NCBI RefSeq assembly: GCF_000024625.1
Contig: NC_013407.1
Span: 1,240,001 to 1,304,000 of the forward strand
Origin: Methanocaldococcus vulcanius M7
GTDB taxonomy: Archaea > AGJL01 > Methanococci > Methanococcales > Methanocaldococcaceae
Length of the DNA stretch: 64,000 nt
Reading direction: 5' to 3'
Positions 1 to 64,000 of this stretch are shown here, piece after piece. The notes under the pieces are model-generated. The model was not told the DNA's origin. It searched no databases and worked only from the letters and a program-made list of their open reading frames with translations. The translations under genes and the position numbers were made by a program. Position 1 is the stretch's first letter; each line of letters begins with the position of its first letter.

Positions 1-37
1 GTGAAACATATTTTTTAAAAAATTCAAGACCTTTCAT
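1..37 (-). CDS. Start of an unidentified gene, cut by the window edge
   Basis: An ATG (minus strand, bases 37-35) follows a GGGAG-type ribosome binding site and opens a frame that runs off the window, reading MKGLEFFKKYVS. It begins 8 bases after the stop codon of the aIF2-beta gene, so the two genes are probably cotranscribed. Only twelve codons are visible, so no function can be given. The ribosome binding site, spacing and tight packing are what support it as a real gene. Confidence 0.55.
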   Translation of the reverse strand, partial: MKGLEFFKKYVS

Positions 38-45
38 TTTCTCCC

Positions 46-477
46 TTAGATCATTCTTATTGGCCTTATAGCCCCACAAGCCATACATTTAAGCATGTGC
101 ACTCTTCCTTCTTTAATAATCTTAGTATCTGGTTTCCCGCACTCTCTACATATTACATATTCTTTTAAGAAGTCATTAATTCTTGATTTTAACAATTCTG
201 GGTTTATTCTTCTTTGGAGTATTAATCTTCCTCCTTCTAAGTTTCCAGCACTACCTGTCTCTTTCAATAGATACTTTGCGAAAAATTCCTCTTCTCTGTT
301 TACCGCCTTTGCCAACTCTCTAAAATTCCTAATAATTGTTCTATTCCCTTCTATTAGTATTTCAATCTCTGGAAGCTCGAATCTATCTTTTTGGAATACA
401 TATTCTGGGATTTGACTTCTTGCTCTTTTCAATAATGCTTTATAATCGTAATAATCGATACTTTCAAGATCACTCAT
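46..477 (-). CDS. Translation initiation factor aIF2 subunit beta
   Basis: This is the beta subunit of archaeal initiation factor 2, which with the alpha and gamma (GTPase) subunits brings initiator Met-tRNA to the small ribosomal subunit in the cytoplasm. The 143-residue length is normal for the archaeal protein, which lacks the long lysine-rich N-terminus of eukaryotic eIF2-beta. A core alpha/beta domain with the family pattern LPEIEILIEGNRT (about residues 35-47) is followed by a C-terminal zinc ribbon with Cys110, Cys113, Cys131 and Cys134. The start ATG at 477 follows a GGTGAT ribosome binding site. It lies in the same direction as the L37e gene upstream and just ahead of another small gene, so a translation-related cluster is likely. 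Confidence 0.96.
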   Translation of the reverse strand: MSDLESIDYYDYKALLKRARSQIPEYVFQKDRFELPEIEILIEGNRTIIRNFRELAKAVNREEEFFAKYLLKETGSAGNLEGGRLILQRRINPELLKSRINDFLKEYVICRECGKPDTKIIKEGRVHMLKCMACGAIRPIRMI

Positions 478-695
478 TTTATCACCGTGATTATATGTTG
501 GATGTTTATCTTATAAAAAACTAACTTTTTTAGCAAACTTCTTTATCTACGTTCTTCTCTCTTTAAATTTTTTTAAATTTTTTAAAATAAATGACGATTA
601 TGCCTTTAATGATTTTAAAAATATAAAAATCAAGATAAAAGCATCCTTTTATATTGTTATTTTACATATTATTGTTTTTTTCATGCTTTTATTAT

Positions 696-881
696 TTATT
701 TTATTCTCTTACCATTTACTTTTTTATTTTGCCATGAGTATTTTCTCATTCTCTTATTTGGAAATCCACATGCAGCACATCTCTTTTTTCTTACGTGGTA
801 AGCTCTTCTTCCACATCTTCTACATCTTATATGTAATGACCCCTTGTTTCTTCTACCCATTGATGGAGTTCCCTTTGACAT
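696..881 (-). CDS. rpl37e: 50S ribosomal protein L37e
   Basis: This 61-residue, very basic protein is a zinc-binding component of the large ribosomal subunit. It starts [14 protein letters not shown], the hallmark of the L37e family, and carries a zinc ribbon with Cys20, Cys23, Cys35 and Cys38. The ATG at 881 is preceded by GGGTGA at good spacing. The 218 bases between it and the aIF2-beta gene are very AT-rich and contain no other gene that I can support. Length and motif order match archaeal and eukaryotic homologues closely, so the assignment is secure. Confidence 0.97.
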
Positions 882-1222
882 TATTTCACCCTATAAAAAA
901 TTTTAATGTTTTTCCATATTTAAGGAATTGATCGGTTAATTAACTGGTTTTTGTTAATTTTTGTATATTTTACATAGTTTTATCTGTTTTTTGAGTTGTC
1001 ATAAGTGGGTTTTTATAAAATTTCGTATTCCAATTCCTTTGATGGATAATAGCTTATTGTGGTATTTAAAGTTTATCATCAATCTCTTTTAATAATTTTT
1101 AGTTAATGTTTCCTTATTTGTTAAAAATATTTTTTGTTTAGATCAACTAAAACTATATATACTCTTGGTAAATATACCTCTCTTATCCTTCAAAAACCTT
1201 AAAAAATTTAGATTGTGGTGAG
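882..1222. other. Divergent intergenic region between L37e and a SPOUT-like gene
   Basis: This 341-base AT-rich stretch separates divergent genes and should hold both promoters. A TATA-like ACTATATATAC sits near 1152-1162, about 60 bases before the rightward ATG at 1223, and is the likely promoter of that gene. I see no RNA gene, open frame or strong dyad in the rest. Confidence 0.4.
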
Positions 1223-1654
1223 ATGATGTTCGTGTGCTTACACAACACGTACAGTTCTAAGCAGGTTGAAGAGTTTGGAAGAATTGCATATGGTTTTGAT
1301 GTTAACACGGTTGTTATAACAAAAGCCACGGCATCTGCCGCTCAAAGTGGTATTCCTATCCTCCACAAATTGGCTTATAAATTAAAAAAGAACATATTGT
1401 TTTTTGAAGAGTTAGACGATGCTATTGAAGTTTTGAGACCGGAAAAAGTAATTTTAATCGGAAATAAAAGTATATGTGATGAGAAACTTGATTTTGATGA
1501 GGTTGGAGAAAACGATTTGATTGTTTTTTGTGGTGCATCCACTGGATTTACAAAGTTAGAGTTAGAGAAGGGAATTGGGAGGTATATAGTTGAAAATGAG
1601 ATTGGGGCTCTTGGAAATTTAGCAATATTCTTGTATGGGATGAACAAAAAATAG
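1223..1654 (+). CDS. SPOUT-fold-like conserved archaeal protein (RNA methyltransferase-like)
   Basis: A 143-residue soluble protein. It resembles a family found in methanogens and described variously as SpoU-like RNA methylase or RecB-like (COG4080-type, from memory). The C-terminal stretch EIGALGNLAIFLYG has the flavour of the knotted cofactor-binding end of SPOUT methyltransferases, and the N-terminus (CLHNTYSSKQVEEFGRIAYG) resembles the opening strand and helix of that fold. No catalytic residues can be assigned, so methyltransferase activity is an inference. The ATG at 1223 follows GGTGAG directly. It appears monocistronic; the following gene begins about 170 AT-rich bases later. Confidence 0.5.
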   Translation: MMFVCLHNTYSSKQVEEFGRIAYGFDVNTVVITKATASAAQSGIPILHKLAYKLKKNILFFEELDDAIEVLRPEKVILIGNKSICDEKLDFDEVGENDLIVFCGASTGFTKLELEKGIGRYIVENEIGALGNLAIFLYGMNKK

Positions 1655-1821
1655 GGGCAATTTAATAGTCGCATATGGTTTTATTGTAATCTTTAAATTT
1701 TATTATAAAATTTTATTATTTATTTTATTATATTATGTTTTAATTTATATTTTTGTTTAACGTTGGCTGAATGCGTCTTAATTAAACACTATTTGTTATT
1801 TTTGTTAAGATGAGGGATAAT

Positions 1822-2598
1822 ATGGAAAAAAAAGTTATTATAGTTGGAGCAGGTCCAGGAGATCCTGAATTAATAACTATAAAAGGCAAGAAAGCATTAG
1901 AATCAGCAGATGTTGTTGTTTATGCAGGATCTCTTGTTAATGAAGAGCTTTTAAAATATTGTAAAGATGGAGTTGAGATATACAACAGTGCGAGTATGAA
2001 TCTCAGTGAAATTATTAATACCATAGTTGAAGCAGTTAACAGTGGAAAAAAGGTTGTAAGATTGCATACTGGAGATCCTTCGATTTATGGGGCAATAAAA
2101 GAGCAAATTGATGAGTTATCAAAGAGGGGCATAGATGTTGAAATAATTCCGGGAGTTAGTTCTCTGTTTGCAGCAACTGCCTCATTAAAAGTTGAATTAA
2201 CTCTTCCTGATGTTTCTCAGACGGTTATAATAACAAGACCGGAAGGGAGAACACCAAAACCAGAAAAAGAGAAAATTAGAGATTTAGCAAGACATAAAGC
2301 AACTATGGTTATTTTTTTAGGAGTTTCTATGATTGATAAGGTCGTTAAAGAACTTTTAAGTGGGGGCTATGAAGAAAACACTCCCGTAGCTGTGGTTTAT
2401 CATGCATCGTGGAGTGATGAGAAGATCGTTAGAGGAACCTTGAAGGATATTTCGGAAAAGGTAAAAAGAGAAGGAATCAAAAAAACGGCTTTGATTATAG
2501 TGGGAGAGGTGCTAAATCCTAAGTATTATTCTTATTCTAAGCTTTACGATGAGAAGTTTGAACATGGATTTAGAGGAAAAATAAGAAATAAAGAATAA
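1822..2598 (+). CDS. cbiF: Cobalt-precorrin-4 C11-methyltransferase
   Basis: This SAM-dependent enzyme methylates C-11 of cobalt-precorrin-4 in the anaerobic (early-cobalt) cobamide pathway, needed here for the corrinoid of methyl-tetrahydromethanopterin:CoM methyltransferase. It has the tetrapyrrole methylase signature VGAGPGDPELITIKG at the N-terminus, the internal LHTGDPSIYGAI motif, and IPGVSSLFAATA, all typical of CbiF/CobM. An in-frame ATG lies at 1810, but GAGGGAT at 1812-1818 is the ribosome binding site for the ATG at 1822, giving 258 residues starting MEKKVIIVGAG. It stands alone here, between divergently and convergently arranged genes. Confidence 0.93.
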   Translation: MEKKVIIVGAGPGDPELITIKGKKALESADVVVYAGSLVNEELLKYCKDGVEIYNSASMNLSEIINTIVEAVNSGKKVVRLHTGDPSIYGAIKEQIDELSKRGIDVEIIPGVSSLFAATASLKVELTLPDVSQTVIITRPEGRTPKPEKEKIRDLARHKATMVIFLGVSMIDKVVKELLSGGYEENTPVAVVYHASWSDEKIVRGTLKDISEKVKREGIKKTALIIVGEVLNPKYYSYSKLYDEKFEHGFRGKIRNKE

Positions 2599-2616
2599 AG
2601 CCATTTTTGTTTGACA

Positions 2617-3546
2617 TTATGCTTCCTCCTCTAACATATCCTCTTCACTTAACCCCTCTAATTCAATCATAGTTTTTAATCGCTCAGTGATTATGTTTAA
2701 GCATTTTTCTACTGTTTCACTAATTTTTATATTTTCAACTACTGGAATGCCTCGTTTTTTTGCAGTTTCTACCATGTAATCATTTATTAAGCGAATTATC
2801 TTAAAATGTTTTAAGTATCTCTCAGTTGGCCTACTTGAAACCCTTCCCCGTGCGTAAAATCTCATTTTATGGAGTTTTTCGTTATATATAGTAAGAACAA
2901 TAAAAATAACGTGTGCATTTTCTAAGTATTTATCTTTTAAGAGGGTTGGAACGAGGTGAGTTCCTTCTAAGATAACGCTCTGCCCTTCAACTAAACATCT
3001 ATCAATAACTCCCTCTACTCCTGTTAGAACTGCCTCAGAGTGCCTTTCAAATCCTTTTATGTATTTATTCTCTTCGTCATCTCTTAAAACTCTCCATGCA
3101 GTATAACTTGACTCATAAAGAGTTGGTATAAGCTCCCTTGAGATAACTTTTCTCATAACTTCTCTTATTGAATCAGTTCCTATCACGCTGGAAATTCCTA
3201 ATCGAGAGGCAATTTCAAATGCAATAGTCGATGTTCCAACACCACTCGCTCCTCCTATTAGAATTACAATCGGTCTTCTTCCAAGAACCATTCTCCAAAG
3301 TAGGTATTTTTTGGCAACTTCATCGTAGTTTTTAGAGATTAGATAATAATAGACCCTTCTTCTTAGGTCTGTTTTATCTATAACTTTAACATTTTCTTTT
3401 TTTAACATTTCATATATATCCCAAGCGATTCGATAAGCAATACTTGGTTTTAGTCCAGCAGCGGTTAGTGATCTCGCTAAAACTCCCTTGGAGAATGGCA
3501 TTTCATAGGACTTCCCTCTCACTACTATATCGTTTTGTAAGTCCAT
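2617..3546 (-). CDS. pgk2: 2-phosphoglycerate kinase (cyclic 2,3-diphosphoglycerate synthesis)
   Basis: This enzyme phosphorylates 2-phosphoglycerate to 2,3-bisphosphoglycerate, the precursor of the thermoprotectant cyclic 2,3-diphosphoglycerate. An ATP-cone-like N-terminal domain (about residues 1-85) precedes a P-loop kinase domain. The nucleotide loop reads [10 protein letters not shown] (about residues 98-107), so the usual Walker A lysine is replaced by threonine; I recall the same in relatives, but this should be checked. [10 protein letters not shown] follows as the usual second motif, and EGTHLVP is also kept. The ATG at 3546 follows GGTGG. It is 17 bases from the upstream DUF2100-like gene on the same strand, so the two probably share an operon. 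Confidence 0.9.
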
Positions 3547-3563
3547 CTTTCCACCAAAAATAT

Positions 3564-4217
3564 TTAGTCCAGCAACTCATCTACATCGATCTTTTCAGCA
3601 TTATACAGTTCTTTCGCTCTAATATATAATAACTCATCTTTTTTATCTTCAATTACAACTAAAATTTTTTCTGGTTTATATTTTTCAATGAATCTTTCAA
3701 TATTTTTCCTTGCAAGTTCTATTTTTTTCTTTAATCCAACCAACGCGTTTTCTGGAACCCCTATTTTTTTCATATCCTCAATATCAAGCATTCCTTCTGT
3801 GCAAACAACTTTTAAATTAGGATTTTTATTTTTCAGTTTTTTAAATAGTTTTTTATTTGAAACAATGTATAATGCATCTTCATCTATATCTTTTTCTTCA
3901 ATTTCAAATCCAAAGTTAGATAAGATCTTGTTTAAGTGATTTTGACATTTTATAATTAGTTTACAAAACTCTTTTGATTCTTTTTCGTCCAATTCATGCT
4001 TTGGAGCTTTTTTATAGAGGTAATCGTCCGCTTCCAGTAGTAAATAAACTGCTTTTTTAAATTCGTTTATATCTATTTTTCCGGGTTTTGCATCTTTATA
4101 AGAGATTGTTTTTTTATCTGATTTCTCGACTTTAATTTTCTCCTGCCCAGATCTTTTTAATCGGGTAATCGTTGATATTCCTTTCCTTATTAGTTCTTTT
4201 GATTGTTCTTCTCTCAT
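3564..4217 (-). CDS. DUF2100-like methanogen protein of unknown function
   Basis: A 217-residue charged soluble protein that resembles the methanogen family DUF2100 (from memory; no characterised function). The first 45 residues are lysine-rich and probably disordered. The centre reads [22 protein letters not shown], followed by helices and an alternating beta/alpha stretch ending in [26 protein letters not shown], which suggests a Rossmann-like or toprim-like C-terminal half. No signal peptide or membrane segment is visible. It lies 17 bases upstream of pgk2 and downstream of ornithine cyclodeaminase on the same strand. I cannot assign a function. Confidence 0.6.
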
Positions 4218-4256
4218 TCTCTCACTTCGTTTTATTTTAACGTTTTTTACAGTTTT

Positions 4257-4284
4257 AACCTTTCTTTCTTAACCTTTCTTTCTT
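4257..4284. repeat. 14-base perfect tandem duplication
   Basis: The unit AACCTTTCTTTCTT occurs twice head to tail (4257-4270 and 4271-4284) in the gap between the DUF2100-like gene and the ornithine cyclodeaminase gene. It lies in pyrimidine-rich sequence, so slippage during replication is the simplest origin. Confidence 0.6.
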
Positions 4285-4339
4285 TTTTTATTTTTTCTAT
4301 TTTTATCCTCATAAATTTTAAATTTTTTAAATTTTTAAG

Positions 4340-5611
4340 TTAATTTTTGGATTTTTTAGCGATTTCTTTCTCTTTTTCGAGTTTTTCCAATTCTTCGATT
4401 AGCATTGGTAGAAAGACACCAACATCGGTAACTATTCCAAGGGCTTGAGATGTTCCTCTATCCATCAACTTCGTTACAACGGCTGGATTTATATCCACGC
4501 AGATGGTTTTAACCCATGAGGGGAGGAGATTACCTGTTGCTATTGAGTGTAGCATTGTGGAGAGCATTAAAACCATGTCTTTTCCTTTCAATGTTTCTCT
4601 CATCATTTCTTGGGCTTTAACAACGTCTGTGATAACATCTGGTAGTGGGCCATCATCTCTTATACTTCCTGCAAGCACGTAGGGGATGTTGTTTTTTACA
4701 CATTCATACATAACGCCCCTATCAAGTATTCCATCTTCAACCGCCTTTTTTATACTCCCTGCTCTCATAATTGTGTTTATAGCTCTTAAATGATGACTAT
4801 GCCCTCCTGGAACACTTCGTCCTGTTTTTAAATCTACTCCTAAGGATGTTCCATATAAAACACTCTCTATATCGTGTGTTGCTAAGGCATTTCCAGCAAA
4901 TAATGCCTGAACATATCCCATTTTTATGAGTTTTGCTAATGCCCAGCCAGCTCCCGTGTGTATTATGGCTGGACCAGCAACAACAACGATTCCTCCTTTT
5001 CCTGTTTTTTTATATTTTTCTTTTATCTCATACATCTCTTTTGCAATTTTTCTTATGATAGTTTCTTTTGGTTTTTCTGAGGAGGCGTCTGATTTCATAA
5101 ATTCAAATAGCCCTCCTCCTTCTCTTGGTTTCTCTGGTGGAATAACTCTAACTCCCTTATGACCAACAACTATTAAGTCCCCTTTCTTAACGTTTCTGAT
5201 TGTTTTTACCTCAGCTCTCATCTCTTCTGGGTAAACAACAATTCCTCCATCCATTTTTTGATTTTCGACTTCTATCCATTTTCCTTTATACCTGATAAAG
5301 GTTTTATGGTTTGTTGTGGAGTAAAATCCTTCTGGAAATACCATATCCTTTTCAGCTGGTTTTAGTTCCACATCTTCGATCTCTGGAATCTCAGCTCCTA
5401 AATCCCTTAATTCACTTAATATCTCATCAACGTGTCTCTCATCTCTACCTATCACAAGTATTTTTGCATAACTCGGATCTGTCTTCTTCTTTCCGATTTC
5501 AAATTCTAAGACCTTGTAATCCCCTCCCATGTCTAAGATCTTATCGAAGACCTTTGGAAGAATTAAACTATCGATTATATGCCCTCTTAATTCGATTTCT
5601 CTCATAAACAT
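4340..5611 (-). CDS. Archaeal ornithine cyclodeaminase (TIGR00300/LOR-SDH family)
   Basis: The 423-residue protein belongs to the TIGR00300 family, whose C-terminal Rossmann-type domain is shared with bacterial LOR/SDH and ArgZ/AgrE proteins. A methanococcal member has been described as an NAD-dependent ornithine cyclodeaminase converting ornithine to proline and ammonia. The N-terminal LOR-like domain (about residues 1-100) is followed by a beta-rich segment and the cofactor domain. Family stretches include [40 protein letters not shown] and [11 protein letters not shown]. The start ATG at 5611 follows GAGGGA; a second ATG lies 2 codons later. A route to proline is expected because methanococci lack the usual proline genes; this is inference. 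Confidence 0.85.
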
Positions 5612-5829
5612 TAATGATCCCTCTCAAAAAAGTTTTAAGATTTTTGATTTTGTTTTTATTGGGTTTATTTTATAGAGTTGAAAATGTTAAAAATGGGATA
5701 AAAAGAATCAATAATTACCTAATGAGTTGGTAATATTTAACGATTGTTGTCAAAATCTTTATATAGTATTTTGGCAGTTTTCTTATCAATATCCTTGTTT
5801 CAACGACATCCACTAAATCACATGTATAG

Positions 5830-6198
5830 ATGATTAATAATACAGAAACACAAATATTAATAGTTAAGAGGGATAGTTTGCATACTTTGAAATTCAAAAA
5901 GGATAAGGCAGTAAAGATAAGTGAGGAATTGTTTCCTGATGAATTATGCAAGAGATGCGGTAGATGTTGTATTTTACATGCTTACAAAACCGAAGATGGT
6001 GTTAAAGTAATTCACTGTGAACATTTAGATCCTGAAACAAAGTTGTGTAAAGTTTATAAGGATAGGTTTAAACATGGATGCTTAACAGTGATGGAGGGAA
6101 TTTTAGCTGGTGTTTTTCCAAAGGACTGCCCTTATGTTAAAAATTTAAAAAATTATGAGGAACCATGGTTTTATAGGCATTTAAGAGATGAAGAATAA
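5830..6198 (+). CDS. YkgJ-family cysteine cluster protein
   Basis: A 122-residue protein with the Fe/Zn-binding cysteine cluster of the YkgJ (CxxCxxCC) family. The motif CKRCGRCC lies near residues 40-47, followed by CEHLDPETKLCKVY, GCLTV and KDCPY, which together supply the rest of the metal ligands. Members are thought to bind an iron-sulfur cluster or zinc; their reaction is unknown. The residues ahead of the cluster (about 1-35) are less typical, and the ribosome binding site is weak, so the true start could lie downstream. It is divergent from the ornithine cyclodeaminase gene and convergent with the aminotransferase gene. Confidence 0.8.
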   Translation: MINNTETQILIVKRDSLHTLKFKKDKAVKISEELFPDELCKRCGRCCILHAYKTEDGVKVIHCEHLDPETKLCKVYKDRFKHGCLTVMEGILAGVFPKDCPYVKNLKNYEEPWFYRHLRDEE

Positions 6199-6230
6199 GA
6201 GAATTAAAAAAATAAAAAATAAGATTTTAT

Positions 6231-7526
6231 CTATAATATAAATTCTTCTATTTTTTCAGCCAAGGTATCAAATATCCAGTTGAATTTTTTATCGTCCCTT
6301 TCTAAGAGTGTTATTCTAAATCCGTTGAGTTGAGAGCAGAAAGAGGTTAATGGAACAACACAAATTCCAGTTGATGCCAATAGATAATAAACAAACTTCT
6401 TATCAATGGAAGCGTTTTTTATTTGATTCTCTATAAATTCCTTCAATCTTTTATTATCTATTTTTATTGTATTGTTTCCATTTAAGTAGTTATCTTCAAA
6501 CACAACCGACATGTAGAAAGCTCCATTTGTCTTATTTGCTATAACTCCTTCTAAGTCCTTTAATTTTTTGAATGCAGTATTAGATCGTTTTTCAAAAAAC
6601 TTATTTCTCTCATTTAGATATTTTTTATAGTTTTTATGCCCCATAATTCTTGGAATGGCCATCTGTGGCAGTGTGGTAGAGCAAACCTCTATTAACTTGG
6701 CTTTGTATATACTGTTTATATATTTTTTAAATTCTTCATCTTTATCAGCATTGTAAACCTCAATCCATCCACATCTTGCTCCCGGCCATGGAATTTCCTT
6801 AGATATTCCCTTTAACGATAAACCACAAACATCATCTATAACTTCACACAGTAAATGCTGTTTTTTTCCATTATATATAAGATTACAGTAGATTTCATCG
6901 CAAATTATGAATAAATCATATTCATTTGCAAGATCTACGATTTCATTGAGTATTTTTTTTGGATAGACAGCTCCTGTCGGATTGTCAGGATTTATAACGA
7001 GAATTCCACTAACTGCTGGGTTATATTTGATCCTCTTTTCTAAATCATCAATATCTGGATACCAGTAGTTTTTAGGGTCTAAGAAGTAAGTTATTGGTGG
7101 AGAACCTGCATGGGATGCTTCTGCTGAGGAGTGTGTTGAATATGAAGGAGAGGGATTTATCACTCTAACTTGCCTCTTTAATAACCCGTAGATCTTTGCT
7201 ATTGCATCTCCTAATCCGTTAAAGAATATAATATCTTCGGCAGTTATTTGAACTCCTCCTCGTTCATTTACCCTCTCTGATAAAAATTCTCTTGTTTCTG
7301 GCAAACCTTTGGTCGGACAGTAGGCATAGGAATTGTTGTCTCTAACAATCTCTGCTATTATTTCTTTTATCCATTCTGGAATCTCTTCTCCTTTTGCTAT
7401 TGGGTCTCCAATGTTTTCCCAAGTTATATTAATCCCAAACTTCTCTACTTTTTTTGCAATATCAACGATCTCTCTTATTTCATAACTCAACTCTTTTGCT
7501 CCTACGTCGATTATTGGATTTCTCAT
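6231..7526 (-). CDS. Class I/II pyridoxal-phosphate aminotransferase
   Basis: A 431-residue fold-type I PLP enzyme of the aspartate/alanine aminotransferase group; the amino donor cannot be told from sequence. The cofactor region includes NPDNPTG (substrate/PLP-binding Asn), CDEIYCNLIY (Asp that pairs with the pyridine nitrogen), and SLKGISKEIPWPGARCGW, which contains the Schiff-base lysine. Methanococcal relatives are annotated only as probable aminotransferases. The ATG at 7526 follows AGGGATGA. Its promoter region carries two copies of a palindromic 15-base sequence (see 7539-7628), so the gene is probably controlled by a DNA-binding regulator. Confidence 0.88.
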   Translation of the reverse strand: MRNPIIDVGAKELSYEIREIVDIAKKVEKFGINITWENIGDPIAKGEEIPEWIKEIIAEIVRDNNSYAYCPTKGLPETREFLSERVNERGGVQITAEDIIFFNGLGDAIAKIYGLLKRQVRVINPSPSYSTHSSAEASHAGSPPITYFLDPKNYWYPDIDDLEKRIKYNPAVSGILVINPDNPTGAVYPKKILNEIVDLANEYDLFIICDEIYCNLIYNGKKQHLLCEVIDDVCGLSLKGISKEIPWPGARCGWIEVYNADKDEEFKKYINSIYKAKLIEVCSTTLPQMAIPRIMGHKNYKKYLNERNKFFEKRSNTAFKKLKDLEGVIANKTNGAFYMSVVFEDNYLNGNNTIKIDNKRLKEFIENQIKNASIDKKFVYYLLASTGICVVPLTSFCSQLNGFRITLLERDDKKFNWIFDTLAEKIEEFIL

Positions 7527-7538
7527 GATTTCATCCCT

Positions 7539-7628
7539 AAATAGAACTCTATTATTTCCATACTATTAAGTAATTTAGCATATCGTTTGGTAGTATATAA
7601 AACTTATCATAAAAATAGAACTCTATTT
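7539..7628 (-). promoter_or_regulatory. Aminotransferase promoter flanked by two palindromic operator candidates
   Basis: The sequence AAATAGAACTCTATT occurs exactly twice, at 7539-7553 and 7613-7627. The second copy extends to a perfect two-arm palindrome (AAATAGA, 2-base centre, TCTATTT; 7613-7628). Between them lies a leftward TATA box, TTTTATATAC (+ strand 7593-7602). The transcription start would be near 7568, so one copy sits upstream of the TATA box and the other in the leader, just ahead of the ATG at 7526. This is a classic archaeal repressor/activator layout; the regulator is unknown. Confidence 0.6.
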
Positions 7629-7753
7629 CAGTATTAAAAGCAGGACATTAAAAACAAACTTAAAAAATAAAAATCAAAAACATCTAAAACAAAAACATAA
7701 AAATCTTTAAAATAAATGAGATCCGTTAAAAGCTATAACTTTAAGGTGAAAAA

Positions 7754-8668
7754 ATGAAGTGTAGGTTTTGCAATAGTCCTTCTTATGTAGAAATCCGTTA
7801 TCCCAAAAAAATAAATCTCTGCAAAGAGCATTTTATTGAATATTTTGAAGATAGAGTAAAAAAATCAATAGAAAAATATAAAATGTTAAATAAGGATGAA
7901 AAAATTCTGGTTGCGGTGTCTGGTGGAAAAGATGGGCATGTGGCTGCCTGGATCTTAAAAAAACTTGGATATAACATTGAATTATTTCATATAAATTTGG
8001 GAATTAAAGGATTTTCTGATGAGTCGTTAAGGGCTGTTAAAGCGTTGGCAGAGCGATTAAACACTCCTCTTCACGTTGTTGATTTGAAAGAAATCACTGG
8101 AAAAACAATTGAAGATATTAGAGGAAAAAAATGCTCCATCTGTGGAATAACAAAAAGATATTTAATGAATAAGTTTGGATATGAAAGAGGTTTTGATGTT
8201 ATCATTACTGGGCATAATTTAGATGATGAGATCTCTTTTATCTTAAATAACGTTTTAAATTGGAATATAAGATATTTAGCAAAACATGAGCCAGTTCTTC
8301 CTGCACATGATAAATTTTTAAAGAAAGTTAAAATATTCTTCGAGATAGATGAGTATTTGATTTTAAAATATGCAGAAGCTGAAGAAATTCCTTTTACAAC
8401 TGTAAAATGTAAATTTGCAGAGGGAGCGATAACTTTAAAGCATAGGGATTACTTAAATGAATTAGAAAAAGAGAGATCTGGAATAAAATTGCAATTTCTG
8501 TATGGATATATGAAGAATAGGCATTTATTTAAGGTTGAGGAGGAAGATTTTCAATTTAGAGAATGTGAAGTTTGTGGTATGACTTCCGCCGGAAAAATTT
8601 GCTCATTTTGCAGGGTTTGGAAACTTTACAAGAAAAAAAGAAAAAAGGAAAACAATAAAGGGAAATAA
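7754..8668 (+). CDS. NcsA/TtuA-type tRNA 2-thiolation PP-loop protein
   Basis: A 304-residue member of the TIGR00269/TtuA-Ncs6 family, which adenylates a tRNA uridine or pyrimidine and inserts sulfur. It has an N-terminal zinc ribbon (CRFCNSP), the PP-loop ATP pyrophosphatase motif VSGGKDG (about residues 56-62), a central [10 protein letters not shown] that would hold the catalytic Fe-S or thiolation cysteines, the TGHNLDDE motif, and a C-terminal zinc ribbon (CEVCG...CSFC). The KKNRKKE-type tail is strongly basic, fitting RNA binding. Methanocaldococcus has more than one paralogue, so which tRNA position this one modifies is uncertain. The ATG at 7754 follows AAGGTGA. Confidence 0.88.
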
Positions 8669-8742
8669 AGAAAAATAAAAATGTAAAAAGATACAAACTT
8701 AAAGATTAGTGAAGATATAATAGAAATCTTGGTTCTTATTTT

Positions 8743-9426
8743 TCATTTAAATGCACTCATTAAAGTCCACGCCTCCTTTCCACTTATAAATGCCCTATTA
8801 ACGAGTCGTTTAAAGATTATCTTGCATAATTCCTTTTTATGTTCAGGAATCTTTTCATTTCTATCGATAAATTCATTAAATTTGTTTATTAATAGGTCTT
8901 TATCCTTTCTTGATGCCTCTCTCATATTAACATCTAAAAACCTATTTCCAACTCTTGTGGAATAGATTTCATATAAAATAACTGCAACAGCGTGAGATAA
9001 ATTCATTATTGGATAAAGATTAGATGTAGGGATTGAAACAAGGAGATCGCATTTTTCTAACTCCTCGTTTGTTAGTCCATCATCTTCCCTACCAAAAACA
9101 ATTCCTACATTACCTTCAATCTCTAACAGTTGTAAAGCCAGTTCTTTTGGGGTTATTGGAACTCTTTTTAGATTCCTATCTCCTCCTCTTGCTCCTGAAG
9201 TGGCAATAACAAAATCAAGGTCTTTTATTGCCTCCTCAAAGGTATCATAAAATTTTGCATTGTTTAGAATATCTTTTGCATGGACAGCCATCATATATGC
9301 CTCTTTATTTAAAATTTCTTTACTTCCTACAATTCTAAGCTCTTTAAAATCAAAATTCATCATAACTCTTGCAATACTTCCTACGTTTCCTCCATACTTG
9401 GGATTTACTAACACAACTGAGATCAT
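8743..9426 (-). CDS. TrmJ-like tRNA 2'-O-methyltransferase (SpoU/SPOUT family)
   Basis: A SPOUT-class RNA ribose methyltransferase most like TrmJ, which methylates position 32 in the tRNA anticodon loop. Family blocks are VNPKYGGNVGSIARVMMNF (motif 1 with the conserved Asn and Arg), VFGREDDGLTNEELEKCD (motif 2) and SIPTSNLYPIMNLSHAVAV (motif 3, knotted SAM-binding end). The C-terminal 70 residues form a helical extension. An upstream GTG at 9435 is in frame, but GGTG directly precedes the ATG at 9426, so I choose the latter (227 residues). It is convergent with the tRNA thiolase gene; both modify tRNA. Confidence 0.9.
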   Translation of the reverse strand: MISVVLVNPKYGGNVGSIARVMMNFDFKELRIVGSKEILNKEAYMMAVHAKDILNNAKFYDTFEEAIKDLDFVIATSGARGGDRNLKRVPITPKELALQLLEIEGNVGIVFGREDDGLTNEELEKCDLLVSIPTSNLYPIMNLSHAVAVILYEIYSTRVGNRFLDVNMREASRKDKDLLINKFNEFIDRNEKIPEHKKELCKIIFKRLVNRAFISGKEAWTLMSAFK

Positions 9427-9559
9427 AAACACCACTACTTCTCAATGCCTCTTTTTATTTTCTTTTTTAGTTTTATCATTTTTTATCTTAATTTTTTTAA
9501 TAATTTTTTAATTTTTATAACTTTTCACTAACTTTTAACTTTAATATCCATTTTATTAC

Positions 9560-12500
9560 CTATTCTATGCTTAAAATCTCTTCGTGTAGGACTTTTAACA
9601 CTTCTAAGTAGTCCACTTCTCCTCTTTCAATTTTATCCATTATCTCTTCTAAATCCCTTGTCCTCTCTTCAGAAATCAGATGTGGATAATTCTCTATTAG
9701 GAAATTATAGACCTCAATTCCGAGTTTTGTAGGGATTAATTTATTTTTATCCTTACTCTTTATTACATATTTTCTATCCAGTAGTTTTTTGATTATTTGA
9801 GCATATGTCGATGGTCTTCCAATGCCTCTCTCTTTCATTAGTTTGATAACTTCTCCTTCATCATACAGTGGAACTTTTGGAACTTTTATAAGTTTTTTCT
9901 CTAACACTTTTAAACTGTTTTTTTCAATTTTTGGAAGTTTTTTCAATTTTAAAGGATAGAATCTACTCCATCCATCAAACTTTATATCTACGTATCCCTC
10001 TATTTTTTCATCTAAATCTTTTATATAAATTTCTTCATACTCCAAAATTGCCTCCTTTGTCTGAGAAGCGATAAATCGTCTAAATATCAAGTCGTATATT
10101 TTTATATGGTTTTTTGTTAATTTTATATTATTTTCTCTTAAAAATTCGATTAACTCATCAGTATCCATCGGTTTAGTGGGTCTTATACACTCGTGAGCCC
10201 CTTCCATAAAGTAGTCCCTATTCTTAATGTAGTGCTCTAAGTTGTTAAGCTTTAAATACTCTCTTGCAACCTTCATCCCATCGATTGAGACCCTTGTAGA
10301 TGATGTTCGATGATATGTGCAGTTATGTGAGATAATTCCATTAGATATAAAGTTTTCATTGCATTTAATGCTTAAATCATACACATAACCATCGTAGAAG
10401 AGATCTTCCACTTTTTTAACTTTAATGAATATCACGTCGTTGTATATATTGCCAACTTTGATTTTTTTGTTACTTTTTTTAACATTTTTATTTTTATTCT
10501 TATTTTCAATTACAGTTCTGCAAAATTCCTTCAAATTTTTGGTTTTTGTATATTTAACTATTTTTTCAGTGAAGGTAGTTAAGAACTTGTTGTCTATAAC
10601 TAAAAAATATCCATTATGCTCTTGGATCATGGTTAAGATCCCTATTGAGTGGAGATAAATTCCGATCTTCTCTAATATGGATTTATTTTTTGAAAATGTG
10701 GCAATATTAATTTCTTTTCCTCTCTTTAAAAATGTTCCACGTGCATCCAAATAACCGGCAATAAATGCGTTTATATAGTCCTCTTTTAAAGAGAACAACT
10801 CCTCTACTAAATGCTCTTTTTCTGAACCTTGTAAACTTAATCTATCGTTTCCAAATAACAATCCAAGATTATACCAAAATTCAGGTTCTCTAACATCGTT
10901 GAAGTTATCTATCTCAACTATTTTTTTAATTTTTTCAAATATCTTAGAAGGGGGATGTGATCTTCTAATTTTATAGTTATAATTAAATGGCATAACAACA
11001 TAATCCCCTTCTTTTATATTTTTTGCAGGAATCCATTTTAATCTGCCATCTTTTAATGTTAATATATGGTGATCTGGCGTTGCTTTTATTTCATAATTGT
11101 TTTGTAATGTTATCTTTTTAAGATTTCCAGAGAATTTTATTTCCCAAAAACTAATGATTTTATCACATATTATTGACTTTCTATCGAGATCTAATGATAG
11201 TATTTCTTTTTTCTCCCTACTTTTTACTATTTCCTCAATGGTTTTGATCCTTCCATCTCCCAATACAATGTGTGTATCAGGAGTTAAGCAAAGACCCAAC
11301 TCGAACAGATCTTGGGCTATGGACATTATTTCATCAGTCCCTATGTGGTATCGTTTTGTTGCTTCTTCCAATAGAGTGTCTGTTGTAAATGGGGGCATTG
11401 GGGGCAGTTCTTTTTCGTAGGTTGTTGTTTCTACGCTGACTTCCTCTTTGTCAAACTCTCCTTCCCATATTTTCCCTATGTATATATCCCCTTCAAGTTT
11501 TAGCGATAAGTATGGAACTTTTATTTTATGTTCGTTATATCTCTCTATTATCCATCCTAAGACAGGTGTTTGAACCCTACCGGCTGAGAGATAGTTTTTG
11601 TTAAACACTTCCCAAAGTTTTTGACTTAATCTGAATCCTATCCATCTATCTTCGATTCTTCTGACAATTTGACCTTTAACTTTATTTTCATCCAGAGACA
11701 ATTCTTCTCCTTTTTTAAATGACTCCACTGCTCGTAATATTGCTCTTTTGGTAATTTCATTAAATCCAACTCGATATATTTCGCTGTTAAACGGAAGGGC
11801 GTTTAATGCAATATCATAACCTATTTTTTCTCCTTCTGTATCAATATCTGTGGCTATAAATAAAGCGTCAACTTCATCTGCTATTTCTCTAATTATTTCT
11901 ATATTATCTTTTGCATCTATTATATTTGTTATTTTTTCTCCTTTTTCCATTAATTGTTTTATAACATCCTCTAAATCTTTTTGATCAGTGAATTGCTCTC
12001 CATTCACTTTCTTTATTGATGCATATATTGGAATATATATATTATCTTCTATCTTAACTCCGTAGAATCCTTCTTTCGTAACGAGGTCGAATACATGCCC
12101 TCCGCTTGCAGTGATTAATAAGTTTAAGTCCCCAACACAAACTTCATAAACGTTTCTATTTTTTATCTTTCTAACGGAGGGTTTTCCGAAAAAGTTTGCA
12201 ATAGTTCTTGCTTTATTTGGACTTTCAACGACCATAAGCACTGATTTAAGTAGATCTGGGGTCTTTCCAGAGCTCCTTCCAGATTTTATTTTTTCCCTAT
12301 CTTCATCTATTTTTTTAATTAACTCCCTTATGTCAACTTCATCGATCTTTTTAAACTCACTTTCATACATAAATAACATATATTTTCTTAAATATTCAAA
12401 TATATCTTTATCATCTACTAAAACTATACTTGCTCCCTTAGTTAATCCGAATTCAGTCATTCTCGAAGTTCTTCCAGAAGCTTGAATATATGTTTTTACA

Positions 12501-13891
12501 TCAGGAATTAGGATAAAATATTCTCCATTTTCAAGTTTAATTGAGAAATTTTTCATTTTTAACTTTTCTTTTACTATATGTCTTATTTCATCTTCTGATT
12601 TATTCTCAATATCGATATTTTCTTTCAAAACTCCTTTTTCAATTAATTTGTCAATATATTCTTTTAATTTAATCTTAAATTTTGGAATTCCGTAAAACAC
12701 TGCGTATCTAACCCTCTCGGGCATGTCTAAGCCCCTAACTAAAACACCATAGTATGAAGCGACACCAATCAAAACATCTATCTCTCCTTTTCTAAACTCT
12801 TCAAATCCTTTTTTATCTTTTGAGTAAATTAATTTTGCCTTTATATTATTTTCTAACAGATATTTCTCTATCTCCTCAGCTTTCTCTACCCCGTAATCGA
12901 TTGGAACGAACACTAAACCTCCCGAACCAAATATTTTTATATACTCTAAAACCTCCTCTTTCTTAAATTCCTCGTCATAAATATCCTCTACATCTCTAAG
13001 TTTATTCATTCCAAACCCAATTTCAAAATCTAACAACTCTCTATAAAGTTTAACCTTATCTCCATAACTCTTCCCCGTTGCTGAGGCAATAATCAAACAT
13101 CCATGATTTATGTTTGAGACCTTTCTTTTTAATTCTTCTCTTTTTTTCAATGCTTCTTCTATCTTTCCAATTTTTATAAGATATATGATTTTATATGCCT
13201 CCTTTATCAGTTCTTCATCAAATCCTAACAATTTCAGTGTTTTATCAATATTTTTAGATGCTTTTAACAGTGAATCAACATCATCAACAAATATAAAGTC
13301 GAATTTATTGTTTATATCATTTTTAGCCAAGTAATTTGATGTAGTTATTAATAAGTCGTAATCTCCATTCTCTATTTTCTCTTTTGCTTCTTTTTTTTCT
13401 TTTGTAGATAGATCTGAGTGGTATGAAATCACATTTATATTTAATTTGCATTTTTCAATTAGAGAAAGAATACGATCATGGGTTTGTTTCACTAAAAGAG
13501 TTGTTGGCAATATAATGTAGCATTTTTTTCCTTTTTTAGTTAAATATAAACTCATTATTATTCCAAAAAAGCTTTTCCCCACACCTGTTGGTGCAACTAT
13601 TGAAAAACTCTTATTTTTTAATACCCTCTTCGCCCACATCTTTTGAATACTTAAAAGTTCAAATCCTAACCTTTTTACAAACTCTTCAAATTTTTTAAAT
13701 TCATTCCAAACTGAGCAATATTTTTCCAAATTTTTTAATGTTTTTTCTTTTTTTAAGTTTTTGCATAGTTCTAATTTTTCTAATTTTTTGTCAATAGGTA
13801 GACACTTTTCACAAACTCCAACTTCCAATCTCTCACTTCTTATCTCGTCTTCACAGTTTGGACACATGCCCTTGTAGATCATTGGAATCAT
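9560..13891 (-). CDS. rgy: Reverse gyrase, interrupted by an in-frame intein
   Basis: Reverse gyrase adds positive supercoils to DNA and marks hyperthermophiles. The 1443-residue precursor contains a 323-residue intein; the spliced enzyme would be 1120 residues, the usual size. In order: N-terminal zinc finger CPNC...CEKC (residues 10-30), SF2 helicase-like domain with Walker A APTGVGKS (100-107) and Walker B FVDDVD, then a toprim region beginning MVVESPNKARTIANFFG, and a topoisomerase IA domain. The catalytic tyrosine is in TYHRTSSTR just after the intein. The gene is divergent from cobN across 419 bases. The intein must splice for the topoisomerase to work. Confidence 0.96.
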   Translation of the reverse strand: MIPMIYKGMCPNCEDEIRSERLEVGVCEKCLPIDKKLEKLELCKNLKKEKTLKNLEKYCSVWNEFKKFEEFVKRLGFELLSIQKMWAKRVLKNKSFSIVAPTGVGKSFFGIIMSLYLTKKGKKCYIILPTTLLVKQTHDRILSLIEKCKLNINVISYHSDLSTKEKKEAKEKIENGDYDLLITTSNYLAKNDINNKFDFIFVDDVDSLLKASKNIDKTLKLLGFDEELIKEAYKIIYLIKIGKIEEALKKREELKRKVSNINHGCLIIASATGKSYGDKVKLYRELLDFEIGFGMNKLRDVEDIYDEEFKKEEVLEYIKIFGSGGLVFVPIDYGVEKAEEIEKYLLENNIKAKLIYSKDKKGFEEFRKGEIDVLIGVASYYGVLVRGLDMPERVRYAVFYGIPKFKIKLKEYIDKLIEKGVLKENIDIENKSEDEIRHIVKEKLKMKNFSIKLENGEYFILIPDVKTYIQASGRTSRMTEFGLTKGASIVLVDDKDIFEYLRKYMLFMYESEFKKIDEVDIRELIKKIDEDREKIKSGRSSGKTPDLLKSVLMVVESPNKARTIANFFGKPSVRKIKNRNVYEVCVGDLNLLITASGGHVFDLVTKEGFYGVKIEDNIYIPIYASIKKVNGEQFTDQKDLEDVIKQLMEKGEKITNIIDAKDNIEIIREIADEVDALFIATDIDTEGEKIGYDIALNALPFNSEIYRVGFNEITKRAILRAVESFKKGEELSLDENKVKGQIVRRIEDRWIGFRLSQKLWEVFNKNYLSAGRVQTPVLGWIIERYNEHKIKVPYLSLKLEGDIYIGKIWEGEFDKEEVSVETTTYEKELPPMPPFTTDTLLEEATKRYHIGTDEIMSIAQDLFELGLCLTPDTHIVLGDGRIKTIEEIVKSREKKEILSLDLDRKSIICDKIISFWEIKFSGNLKKITLQNNYEIKATPDHHILTLKDGRLKWIPAKNIKEGDYVVMPFNYNYKIRRSHPPSKIFEKIKKIVEIDNFNDVREPEFWYNLGLLFGNDRLSLQGSEKEHLVEELFSLKEDYINAFIAGYLDARGTFLKRGKEINIATFSKNKSILEKIGIYLHSIGILTMIQEHNGYFLVIDNKFLTTFTEKIVKYTKTKNLKEFCRTVIENKNKNKNVKKSNKKIKVGNIYNDVIFIKVKKVEDLFYDGYVYDLSIKCNENFISNGIISHNCTYHRTSSTRVSIDGMKVAREYLKLNNLEHYIKNRDYFMEGAHECIRPTKPMDTDELIEFLRENNIKLTKNHIKIYDLIFRRFIASQTKEAILEYEEIYIKDLDEKIEGYVDIKFDGWSRFYPLKLKKLPKIEKNSLKVLEKKLIKVPKVPLYDEGEVIKLMKERGIGRPSTYAQIIKKLLDRKYVIKSKDKNKLIPTKLGIEVYNFLIENYPHLISEERTRDLEEIMDKIERGEVDYLEVLKVLHEEILSIE
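10322..11290 (-). mobile_element. Intein in reverse gyrase, 323 residues, with LAGLIDADG-type endonuclease region
   Basis: Intein residue 1 is the Cys of CLTPDTHIVLGDG (codon 11290-11288); the last residues are SHN (Asn codon 10324-10322), followed by Cys as the +1 residue. Splicing blocks are intact: block A at the start, block B with ATPDHHILTL, block F YDGYVYDLSIKCNENFIS, and block G GIISHN|C. The endonuclease part has a recognisable second LAGLIDADG helix, FIAGYLDARGTF, while the first is only loosely matched by LGLLFGNDRL, so cleavage activity may be reduced. Insertion is two residues before the topoisomerase catalytic tyrosine, a typical conserved-site choice. Confidence 0.93.
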
Positions 13892-14310
13892 ACTTTAACA
13901 CCAAAAAATATTTTTAATTTTTATTAATTTTTTTATTGATTTACTTTATAGGGCTATTATTTTTAATATTTCATTTTTAATTTTTAACTTATTTTTAATC
14001 TTTTATTTGGTTTACTTGGGTTTAAAAACTTTATTGATAGTGATTGTATTGATATGACTGTTGATTAGATCTCATTTGATTTTTTATCCATACAACTACA
14101 TAAAATAATATTTTAGGATATGCATTTCTTTATTTCATTTTTATTTTTCTTTTTTTATTTTTTATTTTTATACATCTCTTTATGGATATATTTATTTTTA
14201 TCATGTTATTTTTATCATGATCGTTAATGACAAATTATTTATATTATTAACTTGTAAAAAAAATTAACATTATAGTAAGTATTATTTTTATTAGATATTA
14301 CGGTGGTAAT
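13892..14310. promoter_or_regulatory. Divergent control region between reverse gyrase and cobN, with tandem 14-mers
   Basis: A 419-base AT-rich spacer. TTATTTTTATCATG occurs twice head to tail without mismatch (14192-14205 and 14206-14219), followed by TCAT-N8-ATGA (14216-14231). A TATA-like TTTATATT lies at 14238-14245, followed by the cobN ribosome binding site GGTGGT at 14301-14306. The tandem sites lie just upstream of the TATA box, a position suited to an activator or repressor of cobN. The part nearer reverse gyrase is low-complexity A/T with no gene that I can support. Confidence 0.45.
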
Positions 14311-17300
14311 ATGAAAATTACATTTTATATGTGGGCATCATACTGCTCTATTTTAAAGAGGGCAGTAGAAGAACTTAAAAAAGAAGGCGTTTCTTTAAAT
14401 TACAAGATATATTCAAACAGATTTCCAATCAACGAGAAATTTTTTGAAGATGTGGTAAATTCTGATGTCGTTTTAATCTACAAAACATCCTCAGATGATA
14501 TTGACTTAAATAAACTAAAAAAACTAAATAAAAATATAATAATTGTATCTCAAGATGTAAATGTTTGGAACTCAGAAAAATCGCATAAATGTTATCTATA
14601 CATGACCTACGGAGGGCTTGAAAACTTTAAAAATATGGTTTTATATCTAATGGGAGAAGAAAAAGATGTTAAGAAACAGCCACTTCAAGGAATATACTAC
14701 GATGGAAAAATTTACGATGAATTAATCGAATTTTTAAATGATGTTGAATTTAAGAAAAAACACACCGTAGGAATTTTATTTTCAAGACATTACTTAATAA
14801 ATGAAGATATGGATGTTATCCTTAAATTAATAGAAAAATTGAAACAGCATTTTAATGTAATTCCTGTCTTTACCTACGGAGCAAAGTGTGAAGAACTGAA
14901 TGCACTTGGAGGGGGAGAGAGTGTTTTAAAATATTTCTTTAAAGATGGAAAACCAATCATCGATGCGTTAATAAACATGTTATCATTCCCTCTTGGCACC
15001 ATTAAAGATGGCTCACATCTGAACAAATTAGACGGGGTTGATCTATTAAAAAAATTAAATGTTCCTGTTTTTCATCCAATAATAAGTTATTATAAAAGTT
15101 ATAACGACTGGAAAGAAGATAAACAAGGTCTATCTGCAGATATTGGGTGGACTATTGCTTTACCAGAATTTGAGGGAGTAATTGAGCCAATAATTATAGG
15201 AACCACGGAAAATGAGGGATTTATAGAGAAGAAATTTGGAATTGATGAGAGAATAGAAAAATTTGTCGAAAGAGTAAAAAGATGGATAGATCTAAAATAT
15301 AAACCGAAAAAAGAGAGAAAAATTGTGTTCATACTTCATAGTAGTGCCTGTTCGTCAGTTGAAGCAACAATCGGAAGCGCTGCACACTTAGACGCTCTTC
15401 AAAGTGTTGTAAATATTATGAAAAAGTTAAAAGAAGAAGGATATTTTGTTGAAGAAATTCCAGAAGATGGAGAGGGGCTAATAAAACATATACTTCAAAA
15501 GAAAGCAATATCTGAATTTAGGTGGACAACTGTAAACGAAATCGTGGCCAGAGGAGGATATTTATACCTAATGGATGAAGGAGAATATATGGAATATTTT
15601 AACTCTCTTCCAAAAAGTGTAAAAGAGAAGATAATAAAAACTTGGGGAGATTTAAACGAAAATAATTCCCAAGGTATGATCTATAAAGTTAATGAAAAAA
15701 ATAAAATAAAAAACAAAATAGTAATTACTGGTTTAAAGTTTGGGAATATTTACGTTTGTGTTCAGCCAAAAAGGGGATGTATCGGAGCGAGATGCGATGG
15801 AAAAGTGTGTAAAATACTTCACGATCCACACTGTCCTCCAACACACCACTACATTGCCACATATAAGTATTTCAATGACATTGCAGATGTTATAATTCAT
15901 GTTGGAACCCATGGTTCATTAGAATTTCTACCTGGAAAAAATGTTGGCCTTTCAAACGAATGTTATCCAGATATTTGCATTGGAACAATTCCTCATCTAT
16001 ACATCTACAACTCCGACAATCCAGCAGAGGGAACCATTGCAAAAAGAAGAAGTTATGCTACGATAATTGATCATATGCAAACGGTTATGAAAGAAGCATT
16101 TTATGATGATTTAGAGACCCTTGATAGTTATATCTCAGAATATTTAAAAAATATGGATCCTTCACGAAGGCATCAATTAGAGCACCTTATCTCAGAAGAG
16201 ATAAAACGTCTTAATATCCCTAAAATTAAAGGGAAAATAGAGGAATATGAAAAAGAAGGAAAACTCCATGAAAAATTCGAAGAAATCTTTAAAGAAATAA
16301 GGGAAATTATCGAATTACTAAAATCTTCGCAATACAATGATGGAATGCACGTCTTTGGAGAATTACCAGAAGGAGAGAGAAGAGCAGAATTTATAAAATG
16401 CATATTAAAAAATCTACTCGCAGATGAAGATTTAAAAGATGAACTTACTAAAAAAACCGTATTAAAAGTAATATCGGGAGAGAAAATTAAAAATAAAAAA
16501 TTAGAAAGTAAAATAAAAGAGATTAACGAAAGAATAGAAAGATCAGATGAAATCAGGTCTCTAATCAAGGGATTAAATGCTGAATATATAGAGCCAGGAC
16601 CCTCTGGATTAATAACGAAAGGAAACTACGAGATATTGCCAACCGGAAGAAACTTCTACTCCATAGACCCCTACAACATCCCCACAAAATCCGCTTATAA
16701 AGTTGGTGTCTTACTGGCTGAGAAATTACTTGAAAAATACTTAAAAGAGGAGGGAAAATACCCTGAAAGTGTTGCGATCTACTGGATGGTTTCTGATATA
16801 ATGTGGGCAGATGGAGAAGGGATGGGAATGATATTCCATCTCCTTGGCGTTAAACCCATATATAAAGGAGGAAAAATTACTGGTTTAGAAGTTATCCCAT
16901 TGGAAGAGTTAGGAAGGCCAAGGATCGATATAACTATAAGAGTTAGTGGAATAATAAGAGATATGTTTTTTAACTGTGTAGAACTTGTAGATGAAGCAAT
17001 AAGAATGGTTGCTAATTTAGATGAGCCCGATGAGATGAATTACATAAAAAAACACGTTTTTCAAAATTTAAAAGAGGGGTTGTCTTTTAGAGAGGCAACT
17101 TTTAGAATTTTTAGCTCTCCTCCCGGAACTTATGGAAATGGGGTTAAATATGCGATATACGCAAGTGCTTGGAAAACCGAAGAAGATCTAAAAGATGCTT
17201 TTATCCATTGGAACGCATATGCTTATGGAAAAAATGCATATGGTAAAAAAGCTACTTATCCATTTACAAATATGTTAAAAACTGTGGATCTTACATTTAA

Positions 17301-17889
17301 CAAGGTAATAACCGACGAATATGATTTACTTGGATGTTGTTGTTATTTTGGAACATATGGTGGTTTAATAAATGCAGTAAAGGTTTTAAAAGGTGTAGAT
17401 GTGAAAACATACTATGGAGACACACGGGATCCAAATAAATTGGAAGTTAGAACGCTAAAAGAAGAAATAGAAAGAATTACTATATCCAAACTACTTAATC
17501 CAAGGTGGATCGAGGGTTTAAAGAGACATGGATACAAAGGAGCAGGAGATATTTCAAAAAGAGTAGGAAGAGTTTATGGGTGGAGTGCTACAACAGGAGA
17601 GGTTGAAGATTGGATATTTGAGGAGATATTCAACACCTACATAAAAAATGAAGACAATAGAAACTTCTTTAAAGAGCATAATATATACGCGTTAGAGGAG
17701 ATGACACGACGACTGTTGGAAGCGATAGAGAGAGGGTTATGGAACGCAGATAAAAAGATAATAGATGAACTAAAAAGAGTTTATATGGAGATCGAAGGAG
17801 AAATTGAAGATGAATATGAAAACTTAGATATTGGATCATTTCAAGGTGGAAGTATAGATATAGATCTAAGCTGGAAAGAAAAAATCTAA
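14311..17889 (+). CDS. cobN: CobN/BchH-family metal chelatase large subunit
   Basis: A 1192-residue large subunit of the CobN/BchH family, which binds the tetrapyrrole and with ATPase subunits inserts cobalt (or magnesium) into the ring. The diagnostic block is HVGTHGSLEFLPGK followed by CYPDICIGTIPHLYIYN and NPAEGTIAKRRSYATI (about residues 530-585). WADGEGMG, and NPRWIEGLKRHGYKGAGDI near the C-terminus, are also family blocks. In methanogens, which make cobamide by the early-cobalt route, the exact substrate of CobN-like proteins is unsettled. The ATG at 14311 follows GGTGGT. No AAA+ chelatase partner is adjacent. The tandem repeats upstream may be regulatory. Confidence 0.9.
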   Translation: MKITFYMWASYCSILKRAVEELKKEGVSLNYKIYSNRFPINEKFFEDVVNSDVVLIYKTSSDDIDLNKLKKLNKNIIIVSQDVNVWNSEKSHKCYLYMTYGGLENFKNMVLYLMGEEKDVKKQPLQGIYYDGKIYDELIEFLNDVEFKKKHTVGILFSRHYLINEDMDVILKLIEKLKQHFNVIPVFTYGAKCEELNALGGGESVLKYFFKDGKPIIDALINMLSFPLGTIKDGSHLNKLDGVDLLKKLNVPVFHPIISYYKSYNDWKEDKQGLSADIGWTIALPEFEGVIEPIIIGTTENEGFIEKKFGIDERIEKFVERVKRWIDLKYKPKKERKIVFILHSSACSSVEATIGSAAHLDALQSVVNIMKKLKEEGYFVEEIPEDGEGLIKHILQKKAISEFRWTTVNEIVARGGYLYLMDEGEYMEYFNSLPKSVKEKIIKTWGDLNENNSQGMIYKVNEKNKIKNKIVITGLKFGNIYVCVQPKRGCIGARCDGKVCKILHDPHCPPTHHYIATYKYFNDIADVIIHVGTHGSLEFLPGKNVGLSNECYPDICIGTIPHLYIYNSDNPAEGTIAKRRSYATIIDHMQTVMKEAFYDDLETLDSYISEYLKNMDPSRRHQLEHLISEEIKRLNIPKIKGKIEEYEKEGKLHEKFEEIFKEIREIIELLKSSQYNDGMHVFGELPEGERRAEFIKCILKNLLADEDLKDELTKKTVLKVISGEKIKNKKLESKIKEINERIERSDEIRSLIKGLNAEYIEPGPSGLITKGNYEILPTGRNFYSIDPYNIPTKSAYKVGVLLAEKLLEKYLKEEGKYPESVAIYWMVSDIMWADGEGMGMIFHLLGVKPIYKGGKITGLEVIPLEELGRPRIDITIRVSGIIRDMFFNCVELVDEAIRMVANLDEPDEMNYIKKHVFQNLKEGLSFREATFRIFSSPPGTYGNGVKYAIYASAWKTEEDLKDAFIHWNAYAYGKNAYGKKATYPFTNMLKTVDLTFNKVITDEYDLLGCCCYFGTYGGLINAVKVLKGVDVKTYYGDTRDPNKLEVRTLKEEIERITISKLLNPRWIEGLKRHGYKGAGDISKRVGRVYGWSATTGEVEDWIFEEIFNTYIKNEDNRNFFKEHNIYALEEMTRRLLEAIERGLWNADKKIIDELKRVYMEIEGEIEDEYENLDIGSFQGGSIDIDLSWKEKI

Positions 17890-17929
17890 AAAAAATAAAT
17901 AAAATTAAAAATATAAAATTTGCAGGATT

Positions 17930-19234
17930 TTAAGGCGTTAACCTCTGTCTATCTCTTGGGAATAATACACACTCTCTAATATTTTCTTGCTGAGTTAGAA
18001 TCATCGTAAATCTATCAGCTCCTAATCCCCAACCAGCATGAGGAGGCATTCCATACTTAAACGCCTCTAAGTAATATGTAAATCCGTCAGGATTTAATCC
18101 TTTCTTCTTAATATTTTCAACTAACAGATCATAGAGATGGATCCTTTGAGCTCCAGAGGAGATCTCCAAGTCCTTATACATCAGATCAAATGCCTTACAG
18201 ATGTTTGGATTATCCTCGCGAGGCATTGTGTAAAACGGCCTGATCTCAGAAGGCCAGTCAGTTATAAAGTAAAGACCACCCATCTCCTCTCCAATTGCCT
18301 TCTCCGCCTCCCTACTTAGATCTTCTCCCCAACTGATCTCAACTCCTTTTGCATTTGCAATATCGATCGCTTCATCGTAGGTAATTCTATCAAACTTTTT
18401 TGAAGGAAGTTCAAACTCTATGCCTAAAACATCTATTTCTCTTTTTCTATTTTCATAAACATCTAAAAACGCGTTATATACAACTTTTTCTAATATATCC
18501 ATAGCATCCTTATCATCTGCAAACGCCATCTCAATATCTATTGATGTTGCCTCATTCAAATGTCTTCTTGTGTTATGTTCCTCAGCCCTAAATATAGGTG
18601 CTATTTCAAAGACCCTATCCAAACCGCTTGCCATCAACATCTGCTTATACAACTGAGGACTCTGCCCCAAAAATGCCTCTTTTTCAAAGTAAGATATTGG
18701 AAAGAGTTCAGTTCCTCCTTCTGTGCATGAAGCTACTAATTTCGGAGTATTTACCTCAATAAAACCCTCATTATAAAGCGTGTTTCTTACTGATTTTAAC
18801 ATCTCACTTCTGATTTTAAATACTGCCTGAACTTTTGGTCTCCTTAAATCTAAAAATCTATTCTCTAATCTTGTATCCAATTCTGCTGGAACCTTTTCAG
18901 CAGGATCTAATGGAAGAGGTCTTTGTGCAGTGTTTAAAACTTCTAACTCTAAAGGAAGGATTTCAAAACCATTCGGAGCTTTTTCATTTGCAATAACTTT
19001 TCCTTTAATTGCCACAACATCCTCTGCTCCAAGTTTTTTTATTTGTTTAAATAGTTCTTCTCCAACCTTCTGTTTTGGTGCTACAATTTGCACTGTTCCT
19101 TCTCTATCTCTTAAAATAACAAATATGATCTTTCCCAATGCCCTAATTGAATGCACCCAACCCATTATAACAACTTCTTGCCCGTCCATTTCTGGTTTAA
19201 TTTCTGCTGAGTAGTGTGTTCTTCTCCATTTCAT
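17930..19234 (-). CDS. aspS: Aspartyl-tRNA synthetase (archaeal type)
   Basis: A 434-residue class IIb synthetase that charges tRNA-Asp. An N-terminal OB-fold anticodon-binding domain (about residues 15-105, with [20 protein letters not shown]) is followed by the class II core: motif 1 around [19 protein letters not shown], motif 2 [14 protein letters not shown], and motif 3 [15 protein letters not shown]. In methanogens without AsnRS the enzyme is usually non-discriminating and also charges tRNA-Asn for the amidotransferase route; that applies here only by analogy. The ATG at 19234 follows AGGTGATTA. The gene is convergent with cobN, separated by about 40 bases. Confidence 0.96.
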
Positions 19235-19406
19235 TTAATCACCTTCTAAGTTTAAAGTGTTTCTTTCCACTAAAAATTCTTAGGTTTATTAATATTTTAA
19301 TGATTTTTATAGTTTCCTAAGCTCCTGTATTATCCATATATTCAAGCCCTTATGTTAATTGTCAAAGATAAAAAATAAAATAAAAATTAAAAAATTTAAA
19401 TTAAAT

Positions 19407-21266
19407 TTATTTAAACCCATAATCATAAGGTAGATAGTTTCCAAACTCAATTTTTTTAACTAATTGCCAGTTATTTTCATCTAAAATGTGCATCTCTGAA
19501 AGTGAGAACGTGTATAGATAATTGTTTATAAACAAAGCCCGTAAAACGTTTGTTTTATGCTCATCGTCCTTAACCATCTCTATCTTATTGTCCTCAATTT
19601 TAAATACATAAGCATGATTATAAGCAGGTAGAAAGAAGATTTTATACTTTTCATCCCATAAGAATGCGTGATAGTCCCTCAACGCTGGACTCCACCACAC
19701 ATTTAATTTATATTTATCAACTTCTTTCGGATTATTCAAATCAGAAATATTAAATAGTGAGATTTTTAATTTTCCATCGTTATCTTTACCAATGCCAATA
19801 AATAAATTATTACCGATTGGATGTAAGTAAGTTGAATATCCTGGGATTTTTAACTCTCCCAAAACCTTTGGATTCTTTGGATCTTTCAAATCAATAACTA
19901 ATAACGGATCTGTCTCTTTATAGGTTATTATATATGCCTTATCTCCTAAGAATCTCACTGCATAAATTCTTTCTCCTTTTTCTAATCCCGTTAATTTTCC
20001 GATAACATTTAAGTTCTTATCTAAGATGTAGATGTTATTTGTCATCCTATCTCTATTTCCTATTGTAGTTGCCACTCTTAAATAGCCCTTATACTCGTCC
20101 ATAGCAAAGTTATTTAGTAAACGTCCACTAACTTCTCCACTTTTAACGTTAAAGGTTTTTAAATCAATTTTAGCAATTCCAGTACATTCTAATTCTTCCC
20201 AATGTTTTTCCAAATAATTTTCAAAATCATTCTCCAATGTCTTCACAATATTATGCTTTTTTTCGGAGGGAAGGGTATTTAAATATCTCTCAATAGTTTC
20301 GGTTATCTCAACGAACTTGGCATCGTCTCCAAAATTCTTATCATTAACAACAGTCCTTATTTTCTCCGCCACTTCTTTTGGGAAATATTTGTCTGCACTT
20401 TCATTTAAAAATTTTAGCATTAATTTTTTCTCATTAATTTTTAGATTATAAGCAAAATATATGTTATTCTTTGACATATATAAAGTTGTTTTATAATTTC
20501 CGACAATTGCAATTGAATTTTCAATTTTTCCAGTTTTTATATTTATTTTACTAATGATATAAGTTGTATCAAAATCCCTACTATATATTGGAGAAATTAT
20601 AGGGATGTAATATTTATTATAGTTAATCTTATAACCATTCCACACAATTGGACAGTAAATATAGTTTTTTCTAACTATCAAATATAGTGATCCATTATAC
20701 AGCCGTGAATCAACATAACTTCCATTTAGGTTTATTTGCCAAGTTATTTTTGGTTTTTTTGGATTTGAGATGTTGTAGGAGGTTATTTCATCCCAACTTA
20801 TAACTATTAGAGTGTTGTTTATTAGGTAGAGATAACCGCTTTGAGATAAGTTTTTTAATATCGTGGAATTTTTCGGAGGTAGGGGCTTTATTAAATAAAT
20901 TTTATTTTGAGAAAAAGCGATTATCTTCCCATTTGTTTTTAATATATCTGCCTCATCAATCCCTTTAACTTGAACGTTGGTTTTTGAAAATCTTTCCTGA
21001 TTAATGGTCATACCTACATTAGTGGATTTAACTATTGTTATTGTTGATGATAATCCATACAAATAACTCTGTGTAAAGAAAATGGGATTATTTAAAGGAT
21101 TTTCAATAGTATTTTTGAAATTTTCAAACGTTGATTTAGAATTGACAGGAATTAATTTAAAACCCTCCTCGTGTATTTTTGTTGTTTTTTCATTCTCAAC
21201 ACATCCAGAAAATAACGATACTACCATTAATAATGATAAAAATATTGCAACTGCCTTAATTTTCAT
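19407..21266 (-). CDS. Secreted beta-propeller lipoprotein (PF09826-like)
   Basis: A 619-residue exported protein. Residues 1-22 form a lipoprotein-type signal peptide: lysines, a hydrophobic stretch and the lipobox LFSGC with Cys22. The body shows repeated blade-like motifs such as GYLYLINNTLIVIS, YKGYLRVATTIGN and GDKAYIITYKETDPLLVIDL, typical of the archaeal/bacterial beta-propeller family PF09826. It also has the family block TNVQVKGIDEADILKTNGK after the N-terminal linker. It should be anchored outside the membrane; the ligand is unknown. The next gene on the same strand is the frameshifted HTH membrane regulator. The ATG at 21266 follows AGGTGAT. Confidence 0.85.
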   Translation of the reverse strand: MKIKAVAIFLSLLMVVSLFSGCVENEKTTKIHEEGFKLIPVNSKSTFENFKNTIENPLNNPIFFTQSYLYGLSSTITIVKSTNVGMTINQERFSKTNVQVKGIDEADILKTNGKIIAFSQNKIYLIKPLPPKNSTILKNLSQSGYLYLINNTLIVISWDEITSYNISNPKKPKITWQINLNGSYVDSRLYNGSLYLIVRKNYIYCPIVWNGYKINYNKYYIPIISPIYSRDFDTTYIISKINIKTGKIENSIAIVGNYKTTLYMSKNNIYFAYNLKINEKKLMLKFLNESADKYFPKEVAEKIRTVVNDKNFGDDAKFVEITETIERYLNTLPSEKKHNIVKTLENDFENYLEKHWEELECTGIAKIDLKTFNVKSGEVSGRLLNNFAMDEYKGYLRVATTIGNRDRMTNNIYILDKNLNVIGKLTGLEKGERIYAVRFLGDKAYIITYKETDPLLVIDLKDPKNPKVLGELKIPGYSTYLHPIGNNLFIGIGKDNDGKLKISLFNISDLNNPKEVDKYKLNVWWSPALRDYHAFLWDEKYKIFFLPAYNHAYVFKIEDNKIEMVKDDEHKTNVLRALFINNYLYTFSLSEMHILDENNWQLVKKIEFGNYLPYDYGFK

Positions 21267-21348
21267 TTTATCACCTAAGAATATTTAAAAAGCTAATTTA
21301 TTTATATATCTAAAAAAGATACTATATAATGATTTCTAAATCGTTCGA

Positions 21349-21817
21349 TTACCTCCGAATAATTTTATAAACTAAATAAACTATAAAGATTATTAAAAAA
21401 GTAGAGATAATTAAAAAAATTAAAAATAGCGGCTCTTTCTGAAAAGTTGTTGAACCTTTGTAAGTTGTATAAATACCCCTCTCAACAACTGTTTTTGATA
21501 AAACAACTTCTCTTGCTTGATATTTTATTTGTTTGAATATATAGTAGATCCACAAACCAATTAGTGCAAAAACACTGCCCATTATTAAAATCAACGTCTC
21601 TAAGTTCTCTAAAACCTTCTTTCCTTTGTTTGTTATTTTATAATAAACCCACTTGCTATGTCTTTCTTTATCAACCAAACCCATTTTATATAAAGCGTTT
21701 AAATGCTCACTTATCGTTGATTTTTGATTTTCCTAAAATTTTTGATAATTCGGAGGTAGTATAATTCCTTTCATTCAATTTTTTTAAAATTTCAATCTTT
21801 GTCTTTGAGAACATCAT
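21349..21817 (-). pseudogene. ArsR-like HTH regulator with two membrane segments, frameshifted
   Basis: Two overlapping frames together encode one protein. The first starts at ATG 21817 (or 21814), overlapping the dut stop codon (ATGA), and reads [20 protein letters not shown] then a helix of a winged HTH. After a run of five A (minus strand; + 21721-21725) it reaches TGA at 21709-21707. Removing one A restores [19 protein letters not shown], a canonical ArsR recognition helix, joined to the long second frame with wing [15 protein letters not shown] and two hydrophobic segments ([15 protein letters not shown] and the C-terminal [20 protein letters not shown]). Either the gene is broken, the run slips during expression, or there is a sequencing error. 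Confidence 0.8.
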
Positions 21818-22284
21818 TTCCCCTTGTAGATTCCATCATAACATCCTCTCACATCCTTACATTCAACAAAAACTATCTGAGCTATTCTCGCGTATTTGTA
21901 AATAGTTATTGGATTAAATACGTGCATCAAATACTCTGGCCTTCCCTCATAACCGGGATCGTGAACTGCTGAATAGAGCGTAGAGCCCATTCTTAATAAA
22001 GAACTTCTTGGATATGCAAAAGCGGCTGTGTTTTTTGGCACTTTTATATAATCAGCCACCTTCACAACATAAACTCCGTTATCTAATGTTATACATTCAT
22101 CTTTCTCAGAGTTAAATATTTCAATATATTTCGGCAGTTCTCTCTTCTCATTTGAAAAATCAATGATTCCCTTTCCCTCCAATTTAAATATTTTCCAAAC
22201 CCTTAAATCTACTCCACATTGTTGAATTTGCTCGTCTTTTAGATCGTTAAAAAAATTTTTCGATGTTTCAGCACCTATAATCAT
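21814..22284 (-). CDS. dut: dUTP diphosphatase, DCD/DUT family
   Basis: A 156-residue member of the dCTP deaminase/dUTPase trimeric family. It resembles the short methanococcal enzyme reported to hydrolyse dUTP to dUMP and pyrophosphate, keeping uracil out of DNA. Conserved blocks are [11 protein letters not shown] (motif 1), [11 protein letters not shown] (motif 2 with Arg-Ser-Ser), and the uracil-pocket/glycine-rich block [18 protein letters not shown]. It is shorter than bifunctional deaminase-dUTPases. The ATG at 22284 follows AGGTGATTAG. Its stop codon overlaps the start of the HTH regulator gene by ATGA, so the two are translationally coupled; why a dUTPase would be coupled to a membrane regulator is unclear. 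Confidence 0.9.
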
Positions 22285-22482
22285 CTAATCACCTCAAAAA
22301 TTATTTAAAAAATTATTTAATTAATTATCAACTTATCTTTTCATTCGTTCATTTCATCTAATAATCTAATCATTTAATATTATTCAATATTTAAGATTTT
22401 ATTCAAATCATCTAATTTTCAACTGTAAAAATTTATAGATAAATTGCGACATGTAAAATCCATGCAAAAACGCTTAAAATAA

Positions 22483-22557
22483 CGCCCCGAGGGGGATTTG
22501 AACCCCCGATCTCGGCATCCGCAGTGCCGTGTGTTATCCGGGCTACACCATCGGGGC
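22483..22557 (-). tRNA. tRNA-Arg, anticodon GCG
   Basis: A complete cloverleaf on the minus strand. The acceptor stem is GCCCCGA pairing with TCGGGGC (7 perfect pairs), with a G discriminator encoded at 22483 and no encoded CCA. The anticodon arm is CGGCA-CTGCGGA-TGCCG, with a 7-base loop whose positions 34-36 read GCG, so it decodes CGC/CGU arginine codons. The T arm is GGGGG-TTCAAAT-CCCCC. GC content is far above the flanks, as expected for tRNA in a hyperthermophile. It lies between dut and mfnB; the 198-base spacer on the dut side is AT-rich with nothing else visible. Confidence 0.97.
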
Positions 22558-22692
22558 ATTCTTATAAAAAATAAATTTATAAATCAAAAAATCAATACCA
22601 ACCGTCAAAGTGAAAAACATAAATATTTAACAGCCAACTTAAAAACTCTAAAAAGATTATCCAATTAATTATTTTAATCTTATTCAAGTCCT

Positions 22693-23397
22693 TTATACGA
22701 GTTCTTTCAGTTCTTTAACTAAATTTCTATCGATTCTTCCTTTATTCCTATCTCCACCTTTACAAACAGCTCCTCTGACTCCAACTATATCAGTTCCGAT
22801 CTCCTTTAATATTGGAATATGCTCTTTTTTTATTGAGCCAGCTAAGGCGCATTTTAACCCATAACTATGGGTCTCCTCAACAAACTCTTCTAAGATCTCT
22901 TTACTTTGGAAATCAAACAGTGTTTTTCCGTCTTTTATTGCAGTGTCCAACATTGCCACATCACAATCCGCATCTCTTGCAATTTTTGGGATAATAAGAG
23001 GATCTACTGCTCCAACTCTATGTGCATCGGCATATCCTGCTGCTACAACTATCTTATTTTCATCAACATCTTTAACTGCTCTAACAACATTTTTCATTAA
23101 CTCCACTGCTTCGTAGTAATTTTTAACCCCATACAATCCAACTTTTATATAATCAGCTCCACTCATAGCCGCTCCAACAGAGGCAAGAGAAACAGTTCCA
23201 GGTTTATAAGGAACGTCTCCAACTGTTGCACTAACCAATAATTCTTTTGGTGTGATCTCTCTAATTGCCTTTATCATCCATGGAAAATTAGCCCCTAAAG
23301 ATCCCTCTTTAGGATTTTTAACATCTATAATATCAGCTCCTCCAGCTATTGCCTCTCTTGCTTCATCTACATCGATAGGGCTTACTAATAGGATCAT
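22693..23397 (-). CDS. mfnB: (5-formylfuran-3-yl)methyl phosphate synthase, methanofuran pathway
   Basis: A 234-residue TIM-barrel enzyme (formerly DUF556) that condenses two glyceraldehyde 3-phosphate molecules to the furan precursor of methanofuran. The N-terminal block [18 protein letters not shown] includes Lys27, the reported Schiff-base lysine. [11 protein letters not shown] and [12 protein letters not shown] follow as further barrel strands, and the C-terminus has [15 protein letters not shown], a phosphate-binding stretch. The ATG at 23397 follows AGGTGTAA. It is divergent from glmM across 167 bases. Confidence 0.94.
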
Positions 23398-23564
23398 GGA
23401 TTACACCTACAAAGATCGATTTTAATGAAATTAACATCACAATGCATATAAAAAGTTAATGTTAATCTATACATGATACCTCTTTAAATTTATCAATAAT
23501 CACATTTCACAACATCAGAGATATATTAAAGATTATGAAGATAAAGAGGACTTGGTGAAAGGTT

Positions 23565-24914
23565 ATGAAGCGACTGTTTGGAACCTCAGGAATAAGGATG
23601 AAAAACCTATCTCCCAAAATTGCATATAAAGTCGGACTTGCAATATCAAAAAAATATAAAAGTGCAGTTGTTGGCAGAGACACCCGAACAACAGGAAAAT
23701 TAATCGAAACTGCATTAATAGCAGGTATTTTAAATGGAGGGGGAGAGATAACTACAATAAACATAGTCCCAACACCTGTTTTAGGTTTTAATGCAAGAAA
23801 TTACGATGTTGGAGTTATGATCACCGCCTCACATAACCCTCCCGACTACAACGGAATAAAGCTATTTAATAAAAATGGACTGGCATTCAACAGGAAAGAA
23901 GAAGAAGAAATTGAAGAAATTATATTCAAGAACAAATTTACAGAAGTTGAGTGGCATAATGTAGGAGAGATCTGGGAAGATAGTAGGGCAGTGAAAAACT
24001 ATATGGATCATATCTTAAAAAACGTAGAGATAACTGATAAATTTAATGTAGTTGTGGATTGTGCAAATGCCTCTGCCTGTTTAGTTTCACCGTATCTTTT
24101 TACAGACCTTGGATGTCATGTAATTTCAATTAACAGCCATATGGATGGGAGATTCATTGGAAGATTACCCGAGCCAAACGAAAAAAATTTAAAAAAGACC
24201 ATGGAAATGATTAAAGGATTAAATACGTGTGGAGATAATTACATAGGCATTGCTCATGACGGAGATGCAGATAGAATGGTTGCAATAGATGAAAAAGGGA
24301 GATTAGCAGATTTTGATAAATTACTGGCAGTATTTTCAAAATATATTGTCGAAAAAACAGGATGTAAAAAGATCGTAACTACTGTCGACGCATCAATGGT
24401 AATCGATGAATATTTAAAAGAGTTAGATGTAGAGGTTATAAGAACAAAAGTCGGAGATGTTGCGGTTGCTGAGGGGATGATCAAAAATTCTGCGATTTTC
24501 GGAGGAGAACCGAGTGGGACTTGGATACATGCAGATGTTCACTTAACCCCTGATGGTATATTAAGTGGTTTAAGAGTTTTAGAGATGTTAGAGTTTTATG
24601 GGAAAAGATTATGTGATATATTAGATGAGATACCGTCATATATTAATTTAAGAGAGAAAATCCCATGTATTGATGAGCATAAGGATAAAGTTATGAAGTA
24701 TATTATTGAAAATGGAGAAAAAGTGTTTAAAACTCCCCCAGAAACAGTCGATGGAGCAAGATTTAATTTAGAGGAAGGATGGATTTTGATAAGACCCTCC
24801 GGAACTGAACCATACATAAGAATTAGAGTTGAAGCGAAAAATAATTATCAGGCAAAAGCTATACTTGAAAATGGAATTAAATTAGTAAAAGAGGCATTAA
24901 ATTATGTAAACTAA
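23565..24914 (+). CDS. glmM: Phosphoglucosamine mutase
   Basis: A 449-residue alpha-D-phosphohexomutase that converts glucosamine 6-phosphate to glucosamine 1-phosphate for UDP-GlcNAc. The catalytic phosphoserine loop is MITASHNPPDYNG with Ser89. The metal loop is HDGDADRM (about residue 231), the sugar-binding loop is FGGEPSGTWI, and the phosphate-binding loop is RPSGTEPYIRIRVE at the C-terminus. The ATG at 23565 follows GGTGA. It is followed in the same direction by glmU, the next enzyme of the pathway, but a GC-rich relic of about 240 bases now separates them. Confidence 0.93.
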   Translation: MKRLFGTSGIRMKNLSPKIAYKVGLAISKKYKSAVVGRDTRTTGKLIETALIAGILNGGGEITTINIVPTPVLGFNARNYDVGVMITASHNPPDYNGIKLFNKNGLAFNRKEEEEIEEIIFKNKFTEVEWHNVGEIWEDSRAVKNYMDHILKNVEITDKFNVVVDCANASACLVSPYLFTDLGCHVISINSHMDGRFIGRLPEPNEKNLKKTMEMIKGLNTCGDNYIGIAHDGDADRMVAIDEKGRLADFDKLLAVFSKYIVEKTGCKKIVTTVDASMVIDEYLKELDVEVIRTKVGDVAVAEGMIKNSAIFGGEPSGTWIHADVHLTPDGILSGLRVLEMLEFYGKRLCDILDEIPSYINLREKIPCIDEHKDKVMKYIIENGEKVFKTPPETVDGARFNLEEGWILIRPSGTEPYIRIRVEAKNNYQAKAILENGIKLVKEALNYVN

Positions 24915-25000
24915 ACAAAATAATGTTAAAAGGTATAAAAACATACAAAGTTGATAAGTCATATCTTTTATTTGACCATTTGTTTTTTATTGTTTTCAGA

Positions 25001-25240
25001 GCTGACCTCCTCTCCGCCCTAAAGGGTGGAGGTTCCCACTGGGAACACCCTCTCATCCTCGTCGCCGAGGAGTCATTGGGCGGGGTCAGACCGCCTCGAT
25101 AAATAATAAGGCAATTTGAATATATAAACCTTATCTCCGCCCGCCTCCCCTATCTTCGAGCGTAGCGAGGAGAGTAATGAAAACCGTTAGGTTTTCATCT
25201 GAATTCCTCTCCACTCTAAAGAGCGGAACTTCCTTAGCGA
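25001..25240. repeat. GC-rich hairpin-rich IS-like relic between glmM and glmU
   Basis: A roughly 240-base block of much higher GC than its flanks fills most of the 343-base glmM-glmU gap. Two related 28-mers lie at 25009-25036 and 25206-25233, agreeing at 22 of 28 positions. Both read CCTCTCC...CTAAAG...GG..TTCC and fold as hairpins of the type I associate with ends of IS200/IS605-type elements. Between them are hairpins GTTCCC/GGGAAC, CCTCG/CGAGG, GGCGG/CCGCC and a perfect 9-base-pair stem ATGAAAACC/GGTTTTCAT (25177-25198). CGAGCGTAGCGAGGAG (25157-25172) recurs inverted at 43167-43182. No transposase remains. Confidence 0.6.
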
Positions 25241-25257
25241 CAACAAATGGTGAAATT

Positions 25258-26493
25258 ATGGATGCATTGATACTATGTGCCGGAAAGGGAGAGAGATTAA
25301 AACCTTTAACCGAAAATAGGCCAAAACCAATGATTCCCATAGCTGGAAAGCCAATCTTACAGCATATTATTGATAAAATTGAGGATTTAGTAGATAATAT
25401 CTATCTAATCGTTAAACATAAAAAAGAAAATATAATTGAACACTTTAAAGATCATCCAAAAGTCAAATTTTTAGAGCAGGGAAAGATAGATGGAACTGGA
25501 GAGGCAGTTTTAACGGCTAAAAACCATATTGGAGATGAGTTTTTAGTCATAAATGGAGATATTGTATTTGAAGACACCTTAGAGCAATTTTTAAAATATA
25601 AATATGCTATCGCTGTTAAAGAGGTAAGCGATCCAAAAAATTTCGGTGTTGTTGTATTGGATGATAAAAACAATGTAATAGAAATCCAAGAAAAACCAGA
25701 AAATCCCAAATCAAACTTAATAAATGCTGGAATTTATAAATTTGATAGAAAGATTTTTGAACTCATTGAAAAAACAGAAATTTCTAAACGCGGGGAGAGA
25801 GAACTAACCGATGCAATAAAACTTCTAATTAAAGAGGAAAACGTTAAGGGAATTAAATTAAATGGTTATTGGAATGATGTTGGTAGACCATGGGACGTTT
25901 TAGAGGCAAATAAATATTTTTTAGATAAAATAAAAACATATATTAGCGGAAAAGTTGAAGAGAATGTAATTATAAAAGGAAATGTAATAATAGAAAAGGG
26001 AGCAGTCATTAAAGCAAATTCTGTTATTGAAGGTCCCGCAATTATTAAAAAAGGATCTATTGTTGGGCCGTTAGCTTATATAAGACCTTATACTGTTTTA
26101 ATGGAAAATACTTTTGTTGGTAATTCTTCGGAAATAAAATCCAGCATAATAATGAAAAATACTAAAATACCTCATCTTTCTTACGTTGGAGACAGCATAA
26201 TAGGAGAAAACTGCAATTTTGGATGCAATACAATAACTGCCAATTTAAGATTCGATGATAAACCAGTAAAGGTTAATATAAAGGGCAAAAGAGTTGAAAG
26301 CGTTAGAAAACTCGGAGTTATAATGGGAGATAATGTTAAGACAGGCATTCAGGTCTCTTTTATGCCAGGGGTTAAAGTTGGAAGCAACTGCTGGATAGGA
26401 GCAAGTTGTTTAATAGATAGAGATATAGAAAGTGATGTATTTGTATATAAAAAAGATGAATTAACATTTAAAAAACTGAAAAATAAAAATTAA
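25258..26493 (+). CDS. glmU: Bifunctional sugar-1-phosphate nucleotidylyltransferase/acetyltransferase
   Basis: A 411-residue protein that acetylates glucosamine 1-phosphate and joins it to UTP, giving UDP-GlcNAc. The N-terminal nucleotidyltransferase domain has LCAGKGERLKPLTENRPKPM (residues 5-24 region) and NGDIVFED. The C-terminal left-handed beta helix (from about residue 250) shows hexapeptide repeats such as GNVIIEKGAVIKANSVIEG and ends in KTGIQVSFMPGVKVG. An upstream in-frame ATG at 25177 lies within the GC-rich relic and is not credible; GGTGA at 25249-25253 selects the ATG at 25258, which starts MDALILCAGKG. Confidence 0.93.
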   Translation: MDALILCAGKGERLKPLTENRPKPMIPIAGKPILQHIIDKIEDLVDNIYLIVKHKKENIIEHFKDHPKVKFLEQGKIDGTGEAVLTAKNHIGDEFLVINGDIVFEDTLEQFLKYKYAIAVKEVSDPKNFGVVVLDDKNNVIEIQEKPENPKSNLINAGIYKFDRKIFELIEKTEISKRGERELTDAIKLLIKEENVKGIKLNGYWNDVGRPWDVLEANKYFLDKIKTYISGKVEENVIIKGNVIIEKGAVIKANSVIEGPAIIKKGSIVGPLAYIRPYTVLMENTFVGNSSEIKSSIIMKNTKIPHLSYVGDSIIGENCNFGCNTITANLRFDDKPVKVNIKGKRVESVRKLGVIMGDNVKTGIQVSFMPGVKVGSNCWIGASCLIDRDIESDVFVYKKDELTFKKLKNKN

Positions 26494-26634
26494 AAAATTA
26501 AACTTTAAGAAACTTCCAAAAATATAATAAACAATTAATAAAAATTGATAAAATATGGGAAAAATATATGAAAGTAATAGTAAATAATTAAAAAATAATA
26601 TCCTAACAATATTAGCGTAAAACAAGATGAGACC

Positions 26635-27360
26635 ATGACCTCCCAAAAAAAATACATTGTAAGTTTAGGTGTGGATATATCAAACAACGATGTCAGAACC
26701 AATCCCAAAATAAACAAAGTAGTTGATTCAGAAGTTAAAAAGCGTTTATCAAAGTTGGGTATAAAATCCTGCATATCTAATATAACAGGAGATGATATAG
26801 TTATAACATCCTTTGTTCCAGAAAATCTAATTGAAAAGAACAATAAAATAATATTCGACATTTTAAAAGAGCATGCAGAAGGATTTAGCGATTTGAATGG
26901 AATTTCAGACACAGAAGAAGAGGCAGGGGAGGGTATATCCTATGCAATAGCAGAAGCAACCTCTGAGTATGGTGATGCGTTAATAGTGGCATTTGATACT
27001 TATGGAGGAGAATCCTTTGTTGATGAAATTGCACTATTCGTTAAAGAAATTGGGGAAAAGTTTGGATATGATGTTGGATGCTCTGTTTCAAACACTGCTC
27101 GAAAGATCCCTGGAGTTGGATATACAGGAGCTGAGAGTGATGATCCTGTTGTAATTATCACCACAAAAAACTTAGAAGATATTTCAAAGATTGCCTGTTT
27201 AATATATGGCGGACTATTAAACTACGATCGGCTGTATTTTGTTAAAAGAGGAGAAGGAGCGGATATTCTACCCCCGGGGGTTGTGTATACAATCTCTGCC
27301 TTCTTAAATGGGAATGTTATAGATCTCTATGAGGGGATTAAAAAAAGAGTAAAATTTTAG
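26635..27360 (+). CDS. Conserved hypothetical protein, 241 residues
   Basis: I do not recognise this family. The protein is soluble, acidic and well composed, with no signal peptide, membrane segment or metal-binding cysteine cluster. Notable stretches are SLGVDISNNDVRTNPKIN near the start, a central GISDTEEEAGEGISYAIAEA, DALIVAFDTYGGESFVDEI, and SNTARKIPGVGYTGAESDDP with several glycine/aspartate turns that look like a ligand-binding site. GGLLNYDRLYFVKRGEGADI and LPPGVVYTISAFLNG follow near the C-terminus. Codon use matches neighbouring genes. The ribosome binding site at the ATG is weak (GATGAGA). It lies between glmU and the broken marC. Confidence 0.7.
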   Translation: MTSQKKYIVSLGVDISNNDVRTNPKINKVVDSEVKKRLSKLGIKSCISNITGDDIVITSFVPENLIEKNNKIIFDILKEHAEGFSDLNGISDTEEEAGEGISYAIAEATSEYGDALIVAFDTYGGESFVDEIALFVKEIGEKFGYDVGCSVSNTARKIPGVGYTGAESDDPVVIITTKNLEDISKIACLIYGGLLNYDRLYFVKRGEGADILPPGVVYTISAFLNGNVIDLYEGIKKRVKF

Positions 27361-27509
27361 GTCAACAAACTCTAATTTCTACAATAAAGGTAAAAATCCT
27401 AAATAAAACATAAATAATTTCAATAATAATTCAATAATAAAAACTATAAAAATTAAAATAATTAAAATAAACGAAAAAAGAAAATTAATAAAATAAAAAC
27501 AGGGGTAAT

Positions 27510-28128
27510 ATGGATTTACAATATTTCATATTAGCATTTTCCTCAATATTTTCAATTCTAAACCCATTTGGAGCTGTTCCAGTATTTATAACGTTAACAG
27601 AGTCATACCCAAAGAAAGAGAGAAATCTCGTTGCTAAAAAAACGGTAATATATGCTCTTGCAATACTTTTATCCTTTGCCCTATTTGGAAGTTTAATACT
27701 CAAATTTTTTGGAATCTCATTAGATGCTTTTAAAATTGCTGGGGGGGATTTTACTGCTATTAATCTCCTTAGACATGGTTAGGGGACATCAAGAAGCAAA
27801 ACTTCATAGAAAAGAGATAGAAGCTGCTTATGAAATCGACGAGATCGCGTTAATGCCTCTTGCAACCCCGCTATTGGCTGGTCCGGGCTCTATAACTGCG
27901 TGTATGGTTGCAATGGCAGAAGCTCCAGATATTGGAGATAAATTTTTAGTTATAGTTGCGATATTAATATCTCTTGGAATAACTTATCTAACCTTGTTGT
28001 TTGCTGAAAAACTGCTTGATAAAATTGGAAAATTAGGAATTAGGATATTAACGAGAATGATGGGGTTGATCTTAACTGCAATTGCAGTGCAAATGATCGT
28101 TAGTGGAATTAGAGGGGCTTTATTATAA
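27510..28128 (+). pseudogene. MarC-family membrane protein, frameshifted at a G run
   Basis: Two overlapping frames make up one MarC/UPF0056 integral membrane protein. The first (27510-27782) carries LNPFGAVPVFITLTE, the family signature, and two hydrophobic helices; the second resumes at KIAGGILLLLISLDMVRGHQ and carries PLATPLLAGPGSITACMVAM plus further helices to the stop. The break is at seven consecutive G (27741-27747); with six G the reading frame is continuous and the product would be about 205 residues, the family's normal size. The function of MarC proteins is unclear. The ATG follows GGGGTAAT. The break could be a real mutation or a sequencing error in the homopolymer. Confidence 0.85.
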
Positions 28129-28298
28129 AAATCTTTTTTTATTTAAATTTGACTATAAATATTAAAACAAAAAACAAAAAATCTATAAGAGCCATTCAAA
28201 TCTTTATTATTAATAACTATTATTAAACTAACTATAACAGTCATTAACTTTATCTAAATTAGAGTTTGAGTATTAGCAGAGTATAAGAGGTGATTTTT

Positions 28299-29444
28299 TT
28301 GAATATAAACATTGATAAATATAAGAACCTATCAAGAAGTTTATCAAGAGAGTTTATTAACTTAAACCCCATACAAAGAGGAGGGATCTTACCGAAAGAA
28401 GCAAAAAAAGCTGTTTATGAATATTGGGATGGATACAGTGTTTGTGATTACTGCCATGGAAGATTAGATGAAATAACTTACCCTCCAATAAAGGACTTTC
28501 TTGAGGATATTGCCCAATTTTTAAATATGGATCTTGCAAGACCGACACATGGAGCGAGGGAAGGAAAGTTTATAGTTATGCATGCTATTTGTAAGGAAGG
28601 GGATTACGTTGTTTTAGATAAAAATGCACACTACACAAGTTATGTCTCTGCCGAGAGAGCAAAGTTGAATGTTGCAGAAGTTGGCTATGAAGAAGAATAC
28701 CCAACATTTAAGATAAATTTAGAAGGATACAAAGAAGTTGTCGATAATTTAGAAGATAAAGGAAAAAATGTTGGATTGATTCTCTTAACTCATGTTGATG
28801 GAGAATATGGGAATCTAAACAATGCCGAAAAAGTCGGAAAATTTGCTAAAAATAGAGGAATTCCTTTCCTATTAAACTGTGCATATACAGTTGGACGAAT
28901 GCCCGTTGATGGAAAAAAACTTAAAGCTGATTTTATCGTAGCTTCAGGACATAAGAGTATGGCATCCTCAGCTCCATGTGGTATTTTAGCTTTTAGTGAA
29001 GAATTTTCCGATAAAATAACAAAAACATCAGAAAAATTTCCAGTAAAAGAGGTGGAAATGCTCGGATGCACAAGTAGAGGCCTGCCAATAATAACACTTA
29101 TGGCAAGCTTTCCTTATATTGTTGAAAGAGTTAAAAAATGGGATGAAGAACTTAAAAAAACAAGATACGTTGTTGATGAACTTGAAAAAATTGGATTTAA
29201 ACAGTTAGGAATTAAACCAAAAGAACATGATTTAATTAAATTCGAAACTCCTATATTAGATGAAATTGCAAAAAAAGATAAAAGAAAAGGATTTTTCTTT
29301 TATGATGAATTGAAAAAGAGGGGAATTGGAGGAATTAGAGCAGGTGTAAGTAAAGAAGTAAAAATGAGCGTTTATGGATTGGAATGGGACCAAGTAAAAT
29401 ATGTCGTCGACTCAATAAAGCAGATTATATCTTTAAATAAATAA
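28299..29444 (+). CDS. pscS: O-phospho-L-seryl-tRNA:Cys-tRNA synthase (SepCysS)
   Basis: This PLP enzyme converts phosphoseryl-tRNA(Cys) to cysteinyl-tRNA(Cys), the main cysteine route in methanogens lacking CysRS. Blocks are INLNPIQRGGILPKEAKKAV, YSVCDYCHGRLDEI (with catalytic cysteines), ARPTHGAREGKF, and ASGHKSMASSAPCG with Schiff-base Lys219. Start choice: an in-frame GTG lies at 28290, but it is part of GAGGTGA (28287-28293), the ribosome binding site of a TTG at 28299. I therefore start at TTG 28299 (381 residues). It is preceded by 170 AT-rich bases and followed by a convergent regulator gene. Confidence 0.94.
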   Translation: MNINIDKYKNLSRSLSREFINLNPIQRGGILPKEAKKAVYEYWDGYSVCDYCHGRLDEITYPPIKDFLEDIAQFLNMDLARPTHGAREGKFIVMHAICKEGDYVVLDKNAHYTSYVSAERAKLNVAEVGYEEEYPTFKINLEGYKEVVDNLEDKGKNVGLILLTHVDGEYGNLNNAEKVGKFAKNRGIPFLLNCAYTVGRMPVDGKKLKADFIVASGHKSMASSAPCGILAFSEEFSDKITKTSEKFPVKEVEMLGCTSRGLPIITLMASFPYIVERVKKWDEELKKTRYVVDELEKIGFKQLGIKPKEHDLIKFETPILDEIAKKDKRKGFFFYDELKKRGIGGIRAGVSKEVKMSVYGLEWDQVKYVVDSIKQIISLNK

Positions 29445-29511
29445 AAACAATATTAATTTTATTTATTTTTTATTTTAAATAATTTAAATGGTATATTAAT
29501 TATTTCTGATA

Positions 29512-29997
29512 TTATCTTTTGATTTTTATAAAGTCCCCTAATGTAAAGCCCTCGTCACTTTCTCCTGAGTAAAACTGATCATCCTCTCCTACATTTTCAG
29601 TTAGAGATATTTTTAACCATTTTTCTAATATTTTAATCTCCTTTTCGTTTGGCTCTAATTCGTATCTTTCAAATTTTTGTAAAGTGGAAGATTTCATTTT
29701 AAGTTTTTTAGCAAGTTCCTCTATCGAAAGTCCCATCTTCTCTCTCGCTTCTCTAATTAAATCTCCGTAATCCTCCCTTAAAACTGGAAGTGAATCAAAC
29801 AGATCTCTTTTTCTTCTAACTGGTTTTTTAGTAGTGGTTCTTCCAGATGTTGGAGTAGGTTTCTTTCCAAGTCGAGAGTAGGTCTTTGGGCTTTTTCCAA
29901 ATTTGGCACACTCCTTACAAACATTCATTTCAGAACCTTCAATAACAACCTTATAAAGTTTTTCAGTTAATTTTCCGCATAACTCACACATTTGCAT
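29512..29997 (-). CDS. Archaeal multiprotein bridging factor 1 (zinc ribbon-HTH)
   Basis: A 161-residue aMBF1. The N-terminal zinc ribbon has CELCG and CKECAKFG, then a basic linker ([25 protein letters not shown]), then a cro/C1-type helix-turn-helix reading [19 protein letters not shown] and [12 protein letters not shown]. Archaeal MBF1 binds the small ribosomal subunit and may link translation with transcription. A TTG at 30012 is in frame, but GAGGG (30010-30006) serves as the ribosome binding site for the ATG at 29997, which starts MQMCELCG. It is convergent with pscS. Confidence 0.9.
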
Positions 29998-30144
29998 AAT
30001 ACAATCCCTCAAAAATTTAATAATGTATATAAAGGTAGAGTGTAGAAGTATAATTTATGATATTTATAATTAATCCAACCAATAACTATAACTGTAAAGT
30101 GTTTGGGTATAAATAGTTTGAGTATAAAAACCACTGGTGAAATT

Positions 30145-30321
30145 ATGGAAAAAGAGAAACTTATAAAGAAGCTAATTCACACTTTAAATCATACAGAAGA
30201 GCATTTTGAAGCAATTATATCCCAACTAAAAGACCTTGGAATGAATACAGAAGAGTACGAAAAACTCTTCTTAAAATTAAAAGAACTAAATGAAGCTGTG
30301 AAAAAGGAACTGGAACAGTAA
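30145..30321 (+). CDS. Small helical protein of 58 residues
   Basis: The ATG at 30145 is well placed after GGTGA (30136-30140), giving a 58-residue product; an upstream in-frame ATG at 30103 lacks a ribosome binding site. The sequence is almost wholly charged amphipathic helix (KLIKKLIHTLNHTEEHFEAI and YEKLFLKLKELNEAVKKELE), with a heptad-like leucine pattern that suggests a two-helix hairpin or coiled coil. No family is recognised and no cysteines are present. It lies between aMBF1 and dphB. The 208 bases after it hold no gene that I can support. Confidence 0.65.
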   Translation: MEKEKLIKKLIHTLNHTEEHFEAIISQLKDLGMNTEEYEKLFLKLKELNEAVKKELEQ

Positions 30322-30529
30322 AAGTGAAATGATTATTAATAATTTTTATTTTAGAACTGTAATACTCTAATTAGTTTTGACAACTTTAAAACCACTGATC
30401 GCTCTTTTCGATACCTTACTCTTATAAGTTCATATCTGCAAACTATTTTGATAGATCTATCTTAAAATAAAAAATAAAAAAAATTAAGAATAACTTTATT
30501 ATTAGTTCTGTCTCTCTGAAAACTTCTAT

Positions 30530-31303
30530 TTAAATCTTTTCACATAGAACATTTAACGCCTCTTCCTCCATAAAATGAAGCTTTCCTGGAACTATAACAC
30601 AGTGAAGAGGTTTTCCAAAATCATAATTTATTAAATTCCCAATCTGCCCATACACAAGTTTTGGATTTAAAGATCCTGCCCTTGCAACAACAACAACCCA
30701 AGTATCTTCAGATATTATTCCAAATCCTTTCCTTTCTTCCAATTTTAGCAAAATTTCTAACGCTTCATTAGCCGTCATAAATCTTTTCTTATCATCTTCT
30801 ATCTTAATGTCTAAAAGGCATAACGTATGCAAGCCCCTTTCTAAATTCTCTTTAATAACGTTATAAGGCGTCTCTGGGAAATAATTTTCTTCTGGAAAGA
30901 CAATTGATGTAGTTTTTCCAAATTTATAAAGTTGAAGGCCAGTTATTCCAACAGCAGAGTAGATAGAGGGGGCATTTATTATTTTCACATCCACCCCCTT
31001 CTTTTTTGCTTCAACAGCAAGATCAACATGAGTAGTTGCGACCATCGGATCTCCCGCAGTTAGAAAAACAACATTCTTTGTTTTTGCCTCTTCTATTATC
31101 TTATATCCCTCATACTCTACATCCTTCCTACCTAAGAGATTTATCCTCCTACCAATAACTTCCTCTATTCTTTCAATAGTTGTTCCCGTTAATACAGCAG
31201 TATAGAACTCTGCATAAACAACATCCGCCTCTCTTGCAAATTTTAAGGCCTTTAAAGTTATATCGTTTTCATCATAAAGCCCCAAACCTGCTAAGATTAA
31301 CAT
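30530..31303 (-). CDS. dphB: Diphthine synthase
   Basis: A 257-residue SAM-dependent methyltransferase that methylates the precursor of diphthamide on the conserved histidine of elongation factor aEF2. The start MLILAGLGLYDENDITLKAL, AEFYTAVLTGTTIERIE, and LTAGDPMVATTHVDLAVEA are diagnostic of DphB within the tetrapyrrole methylase fold. NAPSIYSAVGITGLQLYKFG follows as the substrate loop. The ATG at 31303 follows GAGGTGAG. It is divergent from the antiporter gene; a TATA-like ATTATATAC in the 96-base gap suits the antiporter. Confidence 0.96.
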   Translation of the reverse strand: MLILAGLGLYDENDITLKALKFAREADVVYAEFYTAVLTGTTIERIEEVIGRRINLLGRKDVEYEGYKIIEEAKTKNVVFLTAGDPMVATTHVDLAVEAKKKGVDVKIINAPSIYSAVGITGLQLYKFGKTTSIVFPEENYFPETPYNVIKENLERGLHTLCLLDIKIEDDKKRFMTANEALEILLKLEERKGFGIISEDTWVVVVARAGSLNPKLVYGQIGNLINYDFGKPLHCVIVPGKLHFMEEEALNVLCEKI

Positions 31304-31399
31304 TAACTCACCTCTTGTATTACTCGCACAATATTAACATATAATAAACATTATATACTCCCCTACCAAAATTTTAATAAAATTGTTTGTGGTGGGGTA

Positions 31400-32569
31400 A
31401 TGGAAAGTTATTACTATGCATTTTTTATAATTTTGTCAATAATTTTCATAGTGCCAAATCTGCTGAAAAAGTTCAACATTCCAGCAATAACTTCAATAAT
31501 GGTTGCAGGTATGATAATTGGACCTTATGGTTTAAATATCCTTCAAGTTGATGAGACATTAAAAGTGCTTGCTGATTTCGGAGCAATAATGTTAATGTTT
31601 CTCGCAGGGTTGGAGGTTGATAACGAAACATTAAAAAAAGAATTTAAAAACTCCCTTATATTAAGTTTATTTTCGTTAATAATTCCAGGCATTGGGGGCT
31701 ATATGATAGGAAATTATTTAGGACTGGGATTTATAGGTAGTTTACTCTACTCAGTGATCTTTGCATCACACTCCGTAGCGATAGTTTATGCAATACTGGA
31801 AGAACTAAAAATGGTAAAAACACGACTGGGAACTATAATTTTAAGTGCGACAATTACAGTTGATCTTTTTACACTACTATTGCTATCTGTCGTTATAAAG
31901 TTAGGAGCAGGAGGAGGAGATATTGGCACCTTCCTCTTAGAAACATTTGCATATATAGCGGTTTTGCTTTTAGTAATTCCATCTCTATCAAAATATATCT
32001 TAAAATTATTTAGAAAACTTCACGCTCAAAGAATACATTATGTTTTATTTATTATTTTTATAGCGATAGTTGTAGGAGAAATTATAGGAATACATCCAAT
32101 AGTTGGAGCTTTTATTTGTGGAGTTGCAGTTAGCGAAGCATTAACAAAAGAAGAGCACGACGAACTCTTAAACAAAAATTTAAACGCCATAGGTTATGGT
32201 TTTGTGATACCAATATTCTTCCTCGTTCTTGGAATGGAAACAAATATTGGAGTTATTCTCAACCTAAACAACTTAGAACTATTTCTCTTAACACTCATCT
32301 CAGCAGTTTTCTTAAAATTCATATCAGGATTCATCGCTTTGGAAATACTCAGATTTGATAAATTAAAAAAGATCATGGGAAGTTTATTAACAGTTCCCAA
32401 AATCTCAGCTTCACTGGTTGCGGCATCAATAGGAAAAGAACTTGGACTAATAGGAAACGAAATATTCGTTACGATAGTTGCTCTTTCAGTGATAACATCA
32501 ACAGTAATTCCAATATTGGCAAAACACCTCTTTGTCTCTAAATGTAGCAAAAACTACAACAACAAATAA
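31400..32569 (+). CDS. CPA2-family cation:proton antiporter
   Basis: A 389-residue integral membrane protein of the monovalent cation:proton antiporter-2 family (NapA-like), predicted to exchange Na+ or K+ for protons across the cytoplasmic membrane. About 11-12 hydrophobic segments are seen, beginning with AFFIILSIIFIVPNLL. The family block ITSIMVAGMIIGPYGLNIL is followed by GAIMLMFLAGLEVD and by FASHSVAIVYAILEE; the usual pair of acidic ion-site residues is expected near SATITVDLFTLLLLS. There is no C-terminal TrkA-type regulatory domain. The ATG at 31400 follows GGTGGGG. The gene is followed by kae1-bud32 after about 50 bases. Confidence 0.9.
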   Translation: MESYYYAFFIILSIIFIVPNLLKKFNIPAITSIMVAGMIIGPYGLNILQVDETLKVLADFGAIMLMFLAGLEVDNETLKKEFKNSLILSLFSLIIPGIGGYMIGNYLGLGFIGSLLYSVIFASHSVAIVYAILEELKMVKTRLGTIILSATITVDLFTLLLLSVVIKLGAGGGDIGTFLLETFAYIAVLLLVIPSLSKYILKLFRKLHAQRIHYVLFIIFIAIVVGEIIGIHPIVGAFICGVAVSEALTKEEHDELLNKNLNAIGYGFVIPIFFLVLGMETNIGVILNLNNLELFLLTLISAVFLKFISGFIALEILRFDKLKKIMGSLLTVPKISASLVAASIGKELGLIGNEIFVTIVALSVITSTVIPILAKHLFVSKCSKNYNNK

Positions 32570-32618
32570 TAACAAATAATAACAAACGAAATAAGGCAAC
32601 AATATTTAGGTGAAATCA

Positions 32619-34268
32619 ATGCTTTGCATAGGTCTCGAAGGAACCGCAGAAAAAACAGGAGTTGGAATTGTTGACTCAGAAGGAAACGTTCTCTTTAATA
32701 AAACAATAATTTACAAACCACCAAAACAAGGGATCAATCCAAGAGAAGCAGCAGATCATCACGCTGAAACATTTCCAAAACTCTTAAAAGAGGCATTTGA
32801 AGTTGTAGATAAAAACGAAATAGATTTAGTGGCATTTTCACAAGGACCGGGGTTAGGACCCAGTTTGAGGATCACCGCAACAGTTGCAAGAACTTTATCA
32901 TTAACATTAAAAAAGCCAATAATTGGAGTTAACCACTGTATAGCCCATATAGAAATTGGAAAATTAACAACAGATGCAGAAGATCCTCTAACACTATACG
33001 TTAGCGGAGGAAACACACAAGTAATCGCCTACGTATCAAAAAGATACAGGGTCTTTGGAGAAACACTCGATATTGCAGTTGGAAACTGCCTTGATCAATT
33101 TGCAAGGTATGCTAATTTACCTCATCCAGGAGGACCACAAATTGAAGAACTGGCAAAGAAAGGAAAAAAACTTCTTGATCTTCCCTATACAATAAAAGGT
33201 ATGGATATTGCTTTTTCTGGATTGTTAACTGCGTGTATGAGACAGTATGATGCAGGGGAGAAACTTGAAGATATATGCTACTCTCTACAGGAGTATGCTT
33301 TTTCAATGCTTACTGAAATTACAGAGAGAGCATTAGCCCATACCAACAAAGGAGAGGTTATGTTAGTTGGAGGAGTTGCTGCAAATACGCGATTAAGAGA
33401 AATGCTAAAAAATATGAGTGAAGGTCAAGGAGTTGAATTTTATGTTCCACCAAAAGAATTTTGTGGAGATAACGGAGCAATGATTGCATGGCTCGGCTTG
33501 CTTATGTATCTAAACGGAACTAAACTAAAACTTGAAGATACAAAAGTAATTCCAAATTACAGAACTGATATGGTTGAAGTTAACTGGATAAAAAACATAA
33601 AAACCAAAAAAAGAAGAATTCCAAAGCATTTAATTGGAAAAGGGGCAGAAGCAGATCTTAAAAAAGGATCTTATTTAGGTATGGACGTTGTAATAAAGAA
33701 GAGAATTAAAAAGCACTACCGAGATGAAAAACTCGATGAAAAAATAAGAAAAAGTAGAACTGCAAGAGAGGCAAGATACTTATCCTTAGTCAAGGACTTT
33801 GGAATCCCAACTCCCTACGTCTATGACGTAAACCTTGAAGAGAAACAGATTACTATGAAACATATCAAAGGAAAAGTTGTTAAAGATATAATCGAAGACA
33901 ATACTAAATTAGCATGGGAAATAGGAAAAATCGTTGGAACATTACATAAAAACGGAGTTATACACAACGATCTAACAACCTCAAACTTTATACTCGAAGA
34001 ACATAAAGAGGAAAGTAAAATAAGTAAAATGGATAAAGAAAGACAGATTTATTTAATAGATTTGGGTCTCGGAAAGATCTCAGATATTGATGAAGATAAG
34101 GCAGTGGATTTAATTGTTTTTAAAAAAGCAGTATCATCAACACATTATGAAAAATTTAGAGAGATATGGAAAGAATTTTTAGAAGGATATAAAGCCACAT
34201 ATAAAGAATGGAAAGTTGTGCTCAAATTAATGGAGGATGTTGAAAAAAGAGCAAGATACATTGAATAA
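32619..34268 (+). CDS. KEOPS Kae1-Bud32 fusion: tRNA t6A enzyme plus atypical kinase
   Basis: A 549-residue fusion. The N-terminal Kae1 (TsaD) domain, residues 1 to about 325, transfers threonylcarbamoyl to A37 of tRNAs reading ANN codons. It has the metal ligands His106 and His110 in HCIAHIEIG, the YVSGGNTQ loop, and [14 protein letters not shown]. The C-terminal Bud32 domain is an RIO-like kinase/ATPase with [26 protein letters not shown] (catalytic Asp, about residue 450) and DLGLGK. This fusion is the normal state in Methanocaldococcus. GTG at 32610 is in frame, but AGGTGA overlapping it serves the ATG at 32619, which starts [11 protein letters not shown]. Confidence 0.96.
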
Positions 34269-34376
34269 TCCAATATTACTAAACAAAAAGATTTAAGCAA
34301 AAAGTAATACAAAATATCTCAAAAAGACATATTCAAAAAACTAAATTCCAGTATTGGTATTTTTAAAGAGATATTT

Positions 34377-34398
34377 GCTTATATAAGCTTATATAAAA
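34377..34398 (+). promoter_or_regulatory. Double TATA box upstream of the frh operon
   Basis: GCTTATATAA occurs twice in tandem (34377-34386 and 34387-34396), giving two adjacent archaeal TATA boxes about 80-100 bases before the frhA start. The long leader between them and GGAGGTGA at 34464-34471 is AT-rich. Position and sequence support a promoter; use of one or both boxes is unknown. Confidence 0.5.
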
Positions 34399-34476
34399 CA
34401 AACTAATGAGGAACTCAATATAAATAACAAATTATCTATGCTCTATTTTTAATTTTATCATTCGGAGGTGAATTTT

Positions 34477-35709
34477 GTGAGCAATAGGATAGAGATCTCC
34501 CCAACTACACGACACGAAGGACATGCAAAGTTAATATTAGAAGTAGATGACGAAGGAATAGTTAGTAAAGCTTACTATCTAAACACTACTCCTGTTAGAG
34601 GATTCGAAACAATGTTAAAAGGAAAGCCAGCAGAGTTCGCACCAATTGCAGTGATGAGAATCTGCGGAATCTGTCAAACCACACACGGAATTGCATCCTG
34701 TGAAGCAATAGAAAACGCTATTGACTGTGAAGTTCCCGAAGATGGACTTTTATTAAGAGAGTTAGTGGGGATTGGAAACAGATTACATTCACATCCACTA
34801 CACCATCTTTTAACCGTTGACGACTTCTTAAAACCAGATGAAACAGAACTCAGAATAGAACTAATAAAACTAATACAAAGAATGAGAAAAGTTGGGCAAT
34901 TAATCGTTGACATAGTAGGAGGAGAGGGAATTCACCCTCCAAATATAGTAATTGGTGGAATGAGAACCAATATAACTGAAAGAGCAAAATCAAAAATTTA
35001 CTACGCTTTAAGACAGTATGAAAAAGATGCAAACGAGTTATATGAAAAATATACATGGCTAATTGAAAGATTCTTAGATGAAATTGGAATTCCTGACTTA
35101 GGGGCTCATGAATATCCATACATTGCCTCACATACAACTTACGGAGATAGATACGCTATAAACTGGAACGATGTAACAGAGATCCCAGCTCAAAGATACT
35201 ATGACGACGAAGAGGCAAAGCATACAACAACCGTTCAAATTCCTCTTTATGGGGGAGTTCCAGCAGAAGGAGGGCCAAGGGCAAGAATGGTAAGATTTGG
35301 TAGTTTCAGAGAAGGAGGAAGTGCAATGGATATAAACATTGCAAGAGCACAAGAAAACTTAGGTGCAACATACAGGGCTTTTGAAATACTTGATGAACTC
35401 GATTTAAATGGAAAAACAAGAGCAGAAGTTGTTTACAAAGATGGATTTGGAATAGGAGTTCACGAAGCACCAAGAGCAACTAACACCCACATGGCAGAAG
35501 TTGGAAAAGATGGAAAAATTAAAAGTTATCGAATCATCGCAGCTTCCACGTGGAACTTCCCAATCGTTGAGAAAGCAATTGAGGGTTATCCACAGCAATA
35601 CGCTGAGGTTATAATGAGAGCTTATGACATATGAGCTTCGTGTGCAACACACCTCATCGTTAAAGATGAGGAGACAAAAGAAGTTATAGAAGTCAGAAAA
35701 ATGTTATAA
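34477..35709 (+). CDS. frhA: F420-reducing hydrogenase alpha subunit, selenocysteine-containing
   Basis: The large [NiFe] subunit that activates H2 to reduce coenzyme F420. The N-terminal nickel ligands are Cys63 and Cys66 in RICGICQTTH. The frame meets TGA at 35632-35634, but continues as Sec386-A-S-Cys389-A-T-His392, matching the C-terminal nickel motif DPCxSCxxH with Sec for Cys, then 18 more residues to TAA at 35707-35709. An archaeal SECIS follows at 35730-35763. The tail after His392 would be removed by the FrhD protease. GTG 34468 is in frame, but GGAGGTGA selects the GTG at 34477, giving 410 residues. It heads frhA-frhD-frhG-frhB. Confidence 0.95.
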
Positions 35710-35729
35710 ACGTAATTTAACGTTATAAC

Positions 35730-35763
35730 GCCTCAAGGGGAACCCGAAAGGGACCCGCGAGGC
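35730..35763 (+). promoter_or_regulatory. Archaeal SECIS element in the frhA 3' untranslated region
   Basis: The element lies 20 bases after the frhA stop. It folds as GCCTC pairing with GAGGC at the base and GGG/CCC stems above, with the conserved internal AA bulge in GGGGAACCCGAAAGGGACCC and a GAAA apical loop. These are the hallmarks of methanococcal SECIS elements, which recruit SelB and Sec-tRNA to the in-frame UGA at 35632. Its high GC stands out against the AT-rich flanks. Confidence 0.93.
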
Positions 35764-35881
35764 ACATACATTAAAAATGAAATTAAAAATCCTTATTTCC
35801 CAATCACATCTCCTTTCAATTCTGATCATAATAAATGAAAATGAGTTGAAAATAAAAAATAAAACATGAACGATTGAAAAC

Positions 35882-36412
35882 ATGACGATCGAAGAAAAAT
35901 ACGAAGAATTAGATTTAACTCCATCCTATTTAAAAAAAGAAATAATGATCTTAGCATGCGGAAATATCCTCTTCGCAGATGATGGGTTTAGCGTTCACGT
36001 TATCGAAAAACTCAATGAAATATTAACAGAACAGGAAAAAGAGAATATTGCGTTAGTTGATGCTGGGGCAGGGGCTCCACAACAAGTTTTAACACTAATA
36101 GATGAAAATTCTAAAACAAAAAAAATAATACTCGTTGATGTAATTGATTGGGGATTAAAACCAGGAGAAATTAAGATAATTGAAAAAGAAGAACTACCGA
36201 ATGTTAAATATTGTAAATTTGACATACATAACCTTCCACTATCTCCTCTACTAAAAGAAGTAGCGGAAAAATACAATATAGAAGTTAAAGTAATTGGTTG
36301 TCAGGCAAAATACGTCTCTGAGCCAGATGTGCACATTGGTCTAAGTGAAGAAGTTGAAAAAGCTGTTGATAAAGCAGTAAATATAATACTTAGAGAATTA
36401 AGAGGTGATTAA
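35882..36412 (+). CDS. frhD: Hydrogenase maturation protease FrhD
   Basis: A 176-residue HybD/FrcD-type endopeptidase that removes the C-terminal tail of FrhA after nickel insertion. The family opening [19 protein letters not shown] supplies the first metal-binding acidic residue, and [17 protein letters not shown] supplies the next block; the C-terminal half has [15 protein letters not shown] and the His of [12 protein letters not shown]. The first 22 residues before ILACGN are an extra segment; the ATG at 35882 has only a weak ribosome binding site, so a later start is possible. Its stop codon sits immediately before the frhG start, so the two are coupled. Confidence 0.92.
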
Positions 36413-36413
36413 A

Positions 36414-37097
36414 GTGGTTAAAGTGGCTCACGTTCAATTATGCAGTTGTTGTGGCTGTTTAGTTTCATTAGCAGATACATACGAGAAACTCTTAGATGTG
36501 TTAAACTCCATCGAGTTAGTTTACTGCCAAACATTAGCAGATGCAAGAGAGATTCCTGAATGTGATATTGCATTAGTAGAAGGAAGCGTCTGTTTAGATG
36601 ATCATCACTCATTAGAAGTTGCTCAAGAAGTCAGAAAAAAGGCAAAAATTGTTGTTGCGTTAGGGGCTTGTGCAGCAACCGGAGGAGTTACAAGATACAG
36701 CAAAGGGAACCAGTTATCAAAACCAGTTCACAGTTCGTTCTCTCCTTTAACCGAAGTGATTAAAGTAGATTTAGCAATACCCGGATGTCCACCATCTCCT
36801 GAAGCGATAGTAGATGTTATAACCGCAGCATTAAACGGAGATATGGAATACCTCCATCCATTCGCAGAACTTGCAGAAAACGGAAGCGAAGCATGTGGAT
36901 GTGATGTTATCTACAAAGTAGTTAATAAATCCCTATGTATGGGTTGTGGAACTTGTGCCGCTGCCTGTCCAACAAGAGCAATAGAAATGGAAGACGGAAG
37001 ACCAAACATAATAAAAGAACTATGTATTAAATGTGGAGCATGTTCAGTTCAGTGTCCAAGAATTAGATTCCCTGAATTAATAGAAAAAATAGAATAA
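36414..37097 (+). CDS. frhG: F420-reducing hydrogenase gamma subunit
   Basis: The electron-transferring small subunit of the F420-reducing hydrogenase, 227 residues. The N-terminal small-subunit domain binds the proximal [4Fe-4S] cluster through CSCCGC, with [28 protein letters not shown] and [11 protein letters not shown] as further blocks. The C-terminal ferredoxin domain carries two cluster motifs, [12 protein letters not shown] and [16 protein letters not shown] at 36405 is in frame but lies inside GAGGTGA (36402-36408), the ribosome binding site of the GTG at 36414, so I start there. No UGA occurs in the frame, so selenocysteine is limited to FrhA. Confidence 0.95.
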
Positions 37098-37137
37098 AAA
37101 TTATAGAACAAATTAAGCTTAAAAGAGGTGGAGAAGA

Positions 37138-37986
37138 ATGGATCCATTCGGAACATATAAAAAAGTCGTTTCAGCAAGGAGTACGTTAAAAGAGGTCTTA
37201 AAAAAAGCTCAGGATGGAGGAATCGTCTCAACTGCTTTTATTTATGGATTAGAAAATAATTTATTAGATGGCGTTATAGTTGCAGACAACGCTGGGGAGT
37301 TTAGGGCTATCCCTAAGGTTGCAACAACACCAGAAGAGGTTTTAGAAGCGGCAGGGACAAAATATACTGTCTGTCCAAACGTCTCTGTCTTAAAAAGTGC
37401 AGTAAGGGAATATGGATGTGAAAAAATAGGAGTTGTAGGAACTCCATGCCAAGTTAGAGCAGTAAGAAAACTAATGAAATATCCAATAGGATTTAGACAC
37501 ATTCCTGACAAAATATCGTTAATAATAGGAATCTTTTGCATGGAAAACTTCCCATACTATGGTTTAAAATTAATAGTTGAAGAACACTGTGGAGTTAAGA
37601 TGGAAGATGTAGTTAAATTAGACATTGGAAAAGGTAAATTTTGGGTGTATACAAAGTGGGGAGAAACAAAAGCAGTTAAATTAAAAGAGACACACCCTTA
37701 CGAACAAATTGCCTGCCACGTTTGCACCGACTATACAGCAGAGTTAGCAGATATATCAACTGGCTCAGTTGGAAGCCCAGATGGTTGGAGCACCGTATTT
37801 ATAAGAACCGCTAAGGGAGAAGAGATCTTCAATAAGATGGTTGAAGATGGATATTTAGAAGTTAAACCAATAGAAGAAGTTAAACCTGGACTGGGATTAG
37901 TTGAAAAGTTAGCTTTAACTAAAAAAGAGAAAAATCTTAAAGAAATTGAACACAGAAAAGAACTTGGGCTACCAGTTCCATACTAA
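37138..37986 (+). CDS. frhB: F420-reducing hydrogenase beta subunit
   Basis: A 282-residue FAD-, Fe-S- and F420-binding subunit that passes electrons from FrhG to coenzyme F420. It has the family start [20 protein letters not shown], the block [31 protein letters not shown], and a late cysteine pair in [20 protein letters not shown], which supply cluster and flavin ligands. The ATG at 37138 follows GAGGTGG. It is the last gene of the operon; 12 bases beyond its stop is a short repeat plus a run of seven T (38005-38011) that could end transcription. Confidence 0.95.
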
Positions 37987-38334
37987 GAACGCCCTAAGTG
38001 TTAGTTTTTTTGAAACTTTTCCTAAAAAGAACCACATGTAAAAAAAATCCATAGTGAGAGATATTGATTCCTCTTTTTATATTTTGATTTTGTTATATTT
38101 TTGTATTATTTATTTTGCTTGTTTAGTTTTAATATTAGTTTTCCACTTAACTTATGTATTTAATAATTTTTTTATATAAATGTATCTTTTTAATTTTTTA
38201 AGTTTAAATCAAAACTATGAGCAACTAAATATATAGAACAATGGGATACTTAAACCAACTTTAAAAATCAACAAAAGAACTAAAAATAAAGAACAAATAA
38301 ACAAAAAATATTAGAAAGGAAAGATGGTGAAAAA
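37987..38334. other. Intergenic region after the frh operon, with a dispersed repeat and possible terminator
   Basis: A 348-base AT-rich spacer. At 37998-38017 the minus strand reads AGTTTC-A7-CTAACAC, nearly identical to AGTTTC-ATCAAAAA-CTAACAC at 43146-43166 next to the hairpin cluster. The seven T at 38005-38011 could serve as the frhB terminator. A rightward TATA-like TTTATATAAAT lies near 38171-38181, followed by about 150 bases with no visible gene. The tfrA ribosome binding site GGTGA is just before 38335. Confidence 0.4.
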
Positions 38335-39930
38335 ATGGAAACCGATATTTTAATCATCGGAGGAGGTGGAGCTGCTGCAAGAGCAGCTATTGAATGTAGA
38401 AACAAAAACGTTGTTATTGCAGTTAAAGGACTGTTTGGAAAAAGTGGATGCACGGTTATGGCAGAAGGAGGATATAACGCTGTTTTTAATCCAAAAGACA
38501 GCTTTGAAAAACACTTCTATGACACGCTTAAAGGAGGTGGCTATATAAACAATCCAAAATTAGTGGAGATTTTAGTTAAAAATGCACCAAAAGAACTCAT
38601 AAACTTAGAAAAATTTGGAGCACTATTCGATAGAACAGAAGATGGTTTTATAGCTCAAAGACCATTTGGTGGGCAGAGTTTTAATAGAACCTGCTACTGT
38701 GGAGACAGAACTGGCCATGAAATAATGAGAGGATTAATGGAATATCTCTCTAAGTTTGAGAGAATTAAAATTTTAGAAGAAGTTATGGCTATAAAACTAA
38801 TTGTTGAAGATAACAGATGCTACGGAGCGATATTTTTGGATCTAATAAGTGGGAACATCTTTCCAATATTTGCCAAAGCAACTATTTTGGCAACAGGAGG
38901 AGCAGGACAACTCTACCCTATAACCTCAAACCCAATACAAAAAACAGGAGATGGTTTTGCAATCGCATATAATGAAGGAGCCGAACTTATAGATATGGAG
39001 ATGGTTCAATTTCATCCAACTGGGATGGTTGGAACCGGAATTTTAGTTACGGAGGCAGTTAGAGGAGAAGGGGGGATTTTATACAACAAAAACAAAGAAA
39101 GATTTATGGCAAGATATGATAAAGAAAAAATGGAATTATCAACAAGAGATGTCGTTGCAAGAGCTATTTATAGAGAAATTAAGGAAGGCAGGGGGGTAAA
39201 TGGTGGAGTTTATTTAGACGTATCTCATCTCCCAAAAGAAGTTATCGAAAAAAAGTTAGAAACCATGTATAAGCAGTTTTTAAGATTTGGGATAGATATA
39301 AGAAAAGAGCCAATGATCGTTTCACCAACAGCCCACCATTTTATGGGAGGATTAAAAATTAATGAAAAATGCGAAACAAACATAAAAGGGCTATTTGCAT
39401 GTGGAGAAGTTGCAGGAGGAATTCACGGGGCTAACAGATTAGGAGGTAATGCATTAGCAGATACCCAGGTCTTTGGGGCAATTGCCGGGAGATCTGCAAA
39501 GGAGTTTGTTGAAGAACTATCAGAAAAAACAGTTCCAAATATAGGAGAAGAGATCTTCAATATATGGGAAGAAATAGAAGGATTAAGCGGAAACATAACA
39601 CCATATAATCTAATAGATGAGTTAAAAAAGACCATGTGGGAGTATGTATCCATTATTAGAAATGAAGACGGGTTAAAAAAAGCCCTTAAAAAATTCAATG
39701 AGATTGAAAAAAATCTTTCTGAAATCAAAATCCATGGGGTAGTTGATCTCAAAAACTACTTTGAATTAAAGAACATGCTTACCGTTGCTAAACTTATTAC
39801 AAAATCCGCAATATACAGAAAGGAAAGTAGAGGAGCACATTATAGAGAGGATTTTCCAGAAACAAAAGACGAATGGAAAGGAAATATAATAATACAAAAA
39901 GATAAGATATGTTTTAAAAAAATAATATAA
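38335..39930 (+). CDS. tfrA: Thiol:fumarate reductase subunit A
   Basis: A 531-residue FAD flavoprotein of the succinate dehydrogenase/fumarate reductase family. In methanogens it pairs with TfrB to reduce fumarate with coenzymes M and B, making succinate and the heterodisulfide. The FAD motif is IIGGGGAAARAAIEC at residue 6. Further blocks are GQSFNRTCYCGDRTGHEIM, EMVQFHPTG, PTAHHFMGG and CGEVAGGIHGANRLGGNAL, which hold the active-site His and Arg residues. No tfrB gene is adjacent. The ATG at 38335 follows GGTGA. It is the last core gene before the defence island. Confidence 0.94.
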   Translation: METDILIIGGGGAAARAAIECRNKNVVIAVKGLFGKSGCTVMAEGGYNAVFNPKDSFEKHFYDTLKGGGYINNPKLVEILVKNAPKELINLEKFGALFDRTEDGFIAQRPFGGQSFNRTCYCGDRTGHEIMRGLMEYLSKFERIKILEEVMAIKLIVEDNRCYGAIFLDLISGNIFPIFAKATILATGGAGQLYPITSNPIQKTGDGFAIAYNEGAELIDMEMVQFHPTGMVGTGILVTEAVRGEGGILYNKNKERFMARYDKEKMELSTRDVVARAIYREIKEGRGVNGGVYLDVSHLPKEVIEKKLETMYKQFLRFGIDIRKEPMIVSPTAHHFMGGLKINEKCETNIKGLFACGEVAGGIHGANRLGGNALADTQVFGAIAGRSAKEFVEELSEKTVPNIGEEIFNIWEEIEGLSGNITPYNLIDELKKTMWEYVSIIRNEDGLKKALKKFNEIEKNLSEIKIHGVVDLKNYFELKNMLTVAKLITKSAIYRKESRGAHYREDFPETKDEWKGNIIIQKDKICFKKII

Positions 39931-40048
39931 TTAGTATATAAATATTCAATTTAATGAACTATAATACCAAATATTTTGCATTATTCAATAATATAATATT
40001 TAAGTAATAATATGATATATTAAATTATTAAATAATGTAGGGGATAAA

Positions 40049-43030
40049 ATGGAAAGATTTATAGAAAATCCAAAGTTTCCAATAAGAGAGATTAACGAGA
40101 AGAGTGGGAAGGAGAAAGGAGGAGCAAGACCTCCATACTGGGAGATGGTATTTTATTGGACAAGAAAACCACTGATTGGAGCGAGAGGAGTTATTGCCGG
40201 CTCTCTATTGCCTTATGATATTGATTTAGAGAGGTTTAAAAATGCAATATGCCTTGATGAAAAAACTCCCCACAGAGTAAATCCAAAGATTCCACGTGAT
40301 TGGAAAAAGTATTTTGAAGGAAAAAAGTTATTAGATCCGTTTGCTGGTTTTGGCTCTATACCTTTGGAAGGTTTAAGATTGGGCTTAGATGTTACAGCAG
40401 TTGAGTTATTGCCAACAACTTATGTGTTTTTAAAGGCAGTGTTAGAGTATCCTAAGGAGTTTGGTAAGAGTTTAGTTAAAGATGTTGAGAAGTGGGGACA
40501 TTGGATTACTGAACGTCTTAAAGAGGATGAAGATGTTAGAGAGCTTTATGAGGATGATGTTGCTGTTTATATTGGAACTTGGGAGATTAAATGTCCTCAC
40601 TGTGGTAGATGGACTCCTTTAATAGGAAATTATTGGTTAGCAAGAGTTAAAGATTCTAAGAAAGGCTATAAAAGATTGGCTTTTATGAAGGCAGTTAAAA
40701 CAGAGGATGGCATTGATATAGAGGTTGTTGATGTTAATAAAATAGCTAAGGAGAATAATTTAAGCTTAGAAAATGCAAAGGTTGATAAGAATAAAATAAA
40801 GATTGATAGTTTAGAGTTTGAAGTGCCAAATGCCAATATTGAATCAAGGAAGAGTCAAGTAACATGTCTATTTTGTGGCAACTTAATAAAATTTGCAGAT
40901 GAAGAAGGAAATCACTATTTAAATAAGGTTAAGGGTAAGGAATTAGAGTTCTATGTAAAATTTGCTTTAAAGAAATATCATGAAGGAGATGAGAGATTTG
41001 CAAGGCAGAGGTTGTTGGTTAAGGTTAAGATTGAAGATGGAGATTTGATTTTTGAAAAGGCAACCTTAGAGGATAATAAAAAATTGGAGATTGCTAAGGA
41101 GAAGGTTAAGAGATTAATTGAAAGTGGAGATGTTGATGTGCCAAATGAACCAGTAGCACCTTGGGGTTCAAAAGGAATGGGAGGGGATATTAAAACTATT
41201 ACTTGGGGATTAACTACTTGGGAAAAGCACTTCAATCCAAGGCAGTTATTAACTTTGATAAAAATTACAAGATTAATTAGAGAAGTTGGAAAAAAGGTTG
41301 AAGAGGAGAAGATTAAAGAGGGCTGGAGTGAGGAGAGAGCATTTAAGTATTCGGAGGCAATTGCTACTTATTTGAGTTTAAATTTATTAAAATATATTGA
41401 TTACAATTCAATTTCAACGAGATGGAATGCATCACTTATAATGGCAAATACTTTATCTACAAGAGGAATATCTGTAAATTGGAATTTTTGGGAATCTAAT
41501 CCCTTTACAAAATGGACTGGTTCTTGGACACAAGGATATACTTACACTCTTCCAAAATCATTGGAATATCTAACCTCTGCACTTTCACATAAACCAAATA
41601 ACTTAGATGATTATTTCAATAAAATCAATAATGACTCCTCAAACATAAAAATCATTCAAGGAGATGCAACCTCTTTAAACTTAGGGGAGCAGTTTGATAT
41701 TATCGTTACCGACCCTCCTTATGCCGATGATGTTCCTTACACTGAACTATCTGACTTTTATTATGTTTGGCTTAAAAGGGCTTTGTCTGATGTTGAAAAC
41801 AATAAACTAATTCCAAGATACCATAAAGAGGCATTCTTCAAAAAGATAGGTAAAAAATACAAAGAGATAAAAACACAATGGCAGGACTTTGCTAAAAAAG
41901 AGGTTTCTGAAAATGCTGGTAGATTTGGAAGCGGTAAAAAAGAACAAAGAGAAATAGCAAAGCAACACTTTGAAAATCTCTTCTCACAAGCATTCATATC
42001 AATGAAAAACCACTTAAAAGATGATGGTTTGCTAATAACATATTACGCACACACAAATCCCGACTCATGGGCAAATCTTTTAGAGGCAGGTTGGAAGAGG
42101 GCAAAGCTAACGATAACAAGGGCTTTACCTCTAACAACAGAATCAAAGCAAAGCATTGTATCAAGAGGCAAACTCTCCTTAGACACTTCAATAATTGCCG
42201 TCTGGAAAAAGAAAACTCTAAAAGATAAGGCGTTAATCTCAACCTTAATACCAAAATTAAGAGATAAAGGAAAACAAACAGCAGAACTATTAATAAAACA
42301 CGGACAGCATGATTTGGACTTACTATATGGAGTAATGGCTGGTATCTTAGAGGAGATAACCCAATACAATGAAATTGTAAGTCCAGAAGGAAAACTAACA
42401 ACAAAAGACATCCTCGATAAGTATGTCTATCCATTAACAATATATAGCATTATAGATGCCATTTCAAAAGAAAAAGAAGGAACTTTAAAAATTACATCAA
42501 AACCTGCCCTATTCTATACAACTTATAAAATCCTATTTGGAAATAAAACCTTAGGTAGTGGTGATTTAATATTGCTAAATATCTCAACTGGCATTGATGC
42601 AAAAACAGCAGTTGAATACAAACTAATAAAAGAAGATGGTAAAGGCTTTACTTTAAACTCTCCAGACCTAATAAAAGAACTCAACAACAAACATCTCTAT
42701 CAGTTTTTAATTGAAAAGAACATAAACCCAACAAATCCAGAAATAAAAACATCAATAGACATCCTCCACTTACTTGAATACTATGCCTTTGCTTATCCAA
42801 TAGATGCCTTTAAATCAAAACTTGATGAGTTAAAAGATAAACACCCAACAGAAACCGAAGAGGCAATAAATATCGCCAAACTAATAAACAAATACTATGA
42901 AAGCGTATTTAAGGAAATATATGCAGGCAAAAAAGACAGCGAAATAGATAAAATCCTACAAAAAAATAAACTATACGAAATCTATCTAATAAGGAGATTA
43001 GTGAGATTCTTAGAAGGAAAAGCATTTTAA
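40049..43030 (+). CDS. DUF1156-type adenine-specific DNA methyltransferase with zinc ribbons
   Basis: A 993-residue protein with an N-terminal DUF1156-like segment (REINEKSGKEKGGARPPYWE) and a split methyltransferase fold. The SAM-binding motif is LLDPFAGFGSIPLEGLRL (about residues 94-111); the catalytic N6-adenine/N4-cytosine motif is TDPPYADDVPYTELSDFYY (about 552-570). Two CxxC pairs, CPHCGRW and CLFCGNL, form zinc ribbons in the 400-residue insert between them. The C-terminal third (from about 740) is helical and may read a target site. Proteins of this type occur in predicted defence loci. It probably marks host DNA for the helicase/ATPase proteins downstream. The ATG follows GGGGATA. 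Confidence 0.88.
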   Translation: MERFIENPKFPIREINEKSGKEKGGARPPYWEMVFYWTRKPLIGARGVIAGSLLPYDIDLERFKNAICLDEKTPHRVNPKIPRDWKKYFEGKKLLDPFAGFGSIPLEGLRLGLDVTAVELLPTTYVFLKAVLEYPKEFGKSLVKDVEKWGHWITERLKEDEDVRELYEDDVAVYIGTWEIKCPHCGRWTPLIGNYWLARVKDSKKGYKRLAFMKAVKTEDGIDIEVVDVNKIAKENNLSLENAKVDKNKIKIDSLEFEVPNANIESRKSQVTCLFCGNLIKFADEEGNHYLNKVKGKELEFYVKFALKKYHEGDERFARQRLLVKVKIEDGDLIFEKATLEDNKKLEIAKEKVKRLIESGDVDVPNEPVAPWGSKGMGGDIKTITWGLTTWEKHFNPRQLLTLIKITRLIREVGKKVEEEKIKEGWSEERAFKYSEAIATYLSLNLLKYIDYNSISTRWNASLIMANTLSTRGISVNWNFWESNPFTKWTGSWTQGYTYTLPKSLEYLTSALSHKPNNLDDYFNKINNDSSNIKIIQGDATSLNLGEQFDIIVTDPPYADDVPYTELSDFYYVWLKRALSDVENNKLIPRYHKEAFFKKIGKKYKEIKTQWQDFAKKEVSENAGRFGSGKKEQREIAKQHFENLFSQAFISMKNHLKDDGLLITYYAHTNPDSWANLLEAGWKRAKLTITRALPLTTESKQSIVSRGKLSLDTSIIAVWKKKTLKDKALISTLIPKLRDKGKQTAELLIKHGQHDLDLLYGVMAGILEEITQYNEIVSPEGKLTTKDILDKYVYPLTIYSIIDAISKEKEGTLKITSKPALFYTTYKILFGNKTLGSGDLILLNISTGIDAKTAVEYKLIKEDGKGFTLNSPDLIKELNNKHLYQFLIEKNINPTNPEIKTSIDILHLLEYYAFAYPIDAFKSKLDELKDKHPTETEEAINIAKLINKYYESVFKEIYAGKKDSEIDKILQKNKLYEIYLIRRLVRFLEGKAF

Positions 43031-43061
43031 ATCTAAATTTTTATATAATTATGGTGAAATT

Positions 43062-43142
43062 ATGAAATTCTATGATAGGGAGAAAGAACTCAACTATCTA
43101 AAAACCCATAGGAAGAAACCTCCTATTGTTATGAAACTTTAA
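43062..43142 (+). pseudogene. Truncated N-terminus of an archaeal AAA ATPase gene
   Basis: Starting after its own GGTGAAATT ribosome binding site, this 26-codon frame reads MKFYDREKELNYLKT, nearly the same as the first 15 residues of the intact ATPase at 43412 (MKFYNREKELHYLKT), then runs into unrelated residues and TAA. The DNA after the break is the hairpin cluster. It is best explained as a second tandem copy lost by insertion or deletion. Confidence 0.85.
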
Positions 43143-43389
43143 GAAAGTTTCATCAAAAACTAACACCTCCTCGCTACGCTCGGAGGTGTAAATTAGCAAG
43201 ATTTGGGGAGTATCCCAATAGAGGGGCGTAGCCCCTCTATGGTGTGGATACCTCACGTCCATTAACCAATTATCAAAGGGAATATATTTACTTTAAGGAA
43301 TATTTAGAAGCCCAAAGGGCTTCTATTAGTGCCTTATTTAATTTTAAAAACTTTGATAATTGGTTATAAGTTGGGGCTTTTAGCCCCAA
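43131..43389. repeat. Cluster of five hairpins, remnant of a small mobile element
   Basis: Perfect stems follow one another: ATGAAACTTT/AAAGTTTCAT (43131-43153); ACACCTCC/GGAGGTGT with an 11-base loop (43163-43189); ATAGAGGGGC-GTA-GCCCCTCTAT (43218-43240) inside an outer GTATCC/GGATAC stem; TAGAAGCCC-AAA-GGGCTTCTA (43305-43325) inside a 15-base inverted repeat AACCAATTATCAAAG/CTTTGATAATTGGTT (43264-43278, 43351-43365); and TTGGGGC/GCCCCAA (43371-43389). The loop sequence CTCCTCGCTACGCTCG (43167-43182) matches the relic at 25157-25172 in inverted orientation. It fills the gap between a truncated and an intact ATPase gene. No open frame is present. Confidence 0.75.
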
Positions 43390-43411
43390 TTAATGTCCAA
43401 CTGGTGATAAT

Positions 43412-44440
43412 ATGAAGTTTTATAATCGTGAAAAAGAATTGCATTATCTAAAAACCTATTGCCAATTAGAGCCAAATTCTATACTTTTTGTTTATGGTCC
43501 TAAATCGTCTGGAAAAACAACAGTAATGCTTAGAGTTATTGAAGAGTTATCTAAAAAAGATGATTTAGTATTCTTTTACTACGATTTGAGGGAATATGCT
43601 ACACCAACAAAGGAAGAGTTTTTGGAGATATTTTTTGAAAAAGGAGATAAAAAGTATCTACTAAATAAGTTTGAAATTAATTTAAAAATATGGAAGTTTG
43701 GAGTTGAAGAGAAATTTGACTTCAACAATGTAAAATTAAATGATGTTTTTAGTAAGATAAAAGAGAGTATCAAAGCAGTTGTTGAAGATGATAAAAAACC
43801 AGTTTTAATAATAGATGAGTTGCAGAAGTTGAAGAGTATTTACTTTAACGAAAACGGGAAAGGAGATAAGTCATTGTTGAATGAGTTATTTAATCTTTTT
43901 GTATCCTTAACCAAGGCAAAACATCTCTGTCATGTTATATGCTTAACTTCAGATACTTTGTTTATAGAGGAAATTTATAGAAACTCTACGTTAAAAAATG
44001 CTTCTGAATATTATTTAATTGATTGGTTAAGAGAAGGAACTATAAGAAATATTTTAAAAGAAGAGGGCTTTAATGAGGGAGAGATAAACTATTGCCTAAA
44101 TTATCTATCATTACCTTATGAAATCTCTCAGTTGATAAATAATAAGAAATTAGGTTTATCCGTTGAACAAACTATAAAGCAGTGGATAAATATTGAAGCA
44201 GATGGATTAAGATTTTTAATAGCAAGTATGCCAGATGATTTGGATGAAAGTAAGACATATGAGATACTGGGCAAGTTTAAGGATAATATTAAAGTTAATG
44301 ACTATGAGATTATTAAAAGGGACTTAATTAAAGAGTTTAAGTTTTTAGTGGAAAATGAGATTTTATTCTATGACGTAATAAATGGCATAATCAAACCAAC
44401 TTCTATAATTGAATGGCATGCTATAAAAGAAGTCATCTAA
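43412..44440 (+). CDS. Archaeal AAA+ ATPase (PF01637-like)
   Basis: A 342-residue STAND-like/archaeal ATPase. The Walker A motif is YGPKSSGKTTV (about residues 29-39) and Walker B is PVLIIDELQKL (about 130-140), followed by a sensor-type block HLCHVICLTSDTLF. The C-terminal part is predicted to be winged-helix. Members are abundant in Methanocaldococcus and of unknown function; some lie beside mobile elements. The ATG at 43412 follows GGTGATA. Its position between the methylase and the DUF499-like ATPase, and its truncated twin at 43062, suggest either a member of the defence module or a hitchhiking duplicated gene. I cannot decide between these. Confidence 0.8.
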   Translation: MKFYNREKELHYLKTYCQLEPNSILFVYGPKSSGKTTVMLRVIEELSKKDDLVFFYYDLREYATPTKEEFLEIFFEKGDKKYLLNKFEINLKIWKFGVEEKFDFNNVKLNDVFSKIKESIKAVVEDDKKPVLIIDELQKLKSIYFNENGKGDKSLLNELFNLFVSLTKAKHLCHVICLTSDTLFIEEIYRNSTLKNASEYYLIDWLREGTIRNILKEEGFNEGEINYCLNYLSLPYEISQLINNKKLGLSVEQTIKQWINIEADGLRFLIASMPDDLDESKTYEILGKFKDNIKVNDYEIIKRDLIKEFKFLVENEILFYDVINGIIKPTSIIEWHAIKEVI

Positions 44441-44461
44441 AAAATAGAGGGGGAGATTATT

Positions 44462-47400
44462 ATGCAAAAATTAAAAGTTTGGGAGGATGTTTTAGATGAG
44501 ACATTAGACATGCAAGTAGCCCCTGAATTGGGGGACGTTATTAACAAAACTGCTCATAAAATTTATACTAACTCAGAAGAGTTTTTTAAAAGGACATACT
44601 TTACTGACTCTATGTTGCAGATACTTGATAGATTAATAAATACTTTAAGTGGGAAAGAAAGGCATAATATATTCTTAATATACTCTCTCTTTGGAGGGGG
44701 AAAAACACATACAATATTAACAATCTATCATGCAATTAATAATCCTAACTCTCTTGTAAATGATGAAACTTTAAAGGACTACACTGAAGATAAAAAGGAG
44801 AAGATAAAAAGTATTGGATTGAAATTAAAAGACCTTCAAACTCAAAATATAAAAATACTTCCAATATATGGTAAAGGAAAATTAGGACAGCCAAGCAGTC
44901 CATTAAACTTTGGTGCTTATAAAGTTAAAACATTATGGGGATATATAGGGCATTGCTTAGGAAAATATTCCATAGTTGAAAATGACGATAAAAACTTAAC
45001 AGTTCCCGATATAGAAACCTTAAGAGAGCTTTTAAAAGGAAATAAAGTAGTGTTTTTAGTTGATGAGATTGTTCATTATATAGACAACTTATACAACAGT
45101 GGAAATGAGGATGATAGAAGATACGCAAAAAATATCTGCAAGTTCTTTGACACTTTATCAACTGCTTTAATTGGAACCGACAGCATTATGATTTTAACCT
45201 TACCAATGGAAAAAGATGGAGAAAAAGTTGAAAAGGGATATAATAAAGAAATAGTCCTTTCTCTACATAGGGCTGTTGAAAGAGTTGGAGGGGCGGAACT
45301 CTACTCTCCATTAAGAACTGAAGGTATTTCTGGAGGAGAAATTGTTGAAATTTTAAAGAAAAGGATTTTTGAAAAAATAGATGACGATTTTAAAGAAAAA
45401 ATAATTGAAAAATACAGAGAAATTTATTCAAACACTGAAATATTTGGAAGATTTGAAGAAAGCTTGTCAAAAACATATCCATTCCATCCTGACTATATAG
45501 CAACGTTAAGAACCATAGTTGAAAGAGGGGGCTTACAAAAAACAAGAGATATGGTTAGAATAACAAGAATTGTTATAAGAAGTTTATTACAAGAAGAAGA
45601 CCTCCCAACCTTGATAATGCCTTACCACATAAACCCAAAAAATGAAAAACTGAGAGGAATATTATTTGGAAGAAATCAAGTATTTGCTGACTATGGAGGA
45701 GCAGTGTTGGATGTAGATTTATCTGCTGAAAAATTTAAAAGATTTTCAAAGCCGGAATTGGCAGAGATTATCTTAAGATATATATTCTTAAAAACCTATC
45801 CTTATGATTCTCCAATACCGCTTGAGGGTTTTCCAAAAAAAGATACCCTTGCAAGGGCTGTTTATGAAATCAACTTCTTTGAAAAACATGCATTGCAATT
45901 AACAGATATTATAAACACCATAAATGAAATTGAAAAAAGCTCATCATTTATATATTTAATTAAAAAAGATGGAATTTTCTGGTTTTGGAGAGTTGCAAAT
46001 GTATCTCAAATGATTGAAAGCAAAAAAGAGGAATTATTAACTCTTAATATAGTTAGTGTTCATAAGAAACTTGAGGAATTCGTTAAAAAATTTGCTGTTG
46101 AAGGAAGAGGTTTAAGAACCAGAAGAATTGAAAATAATATATCATTCTTCAAAAAATCTAATATTGTTGTTTCAAGAGACCCCCAAGAATTCCAAGATAC
46201 TGAGGATTATAAATTGCAAATACTCATAAGGGATGATGTTGATAAGTCCCTGCTTTATAGGATAATTTATCAGTATGGAACTGGAACGAGAACATATAGA
46301 AATACAATAACTGTTTGCTATGCTGATAAATCCATAGACAAATTGTTTGAAATAACTGCCCGTATAATGGCTTGTGATAAAGTAAAAGGAGATATTAAAG
46401 CAAAATATAAGTCGTATGGGGAGGAGGTTGTTCAGATACAGACAAGTATGGTAAGAAGTATTGAGGAGGATACAAAAGCAGAGTTTGATGAGTTTGTAGC
46501 AAGTGTATTTAAAAAAGTTGCATATCCTAAAGATAATGATGTGGAAATCGTTAATGCCACCCCAACCTCCAAATCAATACTTGAAAATGTCTATTCTGCA
46601 CTGATTGAATGGGGAAAAATCCCCAAAAAACTAACTTTCGAAGGTCTCGAGTATTATTTAAATGAGGTAAATATTACTTTTAATAAACCAATAATGTTTT
46701 CAGAACTTAAAAGCATAATAAGAACAAACACAAAACTTCCATTTATTACGGATGATCAATTAAAAGAGGCGATAAAAGAGGGAGTTAAGGACTTAAAAAT
46801 TGGTATTGAGAGAGATGGAAGAATTTTATTCAAAAGAATCCATCAATCTCTACCAAATTATGATGAGGCAGGAGTTCCTCTCGATGATATAAAAGATACT
46901 GATATTATATTACCTCAAATAAAGGCATTAAATAAACAAATAAATCATATTTTAAAAGAAGAAAAGGATGAAGTGGTTGGTAATAGATATATAAAAGTTT
47001 GGTATGAAGTTTATATTTCAGAAGATGAGTCACTGCCATTAAGAGAACTTGTTGAAGAGACGGAAGATGGATTTGTTGTTAAGCCCGAATTTGTGGATTT
47101 AGTAATAAACGGCTATATAGTAAGAAAAACTGAGGAAAAAATTATTGGAGAAAGAAATGAATTTTCTTTAAAATTGGATAGGCATAATATTGAAGGAAAG
47201 CCGGGAGAAAATGTAGATGTAAAAGTAATAATAACGCCGTTAAAAGGCAATGATTTTGAAGTGAATCTTGAAGTTGACGAAGGGGAATTAGATATAGACC
47301 ACGGAAAAGTTCCTTACGAAACTACATGGCACATTAAAATCCCTGAAGCTAAGAAAACTTATAAGATAAAGGCAATATCGGAAGATGGCATTGTAAAGAC

Positions 47401-47776
47401 AGATAAAATAACTCTTATTCCAAGAACTGATATTGTAGAAGTTCATGAATTGTCTGAAGACCTAAAAGGAGGAAAATTATTAGAAATAAGAGGCATTAAA
47501 TCCTCAGATGACTTAAACATTATTCCCGAAAACTTAAATGTCAAAGTTAGAGGAATCCTTATTATTGAAAATGATGAACACTTTAAGGCGGACTTCAATA
47601 ATTTATCTCTCGATGTTGTAAAATACATTATTGAGGAGATAGAGGGAGTTTTAGACCATAAAGCGATGTTAGATGTGGATATTATTTTTACAGAAGAAAT
47701 AAAAATTGACGACTTAATATTTGAGAAACTTAGATGCTTAAATAAAAAAGCAGTATTTAAAATTAAGAAATGTTGA
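44462..47776 (+). CDS. DUF499-type giant P-loop ATPase
   Basis: A 1104-residue protein resembling the DUF499 family of prokaryotic defence loci. The N-terminal ATPase domain has Walker A LFGGGKTHTIL (about residues 76-86), typical of this family, and Walker B KVVFLVDEIVHYIDNL (about 194-209). Further blocks are SKTYPFHPDYIATLRTIVER and LQKTRDMVRITRIVI. The central region is helical with winged-helix-like segments, and the C-terminal 250 residues are beta-rich (KPGENVDVKVIITPLKGN), suggesting an Ig-like or DNA-binding module. DUF499 and DUF1156 proteins often neighbour each other. The exact activity is unknown. The ATG at 44462 follows GGGGGAGAT and lies 21 bases after the AAA gene. Confidence 0.82.
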   Translation: MQKLKVWEDVLDETLDMQVAPELGDVINKTAHKIYTNSEEFFKRTYFTDSMLQILDRLINTLSGKERHNIFLIYSLFGGGKTHTILTIYHAINNPNSLVNDETLKDYTEDKKEKIKSIGLKLKDLQTQNIKILPIYGKGKLGQPSSPLNFGAYKVKTLWGYIGHCLGKYSIVENDDKNLTVPDIETLRELLKGNKVVFLVDEIVHYIDNLYNSGNEDDRRYAKNICKFFDTLSTALIGTDSIMILTLPMEKDGEKVEKGYNKEIVLSLHRAVERVGGAELYSPLRTEGISGGEIVEILKKRIFEKIDDDFKEKIIEKYREIYSNTEIFGRFEESLSKTYPFHPDYIATLRTIVERGGLQKTRDMVRITRIVIRSLLQEEDLPTLIMPYHINPKNEKLRGILFGRNQVFADYGGAVLDVDLSAEKFKRFSKPELAEIILRYIFLKTYPYDSPIPLEGFPKKDTLARAVYEINFFEKHALQLTDIINTINEIEKSSSFIYLIKKDGIFWFWRVANVSQMIESKKEELLTLNIVSVHKKLEEFVKKFAVEGRGLRTRRIENNISFFKKSNIVVSRDPQEFQDTEDYKLQILIRDDVDKSLLYRIIYQYGTGTRTYRNTITVCYADKSIDKLFEITARIMACDKVKGDIKAKYKSYGEEVVQIQTSMVRSIEEDTKAEFDEFVASVFKKVAYPKDNDVEIVNATPTSKSILENVYSALIEWGKIPKKLTFEGLEYYLNEVNITFNKPIMFSELKSIIRTNTKLPFITDDQLKEAIKEGVKDLKIGIERDGRILFKRIHQSLPNYDEAGVPLDDIKDTDIILPQIKALNKQINHILKEEKDEVVGNRYIKVWYEVYISEDESLPLRELVEETEDGFVVKPEFVDLVINGYIVRKTEEKIIGERNEFSLKLDRHNIEGKPGENVDVKVIITPLKGNDFEVNLEVDEGELDIDHGKVPYETTWHIKIPEAKKTYKIKAISEDGIVKTDKITLIPRTDIVEVHELSEDLKGGKLLEIRGIKSSDDLNIIPENLNVKVRGILIIENDEHFKADFNNLSLDVVKYIIEEIEGVLDHKAMLDVDIIFTEEIKIDDLIFEKLRCLNKKAVFKIKKC

Positions 47777-47845
47777 TTTTAAGTAGCTTTTTTATATTGT
47801 AGTATATATTTTTCCTATCATTTCTCTTTTTTGTGAGGTGATGCT

Positions 47846-48301
47846 GTGAAAGGAAACACTCAATATATGGTTAAGCTTAAATATATTAAACCAATAAAAT
47901 TACCGATTGTAAAACAACAAAAATTGGCAGAGTTTATCCCAGTAATACCTCTTGAAGATGGCAAATATATAAAAGGTAAAATTGAGGGGACTGCAAGAGT
48001 ATTCCTTCCAGAGTTTATTAATTTTGCTAAACACCTTGGCTTTGAAGTTTCTGGTAAAAAAAGGATAACATTAAAAACTGATGATGATTATGCATATCTG
48101 AGATTATTTGTTTATGCCATGGTTATGCAGGCATTAAAAGATAACACAATGTGGGGAAAATTAGAAGACCACATTCTCTCTATGGAATCATTGTCTTTAC
48201 GTTATTGGGCATCAACTTTTAGAAATAGATATTGGGAATATAACAATAGAAGAAAACTATTAAAAATTGCAAAATACTTTTTGGAGGTTGAAGAAATTTA
48301 A
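47846..48301 (+). CDS. Small defence-module protein of unknown function
   Basis: A 151-residue basic soluble protein. It starts at GTG 47846 after GAGGTGA (47835-47841). Its centre reads VFLPEFINFAKHLGFEV and YAYLRLFVYAMVMQALKDN, and the C-terminus has LEDHILSMESLSLRYWASTF and RNRYWEYNNRRKLLKIAKYF, rich in Arg, Tyr and Trp as in nucleic-acid-binding helices. I do not recognise the family with certainty; small proteins in this place of DUF499/DUF1156 loci are sometimes listed as DUFs. It is followed after 23 bases by the helicase gene, so it is likely a dedicated partner or adaptor. Confidence 0.75.
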   Translation: MKGNTQYMVKLKYIKPIKLPIVKQQKLAEFIPVIPLEDGKYIKGKIEGTARVFLPEFINFAKHLGFEVSGKKRITLKTDDDYAYLRLFVYAMVMQALKDNTMWGKLEDHILSMESLSLRYWASTFRNRYWEYNNRRKLLKIAKYFLEVEEI

Positions 48302-48324
48302 ATTTAAGAGAGAGGGGATGAAAA

Positions 48325-51309
48325 TTGCAAGATAAAATAAAAAACTATCTCACAAAAAAGATATTTTTGCATAATCCCTTACTATTCTTTTATGCTTTAA
48401 ATCATCCAACCTCAAAAAAAGAAATAAAACCATTCATACACCAAATTCATCTTTTATATAATGCCATGCTTCTCCGCCCAGTTCGTTTTTTAATTGCGGA
48501 TGAGATTGGCTTAGGTAAAACAATAGAGTCGCTTGCAATAGCGAGATATTTAGAACTAAAAGAAGGAATAAAAAAGATTTTGGTTTTAACTCCAAAAATT
48601 TTAAGAGAACAGTGGGAGGCAGAGATAAAGAGAGTTGGGGGAATTCCAAGAATTATTAAAGATGGGAATGATATAAATAATATTAAAAGTTCTTTGCAGT
48701 ATTATGATTCTGTTTATATCATAATTTCAATTGACCTTGCAAAAAGGTATGTTGATAAAATATTGCAAATTGATTGGGATTTAGTTATTGTTGATGAAGC
48801 CCACAACATCACCAAAAACACTCAAAGAGGAAAATTAGTTGAAAAGCTTTCAAAAAAAGTAAGAAATATGCTTTTACTTTCTGCAACTCCACATAGAGGA
48901 GACCCTCAAGATTACCTATATCGACTAAAATTATTAGACCCTACACTTATAGATGATTTTGATAAATTAAATACTCAAAATTTCTACTCTAAAACCCATG
49001 ATATATTAGTTTTTAGAAGGACGAAAAAATTAGTAAATGCTCTCGGGACTAAAAGAGTTTTTAAGGATTGCAAATTTAATGCAGTGGTAGTAGATTTATC
49101 AGAAGAGGAAAAAAGATTTTTTACCCTTCTTGAAGAGACACTTAAAAATATATTGAAAAATACAAAAAGAAACTCTCCAATATCACTTTTAGCAGTAATT
49201 TTGGGGAAGAGAGCATCTTCAAGTTATAAAGCAGCAATTGAAACACTGAATAGGATTATAAAAACTAACATTTTAAAAACTGACGATATTGATGTGTCAG
49301 AGGACATTCAAAACCTCTTCTCATTAAGTTTTGAAGAAATGGAATTTGAGGACTATATGGAAATATCTGACATAATAAATAATATTGTTGATAAATATTC
49401 TCCCTACCTAAACAAGGAGCAGAAAAACTTATTTGAAAATCTCCTTAAAACAACAACTAACATCATAGTCAAAAAAGATAGTAAAATTGACGCTTTAGCA
49501 AAAATTATTGCAGAACATATTAGAAACAATGAAAAAATTGTTGTATTTACTGAATATGTTGATACTCTCAAATATCTTCAAGAAAATCTGCCTAAGTATT
49601 TAGATAACTATGGTATTAACATAGATACAAATGAGATATTAACGCTTTCAGGAGAAAATAAAAATCTGTTAGAGAATATTAATAAAAAATTTGAAGATTG
49701 TGGAAAAATTTTACTTGCTACAGATGTTGCTTCTGAAGGGCTTAATTTACAAATTGCGAGTGTTTTGATAAACTATGATTCTCCATGGAGTCCTATAAAA
49801 TTAGAACAGAGAATTGGTAGAGTTTGGAGATTAGGGCAAGAAAAAGATGTCTCTGTTTATAATATTTTCCTTTCAAATAGAATGGATTTAGAACTGCTTA
49901 ACAACCTTTATAAAAAAATTATGAATATTAAAAATGCACTTGATAATCAATTAGCAATAGGTAAGGAGATATATATTGCAAATGCTGAAAATTTATTTAA
50001 CTTAGAAGAATTTGCATACATAAAAAACTTGTCTGAATATGATATTATAATTTCAGCAATAGTTGGAAATCTAGGAGATTATACAGAAGAAATTGTCAGA
50101 ACACTAAAAATTATTAGAAATAAACTAAAAATGATGAACATTTTTCCAGAAGAACGTGCTGAAGAAATTAAAAAGGAAGTTTTAAAACTTATCAAAAACG
50201 AAAATTACTTAGAGATTGGAAAGATTGAAGAGATTTTGAGATATTATCAAGAGAAAATCTTAAATGGAAATATACATTCCCAAAATAAATTGTATCAAAT
50301 TATAAAATCAAAAAATGATGATGACTTACAAGTATCAAGAATCGTTGTAAAAAGTCCATTTAAAAATAGGGATTATTTATTTTTTGTAAAGGTATTGACT
50401 GAAGATAATAAAGGTGTCTGGGAAATTCCAGTGATAGCACATAGAGAAAAGAATGTTAAATTAATGACAGGTGTTGAAGTATTAAAATATCTTATATCAA
50501 TTTTTAGCAGAGAGTTATTTTTCACAAACTACATAGAAAAACCTTACGAAAAGCAGATATTGGCTATTAAGGGAAATATTTTCGCTTATGTTAGAAATAA
50601 CTTTGTAAATAATATAAATAAAAGAATATCAAATTATGAAGACCTTAAGAACTCAGGTTTAAAAGATGACAAATTATTTAAGAACTTGAAAGTGGTTGTA
50701 GATAAACCAGTAATTATTGATTACCTACCAGAGAATGAGTTTTTAATTGAAAAAATCATCCCATTAGATATTATAAATAATTTAGGTTTAGATAAAGACA
50801 ATATTATTATGCCAAATGAAAATGATTTAAAGGCAATGGATAGAAATTTTCTCCCCCTTGAAGAACTTGTAAAGATTGAAAAATTGGCAATGAACATTGT
50901 AATGAATATCGAAGAAAAAAGATTAGCAAATAAATATGGATATGAAAATAAAGGCAAAACTTGGGATGTTTTGGATGTTTCCCTACATGAGCATTATGAT
51001 ATAAAGGTTATTGAAAATGGAAAGGAAAAATACATTGAAGTAAAGGGGCATAAAGGATTGTTACCAATTGCAGAACTTACAGAGGCAGAATATAAATTTG
51101 CTATGGAAAATGAAGATAAGTATTATTTATATATCGTCTGTAACCTTGGAAAAGATGAAAAAAATGCAATATTATTTGAAATTTATAAACCTCTCAACAA
51201 AGAAGATAGAAAAATTTATCTAATTAAAAACGGAGAAAAAATAGATGTTAGCAGATATTATAATAACATGAATATCGCTGAAAAAAAGAGATACTTATTA
51301 CATTTTTAG
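48325..51309 (+). CDS. SNF2-family helicase with C-terminal DUF3883-like domain
   Basis: A 994-residue superfamily 2 ATPase. The helicase core has motif I IADEIGLGKTIESLA (about residues 55-69), motif II VIVDEAHNI (DEAH, about 153-161), LLSATPHRGDP (motif III), and the C-lobe motifs LATDVASEGLNLQIA and RIGRVWRLGQEKDVSVYN. The C-terminal 150 residues contain KEKYIEVKGHKG and LTEAEYKFAMENEDKYYLYI, the pattern of DUF3883, a restriction-endonuclease-like fold. The start is a TTG at 48325 behind GAGGGGATGA; no better start lies nearby. With the methylase this resembles a DISARM- or BREX-like logic, but the gene set does not match either exactly. Confidence 0.87.
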   Translation: MQDKIKNYLTKKIFLHNPLLFFYALNHPTSKKEIKPFIHQIHLLYNAMLLRPVRFLIADEIGLGKTIESLAIARYLELKEGIKKILVLTPKILREQWEAEIKRVGGIPRIIKDGNDINNIKSSLQYYDSVYIIISIDLAKRYVDKILQIDWDLVIVDEAHNITKNTQRGKLVEKLSKKVRNMLLLSATPHRGDPQDYLYRLKLLDPTLIDDFDKLNTQNFYSKTHDILVFRRTKKLVNALGTKRVFKDCKFNAVVVDLSEEEKRFFTLLEETLKNILKNTKRNSPISLLAVILGKRASSSYKAAIETLNRIIKTNILKTDDIDVSEDIQNLFSLSFEEMEFEDYMEISDIINNIVDKYSPYLNKEQKNLFENLLKTTTNIIVKKDSKIDALAKIIAEHIRNNEKIVVFTEYVDTLKYLQENLPKYLDNYGINIDTNEILTLSGENKNLLENINKKFEDCGKILLATDVASEGLNLQIASVLINYDSPWSPIKLEQRIGRVWRLGQEKDVSVYNIFLSNRMDLELLNNLYKKIMNIKNALDNQLAIGKEIYIANAENLFNLEEFAYIKNLSEYDIIISAIVGNLGDYTEEIVRTLKIIRNKLKMMNIFPEERAEEIKKEVLKLIKNENYLEIGKIEEILRYYQEKILNGNIHSQNKLYQIIKSKNDDDLQVSRIVVKSPFKNRDYLFFVKVLTEDNKGVWEIPVIAHREKNVKLMTGVEVLKYLISIFSRELFFTNYIEKPYEKQILAIKGNIFAYVRNNFVNNINKRISNYEDLKNSGLKDDKLFKNLKVVVDKPVIIDYLPENEFLIEKIIPLDIINNLGLDKDNIIMPNENDLKAMDRNFLPLEELVKIEKLAMNIVMNIEEKRLANKYGYENKGKTWDVLDVSLHEHYDIKVIENGKEKYIEVKGHKGLLPIAELTEAEYKFAMENEDKYYLYIVCNLGKDEKNAILFEIYKPLNKEDRKIYLIKNGEKIDVSRYYNNMNIAEKKRYLLHF

Positions 51310-51343
51310 TATATATAAATATTTATTTTAATTTAAAACAATG

Positions 51344-51352
51344 TTTATATAC
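51344..51352 (+). promoter_or_regulatory. TATA box of the type III CRISPR operon
   Basis: TTTATATAC lies in the 120-base gap between the helicase stop and the Cmr1-like start, the only gap over 100 bases within the second half of the island. It is preceded by A-rich sequence that could act as a BRE. The leader would be about 50 bases. A second AT-rich box (TATATATAAATAT) overlaps the end of the helicase gene and is an alternative. Confidence 0.45.
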
Positions 51353-51429
51353 TCAAAAATCAGAAAATATAATATTTTAGTAACATTTTGGATTTTGATT
51401 AAAAGCAAAAATTATTCAGGTGTGAAATA

Positions 51430-52581
51430 ATGTCTAAACTAAATGTTAAGTTTAAAACATTAACTCCCTTATGGACAAGTAATGCGTGGGGACAGTGTAT
51501 TGAGATAAGATCTTCATCTATTATAGGAAGTTTAAGATTTTGGTTTGAAGTTTTGTGTTATTTTAATGGAATTGTCAACGATAACTATTTTGATAACGAA
51601 GGAAAACCTTGTGAAAAATTAAATTACAAAGATTTTCAAAAGAAATTAGAAGACAAAATTAATAGAAAATTGAAGAATGATGAAGAGTATAACATTGAAA
51701 AATTAACTGATGAAATCTTATCTGAATTAGGAATTTCACTACCTTCAAGGATTTTTGGATGCACTGGTTGGAGAGGGAGGATTAAGATAAAGAAAATTGA
51801 ACCAATAGAAGATTATTGTTTTGGAAATAGATTAAATTTACCTTATGCTATTGGAATTAAAAAAGATAATGGTGACAAAAATATAATAGAATGGCGAACA
51901 AAAAATGATTATCATCAGTTTATTAAAGAAAAATACAATGGAGATAACAATAATTTTAAAAAAGATTGGTCAGTTTGGTATTTTTCAGATCCCTATTTTT
52001 ATGGAAAGTTTGAAGTAACTTTTGAAACTGATAAAACAATAAAAGATGCTGTTTTAATTCCCTTATTAAATTTTATTGAGAAATATGGCTATATTGGTGG
52101 AAAATGGAATATTGGGTATGGTAGGGTTAAAATTCTGAATAATGATTGGGACAAAGATAAAACTACATTTGAATTAAGTAATTTTATAAAATCTGTAAAA
52201 AATGGAAAAATTGAAAAATACGAAGATTTTGATTTTAATGATATTGTAGAGAACATTAACAATGAAAATAGTAAAGAGATTGGTAGTTTTAATGACTTAT
52301 TAAAAATACAAAATAAAATTTTAATTCTAAAAAATCAAATTGAGGGTAATTTTAAAGACATTATTAAAGAACTAATAAAAATCAGGGCACTAAGAAGAAA
52401 GGGGCACAAAGAAGATCGTGGGGATAATAATGAAAGACATCAAATTTTTGGATATAACAATCCAACGGAAGGATCAAAGATTTTGCCGTATATTTATGAA
52501 GATAAAGATGATAGAAAATTAAAAGGAGGATTCATCTCAATTACCGGAATTTTAAATATAAAAGGTGATACCAATGTCTAA
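51430..52581 (+). CDS. cmr1: Type III CRISPR Cmr1-like RAMP protein
   Basis: A 383-residue Cas7-group protein. The opening NVKFKTLTPLWTSNAWGQC then RSSSIIGSLRFWFEVLCYF is the Cmr1 pattern, with the tryptophan-containing region just after the first strand. FGCTGWRGRIKIKKI and IEKYGYIGGKWNIGYGRVKI are the RAMP glycine-rich loops. Cmr1 caps the target-RNA 3' side of Cmr complexes. The ATG at 51430 follows CAGGTGTGA. It is the first gene of an operon; its stop overlaps the next start by 8 bases. Confidence 0.85.
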   Translation: MSKLNVKFKTLTPLWTSNAWGQCIEIRSSSIIGSLRFWFEVLCYFNGIVNDNYFDNEGKPCEKLNYKDFQKKLEDKINRKLKNDEEYNIEKLTDEILSELGISLPSRIFGCTGWRGRIKIKKIEPIEDYCFGNRLNLPYAIGIKKDNGDKNIIEWRTKNDYHQFIKEKYNGDNNNFKKDWSVWYFSDPYFYGKFEVTFETDKTIKDAVLIPLLNFIEKYGYIGGKWNIGYGRVKILNNDWDKDKTTFELSNFIKSVKNGKIEKYEDFDFNDIVENINNENSKEIGSFNDLLKIQNKILILKNQIEGNFKDIIKELIKIRALRRKGHKEDRGDNNERHQIFGYNNPTEGSKILPYIYEDKDDRKLKGGFISITGILNIKGDTNV

Positions 52582-53845
52582 GTATGATGCCTTAATTGAA
52601 ATAAATGTTGAGAAAATAACTAACCTATCAGAATACTTTCTATATATGAAATATTATTTTAAGCCAAAGAATTATGGCAAAATAGAAAATTATTTATTTA
52701 AACGAAATAATAAACCAATAGCAATTGACAATAAATTTGAAAAATTAATAGAAGATTTCCCGTTCTTAAAAATAAAATTTGATCATGAGATTCAAAAAAA
52801 TAATCTTAGGGGAAATCTATTTAAAACTCTAAAAAAATACAAATCTCTCGAAACTTTAAAAGATTTTCCTTTGACTTATTTTAAAAATGAAATAATTGGT
52901 CATTCAAAAATCTTTGAATTCTCAGAAGATGAAAATTTAGAGATGATCAGAAAGATTTCTATATTTTCTTCAGAAGAAGACCTTAAAAATACTATTAAAA
53001 AACATCCAAAATACTCCTTTGGAATTTGGGTTAAGTTTGAATTAAACCAGCCATATTTCTCAAGAGATGATGAAGAATTTTACTTGATTCAAAATCCAGT
53101 ATTGAAAGAGAAAGTTTTTAAAGTTCCAATGATTAGGGGGAGTGGTTGGAAAGGAGCAATAGCAAATGCTGGAAGAGAATTAATTAAAGAAAATATTGAC
53201 AAAAAAGAATTTTGGGATTATGTTTTTAGTTATTTAAGAATCTTTGGAACTGGAAACGAAGAGTTTAGAGAGTTGATAAATCTCTTGAAAAACAAAAACA
53301 AAGATGAATTGAAAAAATCCTTACTTAAATATTTAATATTTAACTTGAATGTTGCTGTAGAATTTGATAATATAGAAAAAGACTGGAAAAAAATTATTGA
53401 GGAACATTTTGACCCAAATTTTAGAAATATATTTAATTATGAAGAGGATAAAAAGAAATACTACGAAGCAAAGAAAGGAAAGGTTGTATTTTATCCAACT
53501 TACTTTGATAGATTAAGTTTAGAAGTTATAAATCCTCATAGTAGAAAAACAAGGGCTGGAACAAATCCAATTCATTATGAGGTTGTTCCAAAAGGGGTAG
53601 AAGGAATTTTGCAGATTGTTTATGTTCCTTTTGATGGGATTTTAAAGAAAGATGATAAATTAAAAGAAGAAGTTGAAAAAGATTTGAGATTTCTATGTGA
53701 ATGTATTAAAAAAGTTGCTGGTTTAGGAGTGGGGGCAAAGACAAAACTTGGGTGGGGAACTTTTGAAATAAAAGAAAAAGTAGTCTATTCTAATAAAGAG
53801 ATAGAAATTCCAGAGGGGTGGGGGGATGGCAATAGATGTGAATAA
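52574..53845 (+). CDS. Type III CRISPR Cmr6-like RAMP protein
   Basis: A 423-residue RAMP protein. The core block is VPMIRGSGWKGAIANAGREL (about residues 190-210), the helix entry of Cas7-type RAMPs, and the C-terminus has VAGLGVGAKTKLGWGTFEIK, the GxGxKTxxGxG loop typical of Cmr6. The N-terminal 130 residues do not look like a standard RAMP and may be a lineage-specific extension. GTG 52565 is in frame, but it lies in the GGTGAT ribosome binding site of the ATG at 52574. It overlaps the Cas10-like gene by 20 bases. The Cmr6 label rests on motif order and context. Confidence 0.75.
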   Translation: MSKYDALIEINVEKITNLSEYFLYMKYYFKPKNYGKIENYLFKRNNKPIAIDNKFEKLIEDFPFLKIKFDHEIQKNNLRGNLFKTLKKYKSLETLKDFPLTYFKNEIIGHSKIFEFSEDENLEMIRKISIFSSEEDLKNTIKKHPKYSFGIWVKFELNQPYFSRDDEEFYLIQNPVLKEKVFKVPMIRGSGWKGAIANAGRELIKENIDKKEFWDYVFSYLRIFGTGNEEFRELINLLKNKNKDELKKSLLKYLIFNLNVAVEFDNIEKDWKKIIEEHFDPNFRNIFNYEEDKKKYYEAKKGKVVFYPTYFDRLSLEVINPHSRKTRAGTNPIHYEVVPKGVEGILQIVYVPFDGILKKDDKLKEEVEKDLRFLCECIKKVAGLGVGAKTKLGWGTFEIKEKVVYSNKEIEIPEGWGDGNRCE

Positions 53846-56800
53846 TTTATTGAATAATAAAAATGAAGTATTAAAAGCTGAAATCGTTAGTCCATTCACA
53901 CTTTTAGATAAAACTTTTGTAAGTTGGTGGCAATATGTCAATAGCGAATATTTTAAAGGAGTGACACCAGAGTATCAAAATAGAGATGGAGAAATAAAAA
54001 ATCTACTAAAGACATTTTTTAATGATCTAGATGTAAATATTGAAGGATTGGAAATAAAGGACAAAAATGGAAATATAATAAACAAGATAAATGTTTTAAA
54101 TGATTTTATAACTACGAAGTGGAGAGAAAATTGGAGGAAAGTTAAATTAAATGATGAACCAAAAAAAATTTTACAAGTGCTATATGGATCTTCAGAAGGT
54201 CTAAATTCCGGAATTGAAAAAGGATCTCCTAAAGAAGGAAATCACATAAAGGGAAATTATCCTTACTTAGCAAATTCCTTTGGAACATTAAAAAAATTAA
54301 TAAACGAAAAGCAGTTGGATGATTTGAGAGATTATATTTCAAAGTATAATGTTTTCGATTACAAAGATGAGATTAAAAAAATACTGGAATTAAAAGACGA
54401 TAACTATTTTGAAGAATTAGATAATGAAGATGATCTACAACAGGTTTTATCTAAATTAAAAACTTGTAGTGATGTATCAAAAATCAGAAGAAAAGTTTAT
54501 GCCTTAATTAAATTATTATATGGATTTACACCGTCAGATAGTCGTTTTCCAGTTAATGATACATCCTTATATGATCAAGCATATATGGCAACAACGATGT
54601 TTAAGGCATCATTAGCTGGATTATTTTTAGACAATTCAAAACTTAAAGATTTATCTAAATTTGATTATAGGGATATTAAATGGTCGATCTTAGGAATACA
54701 ATATGACAAATTAGGTTTGGCAGAGAAAGGATTAAAAGTTGCACATATACAGTGGTATAGAGAAACAGCAAATAAAGTTGATGAAGAAATAAAAGATTTA
54801 ATTGAAGATAAATGGGCGTTAGGTAATGAAATCTATAGAGATGAAACCGGAATCTATTTCTTAGTTCCAGAATGTATCGTTGGAGATAAAATTGATAAAA
54901 ACTTATATGAACTGGATAAAAATTTAAAAAATGAAGAAAGAGAATTAAAAAGAGAAATTTTAGAGATTTTTAAAGAAAAATTTGGTGATGAAGTTTATCC
55001 GACAATCATTTTAACAAAACCTTCAAGAGGTTTAATGAATTTAGGATATTTACTTGAAAAAGCAAAAGAAAACTTTTTAAGAGCTGATTATTCATTAAAA
55101 AGACAATTTGATGATTATTTTGAAGGAAAAATTTGGGTTTGTCAAGTTTGTGGTGAAAGATTTGTTTCAAAAGATAGAAAAAGAGATGAAATTCCAATGT
55201 GTGATGTTTGTTATAAGAGGATTCATGATGATAAACATGGAAGAATTAAAAAATGGGTTGAAAATTTAAACGATGAAACAATATGGATTGATGAATTGCA
55301 AGATGAAAATGGAAGAATTGCTTTGATTACTTTGAAATTTGAGTTGAAAGAGTGGTTGAATGGAAATTTGTTGAATAGTTTGATTGTTAGAGAAGAAGAT
55401 TGTAATAATTTTTATGATCTCATTAAAAATTTATTGAATAATTCCAAAAATTACTTCATTAATAATTTGAAAATTATGACGAAGTTGAAGGAGTTCTACA
55501 AAAACAAAGAAGATATAAAAGACTTCCTTAATTTGTTTGATAGCTCTATAAAACACATATATAATCAACTAATTAACAAAACTGATGATATCTTAAACAA
55601 AAGTTTTATTGAAATTAACACTGAAATTATTAATTTAGAAAATGAACTCCAAAATCAAAATTTATCTAAAAAGCAAAGAAAAAGAAAAACAGAAAAATTA
55701 AATTTCATAAAACGATTACCTTCTCTTAAAGAAATATCTAAAAATTACTTAGTAAAACTACAGACAGATTATAATATTGACCTACCAATAAAATTCAATG
55801 AAGATGGAACTTTCAGTATTAATGGCCTTAGTTATGATGACATAAGGGGGGTATTATCTTTTATATATTTTTACGATCAGATTAATAAATTGATTTTAGA
55901 AAGATCCATAGGAGACAGATGGGAAGAGTTTATCAAAAACAACTTATTAAATCCTTCAGCAATAGATTTTGATGAAAGAAAAATCCATTGGAACAACCTA
56001 ACAGACGAAGATATTGAATTCTTATCAAAATTAATCTTACAATTCCTTTTAAGGAAAAATCCTTCACCAGCAAGATTGAGAAGAATTTGGGAAACTACAA
56101 AAGAATTCTTTGAAGATTTGGAAAATAACTTAATTGATATATTGGAAATTCCAGAATGGAGAAGAAAAAGAATTATTATTCAATTAGATGAAGATGAAAA
56201 ACCAGATGGAGAATACAGGTATGGAAATATTTGTTTCTGGAAAATTAGAAATAAGTTATATTTAATTACATCCATTGAGCAGTTTTTAAAAGTTGTTGGA
56301 AATAATGAAATTAAAAAACTACTAAATAACAAAGAAAAAGAAGAAAACCTCAAAGAATTGAATAAAATATTAAATGACAAAAAGAAATTGATGGAAAAAC
56401 TTAACTTAAGAAAAATTAAATTGAAAAGTGTAGAAAACGAAAGAGATAACATAGAAATTGAATTGGATGAAAATAACATTAATTTATTAGATTACAAATT
56501 ATATTTCTCAATAATCAAACCAACACCAATTTCATGGCAGTTTATAATTCCAGCGGAATACATTCCAAGATTAATTGAAAAGATTCAAAATGAATATTAC
56601 AAGAACTTTAAATGGGTTTATGGAAAACTGCCATTGCATATTGGTGTTATAATACAACACTATAAAAGCCCATTATACATTGGAATAAAGGCTTTAAGAA
56701 AAATTAGAAGAGATTTAAAAAACTTAGAGGATATTAAAACAGAAATTGATGGAAAATCATTAAAATCAATACAAAAAGAGCTTTATTCCAAATATGTTAG

Positions 56801-57419
56801 GGGAGAAGAATTGGCAAATAACACTGAAGAATATTACTCCCTCTATGAATGGGACGGAGATAATGAAACATATCAATTCTACTTAAAGCCTAATGAAAAT
56901 AGCTTAAAATGGATTACTACAACAAATGGGAAAGATAATTCAATATTTTATATCTACCCAAATACCTTTGATTTTGAGATTTTAGATTCAAATGTTAGAA
57001 GAAATGATATTGAATACTACAAAGGAAAAAGAATCATCCCATTAAAATCTAACAGACCATACAACTTAGAAGATTGGAAGAAATTTATTAAATTCAAAGA
57101 AATCTTTAAAAACAGACCTTCAAAACTTCAAAAATTGGTTAATATAATTTATAAATGCTTAGAAGATTGGGACGATGGATATAAAGAGTCAATAAAACAG
57201 TTCTTAGCTACAAATTTCATAAATACCTTAGAATTAAACAAAAAATCTAATGAAACAGTGATTAAAGATTTATGTGAGATATTTGGCATTGATACTAATT
57301 TAGAGAATAAAAACTTAGAAAAATTCAGAGATGAGTTAATAGACAAAATAGACAAAGATAAAATGCAAATGTTCATAGATATGTTTGAATTTTGGCATAA
57401 GGGATTAAAAGCAGTATAA
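53826..57419 (+). CDS. cas10: Divergent Cas10/Csx11-like large subunit without visible HD or GGDD motifs
   Basis: A 1197-residue protein in the place of Cas10/Cmr2. A central zinc finger CQVCGERF...CDVCYKRIH (about residues 439-465) matches the Cas10 zinc site. The palm-like region reads TPISWQFIIPAEYIPRLIEK (about 899-918), where active Cas10 proteins have GGDD followed by the lP strand, and then KLPLHIGVIIQHYKSPLYIG (about 933-952), matching the strand and PL turn. GGDD is absent, and I find no HD dyad in the N-terminal 150 residues. This resembles the Csx11 subgroup and subtype III-C-like systems with an inactivated cyclase. The ATG at 53826 follows GGGGTGGGG. Confidence 0.8.
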   Translation: MAIDVNNLLNNKNEVLKAEIVSPFTLLDKTFVSWWQYVNSEYFKGVTPEYQNRDGEIKNLLKTFFNDLDVNIEGLEIKDKNGNIINKINVLNDFITTKWRENWRKVKLNDEPKKILQVLYGSSEGLNSGIEKGSPKEGNHIKGNYPYLANSFGTLKKLINEKQLDDLRDYISKYNVFDYKDEIKKILELKDDNYFEELDNEDDLQQVLSKLKTCSDVSKIRRKVYALIKLLYGFTPSDSRFPVNDTSLYDQAYMATTMFKASLAGLFLDNSKLKDLSKFDYRDIKWSILGIQYDKLGLAEKGLKVAHIQWYRETANKVDEEIKDLIEDKWALGNEIYRDETGIYFLVPECIVGDKIDKNLYELDKNLKNEERELKREILEIFKEKFGDEVYPTIILTKPSRGLMNLGYLLEKAKENFLRADYSLKRQFDDYFEGKIWVCQVCGERFVSKDRKRDEIPMCDVCYKRIHDDKHGRIKKWVENLNDETIWIDELQDENGRIALITLKFELKEWLNGNLLNSLIVREEDCNNFYDLIKNLLNNSKNYFINNLKIMTKLKEFYKNKEDIKDFLNLFDSSIKHIYNQLINKTDDILNKSFIEINTEIINLENELQNQNLSKKQRKRKTEKLNFIKRLPSLKEISKNYLVKLQTDYNIDLPIKFNEDGTFSINGLSYDDIRGVLSFIYFYDQINKLILERSIGDRWEEFIKNNLLNPSAIDFDERKIHWNNLTDEDIEFLSKLILQFLLRKNPSPARLRRIWETTKEFFEDLENNLIDILEIPEWRRKRIIIQLDEDEKPDGEYRYGNICFWKIRNKLYLITSIEQFLKVVGNNEIKKLLNNKEKEENLKELNKILNDKKKLMEKLNLRKIKLKSVENERDNIEIELDENNINLLDYKLYFSIIKPTPISWQFIIPAEYIPRLIEKIQNEYYKNFKWVYGKLPLHIGVIIQHYKSPLYIGIKALRKIRRDLKNLEDIKTEIDGKSLKSIQKELYSKYVRGEELANNTEEYYSLYEWDGDNETYQFYLKPNENSLKWITTTNGKDNSIFYIYPNTFDFEILDSNVRRNDIEYYKGKRIIPLKSNRPYNLEDWKKFIKFKEIFKNRPSKLQKLVNIIYKCLEDWDDGYKESIKQFLATNFINTLELNKKSNETVIKDLCEIFGIDTNLENKNLEKFRDELIDKIDKDKMQMFIDMFEFWHKGLKAV

Positions 57420-57431
57420 GTGGAGGATAGA

Positions 57432-57878
57432 ATGTATTATTTTGCCTATGGTTCAAATATGAGTGAAGAAAGGATAAAAGAGAACTGCAAAAATCCAAAA
57501 TTTGTAGATATTGGTTATATCAAAGATTATAAGTTTGTTTATGATGGTTATTCCAGAGGTTGGGGAGGTACTGTAGCCAACATAGTTCCAAAAAATAGAG
57601 AAATTGTGTGGGGTGTTATATATGAAATCTCCGAAGATGACTTAAAAGCTTTAGATAGACAGGAGGGATATCCTATAACTTATGATAGGGAAGAAATAAC
57701 TGTTTTCTGTGTAAATAAGAATATAGAGATTAAAGCTTATGTCTATCTTAGAGAAGGAGAGCCTATTGGAAAACCTACAAAAGAATACGTTGATACTTGT
57801 GTAAAAGGTGCTAAAGAACATGGAATTCCAGAAGATTATATTAAAAATGTTATAGTGGGGTGGAAGAATGACAAATAA
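57432..57878 (+). CDS. Gamma-glutamylcyclotransferase-fold protein embedded in the CRISPR operon
   Basis: A 149-residue AIG2/GGCT-like protein. The signature FAYGSNMSEERI (residues 4-15) forms the gamma-glutamyl pocket, WGVIYEISEDDLKALDRQEG carries Glu78 where the catalytic acid of GGCT enzymes is expected, and YDREEITVFC follows. These residues suggest an active fold, but the substrate is unknown; family members act on gamma-glutamyl amines or peptides. GTG at 57420 is in frame directly after the cas10 stop, but GGAGGA (57422-57427) serves the ATG at 57432. The stop overlaps the next cmr gene by 11 bases, so it is an integral operon member, not a bystander. Confidence 0.88.
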   Translation: MYYFAYGSNMSEERIKENCKNPKFVDIGYIKDYKFVYDGYSRGWGGTVANIVPKNREIVWGVIYEISEDDLKALDRQEGYPITYDREEITVFCVNKNIEIKAYVYLREGEPIGKPTKEYVDTCVKGAKEHGIPEDYIKNVIVGWKNDK

Positions 57879-58956
57879 TAATTTTATAAAAGAAATAAAC
57901 GTTTATGCAATGGCAACAGACCCAATATATATTGGAACTGGGGGTTATACAATTGGGAGAGTTGATAACACCATAGTAAGAGACCCAACAACAAAAATCC
58001 CAAAAATTCCAGGGTCAAGTTTGGCTGGAACTTGGAGGTATTATGTAGCTTTGAAATTGCAAGGATATTTTAAAGATAAATATAGGGTTAATAAAAATGA
58101 AAGAAAGGAGAAAAAGATTGAAGAATTATTTGAATTGGAAAATAATGAAGATAAAGATTGGATTTTATTTGAAGAAAACAGATATACGGGAATAAAATGT
58201 GCTGGACAGGATGATAAGTCAAGTTTAAGTTTAGAAGAAATGAAAAATGAAAAAACTGGACATTGTGGAAGATGTATTGTATGTAAAGCATTTGGTTTCT
58301 CTAAAAAAGATGTTTCATGGCAAGGATTAACGTATTTCTCTGATTTGAATATCTTATTCTTCCCAGTTTATACAAGGTTAGGAGTTAAATGGATAACTTC
58401 TAAAAGAATTTTAGAAGATGCTGGTTTATTGAATGAAGAATCAAAAGATGGCAAAGGAGAATCAAAAGATATTGTTTTTGTGCTTAAAGAAATAGAAAAA
58501 GGTAAAACTGAAGGGCATATAAATTTAGGTTGGTTATATCTACCTTATAAGAAAAAAGGAATAAACATTAACATAGATTATATAAAAGAAAACTTTGGAA
58601 TTGATGAAAATGATATAATAATCGTTCCAGACAACTTAATTTCCCAAATAATCAACTCAAACTTAGAGGTTAGAACTTCTGTTTCAATAGATCCAATTAC
58701 AGGAACGGCAAAGGAAGGGGCATTATTTACATCAGAGGCGATTCCAAGGGGAACAATATTTTATGGAAAAATAAGAATCTTTGACAAAAAGCCATTTGAA
58801 GAAATTAATGATGACAAAACTAACAAATTAAAACCATTACCAACAATAGAACAAATAAAAAACGCATTGGAGGACTCAAAAATATTCTTTGAGACATTAG
58901 GAATCGGGGGAATGACTACACGAGGCTTTGGAAGATTAAAGATTGAATTAGTATGA
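57868..58956 (+). CDS. cmr4: Type III CRISPR Cmr4-like backbone RNase (Cas7)
   Basis: A 362-residue Cas7 backbone protein. The motif PIYIGTGGYTIGRVDNTIVR (residues 19-38) matches Cmr4, with Asp33 at the place of the catalytic aspartate that cuts target RNA at 6-base steps. PGSSLAGTWRYY (48-59) is the RAMP helix entry, and a zinc site is formed by CAGQ...HCGRCIVC (around residue 110-135). GIGGMTTRGFGRLKIE is the C-terminal glycine loop. Target-RNA slicing is therefore likely retained even though the large subunit looks inactive. The ATG at 57868 follows GGGGTGG. Confidence 0.85.
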   Translation: MTNNNFIKEINVYAMATDPIYIGTGGYTIGRVDNTIVRDPTTKIPKIPGSSLAGTWRYYVALKLQGYFKDKYRVNKNERKEKKIEELFELENNEDKDWILFEENRYTGIKCAGQDDKSSLSLEEMKNEKTGHCGRCIVCKAFGFSKKDVSWQGLTYFSDLNILFFPVYTRLGVKWITSKRILEDAGLLNEESKDGKGESKDIVFVLKEIEKGKTEGHINLGWLYLPYKKKGININIDYIKENFGIDENDIIIVPDNLISQIINSNLEVRTSVSIDPITGTAKEGALFTSEAIPRGTIFYGKIRIFDKKPFEEINDDKTNKLKPLPTIEQIKNALEDSKIFFETLGIGGMTTRGFGRLKIELV

Positions 58957-58992
58957 TTAATAATGTTTGTAATAACCAAAATGGTGGTTCTA

Positions 58993-59361
58993 ATGGGAAA
59001 TCTGGAAATGATGATTAATAATGTAGCTTTTAAAATTGTCAAAGAAATTGAAAATATGAAGAAAGAAGAAAAAGAATGGAAAAAATACAAAAATGAGATA
59101 GAAAAGGCATTAGGAGTTTTATCAAATGATGGAGTTTATGCATATTGGGTTTATTGCAAATCAAAGGAAATTGATAAGATTTTTATTGAAAAGATAGAAC
59201 CCCTCATGAAATATACAAAAACAACCTTAAATGATGGAAGTTATGAGGAATATTTCCAAAAATTATCAAATGACATAAATGACCTATTATTCTTCAAAGA
59301 AATCTTAGAAAGAACATTAATCTTAGCAAGATACCATGCAAAGGCATTAGGTGACGATTAA
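58993..59361 (+). CDS. cmr5: Type III CRISPR Cmr5-like small subunit (Cas11)
   Basis: An all-helical protein of about 122 residues in the position of Cmr5, the small subunit that lines the target-RNA channel. It reads FKIVKEIENMKKEEKEWKKY, then LGVLSNDGVYAYWVYCKSKE, and ends RTLILARYHAKALGDD; the segment with tyrosines and lysines suits RNA contact. Start choice is uncertain: ATGs at 58963, 58981 and 58993 are in frame; GGTGGT (58983-58988) favours 58993. The stop TAA and next ATG share one base (TAATG), so the two are translationally coupled. Assignment rests on size, helicity and context. Confidence 0.72.
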   Translation: MGNLEMMINNVAFKIVKEIENMKKEEKEWKKYKNEIEKALGVLSNDGVYAYWVYCKSKEIDKIFIEKIEPLMKYTKTTLNDGSYEEYFQKLSNDINDLLFFKEILERTLILARYHAKALGDD

Positions 59362-60203
59362 TGACATGGTATAAAATAATCTTAGAACAAAAACAACCAA
59401 TCCATATTGGATATAAAAGATATGGTGTATTGGCAGAGACAAGAATATTTATCCCAGGGCAAACGATGTGGGGAGCTTTAACAAAGGCGTATAATTTGAT
59501 GAAAGGAAACTCTTTAAACACAAATCAAGAATTATTTGAACAAATAACATGCTTTTACCCTTCATTTGATAAAGAAAATATACTAAAACCAAATTTCAAA
59601 AATGGAGAATTTCATTTAGGGTATTTATCAGAAAAAGAATTCAGATTATTATTTGTTGATTCTTTCACTTCAACAGCAATACTACCCGAAACAAGAACAG
59701 CAAAGGATGAATCATTGCATGAAATTGAATTTGTTTTACCAAAACCAAAGAAATCGTTAAAAAACACGAAATTATGGGAGAAAATAACTAAATTAGGATA
59801 TAATAATGAAAACTTAAAATGGATTGGCTTAATTAATATTGACGAAAAGTTGAAAGATGAATTAAAAAACTTAAAAATATTCATTGGGGGGGATTCAAGA
59901 TATGGATTCGGTTTAATGGAAATATACATAAAAGAAATTAAAAAGAAGGAAAAGGAATTAGAAAAATGGAACTTAAATTCAGATAGAACTTTAAACCTAA
60001 AAGAAAAAACTTTACTTAATTCCTTAGAATTCGACAACAACATAAAATTTGAAGGGAAATTTGAAATCTTACCTACATTTAATTTCGTGAATATGAAAAT
60101 AGAAAATGCAAAATATGTTATTGGTGTTGGAGGTAAAATCATAAAAGGAATTGATGGAGATAAATATCGTTTAATTAAAGGTGTTTTTTATATCAAAGGT
60201 TGA
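59361..60203 (+). CDS. Type III CRISPR Cmr3-like RAMP protein (Cas5)
   Basis: A 280-residue Cas5-group RAMP expected to hold the 5' handle of the crRNA. The opening block IHIGYKRYGVLAETRIFIPG leads into QTMWGALTKAYN (about residues 35-46), the usual Cas5/Csm4/Cmr3 helix entry, and FIGGDSRYGFGLMEIYIK is the glycine-rich loop. It is shorter than many Cmr3 proteins and could equally be called Csx10-like. The ATG at 59361 overlaps the Cmr5-like stop. It is the last gene of the operon, 51 bases from the convergent thermosome gene. Confidence 0.75.
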   Translation: MTWYKIILEQKQPIHIGYKRYGVLAETRIFIPGQTMWGALTKAYNLMKGNSLNTNQELFEQITCFYPSFDKENILKPNFKNGEFHLGYLSEKEFRLLFVDSFTSTAILPETRTAKDESLHEIEFVLPKPKKSLKNTKLWEKITKLGYNNENLKWIGLINIDEKLKDELKNLKIFIGGDSRYGFGLMEIYIKEIKKKEKELEKWNLNSDRTLNLKEKTLLNSLEFDNNIKFEGKFEILPTFNFVNMKIENAKYVIGVGGKIIKGIDGDKYRLIKGVFYIKG

Positions 60204-60254
60204 TATATATAAATTAATATTTAATTTAAAATAAAAAAATTATTAGTTAGGGAG

Positions 60255-61883
<1,629 letters not shown>

Positions 61884-62251
61884 CCTATCACCTCAGTTTT
61901 TGTTACCTTGTTCGGTATGTATATGTTTATGAGATTCTATATAAACTTTATGGTTTAGTTTATAGTTGTGGCACTAACACAAACATACATTAATAAAAAT
62001 AACTTAAAAAAATAACTTAAACGTCAAATTTCGCCAACTTAATTAAACTTATTAAATTTATCAAATTAATCTATAATATTTATAACCATATAAAGATACG
62101 AATGTATAGGATAAAACACATAATTAAAAAATTTTCAATAAAAAACTGAATTAAGAATTAAAAACAAAAAATTAAGAAAATAAAATAGATAACTTAAATA
62201 AAACAATGGATGAAACAAATAAAATAAAAATTAACTAATTGGAGGTATAAA
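61884..62251. promoter_or_regulatory. Divergent region between thermosome and hisS, with thermosome promoter
   Basis: A 368-base AT-rich spacer. The leftward TATA box TTTATATAG (+ strand 61937-61945) is preceded by a purine-rich BRE-like sequence and would place transcription start about 30 bases before the thermosome ATG. The rightward half is low-complexity A-rich DNA ending in GGAGGT, the hisS ribosome binding site at 62241-62246. I see no RNA gene or other open frame. Confidence 0.55.
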
Positions 62252-63496
62252 ATGTTCCAAAAACCGAGAGGAACGAGGGACTTTTTACCAGAAGAGATGA
62301 AGAAGAGGAGGTTTGTTGAAAACAAGCTGAGAGAAGTTTTTGAGAGATATGGTTATGATGAGATATTAACACCAACTTTTGAGAGTTTTGAATTAATAGC
62401 TAAAAAAACTGGAGAAGAGATTAGAAAGCAGTTGTATGTGTTTAAAGATCATGGTGGAAGGGAGATGGCTTTAAGACCAGAAATGACCTCTCCTGTCGTT
62501 AGATTCTATTTAAACGAGCTAAAAAACCTACAAAAGCCGTTAAGATTGTATTACTTTGCTAACTGTTTCAGGTATGAGAGACCTCAGGCAGGAAGATTTA
62601 GAGAATTTTGGCAGATGGGTTGCGAGTTAATCGGCTGTAAAAATGCGATAGCAGATGCTGAAGTTTTGAATTTAGCAATGGATGGTTTAATAAATATTGG
62701 TTTGGACTTTGATGTTCATATTGGACACTTGGGAGTTTTAAAGGGGGTTTTGGAGGAGTTTAATGTTAGTGAGGAAGAGGAGGTTAAGATAAGGAGGTTG
62801 ATTGATAAAGAGGACTATGAAAATTTAGAGATTTATTTAACTCAAATTTTAGGAGAAGAGAAGAAAGAGTTAATATTTGAGATATTGAAGTTTAAAGGAG
62901 GGAAAGAGATTTTAGATGAGTTGAAAGAGATATTGAAGGACTTTCCAAAATCTGTGGAGGCAGTGAATAATTTAGAAGAGATCTTAGAGTTTGTTATTCA
63001 TGATAAATATATAATAAACTTCGGAATTGCGAGGGGTTTAGATTACTATACTGGAATGGTGTTTGAGATATATGGAAAGAAGGGGGCTAAGCAAATATGT
63101 GGAGGAGGAAGATATGACAACCTAATTGAGACGTTTGGAAATATATCAGTCCCAGCTGTTGGATTTGCCTATGGATTTGACAGGATTATGATGAATATCG
63201 ATGATTTGGAGATTGAAGAAGAGAAGATATTGGTAATTCCTGTAAAAAAGGATAAAGAGTTGATTAAAGAGTCCCTATTAATTGCTAACAAGTTGAGAAA
63301 AGCAGGAAAAATCGTGGAATTTGAAATCATGGGTAGGAAATTAAGAAAGGCCTTGGATTATGCAAACTCTAAGGGCTTTAAAAAGGTTATTATCGTTGGA
63401 GAGAAAGAACTTAATGAAGGAAAGATAACGTTAAAGGATATGATCACAGGAGAGCAGAAATTGGTTGACATAACCGATTTAGATAAAATATTTTGA
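62252..63496 (+). CDS. hisS: Histidyl-tRNA synthetase
   Basis: A 414-residue class IIa synthetase. [20 protein letters not shown] at the N-terminus is the HisRS start, [16 protein letters not shown] is the ATP-proximal block, [15 protein letters not shown] is motif 2, and [17 protein letters not shown] is the histidine-binding HisA motif. Motif 3 lies in [13 protein letters not shown]. The C-terminal 90 residues form the anticodon-binding domain. The ATG at 62252 follows GGAGGTATA. It is divergent from the thermosome gene, an arrangement also found in M. jannaschii as I recall. Confidence 0.96.
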
Positions 63497-63562
63497 GAAA
63501 ATAATCTCTCCTATATTTCAACATTTTTAATATTTGCCATGTTCAAAGATAACGTGATATTT

Positions 63563-64000
63563 ATGGTAAAGATAACTATTCTATCTCCAGAAGGGAAAAG
63601 TTGTAGTGTTTGGAATTTAAAAAAAGAAATCGAAAATTTAGGAGAGAAATGTGATATATTCTTACTTTCAGATTCGGAAAATTTGATGAGTTATGATTTT
63701 AAATTAGAGACCGATTTAATTCATTCAAGATGTGGTATTGGAGATTATTTTGATAGATTAACATTATATTCCTGGCAATTTATAAATGCGTTGGAAGTGG
63801 AAGGGCTAAAATTTATAAACCCCTTAGAAACATTATATCTAACATCTGATAAATTTAAATGTATAAAATTACTTTCAAAGAATAAAATTGCTACACCAAA
63901 AACTGCTTTAATTAGGGACTACGAAGATGCAGTTAGATTTATGGAGAGATATAACGTAAACTTTCCAGTAATTATAAAAAATTCTTTTTCAAAATGTGGT
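63563..64000 (+). CDS. MptN-like RimK-family glutamate ligase, 5' part
   Basis: The frame is open from ATG 63563 to the window end (146 codons) and is incomplete. It starts MVKITILSPEGKSCSVWNL and contains FINPLETLYLTSDKFKCIKL then NKIATPKTALIRDYEDAVRF, the N-terminal pattern of ATP-grasp ligases of the RimK group. In methanococci a member (MptN) adds alpha-linked glutamate to tetrahydromethanopterin to make the sarcinapterin-type coenzyme, and I recall that it follows hisS. The catalytic ATP-grasp core lies outside the window. Earlier in-frame starts (ATG 63539, GTG 63554) exist; GTGAT before 63563 favours the latter. Confidence 0.75.
   Translation, partial: MVKITILSPEGKSCSVWNLKKEIENLGEKCDIFLLSDSENLMSYDFKLETDLIHSRCGIGDYFDRLTLYSWQFINALEVEGLKFINPLETLYLTSDKFKCIKLLSKNKIATPKTALIRDYEDAVRFMERYNVNFPVIIKNSFSKCG

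Follow-up and report, generated by a model that had tools for sequence, protein, structure and literature searches.

A shortened intein beside the catalytic tyrosine of a Methanocaldococcus reverse gyrase, very probably with a dead homing endonuclease

The reverse gyrase gene of Methanocaldococcus vulcanius M7 carries an insert at its catalytic-tyrosine site that is very probably a class 1 splicing intein (Cys1, HN, Cys+1) in the decay phase of the homing cycle, i.e., one whose nested LAGLIDADG homing endonuclease would be dead. Its anatomy, its site, the replacement of the catalytic residues, the missing segments and an evolution faster than that of the host can all be read directly from the data presented below, which cover one stretch of 64,000 nucleotides (NC_013407.1, positions 1,240,001 to 1,304,000; hereafter, the window) and the related genomes compared with it. 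Decay as a phase of the homing cycle is treated in excerpts of two earlier papers (PMC8966425, PMC3229294). No work on this intein was found among the titles and abstract openings listed by a search of the open-licence literature for reverse gyrase inteins; we would expect the intein to be catalogued already in intein registries.

Host gene and intein anatomy

The host protein matches the reverse gyrase model TIGR01054 with 1730 bits over residues 1-1442, and intein-free reverse gyrases can be aligned to it on either side of the insertion, which is in frame and at a conserved site. The junctions read LFELGL/CLTPDTH on the N side and IISHN/CTYHRT on the C side (a slash marks the splice point), and the splicing model PF14890 (Intein_splicing) covers intein residues 8-323 with an E-value of 2.8e-38. 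The features of the host and of the splicing part, in window positions, are:

9560..13891, minus strand: reverse gyrase gene (host), 1443 aa with the intein and 1120 aa after splicing (TIGR01054; alignment with 4ddt and 1gl9)
10322..11290, minus strand: intein of 323 residues, host residues 868-1190 (PF14890; intein_Nterm and intein_Cterm above cut-off)
11288..11290, minus strand: Cys1, the first splicing nucleophile (block A), read from the sequence; Cys in 25 of 25 same-site inteins
11069..11080, minus strand: block B, TPDH (T71, H74); ATPDH in 24 of the 25 same-site inteins and ASPDH in the remaining one
10322..10396, minus strand: blocks F and G, ending in His322-Asn323 (intein_Cterm match 302-323)
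10322..10324, minus strand: N323, the last intein residue, read from the sequence
10313..10321, minus strand: Cys+1, Thr+2 and Tyr+3 (catalytic tyrosine) of the C-extein (sequence; 4ddt alignment)

A preliminary description of this DNA had placed a 323-residue intein at 10322-11290, which proved exact to the base. Its statement that the splicing blocks are intact holds as well: Cys1, T71-P-D-H74, H322-N323 and Cys+1, the marks of a class 1 intein, are all present in the sequence, both terminal intein models score above their cut-offs, and splicing is the predicted activity. The same is true of the claim that the intein adjoins the active-site tyrosine. That is, T1192-Y1193 of the host align with residues 850-851 of the Thermotoga maritima reverse gyrase (4ddt), where we take Y851 to be the catalytic tyrosine, and the catalytic tyrosine of the host is therefore residue +3, with two residues between it and the intein (Tyr+3 codon 10313-10315 and Cys+1 codon 10319-10321, minus strand). 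Judged from this anatomy, topoisomerase activity would depend on splicing and the unspliced form would be inactive. By the standard class 1 pathway the intein would excise spontaneously, joining LFELGL to CTYHRT and giving the 1120-residue enzyme.

Elsewhere in the window, an RNA of the HgcC family (24989-25114, minus strand; 81.7 bits) and a probable defence island (40049-51309, plus strand) were observed, the latter with a DUF1156/type II methyltransferase, a DUF499 (HmaC-like) ATPase and an SNF2 helicase with a NO VEIN domain (DrmD/HmaA-like). Type III CRISPR genes lie at 52565-63496 (plus strand) and include:

52565-53845, plus strand: Cmr6-like, with ~140 residues preceding the match
53826-57419, plus strand: a large Cas10, 1197 aa against a 785-position profile
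57868-58956, plus strand: Cmr4-like
62252-63496, plus strand: Csx1

The endonuclease remnant and its decay

The comparison set was assembled by searching the host protein in 61 related genomes, the intein in 36 genomes of the window organism's phylum, and a seven-intein profile in 115 genomes from the same phylum as G040 (which, by its content, we take to be Thermococcales-like) and in 55 of the family of G042 (Archaeoglobaceae). Same-site inteins were taken from 25 genomes (one duplicate, L124, was dropped), each reading LFExGL/C and HN/CTYHRT. A scan of genome contigs with the intein returned 11 loci, two of which were used (L054 and L055), the nine others being weak partial matches; a scan of viral contigs returned four weak partial matches (31-52% over parts of the intein). 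Eight loci among the weaker profile matches were also read: five (L120-L123 and L147; E ~1e-39 to 1e-43) are inteins at the tyrosine site of TopA, and the other three (L127-L129, one with E 1.7e-39), which come from the G042 family, show neither the reverse gyrase nor the TopA site. An intein-like match of 32% over query residues 114-323 was also seen in a 1608-residue frame of G005 (L045, G005:C259:1560-2192), a genome whose reverse gyrase is intein-free.

Among the 25 same-site inteins, 22 are 485-495 residues long and carry the two catalytic Asp, which are both absent from the three short ones: the window intein (323 residues; Asn, Arg), that of the metagenome-assembled genome G004 (313; Asn, Val) and that of G087 (410; Lys, Ser). 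The endonuclease/accessory region is correspondingly 181 and 171 aa in the compact pair (window and G004), 272 aa in G087 and 349-354 aa in the other 22. In a tree of the splicing part, the compact pair falls among the inteins of Methanococcales and G087 among those of Thermococcales (support 100/99 for each group, with a long-branch warning at the deepest split); the two decays are thus independent, and the reverse gyrase site appears, on these sequences, to have decayed at least twice. What is left of the endonuclease in the window intein is:

10442..10966, minus strand: remnant of the endonuclease/accessory region plus linker, residues 109-283 (alignments, lengths)
10844..10879, minus strand: remnant of the first LAGLIDADG helix, FWYNLGLLFGND (alignment of 25 inteins)
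10559..10780, minus strand: single retained LAGLIDADG_3 unit, residues 171-244 (PF14528, E 8.9e-8, positions 1-81 of 82)
10739..10741, minus strand: R184, which takes the place of the second catalytic Asp; the sister genome G004 has Val here (25-intein alignment)

The preliminary description saw only one clear LAGLIDADG helix and held that full alignment of both motifs would speak against decay. This needs amending, because the first helix is also recognisable by alignment (FWYNLGLLFGND versus FWYFAGLVLGDG) and both helices do align; yet both catalytic aspartates are replaced, the first corresponding to N148 (10847-10849) in the 25-intein alignment, where a shift of one residue would put D149 at the catalytic position. 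The suspected decay is in fact stronger than had been noted, since the endonuclease/accessory region has also lost about half its length (with slightly different boundaries from those of the remnant above, 181 aa versus 353 in the 494-aa orthologue of G008), including ~46 residues after the first helix relative to that orthologue. The 494-residue version that it names for M. jannaschii agrees with the length in this genus-mate, at the same site, and we take G008 to be M. jannaschii. The window intein therefore differs from an active LAGLIDADG endonuclease, which has two motifs with catalytic acidic residues (here N148 and R184) and two alpha-beta-beta-alpha-beta-beta-alpha halves (here one PF14528 unit was found), and equally from a mini-intein, which has no endonuclease domain, in that a LAGLIDADG_3 unit of 32.7 bits remains against a cut-off of 22.5.

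An AlphaFold model, built from a three-sequence alignment (mean pLDDT 59), served to read the order of secondary-structure elements and to match the fold roughly. In this low-confidence model the LAGLIDADG_3 unit runs helix-strand-strand-helix-strand-strand-helix, and within the remnant the modelled strands come after the second helix only. Foldseek searches with the weak model returned endonuclease inteins first, with intein TM-scores of only 0.2-0.6, and matched ~90 residues to I-DmoI at ~3 A (E 0.001-0.006). Surface charge has been argued to be a sign of lost DNA binding in the Pyrococcus horikoshii VMA intein (excerpt of PMC8966425); considered as such a mark here, it gives no support, as the endonuclease region of the compact intein has a basic pI (9.57), like that of full-length inteins, the G087 region having a pI of 6.63.

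The steps by which this state would have been reached are that a full-length ancestor of ~490 residues lost both catalytic aspartates, that much of the sequence flanking the endonuclease on both sides was deleted (we label these flanks accessory segments), and that deletion also took the greater part of what follows the helix in the first LAGLIDADG half, leaving one complete half-domain. Such an endonuclease would be unable to cut DNA, and the intein would no longer be able to home.

Selection, mobility and alternative explanations

The compact intein recurs at 94% identity in G004 (JAADDS010000074.1, L054), and purifying selection on the host is strong between the two genomes (dN/dS 0.067 for the N-extein and 0.06 for the C-extein). 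So conserved an enzyme is presumably made in working form, from which we infer strongly that the intein splices in the cell. The intein itself evolves faster, with dN/dS values of 0.29 for the whole intein, 0.26 for the N-terminal splicing part and 0.74 for the core endonuclease remnant (residues 109-248; 9 nonsynonymous and 3 synonymous changes), and its last 40 residues are identical. The remnant differs from the extein with a Fisher p of 0.0004, a contrast of low power that rests on 12 substitutions, and the splicing part is also faster than the extein (Fisher p 0.002). Tested against neutrality, the core remnant shows no departure (binomial p 0.43; 12 changes, low power), while the splicing part (p 0.001) and the extein (p 6e-44) depart from it; for the remnant with the linker added, dN/dS is 0.35 and the test is borderline (p 0.052). 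The endonuclease region of the full-length pair G010/G013 gives a dN/dS of 0.29, likewise on few changes.

The full-length form, by comparison, moves between families by horizontal transfer, as indicated by G008 and G016, members of different families whose inteins are 90.1% identical and whose exteins are only 71.7% identical. Presence of the intein is patchy: it is found in 5 of the 14 genomes of the window's genus (G000, G004, G008, G010 and G013) and is missing from the other 9, and exteins are 98.4% identical between G013, which carries the intein, and G009, which does not. The compact inteins are ~54% identical to the full-length ones of Methanococcales, their hosts being 68-85% identical, so the compact lineage is apparently immobile and fast-changing. 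With regard to the empty sites, position +1 is Cys in 2 of the 16 intein-free Methanococcales reverse gyrases that were read (L012 of G003 and L016 of G011) and Ser or Thr in the other 14; the two Cys are possibly a trace of lost inteins.

Alternatively, the retained half of the endonuclease might have stopped drifting and be retained as a structural brace, without which the splicing fold would not splice efficiently. There is precedent for this in the TFIIB inteins, studied under the names of M. jannaschii and M. vulcanius M7 (excerpts of PMC5790916 and PMC6801210), whose endonuclease domain, degenerate in the M. jannaschii copy, is kept and needed for efficient splicing (excerpt of PMC6801210), and the TFIIB intein of the window genome is nearly identical in sequence to PDB 5o9i over both matched stretches. 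The complete LAGLIDADG_3 unit and the borderline constraint on the remnant with its linker point in the same direction. However, the core remnant is indistinguishable from neutral at a dN/dS of 0.74, and inteins of 136-217 aa, by length alone too short for such a domain, occupy the homologous site of TopA (below). Hence, we consider a brace possible but rather unlikely.

It seems improbable that the intein is a regulatory switch, as the preliminary description had proposed, by which splicing, and with it reverse gyrase activity, would respond to temperature or redox state. The proposal draws on the analogy of the RadA inteins of P. horikoshii and T. sibericus, which require raised temperature to splice in their native exteins (excerpt of PMC5790916), and on the adjoining catalytic tyrosine, which makes activity splicing-dependent. 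For a redox response, C310 is the sole candidate residue noticed, being present in the two compact inteins and absent at that position in the other 23; with regard to the remaining cysteines, that of EFCRTV is, like C310, common to both compact copies, and C43 is not in G004. Nonetheless, the 9 intein-free genomes of the genus indicate that a switch is not needed in general, insertion at the active site is common to all 25 aligned inteins, and the intein evolves faster than its host. The active-site position is instead accounted for by the usual preference of homing for conserved sequence, given that this very site is shared by 24 other inteins and the homologous one is occupied by TopA inteins.

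That the endonuclease is still active, perhaps through dimerization of the one half that is left, is very unlikely: single-motif LAGLIDADG enzymes do function as dimers and the LAGLIDADG_3 unit is aligned over 81 of 82 positions, but the catalytic Asp position is occupied by Arg or Val and the two copies differ there. Nothing was found in favor of the insert being an assembly artefact or part of a pseudogene, which is scarcely credible given the 94% identical compact intein of a second genome, the open frame and the purifying selection on the host.

The homologous TopA site and comparison with known systems

The paralogous topoisomerase TopA, read in 11 genomes, has an intein at its own catalytic-tyrosine site in 7 of 10 genomes of the window's genus and in G040 (L132-L138 and L140), with lengths of 217, 217, 157, 150, 136, 136 and 136 residues in the genus and 511 in G040, and no intein at this site in G000, G004 and G008. 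The insertion point reads LYEKG[LY]/C...HN/CSYPRT, and a BLAST comparison of the mature reverse gyrase with the TopA of G008 aligned the two insertion sites without gaps. When the reverse gyrase intein of G008 was compared with nine genomes, the best matches outside reverse gyrase were 511-residue TopA-site inteins (113.6 and 105.9 bits; the next reached 60). An intein beside the catalytic tyrosine is, therefore, a recurrent situation, and forms that by length are too short for an endonuclease persist in TopA. A different site is used in the TopA of the window genome, which carries a 162-residue intein at GLGTK/STRAEI (L130, C1:686500-690800), as do G004 (162) and G012 (169).

It is tempting to hypothesize, although we hold this only tentatively and at somewhat less than even chances, that type IA topoisomerases offer a common homing target in their catalytic-tyrosine segment, the reverse gyrase and TopA inteins there deriving from one ancestor that jumped between the paralogues, followed by parallel decay in the window's genus (from 494 to 323/313 residues in reverse gyrase; in TopA, 511 residues in Thermococcales versus 217, 157, 150 and 136 in the genus). 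If so, the window intein would have been caught half way in its decay.

Decay within the homing cycle remains the reading that we favor, and at its best it adds one case to a known type, an intein predicted to be splicing-proficient in the decay phase. It is an ordinary but well-resolved example of a mobile element going extinct and overturns nothing known. Its value lies in the natural series that it completes for the homing-cycle model, with empty alleles, full-length two-Asp inteins and dead, half-deleted ones at one site within one genus, and in the decayed form as direct test material for which pieces of the endonuclease the splicing fold needs in a hyperthermophile.

The closest known system is the 494-aa intein of G008, which shares host gene, site and splicing blocks with the window intein (54% identity over 320 aligned residues and 65% over the N-terminal 111) but retains the two catalytic Asp and is longer in the endonuclease/accessory region (353 aa versus 181). 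The 410-aa Thermococcales intein of G087, which is presumably P. horikoshii, resembles it in site, in shortening and in the replacement of both catalytic Asp (by Lys and Ser), and differs in keeping most of the first LAGLIDADG half and in the pI of the endonuclease region (6.63 versus 9.57). The P. horikoshii VMA intein likewise has a degenerate endonuclease without active-site aspartates, with no DNA cleavage or binding (excerpt of PMC8966425); it sits in another host gene and retains the endonuclease architecture of which about half is missing here. The TFIIB intein comes from the same or a near genome and, again, from another host gene. Finally, the TopA catalytic-tyrosine inteins share a homologous insertion point in a paralogous host and differ in size, with 136-217 aa in the window's genus and 511 aa in Thermococcales.
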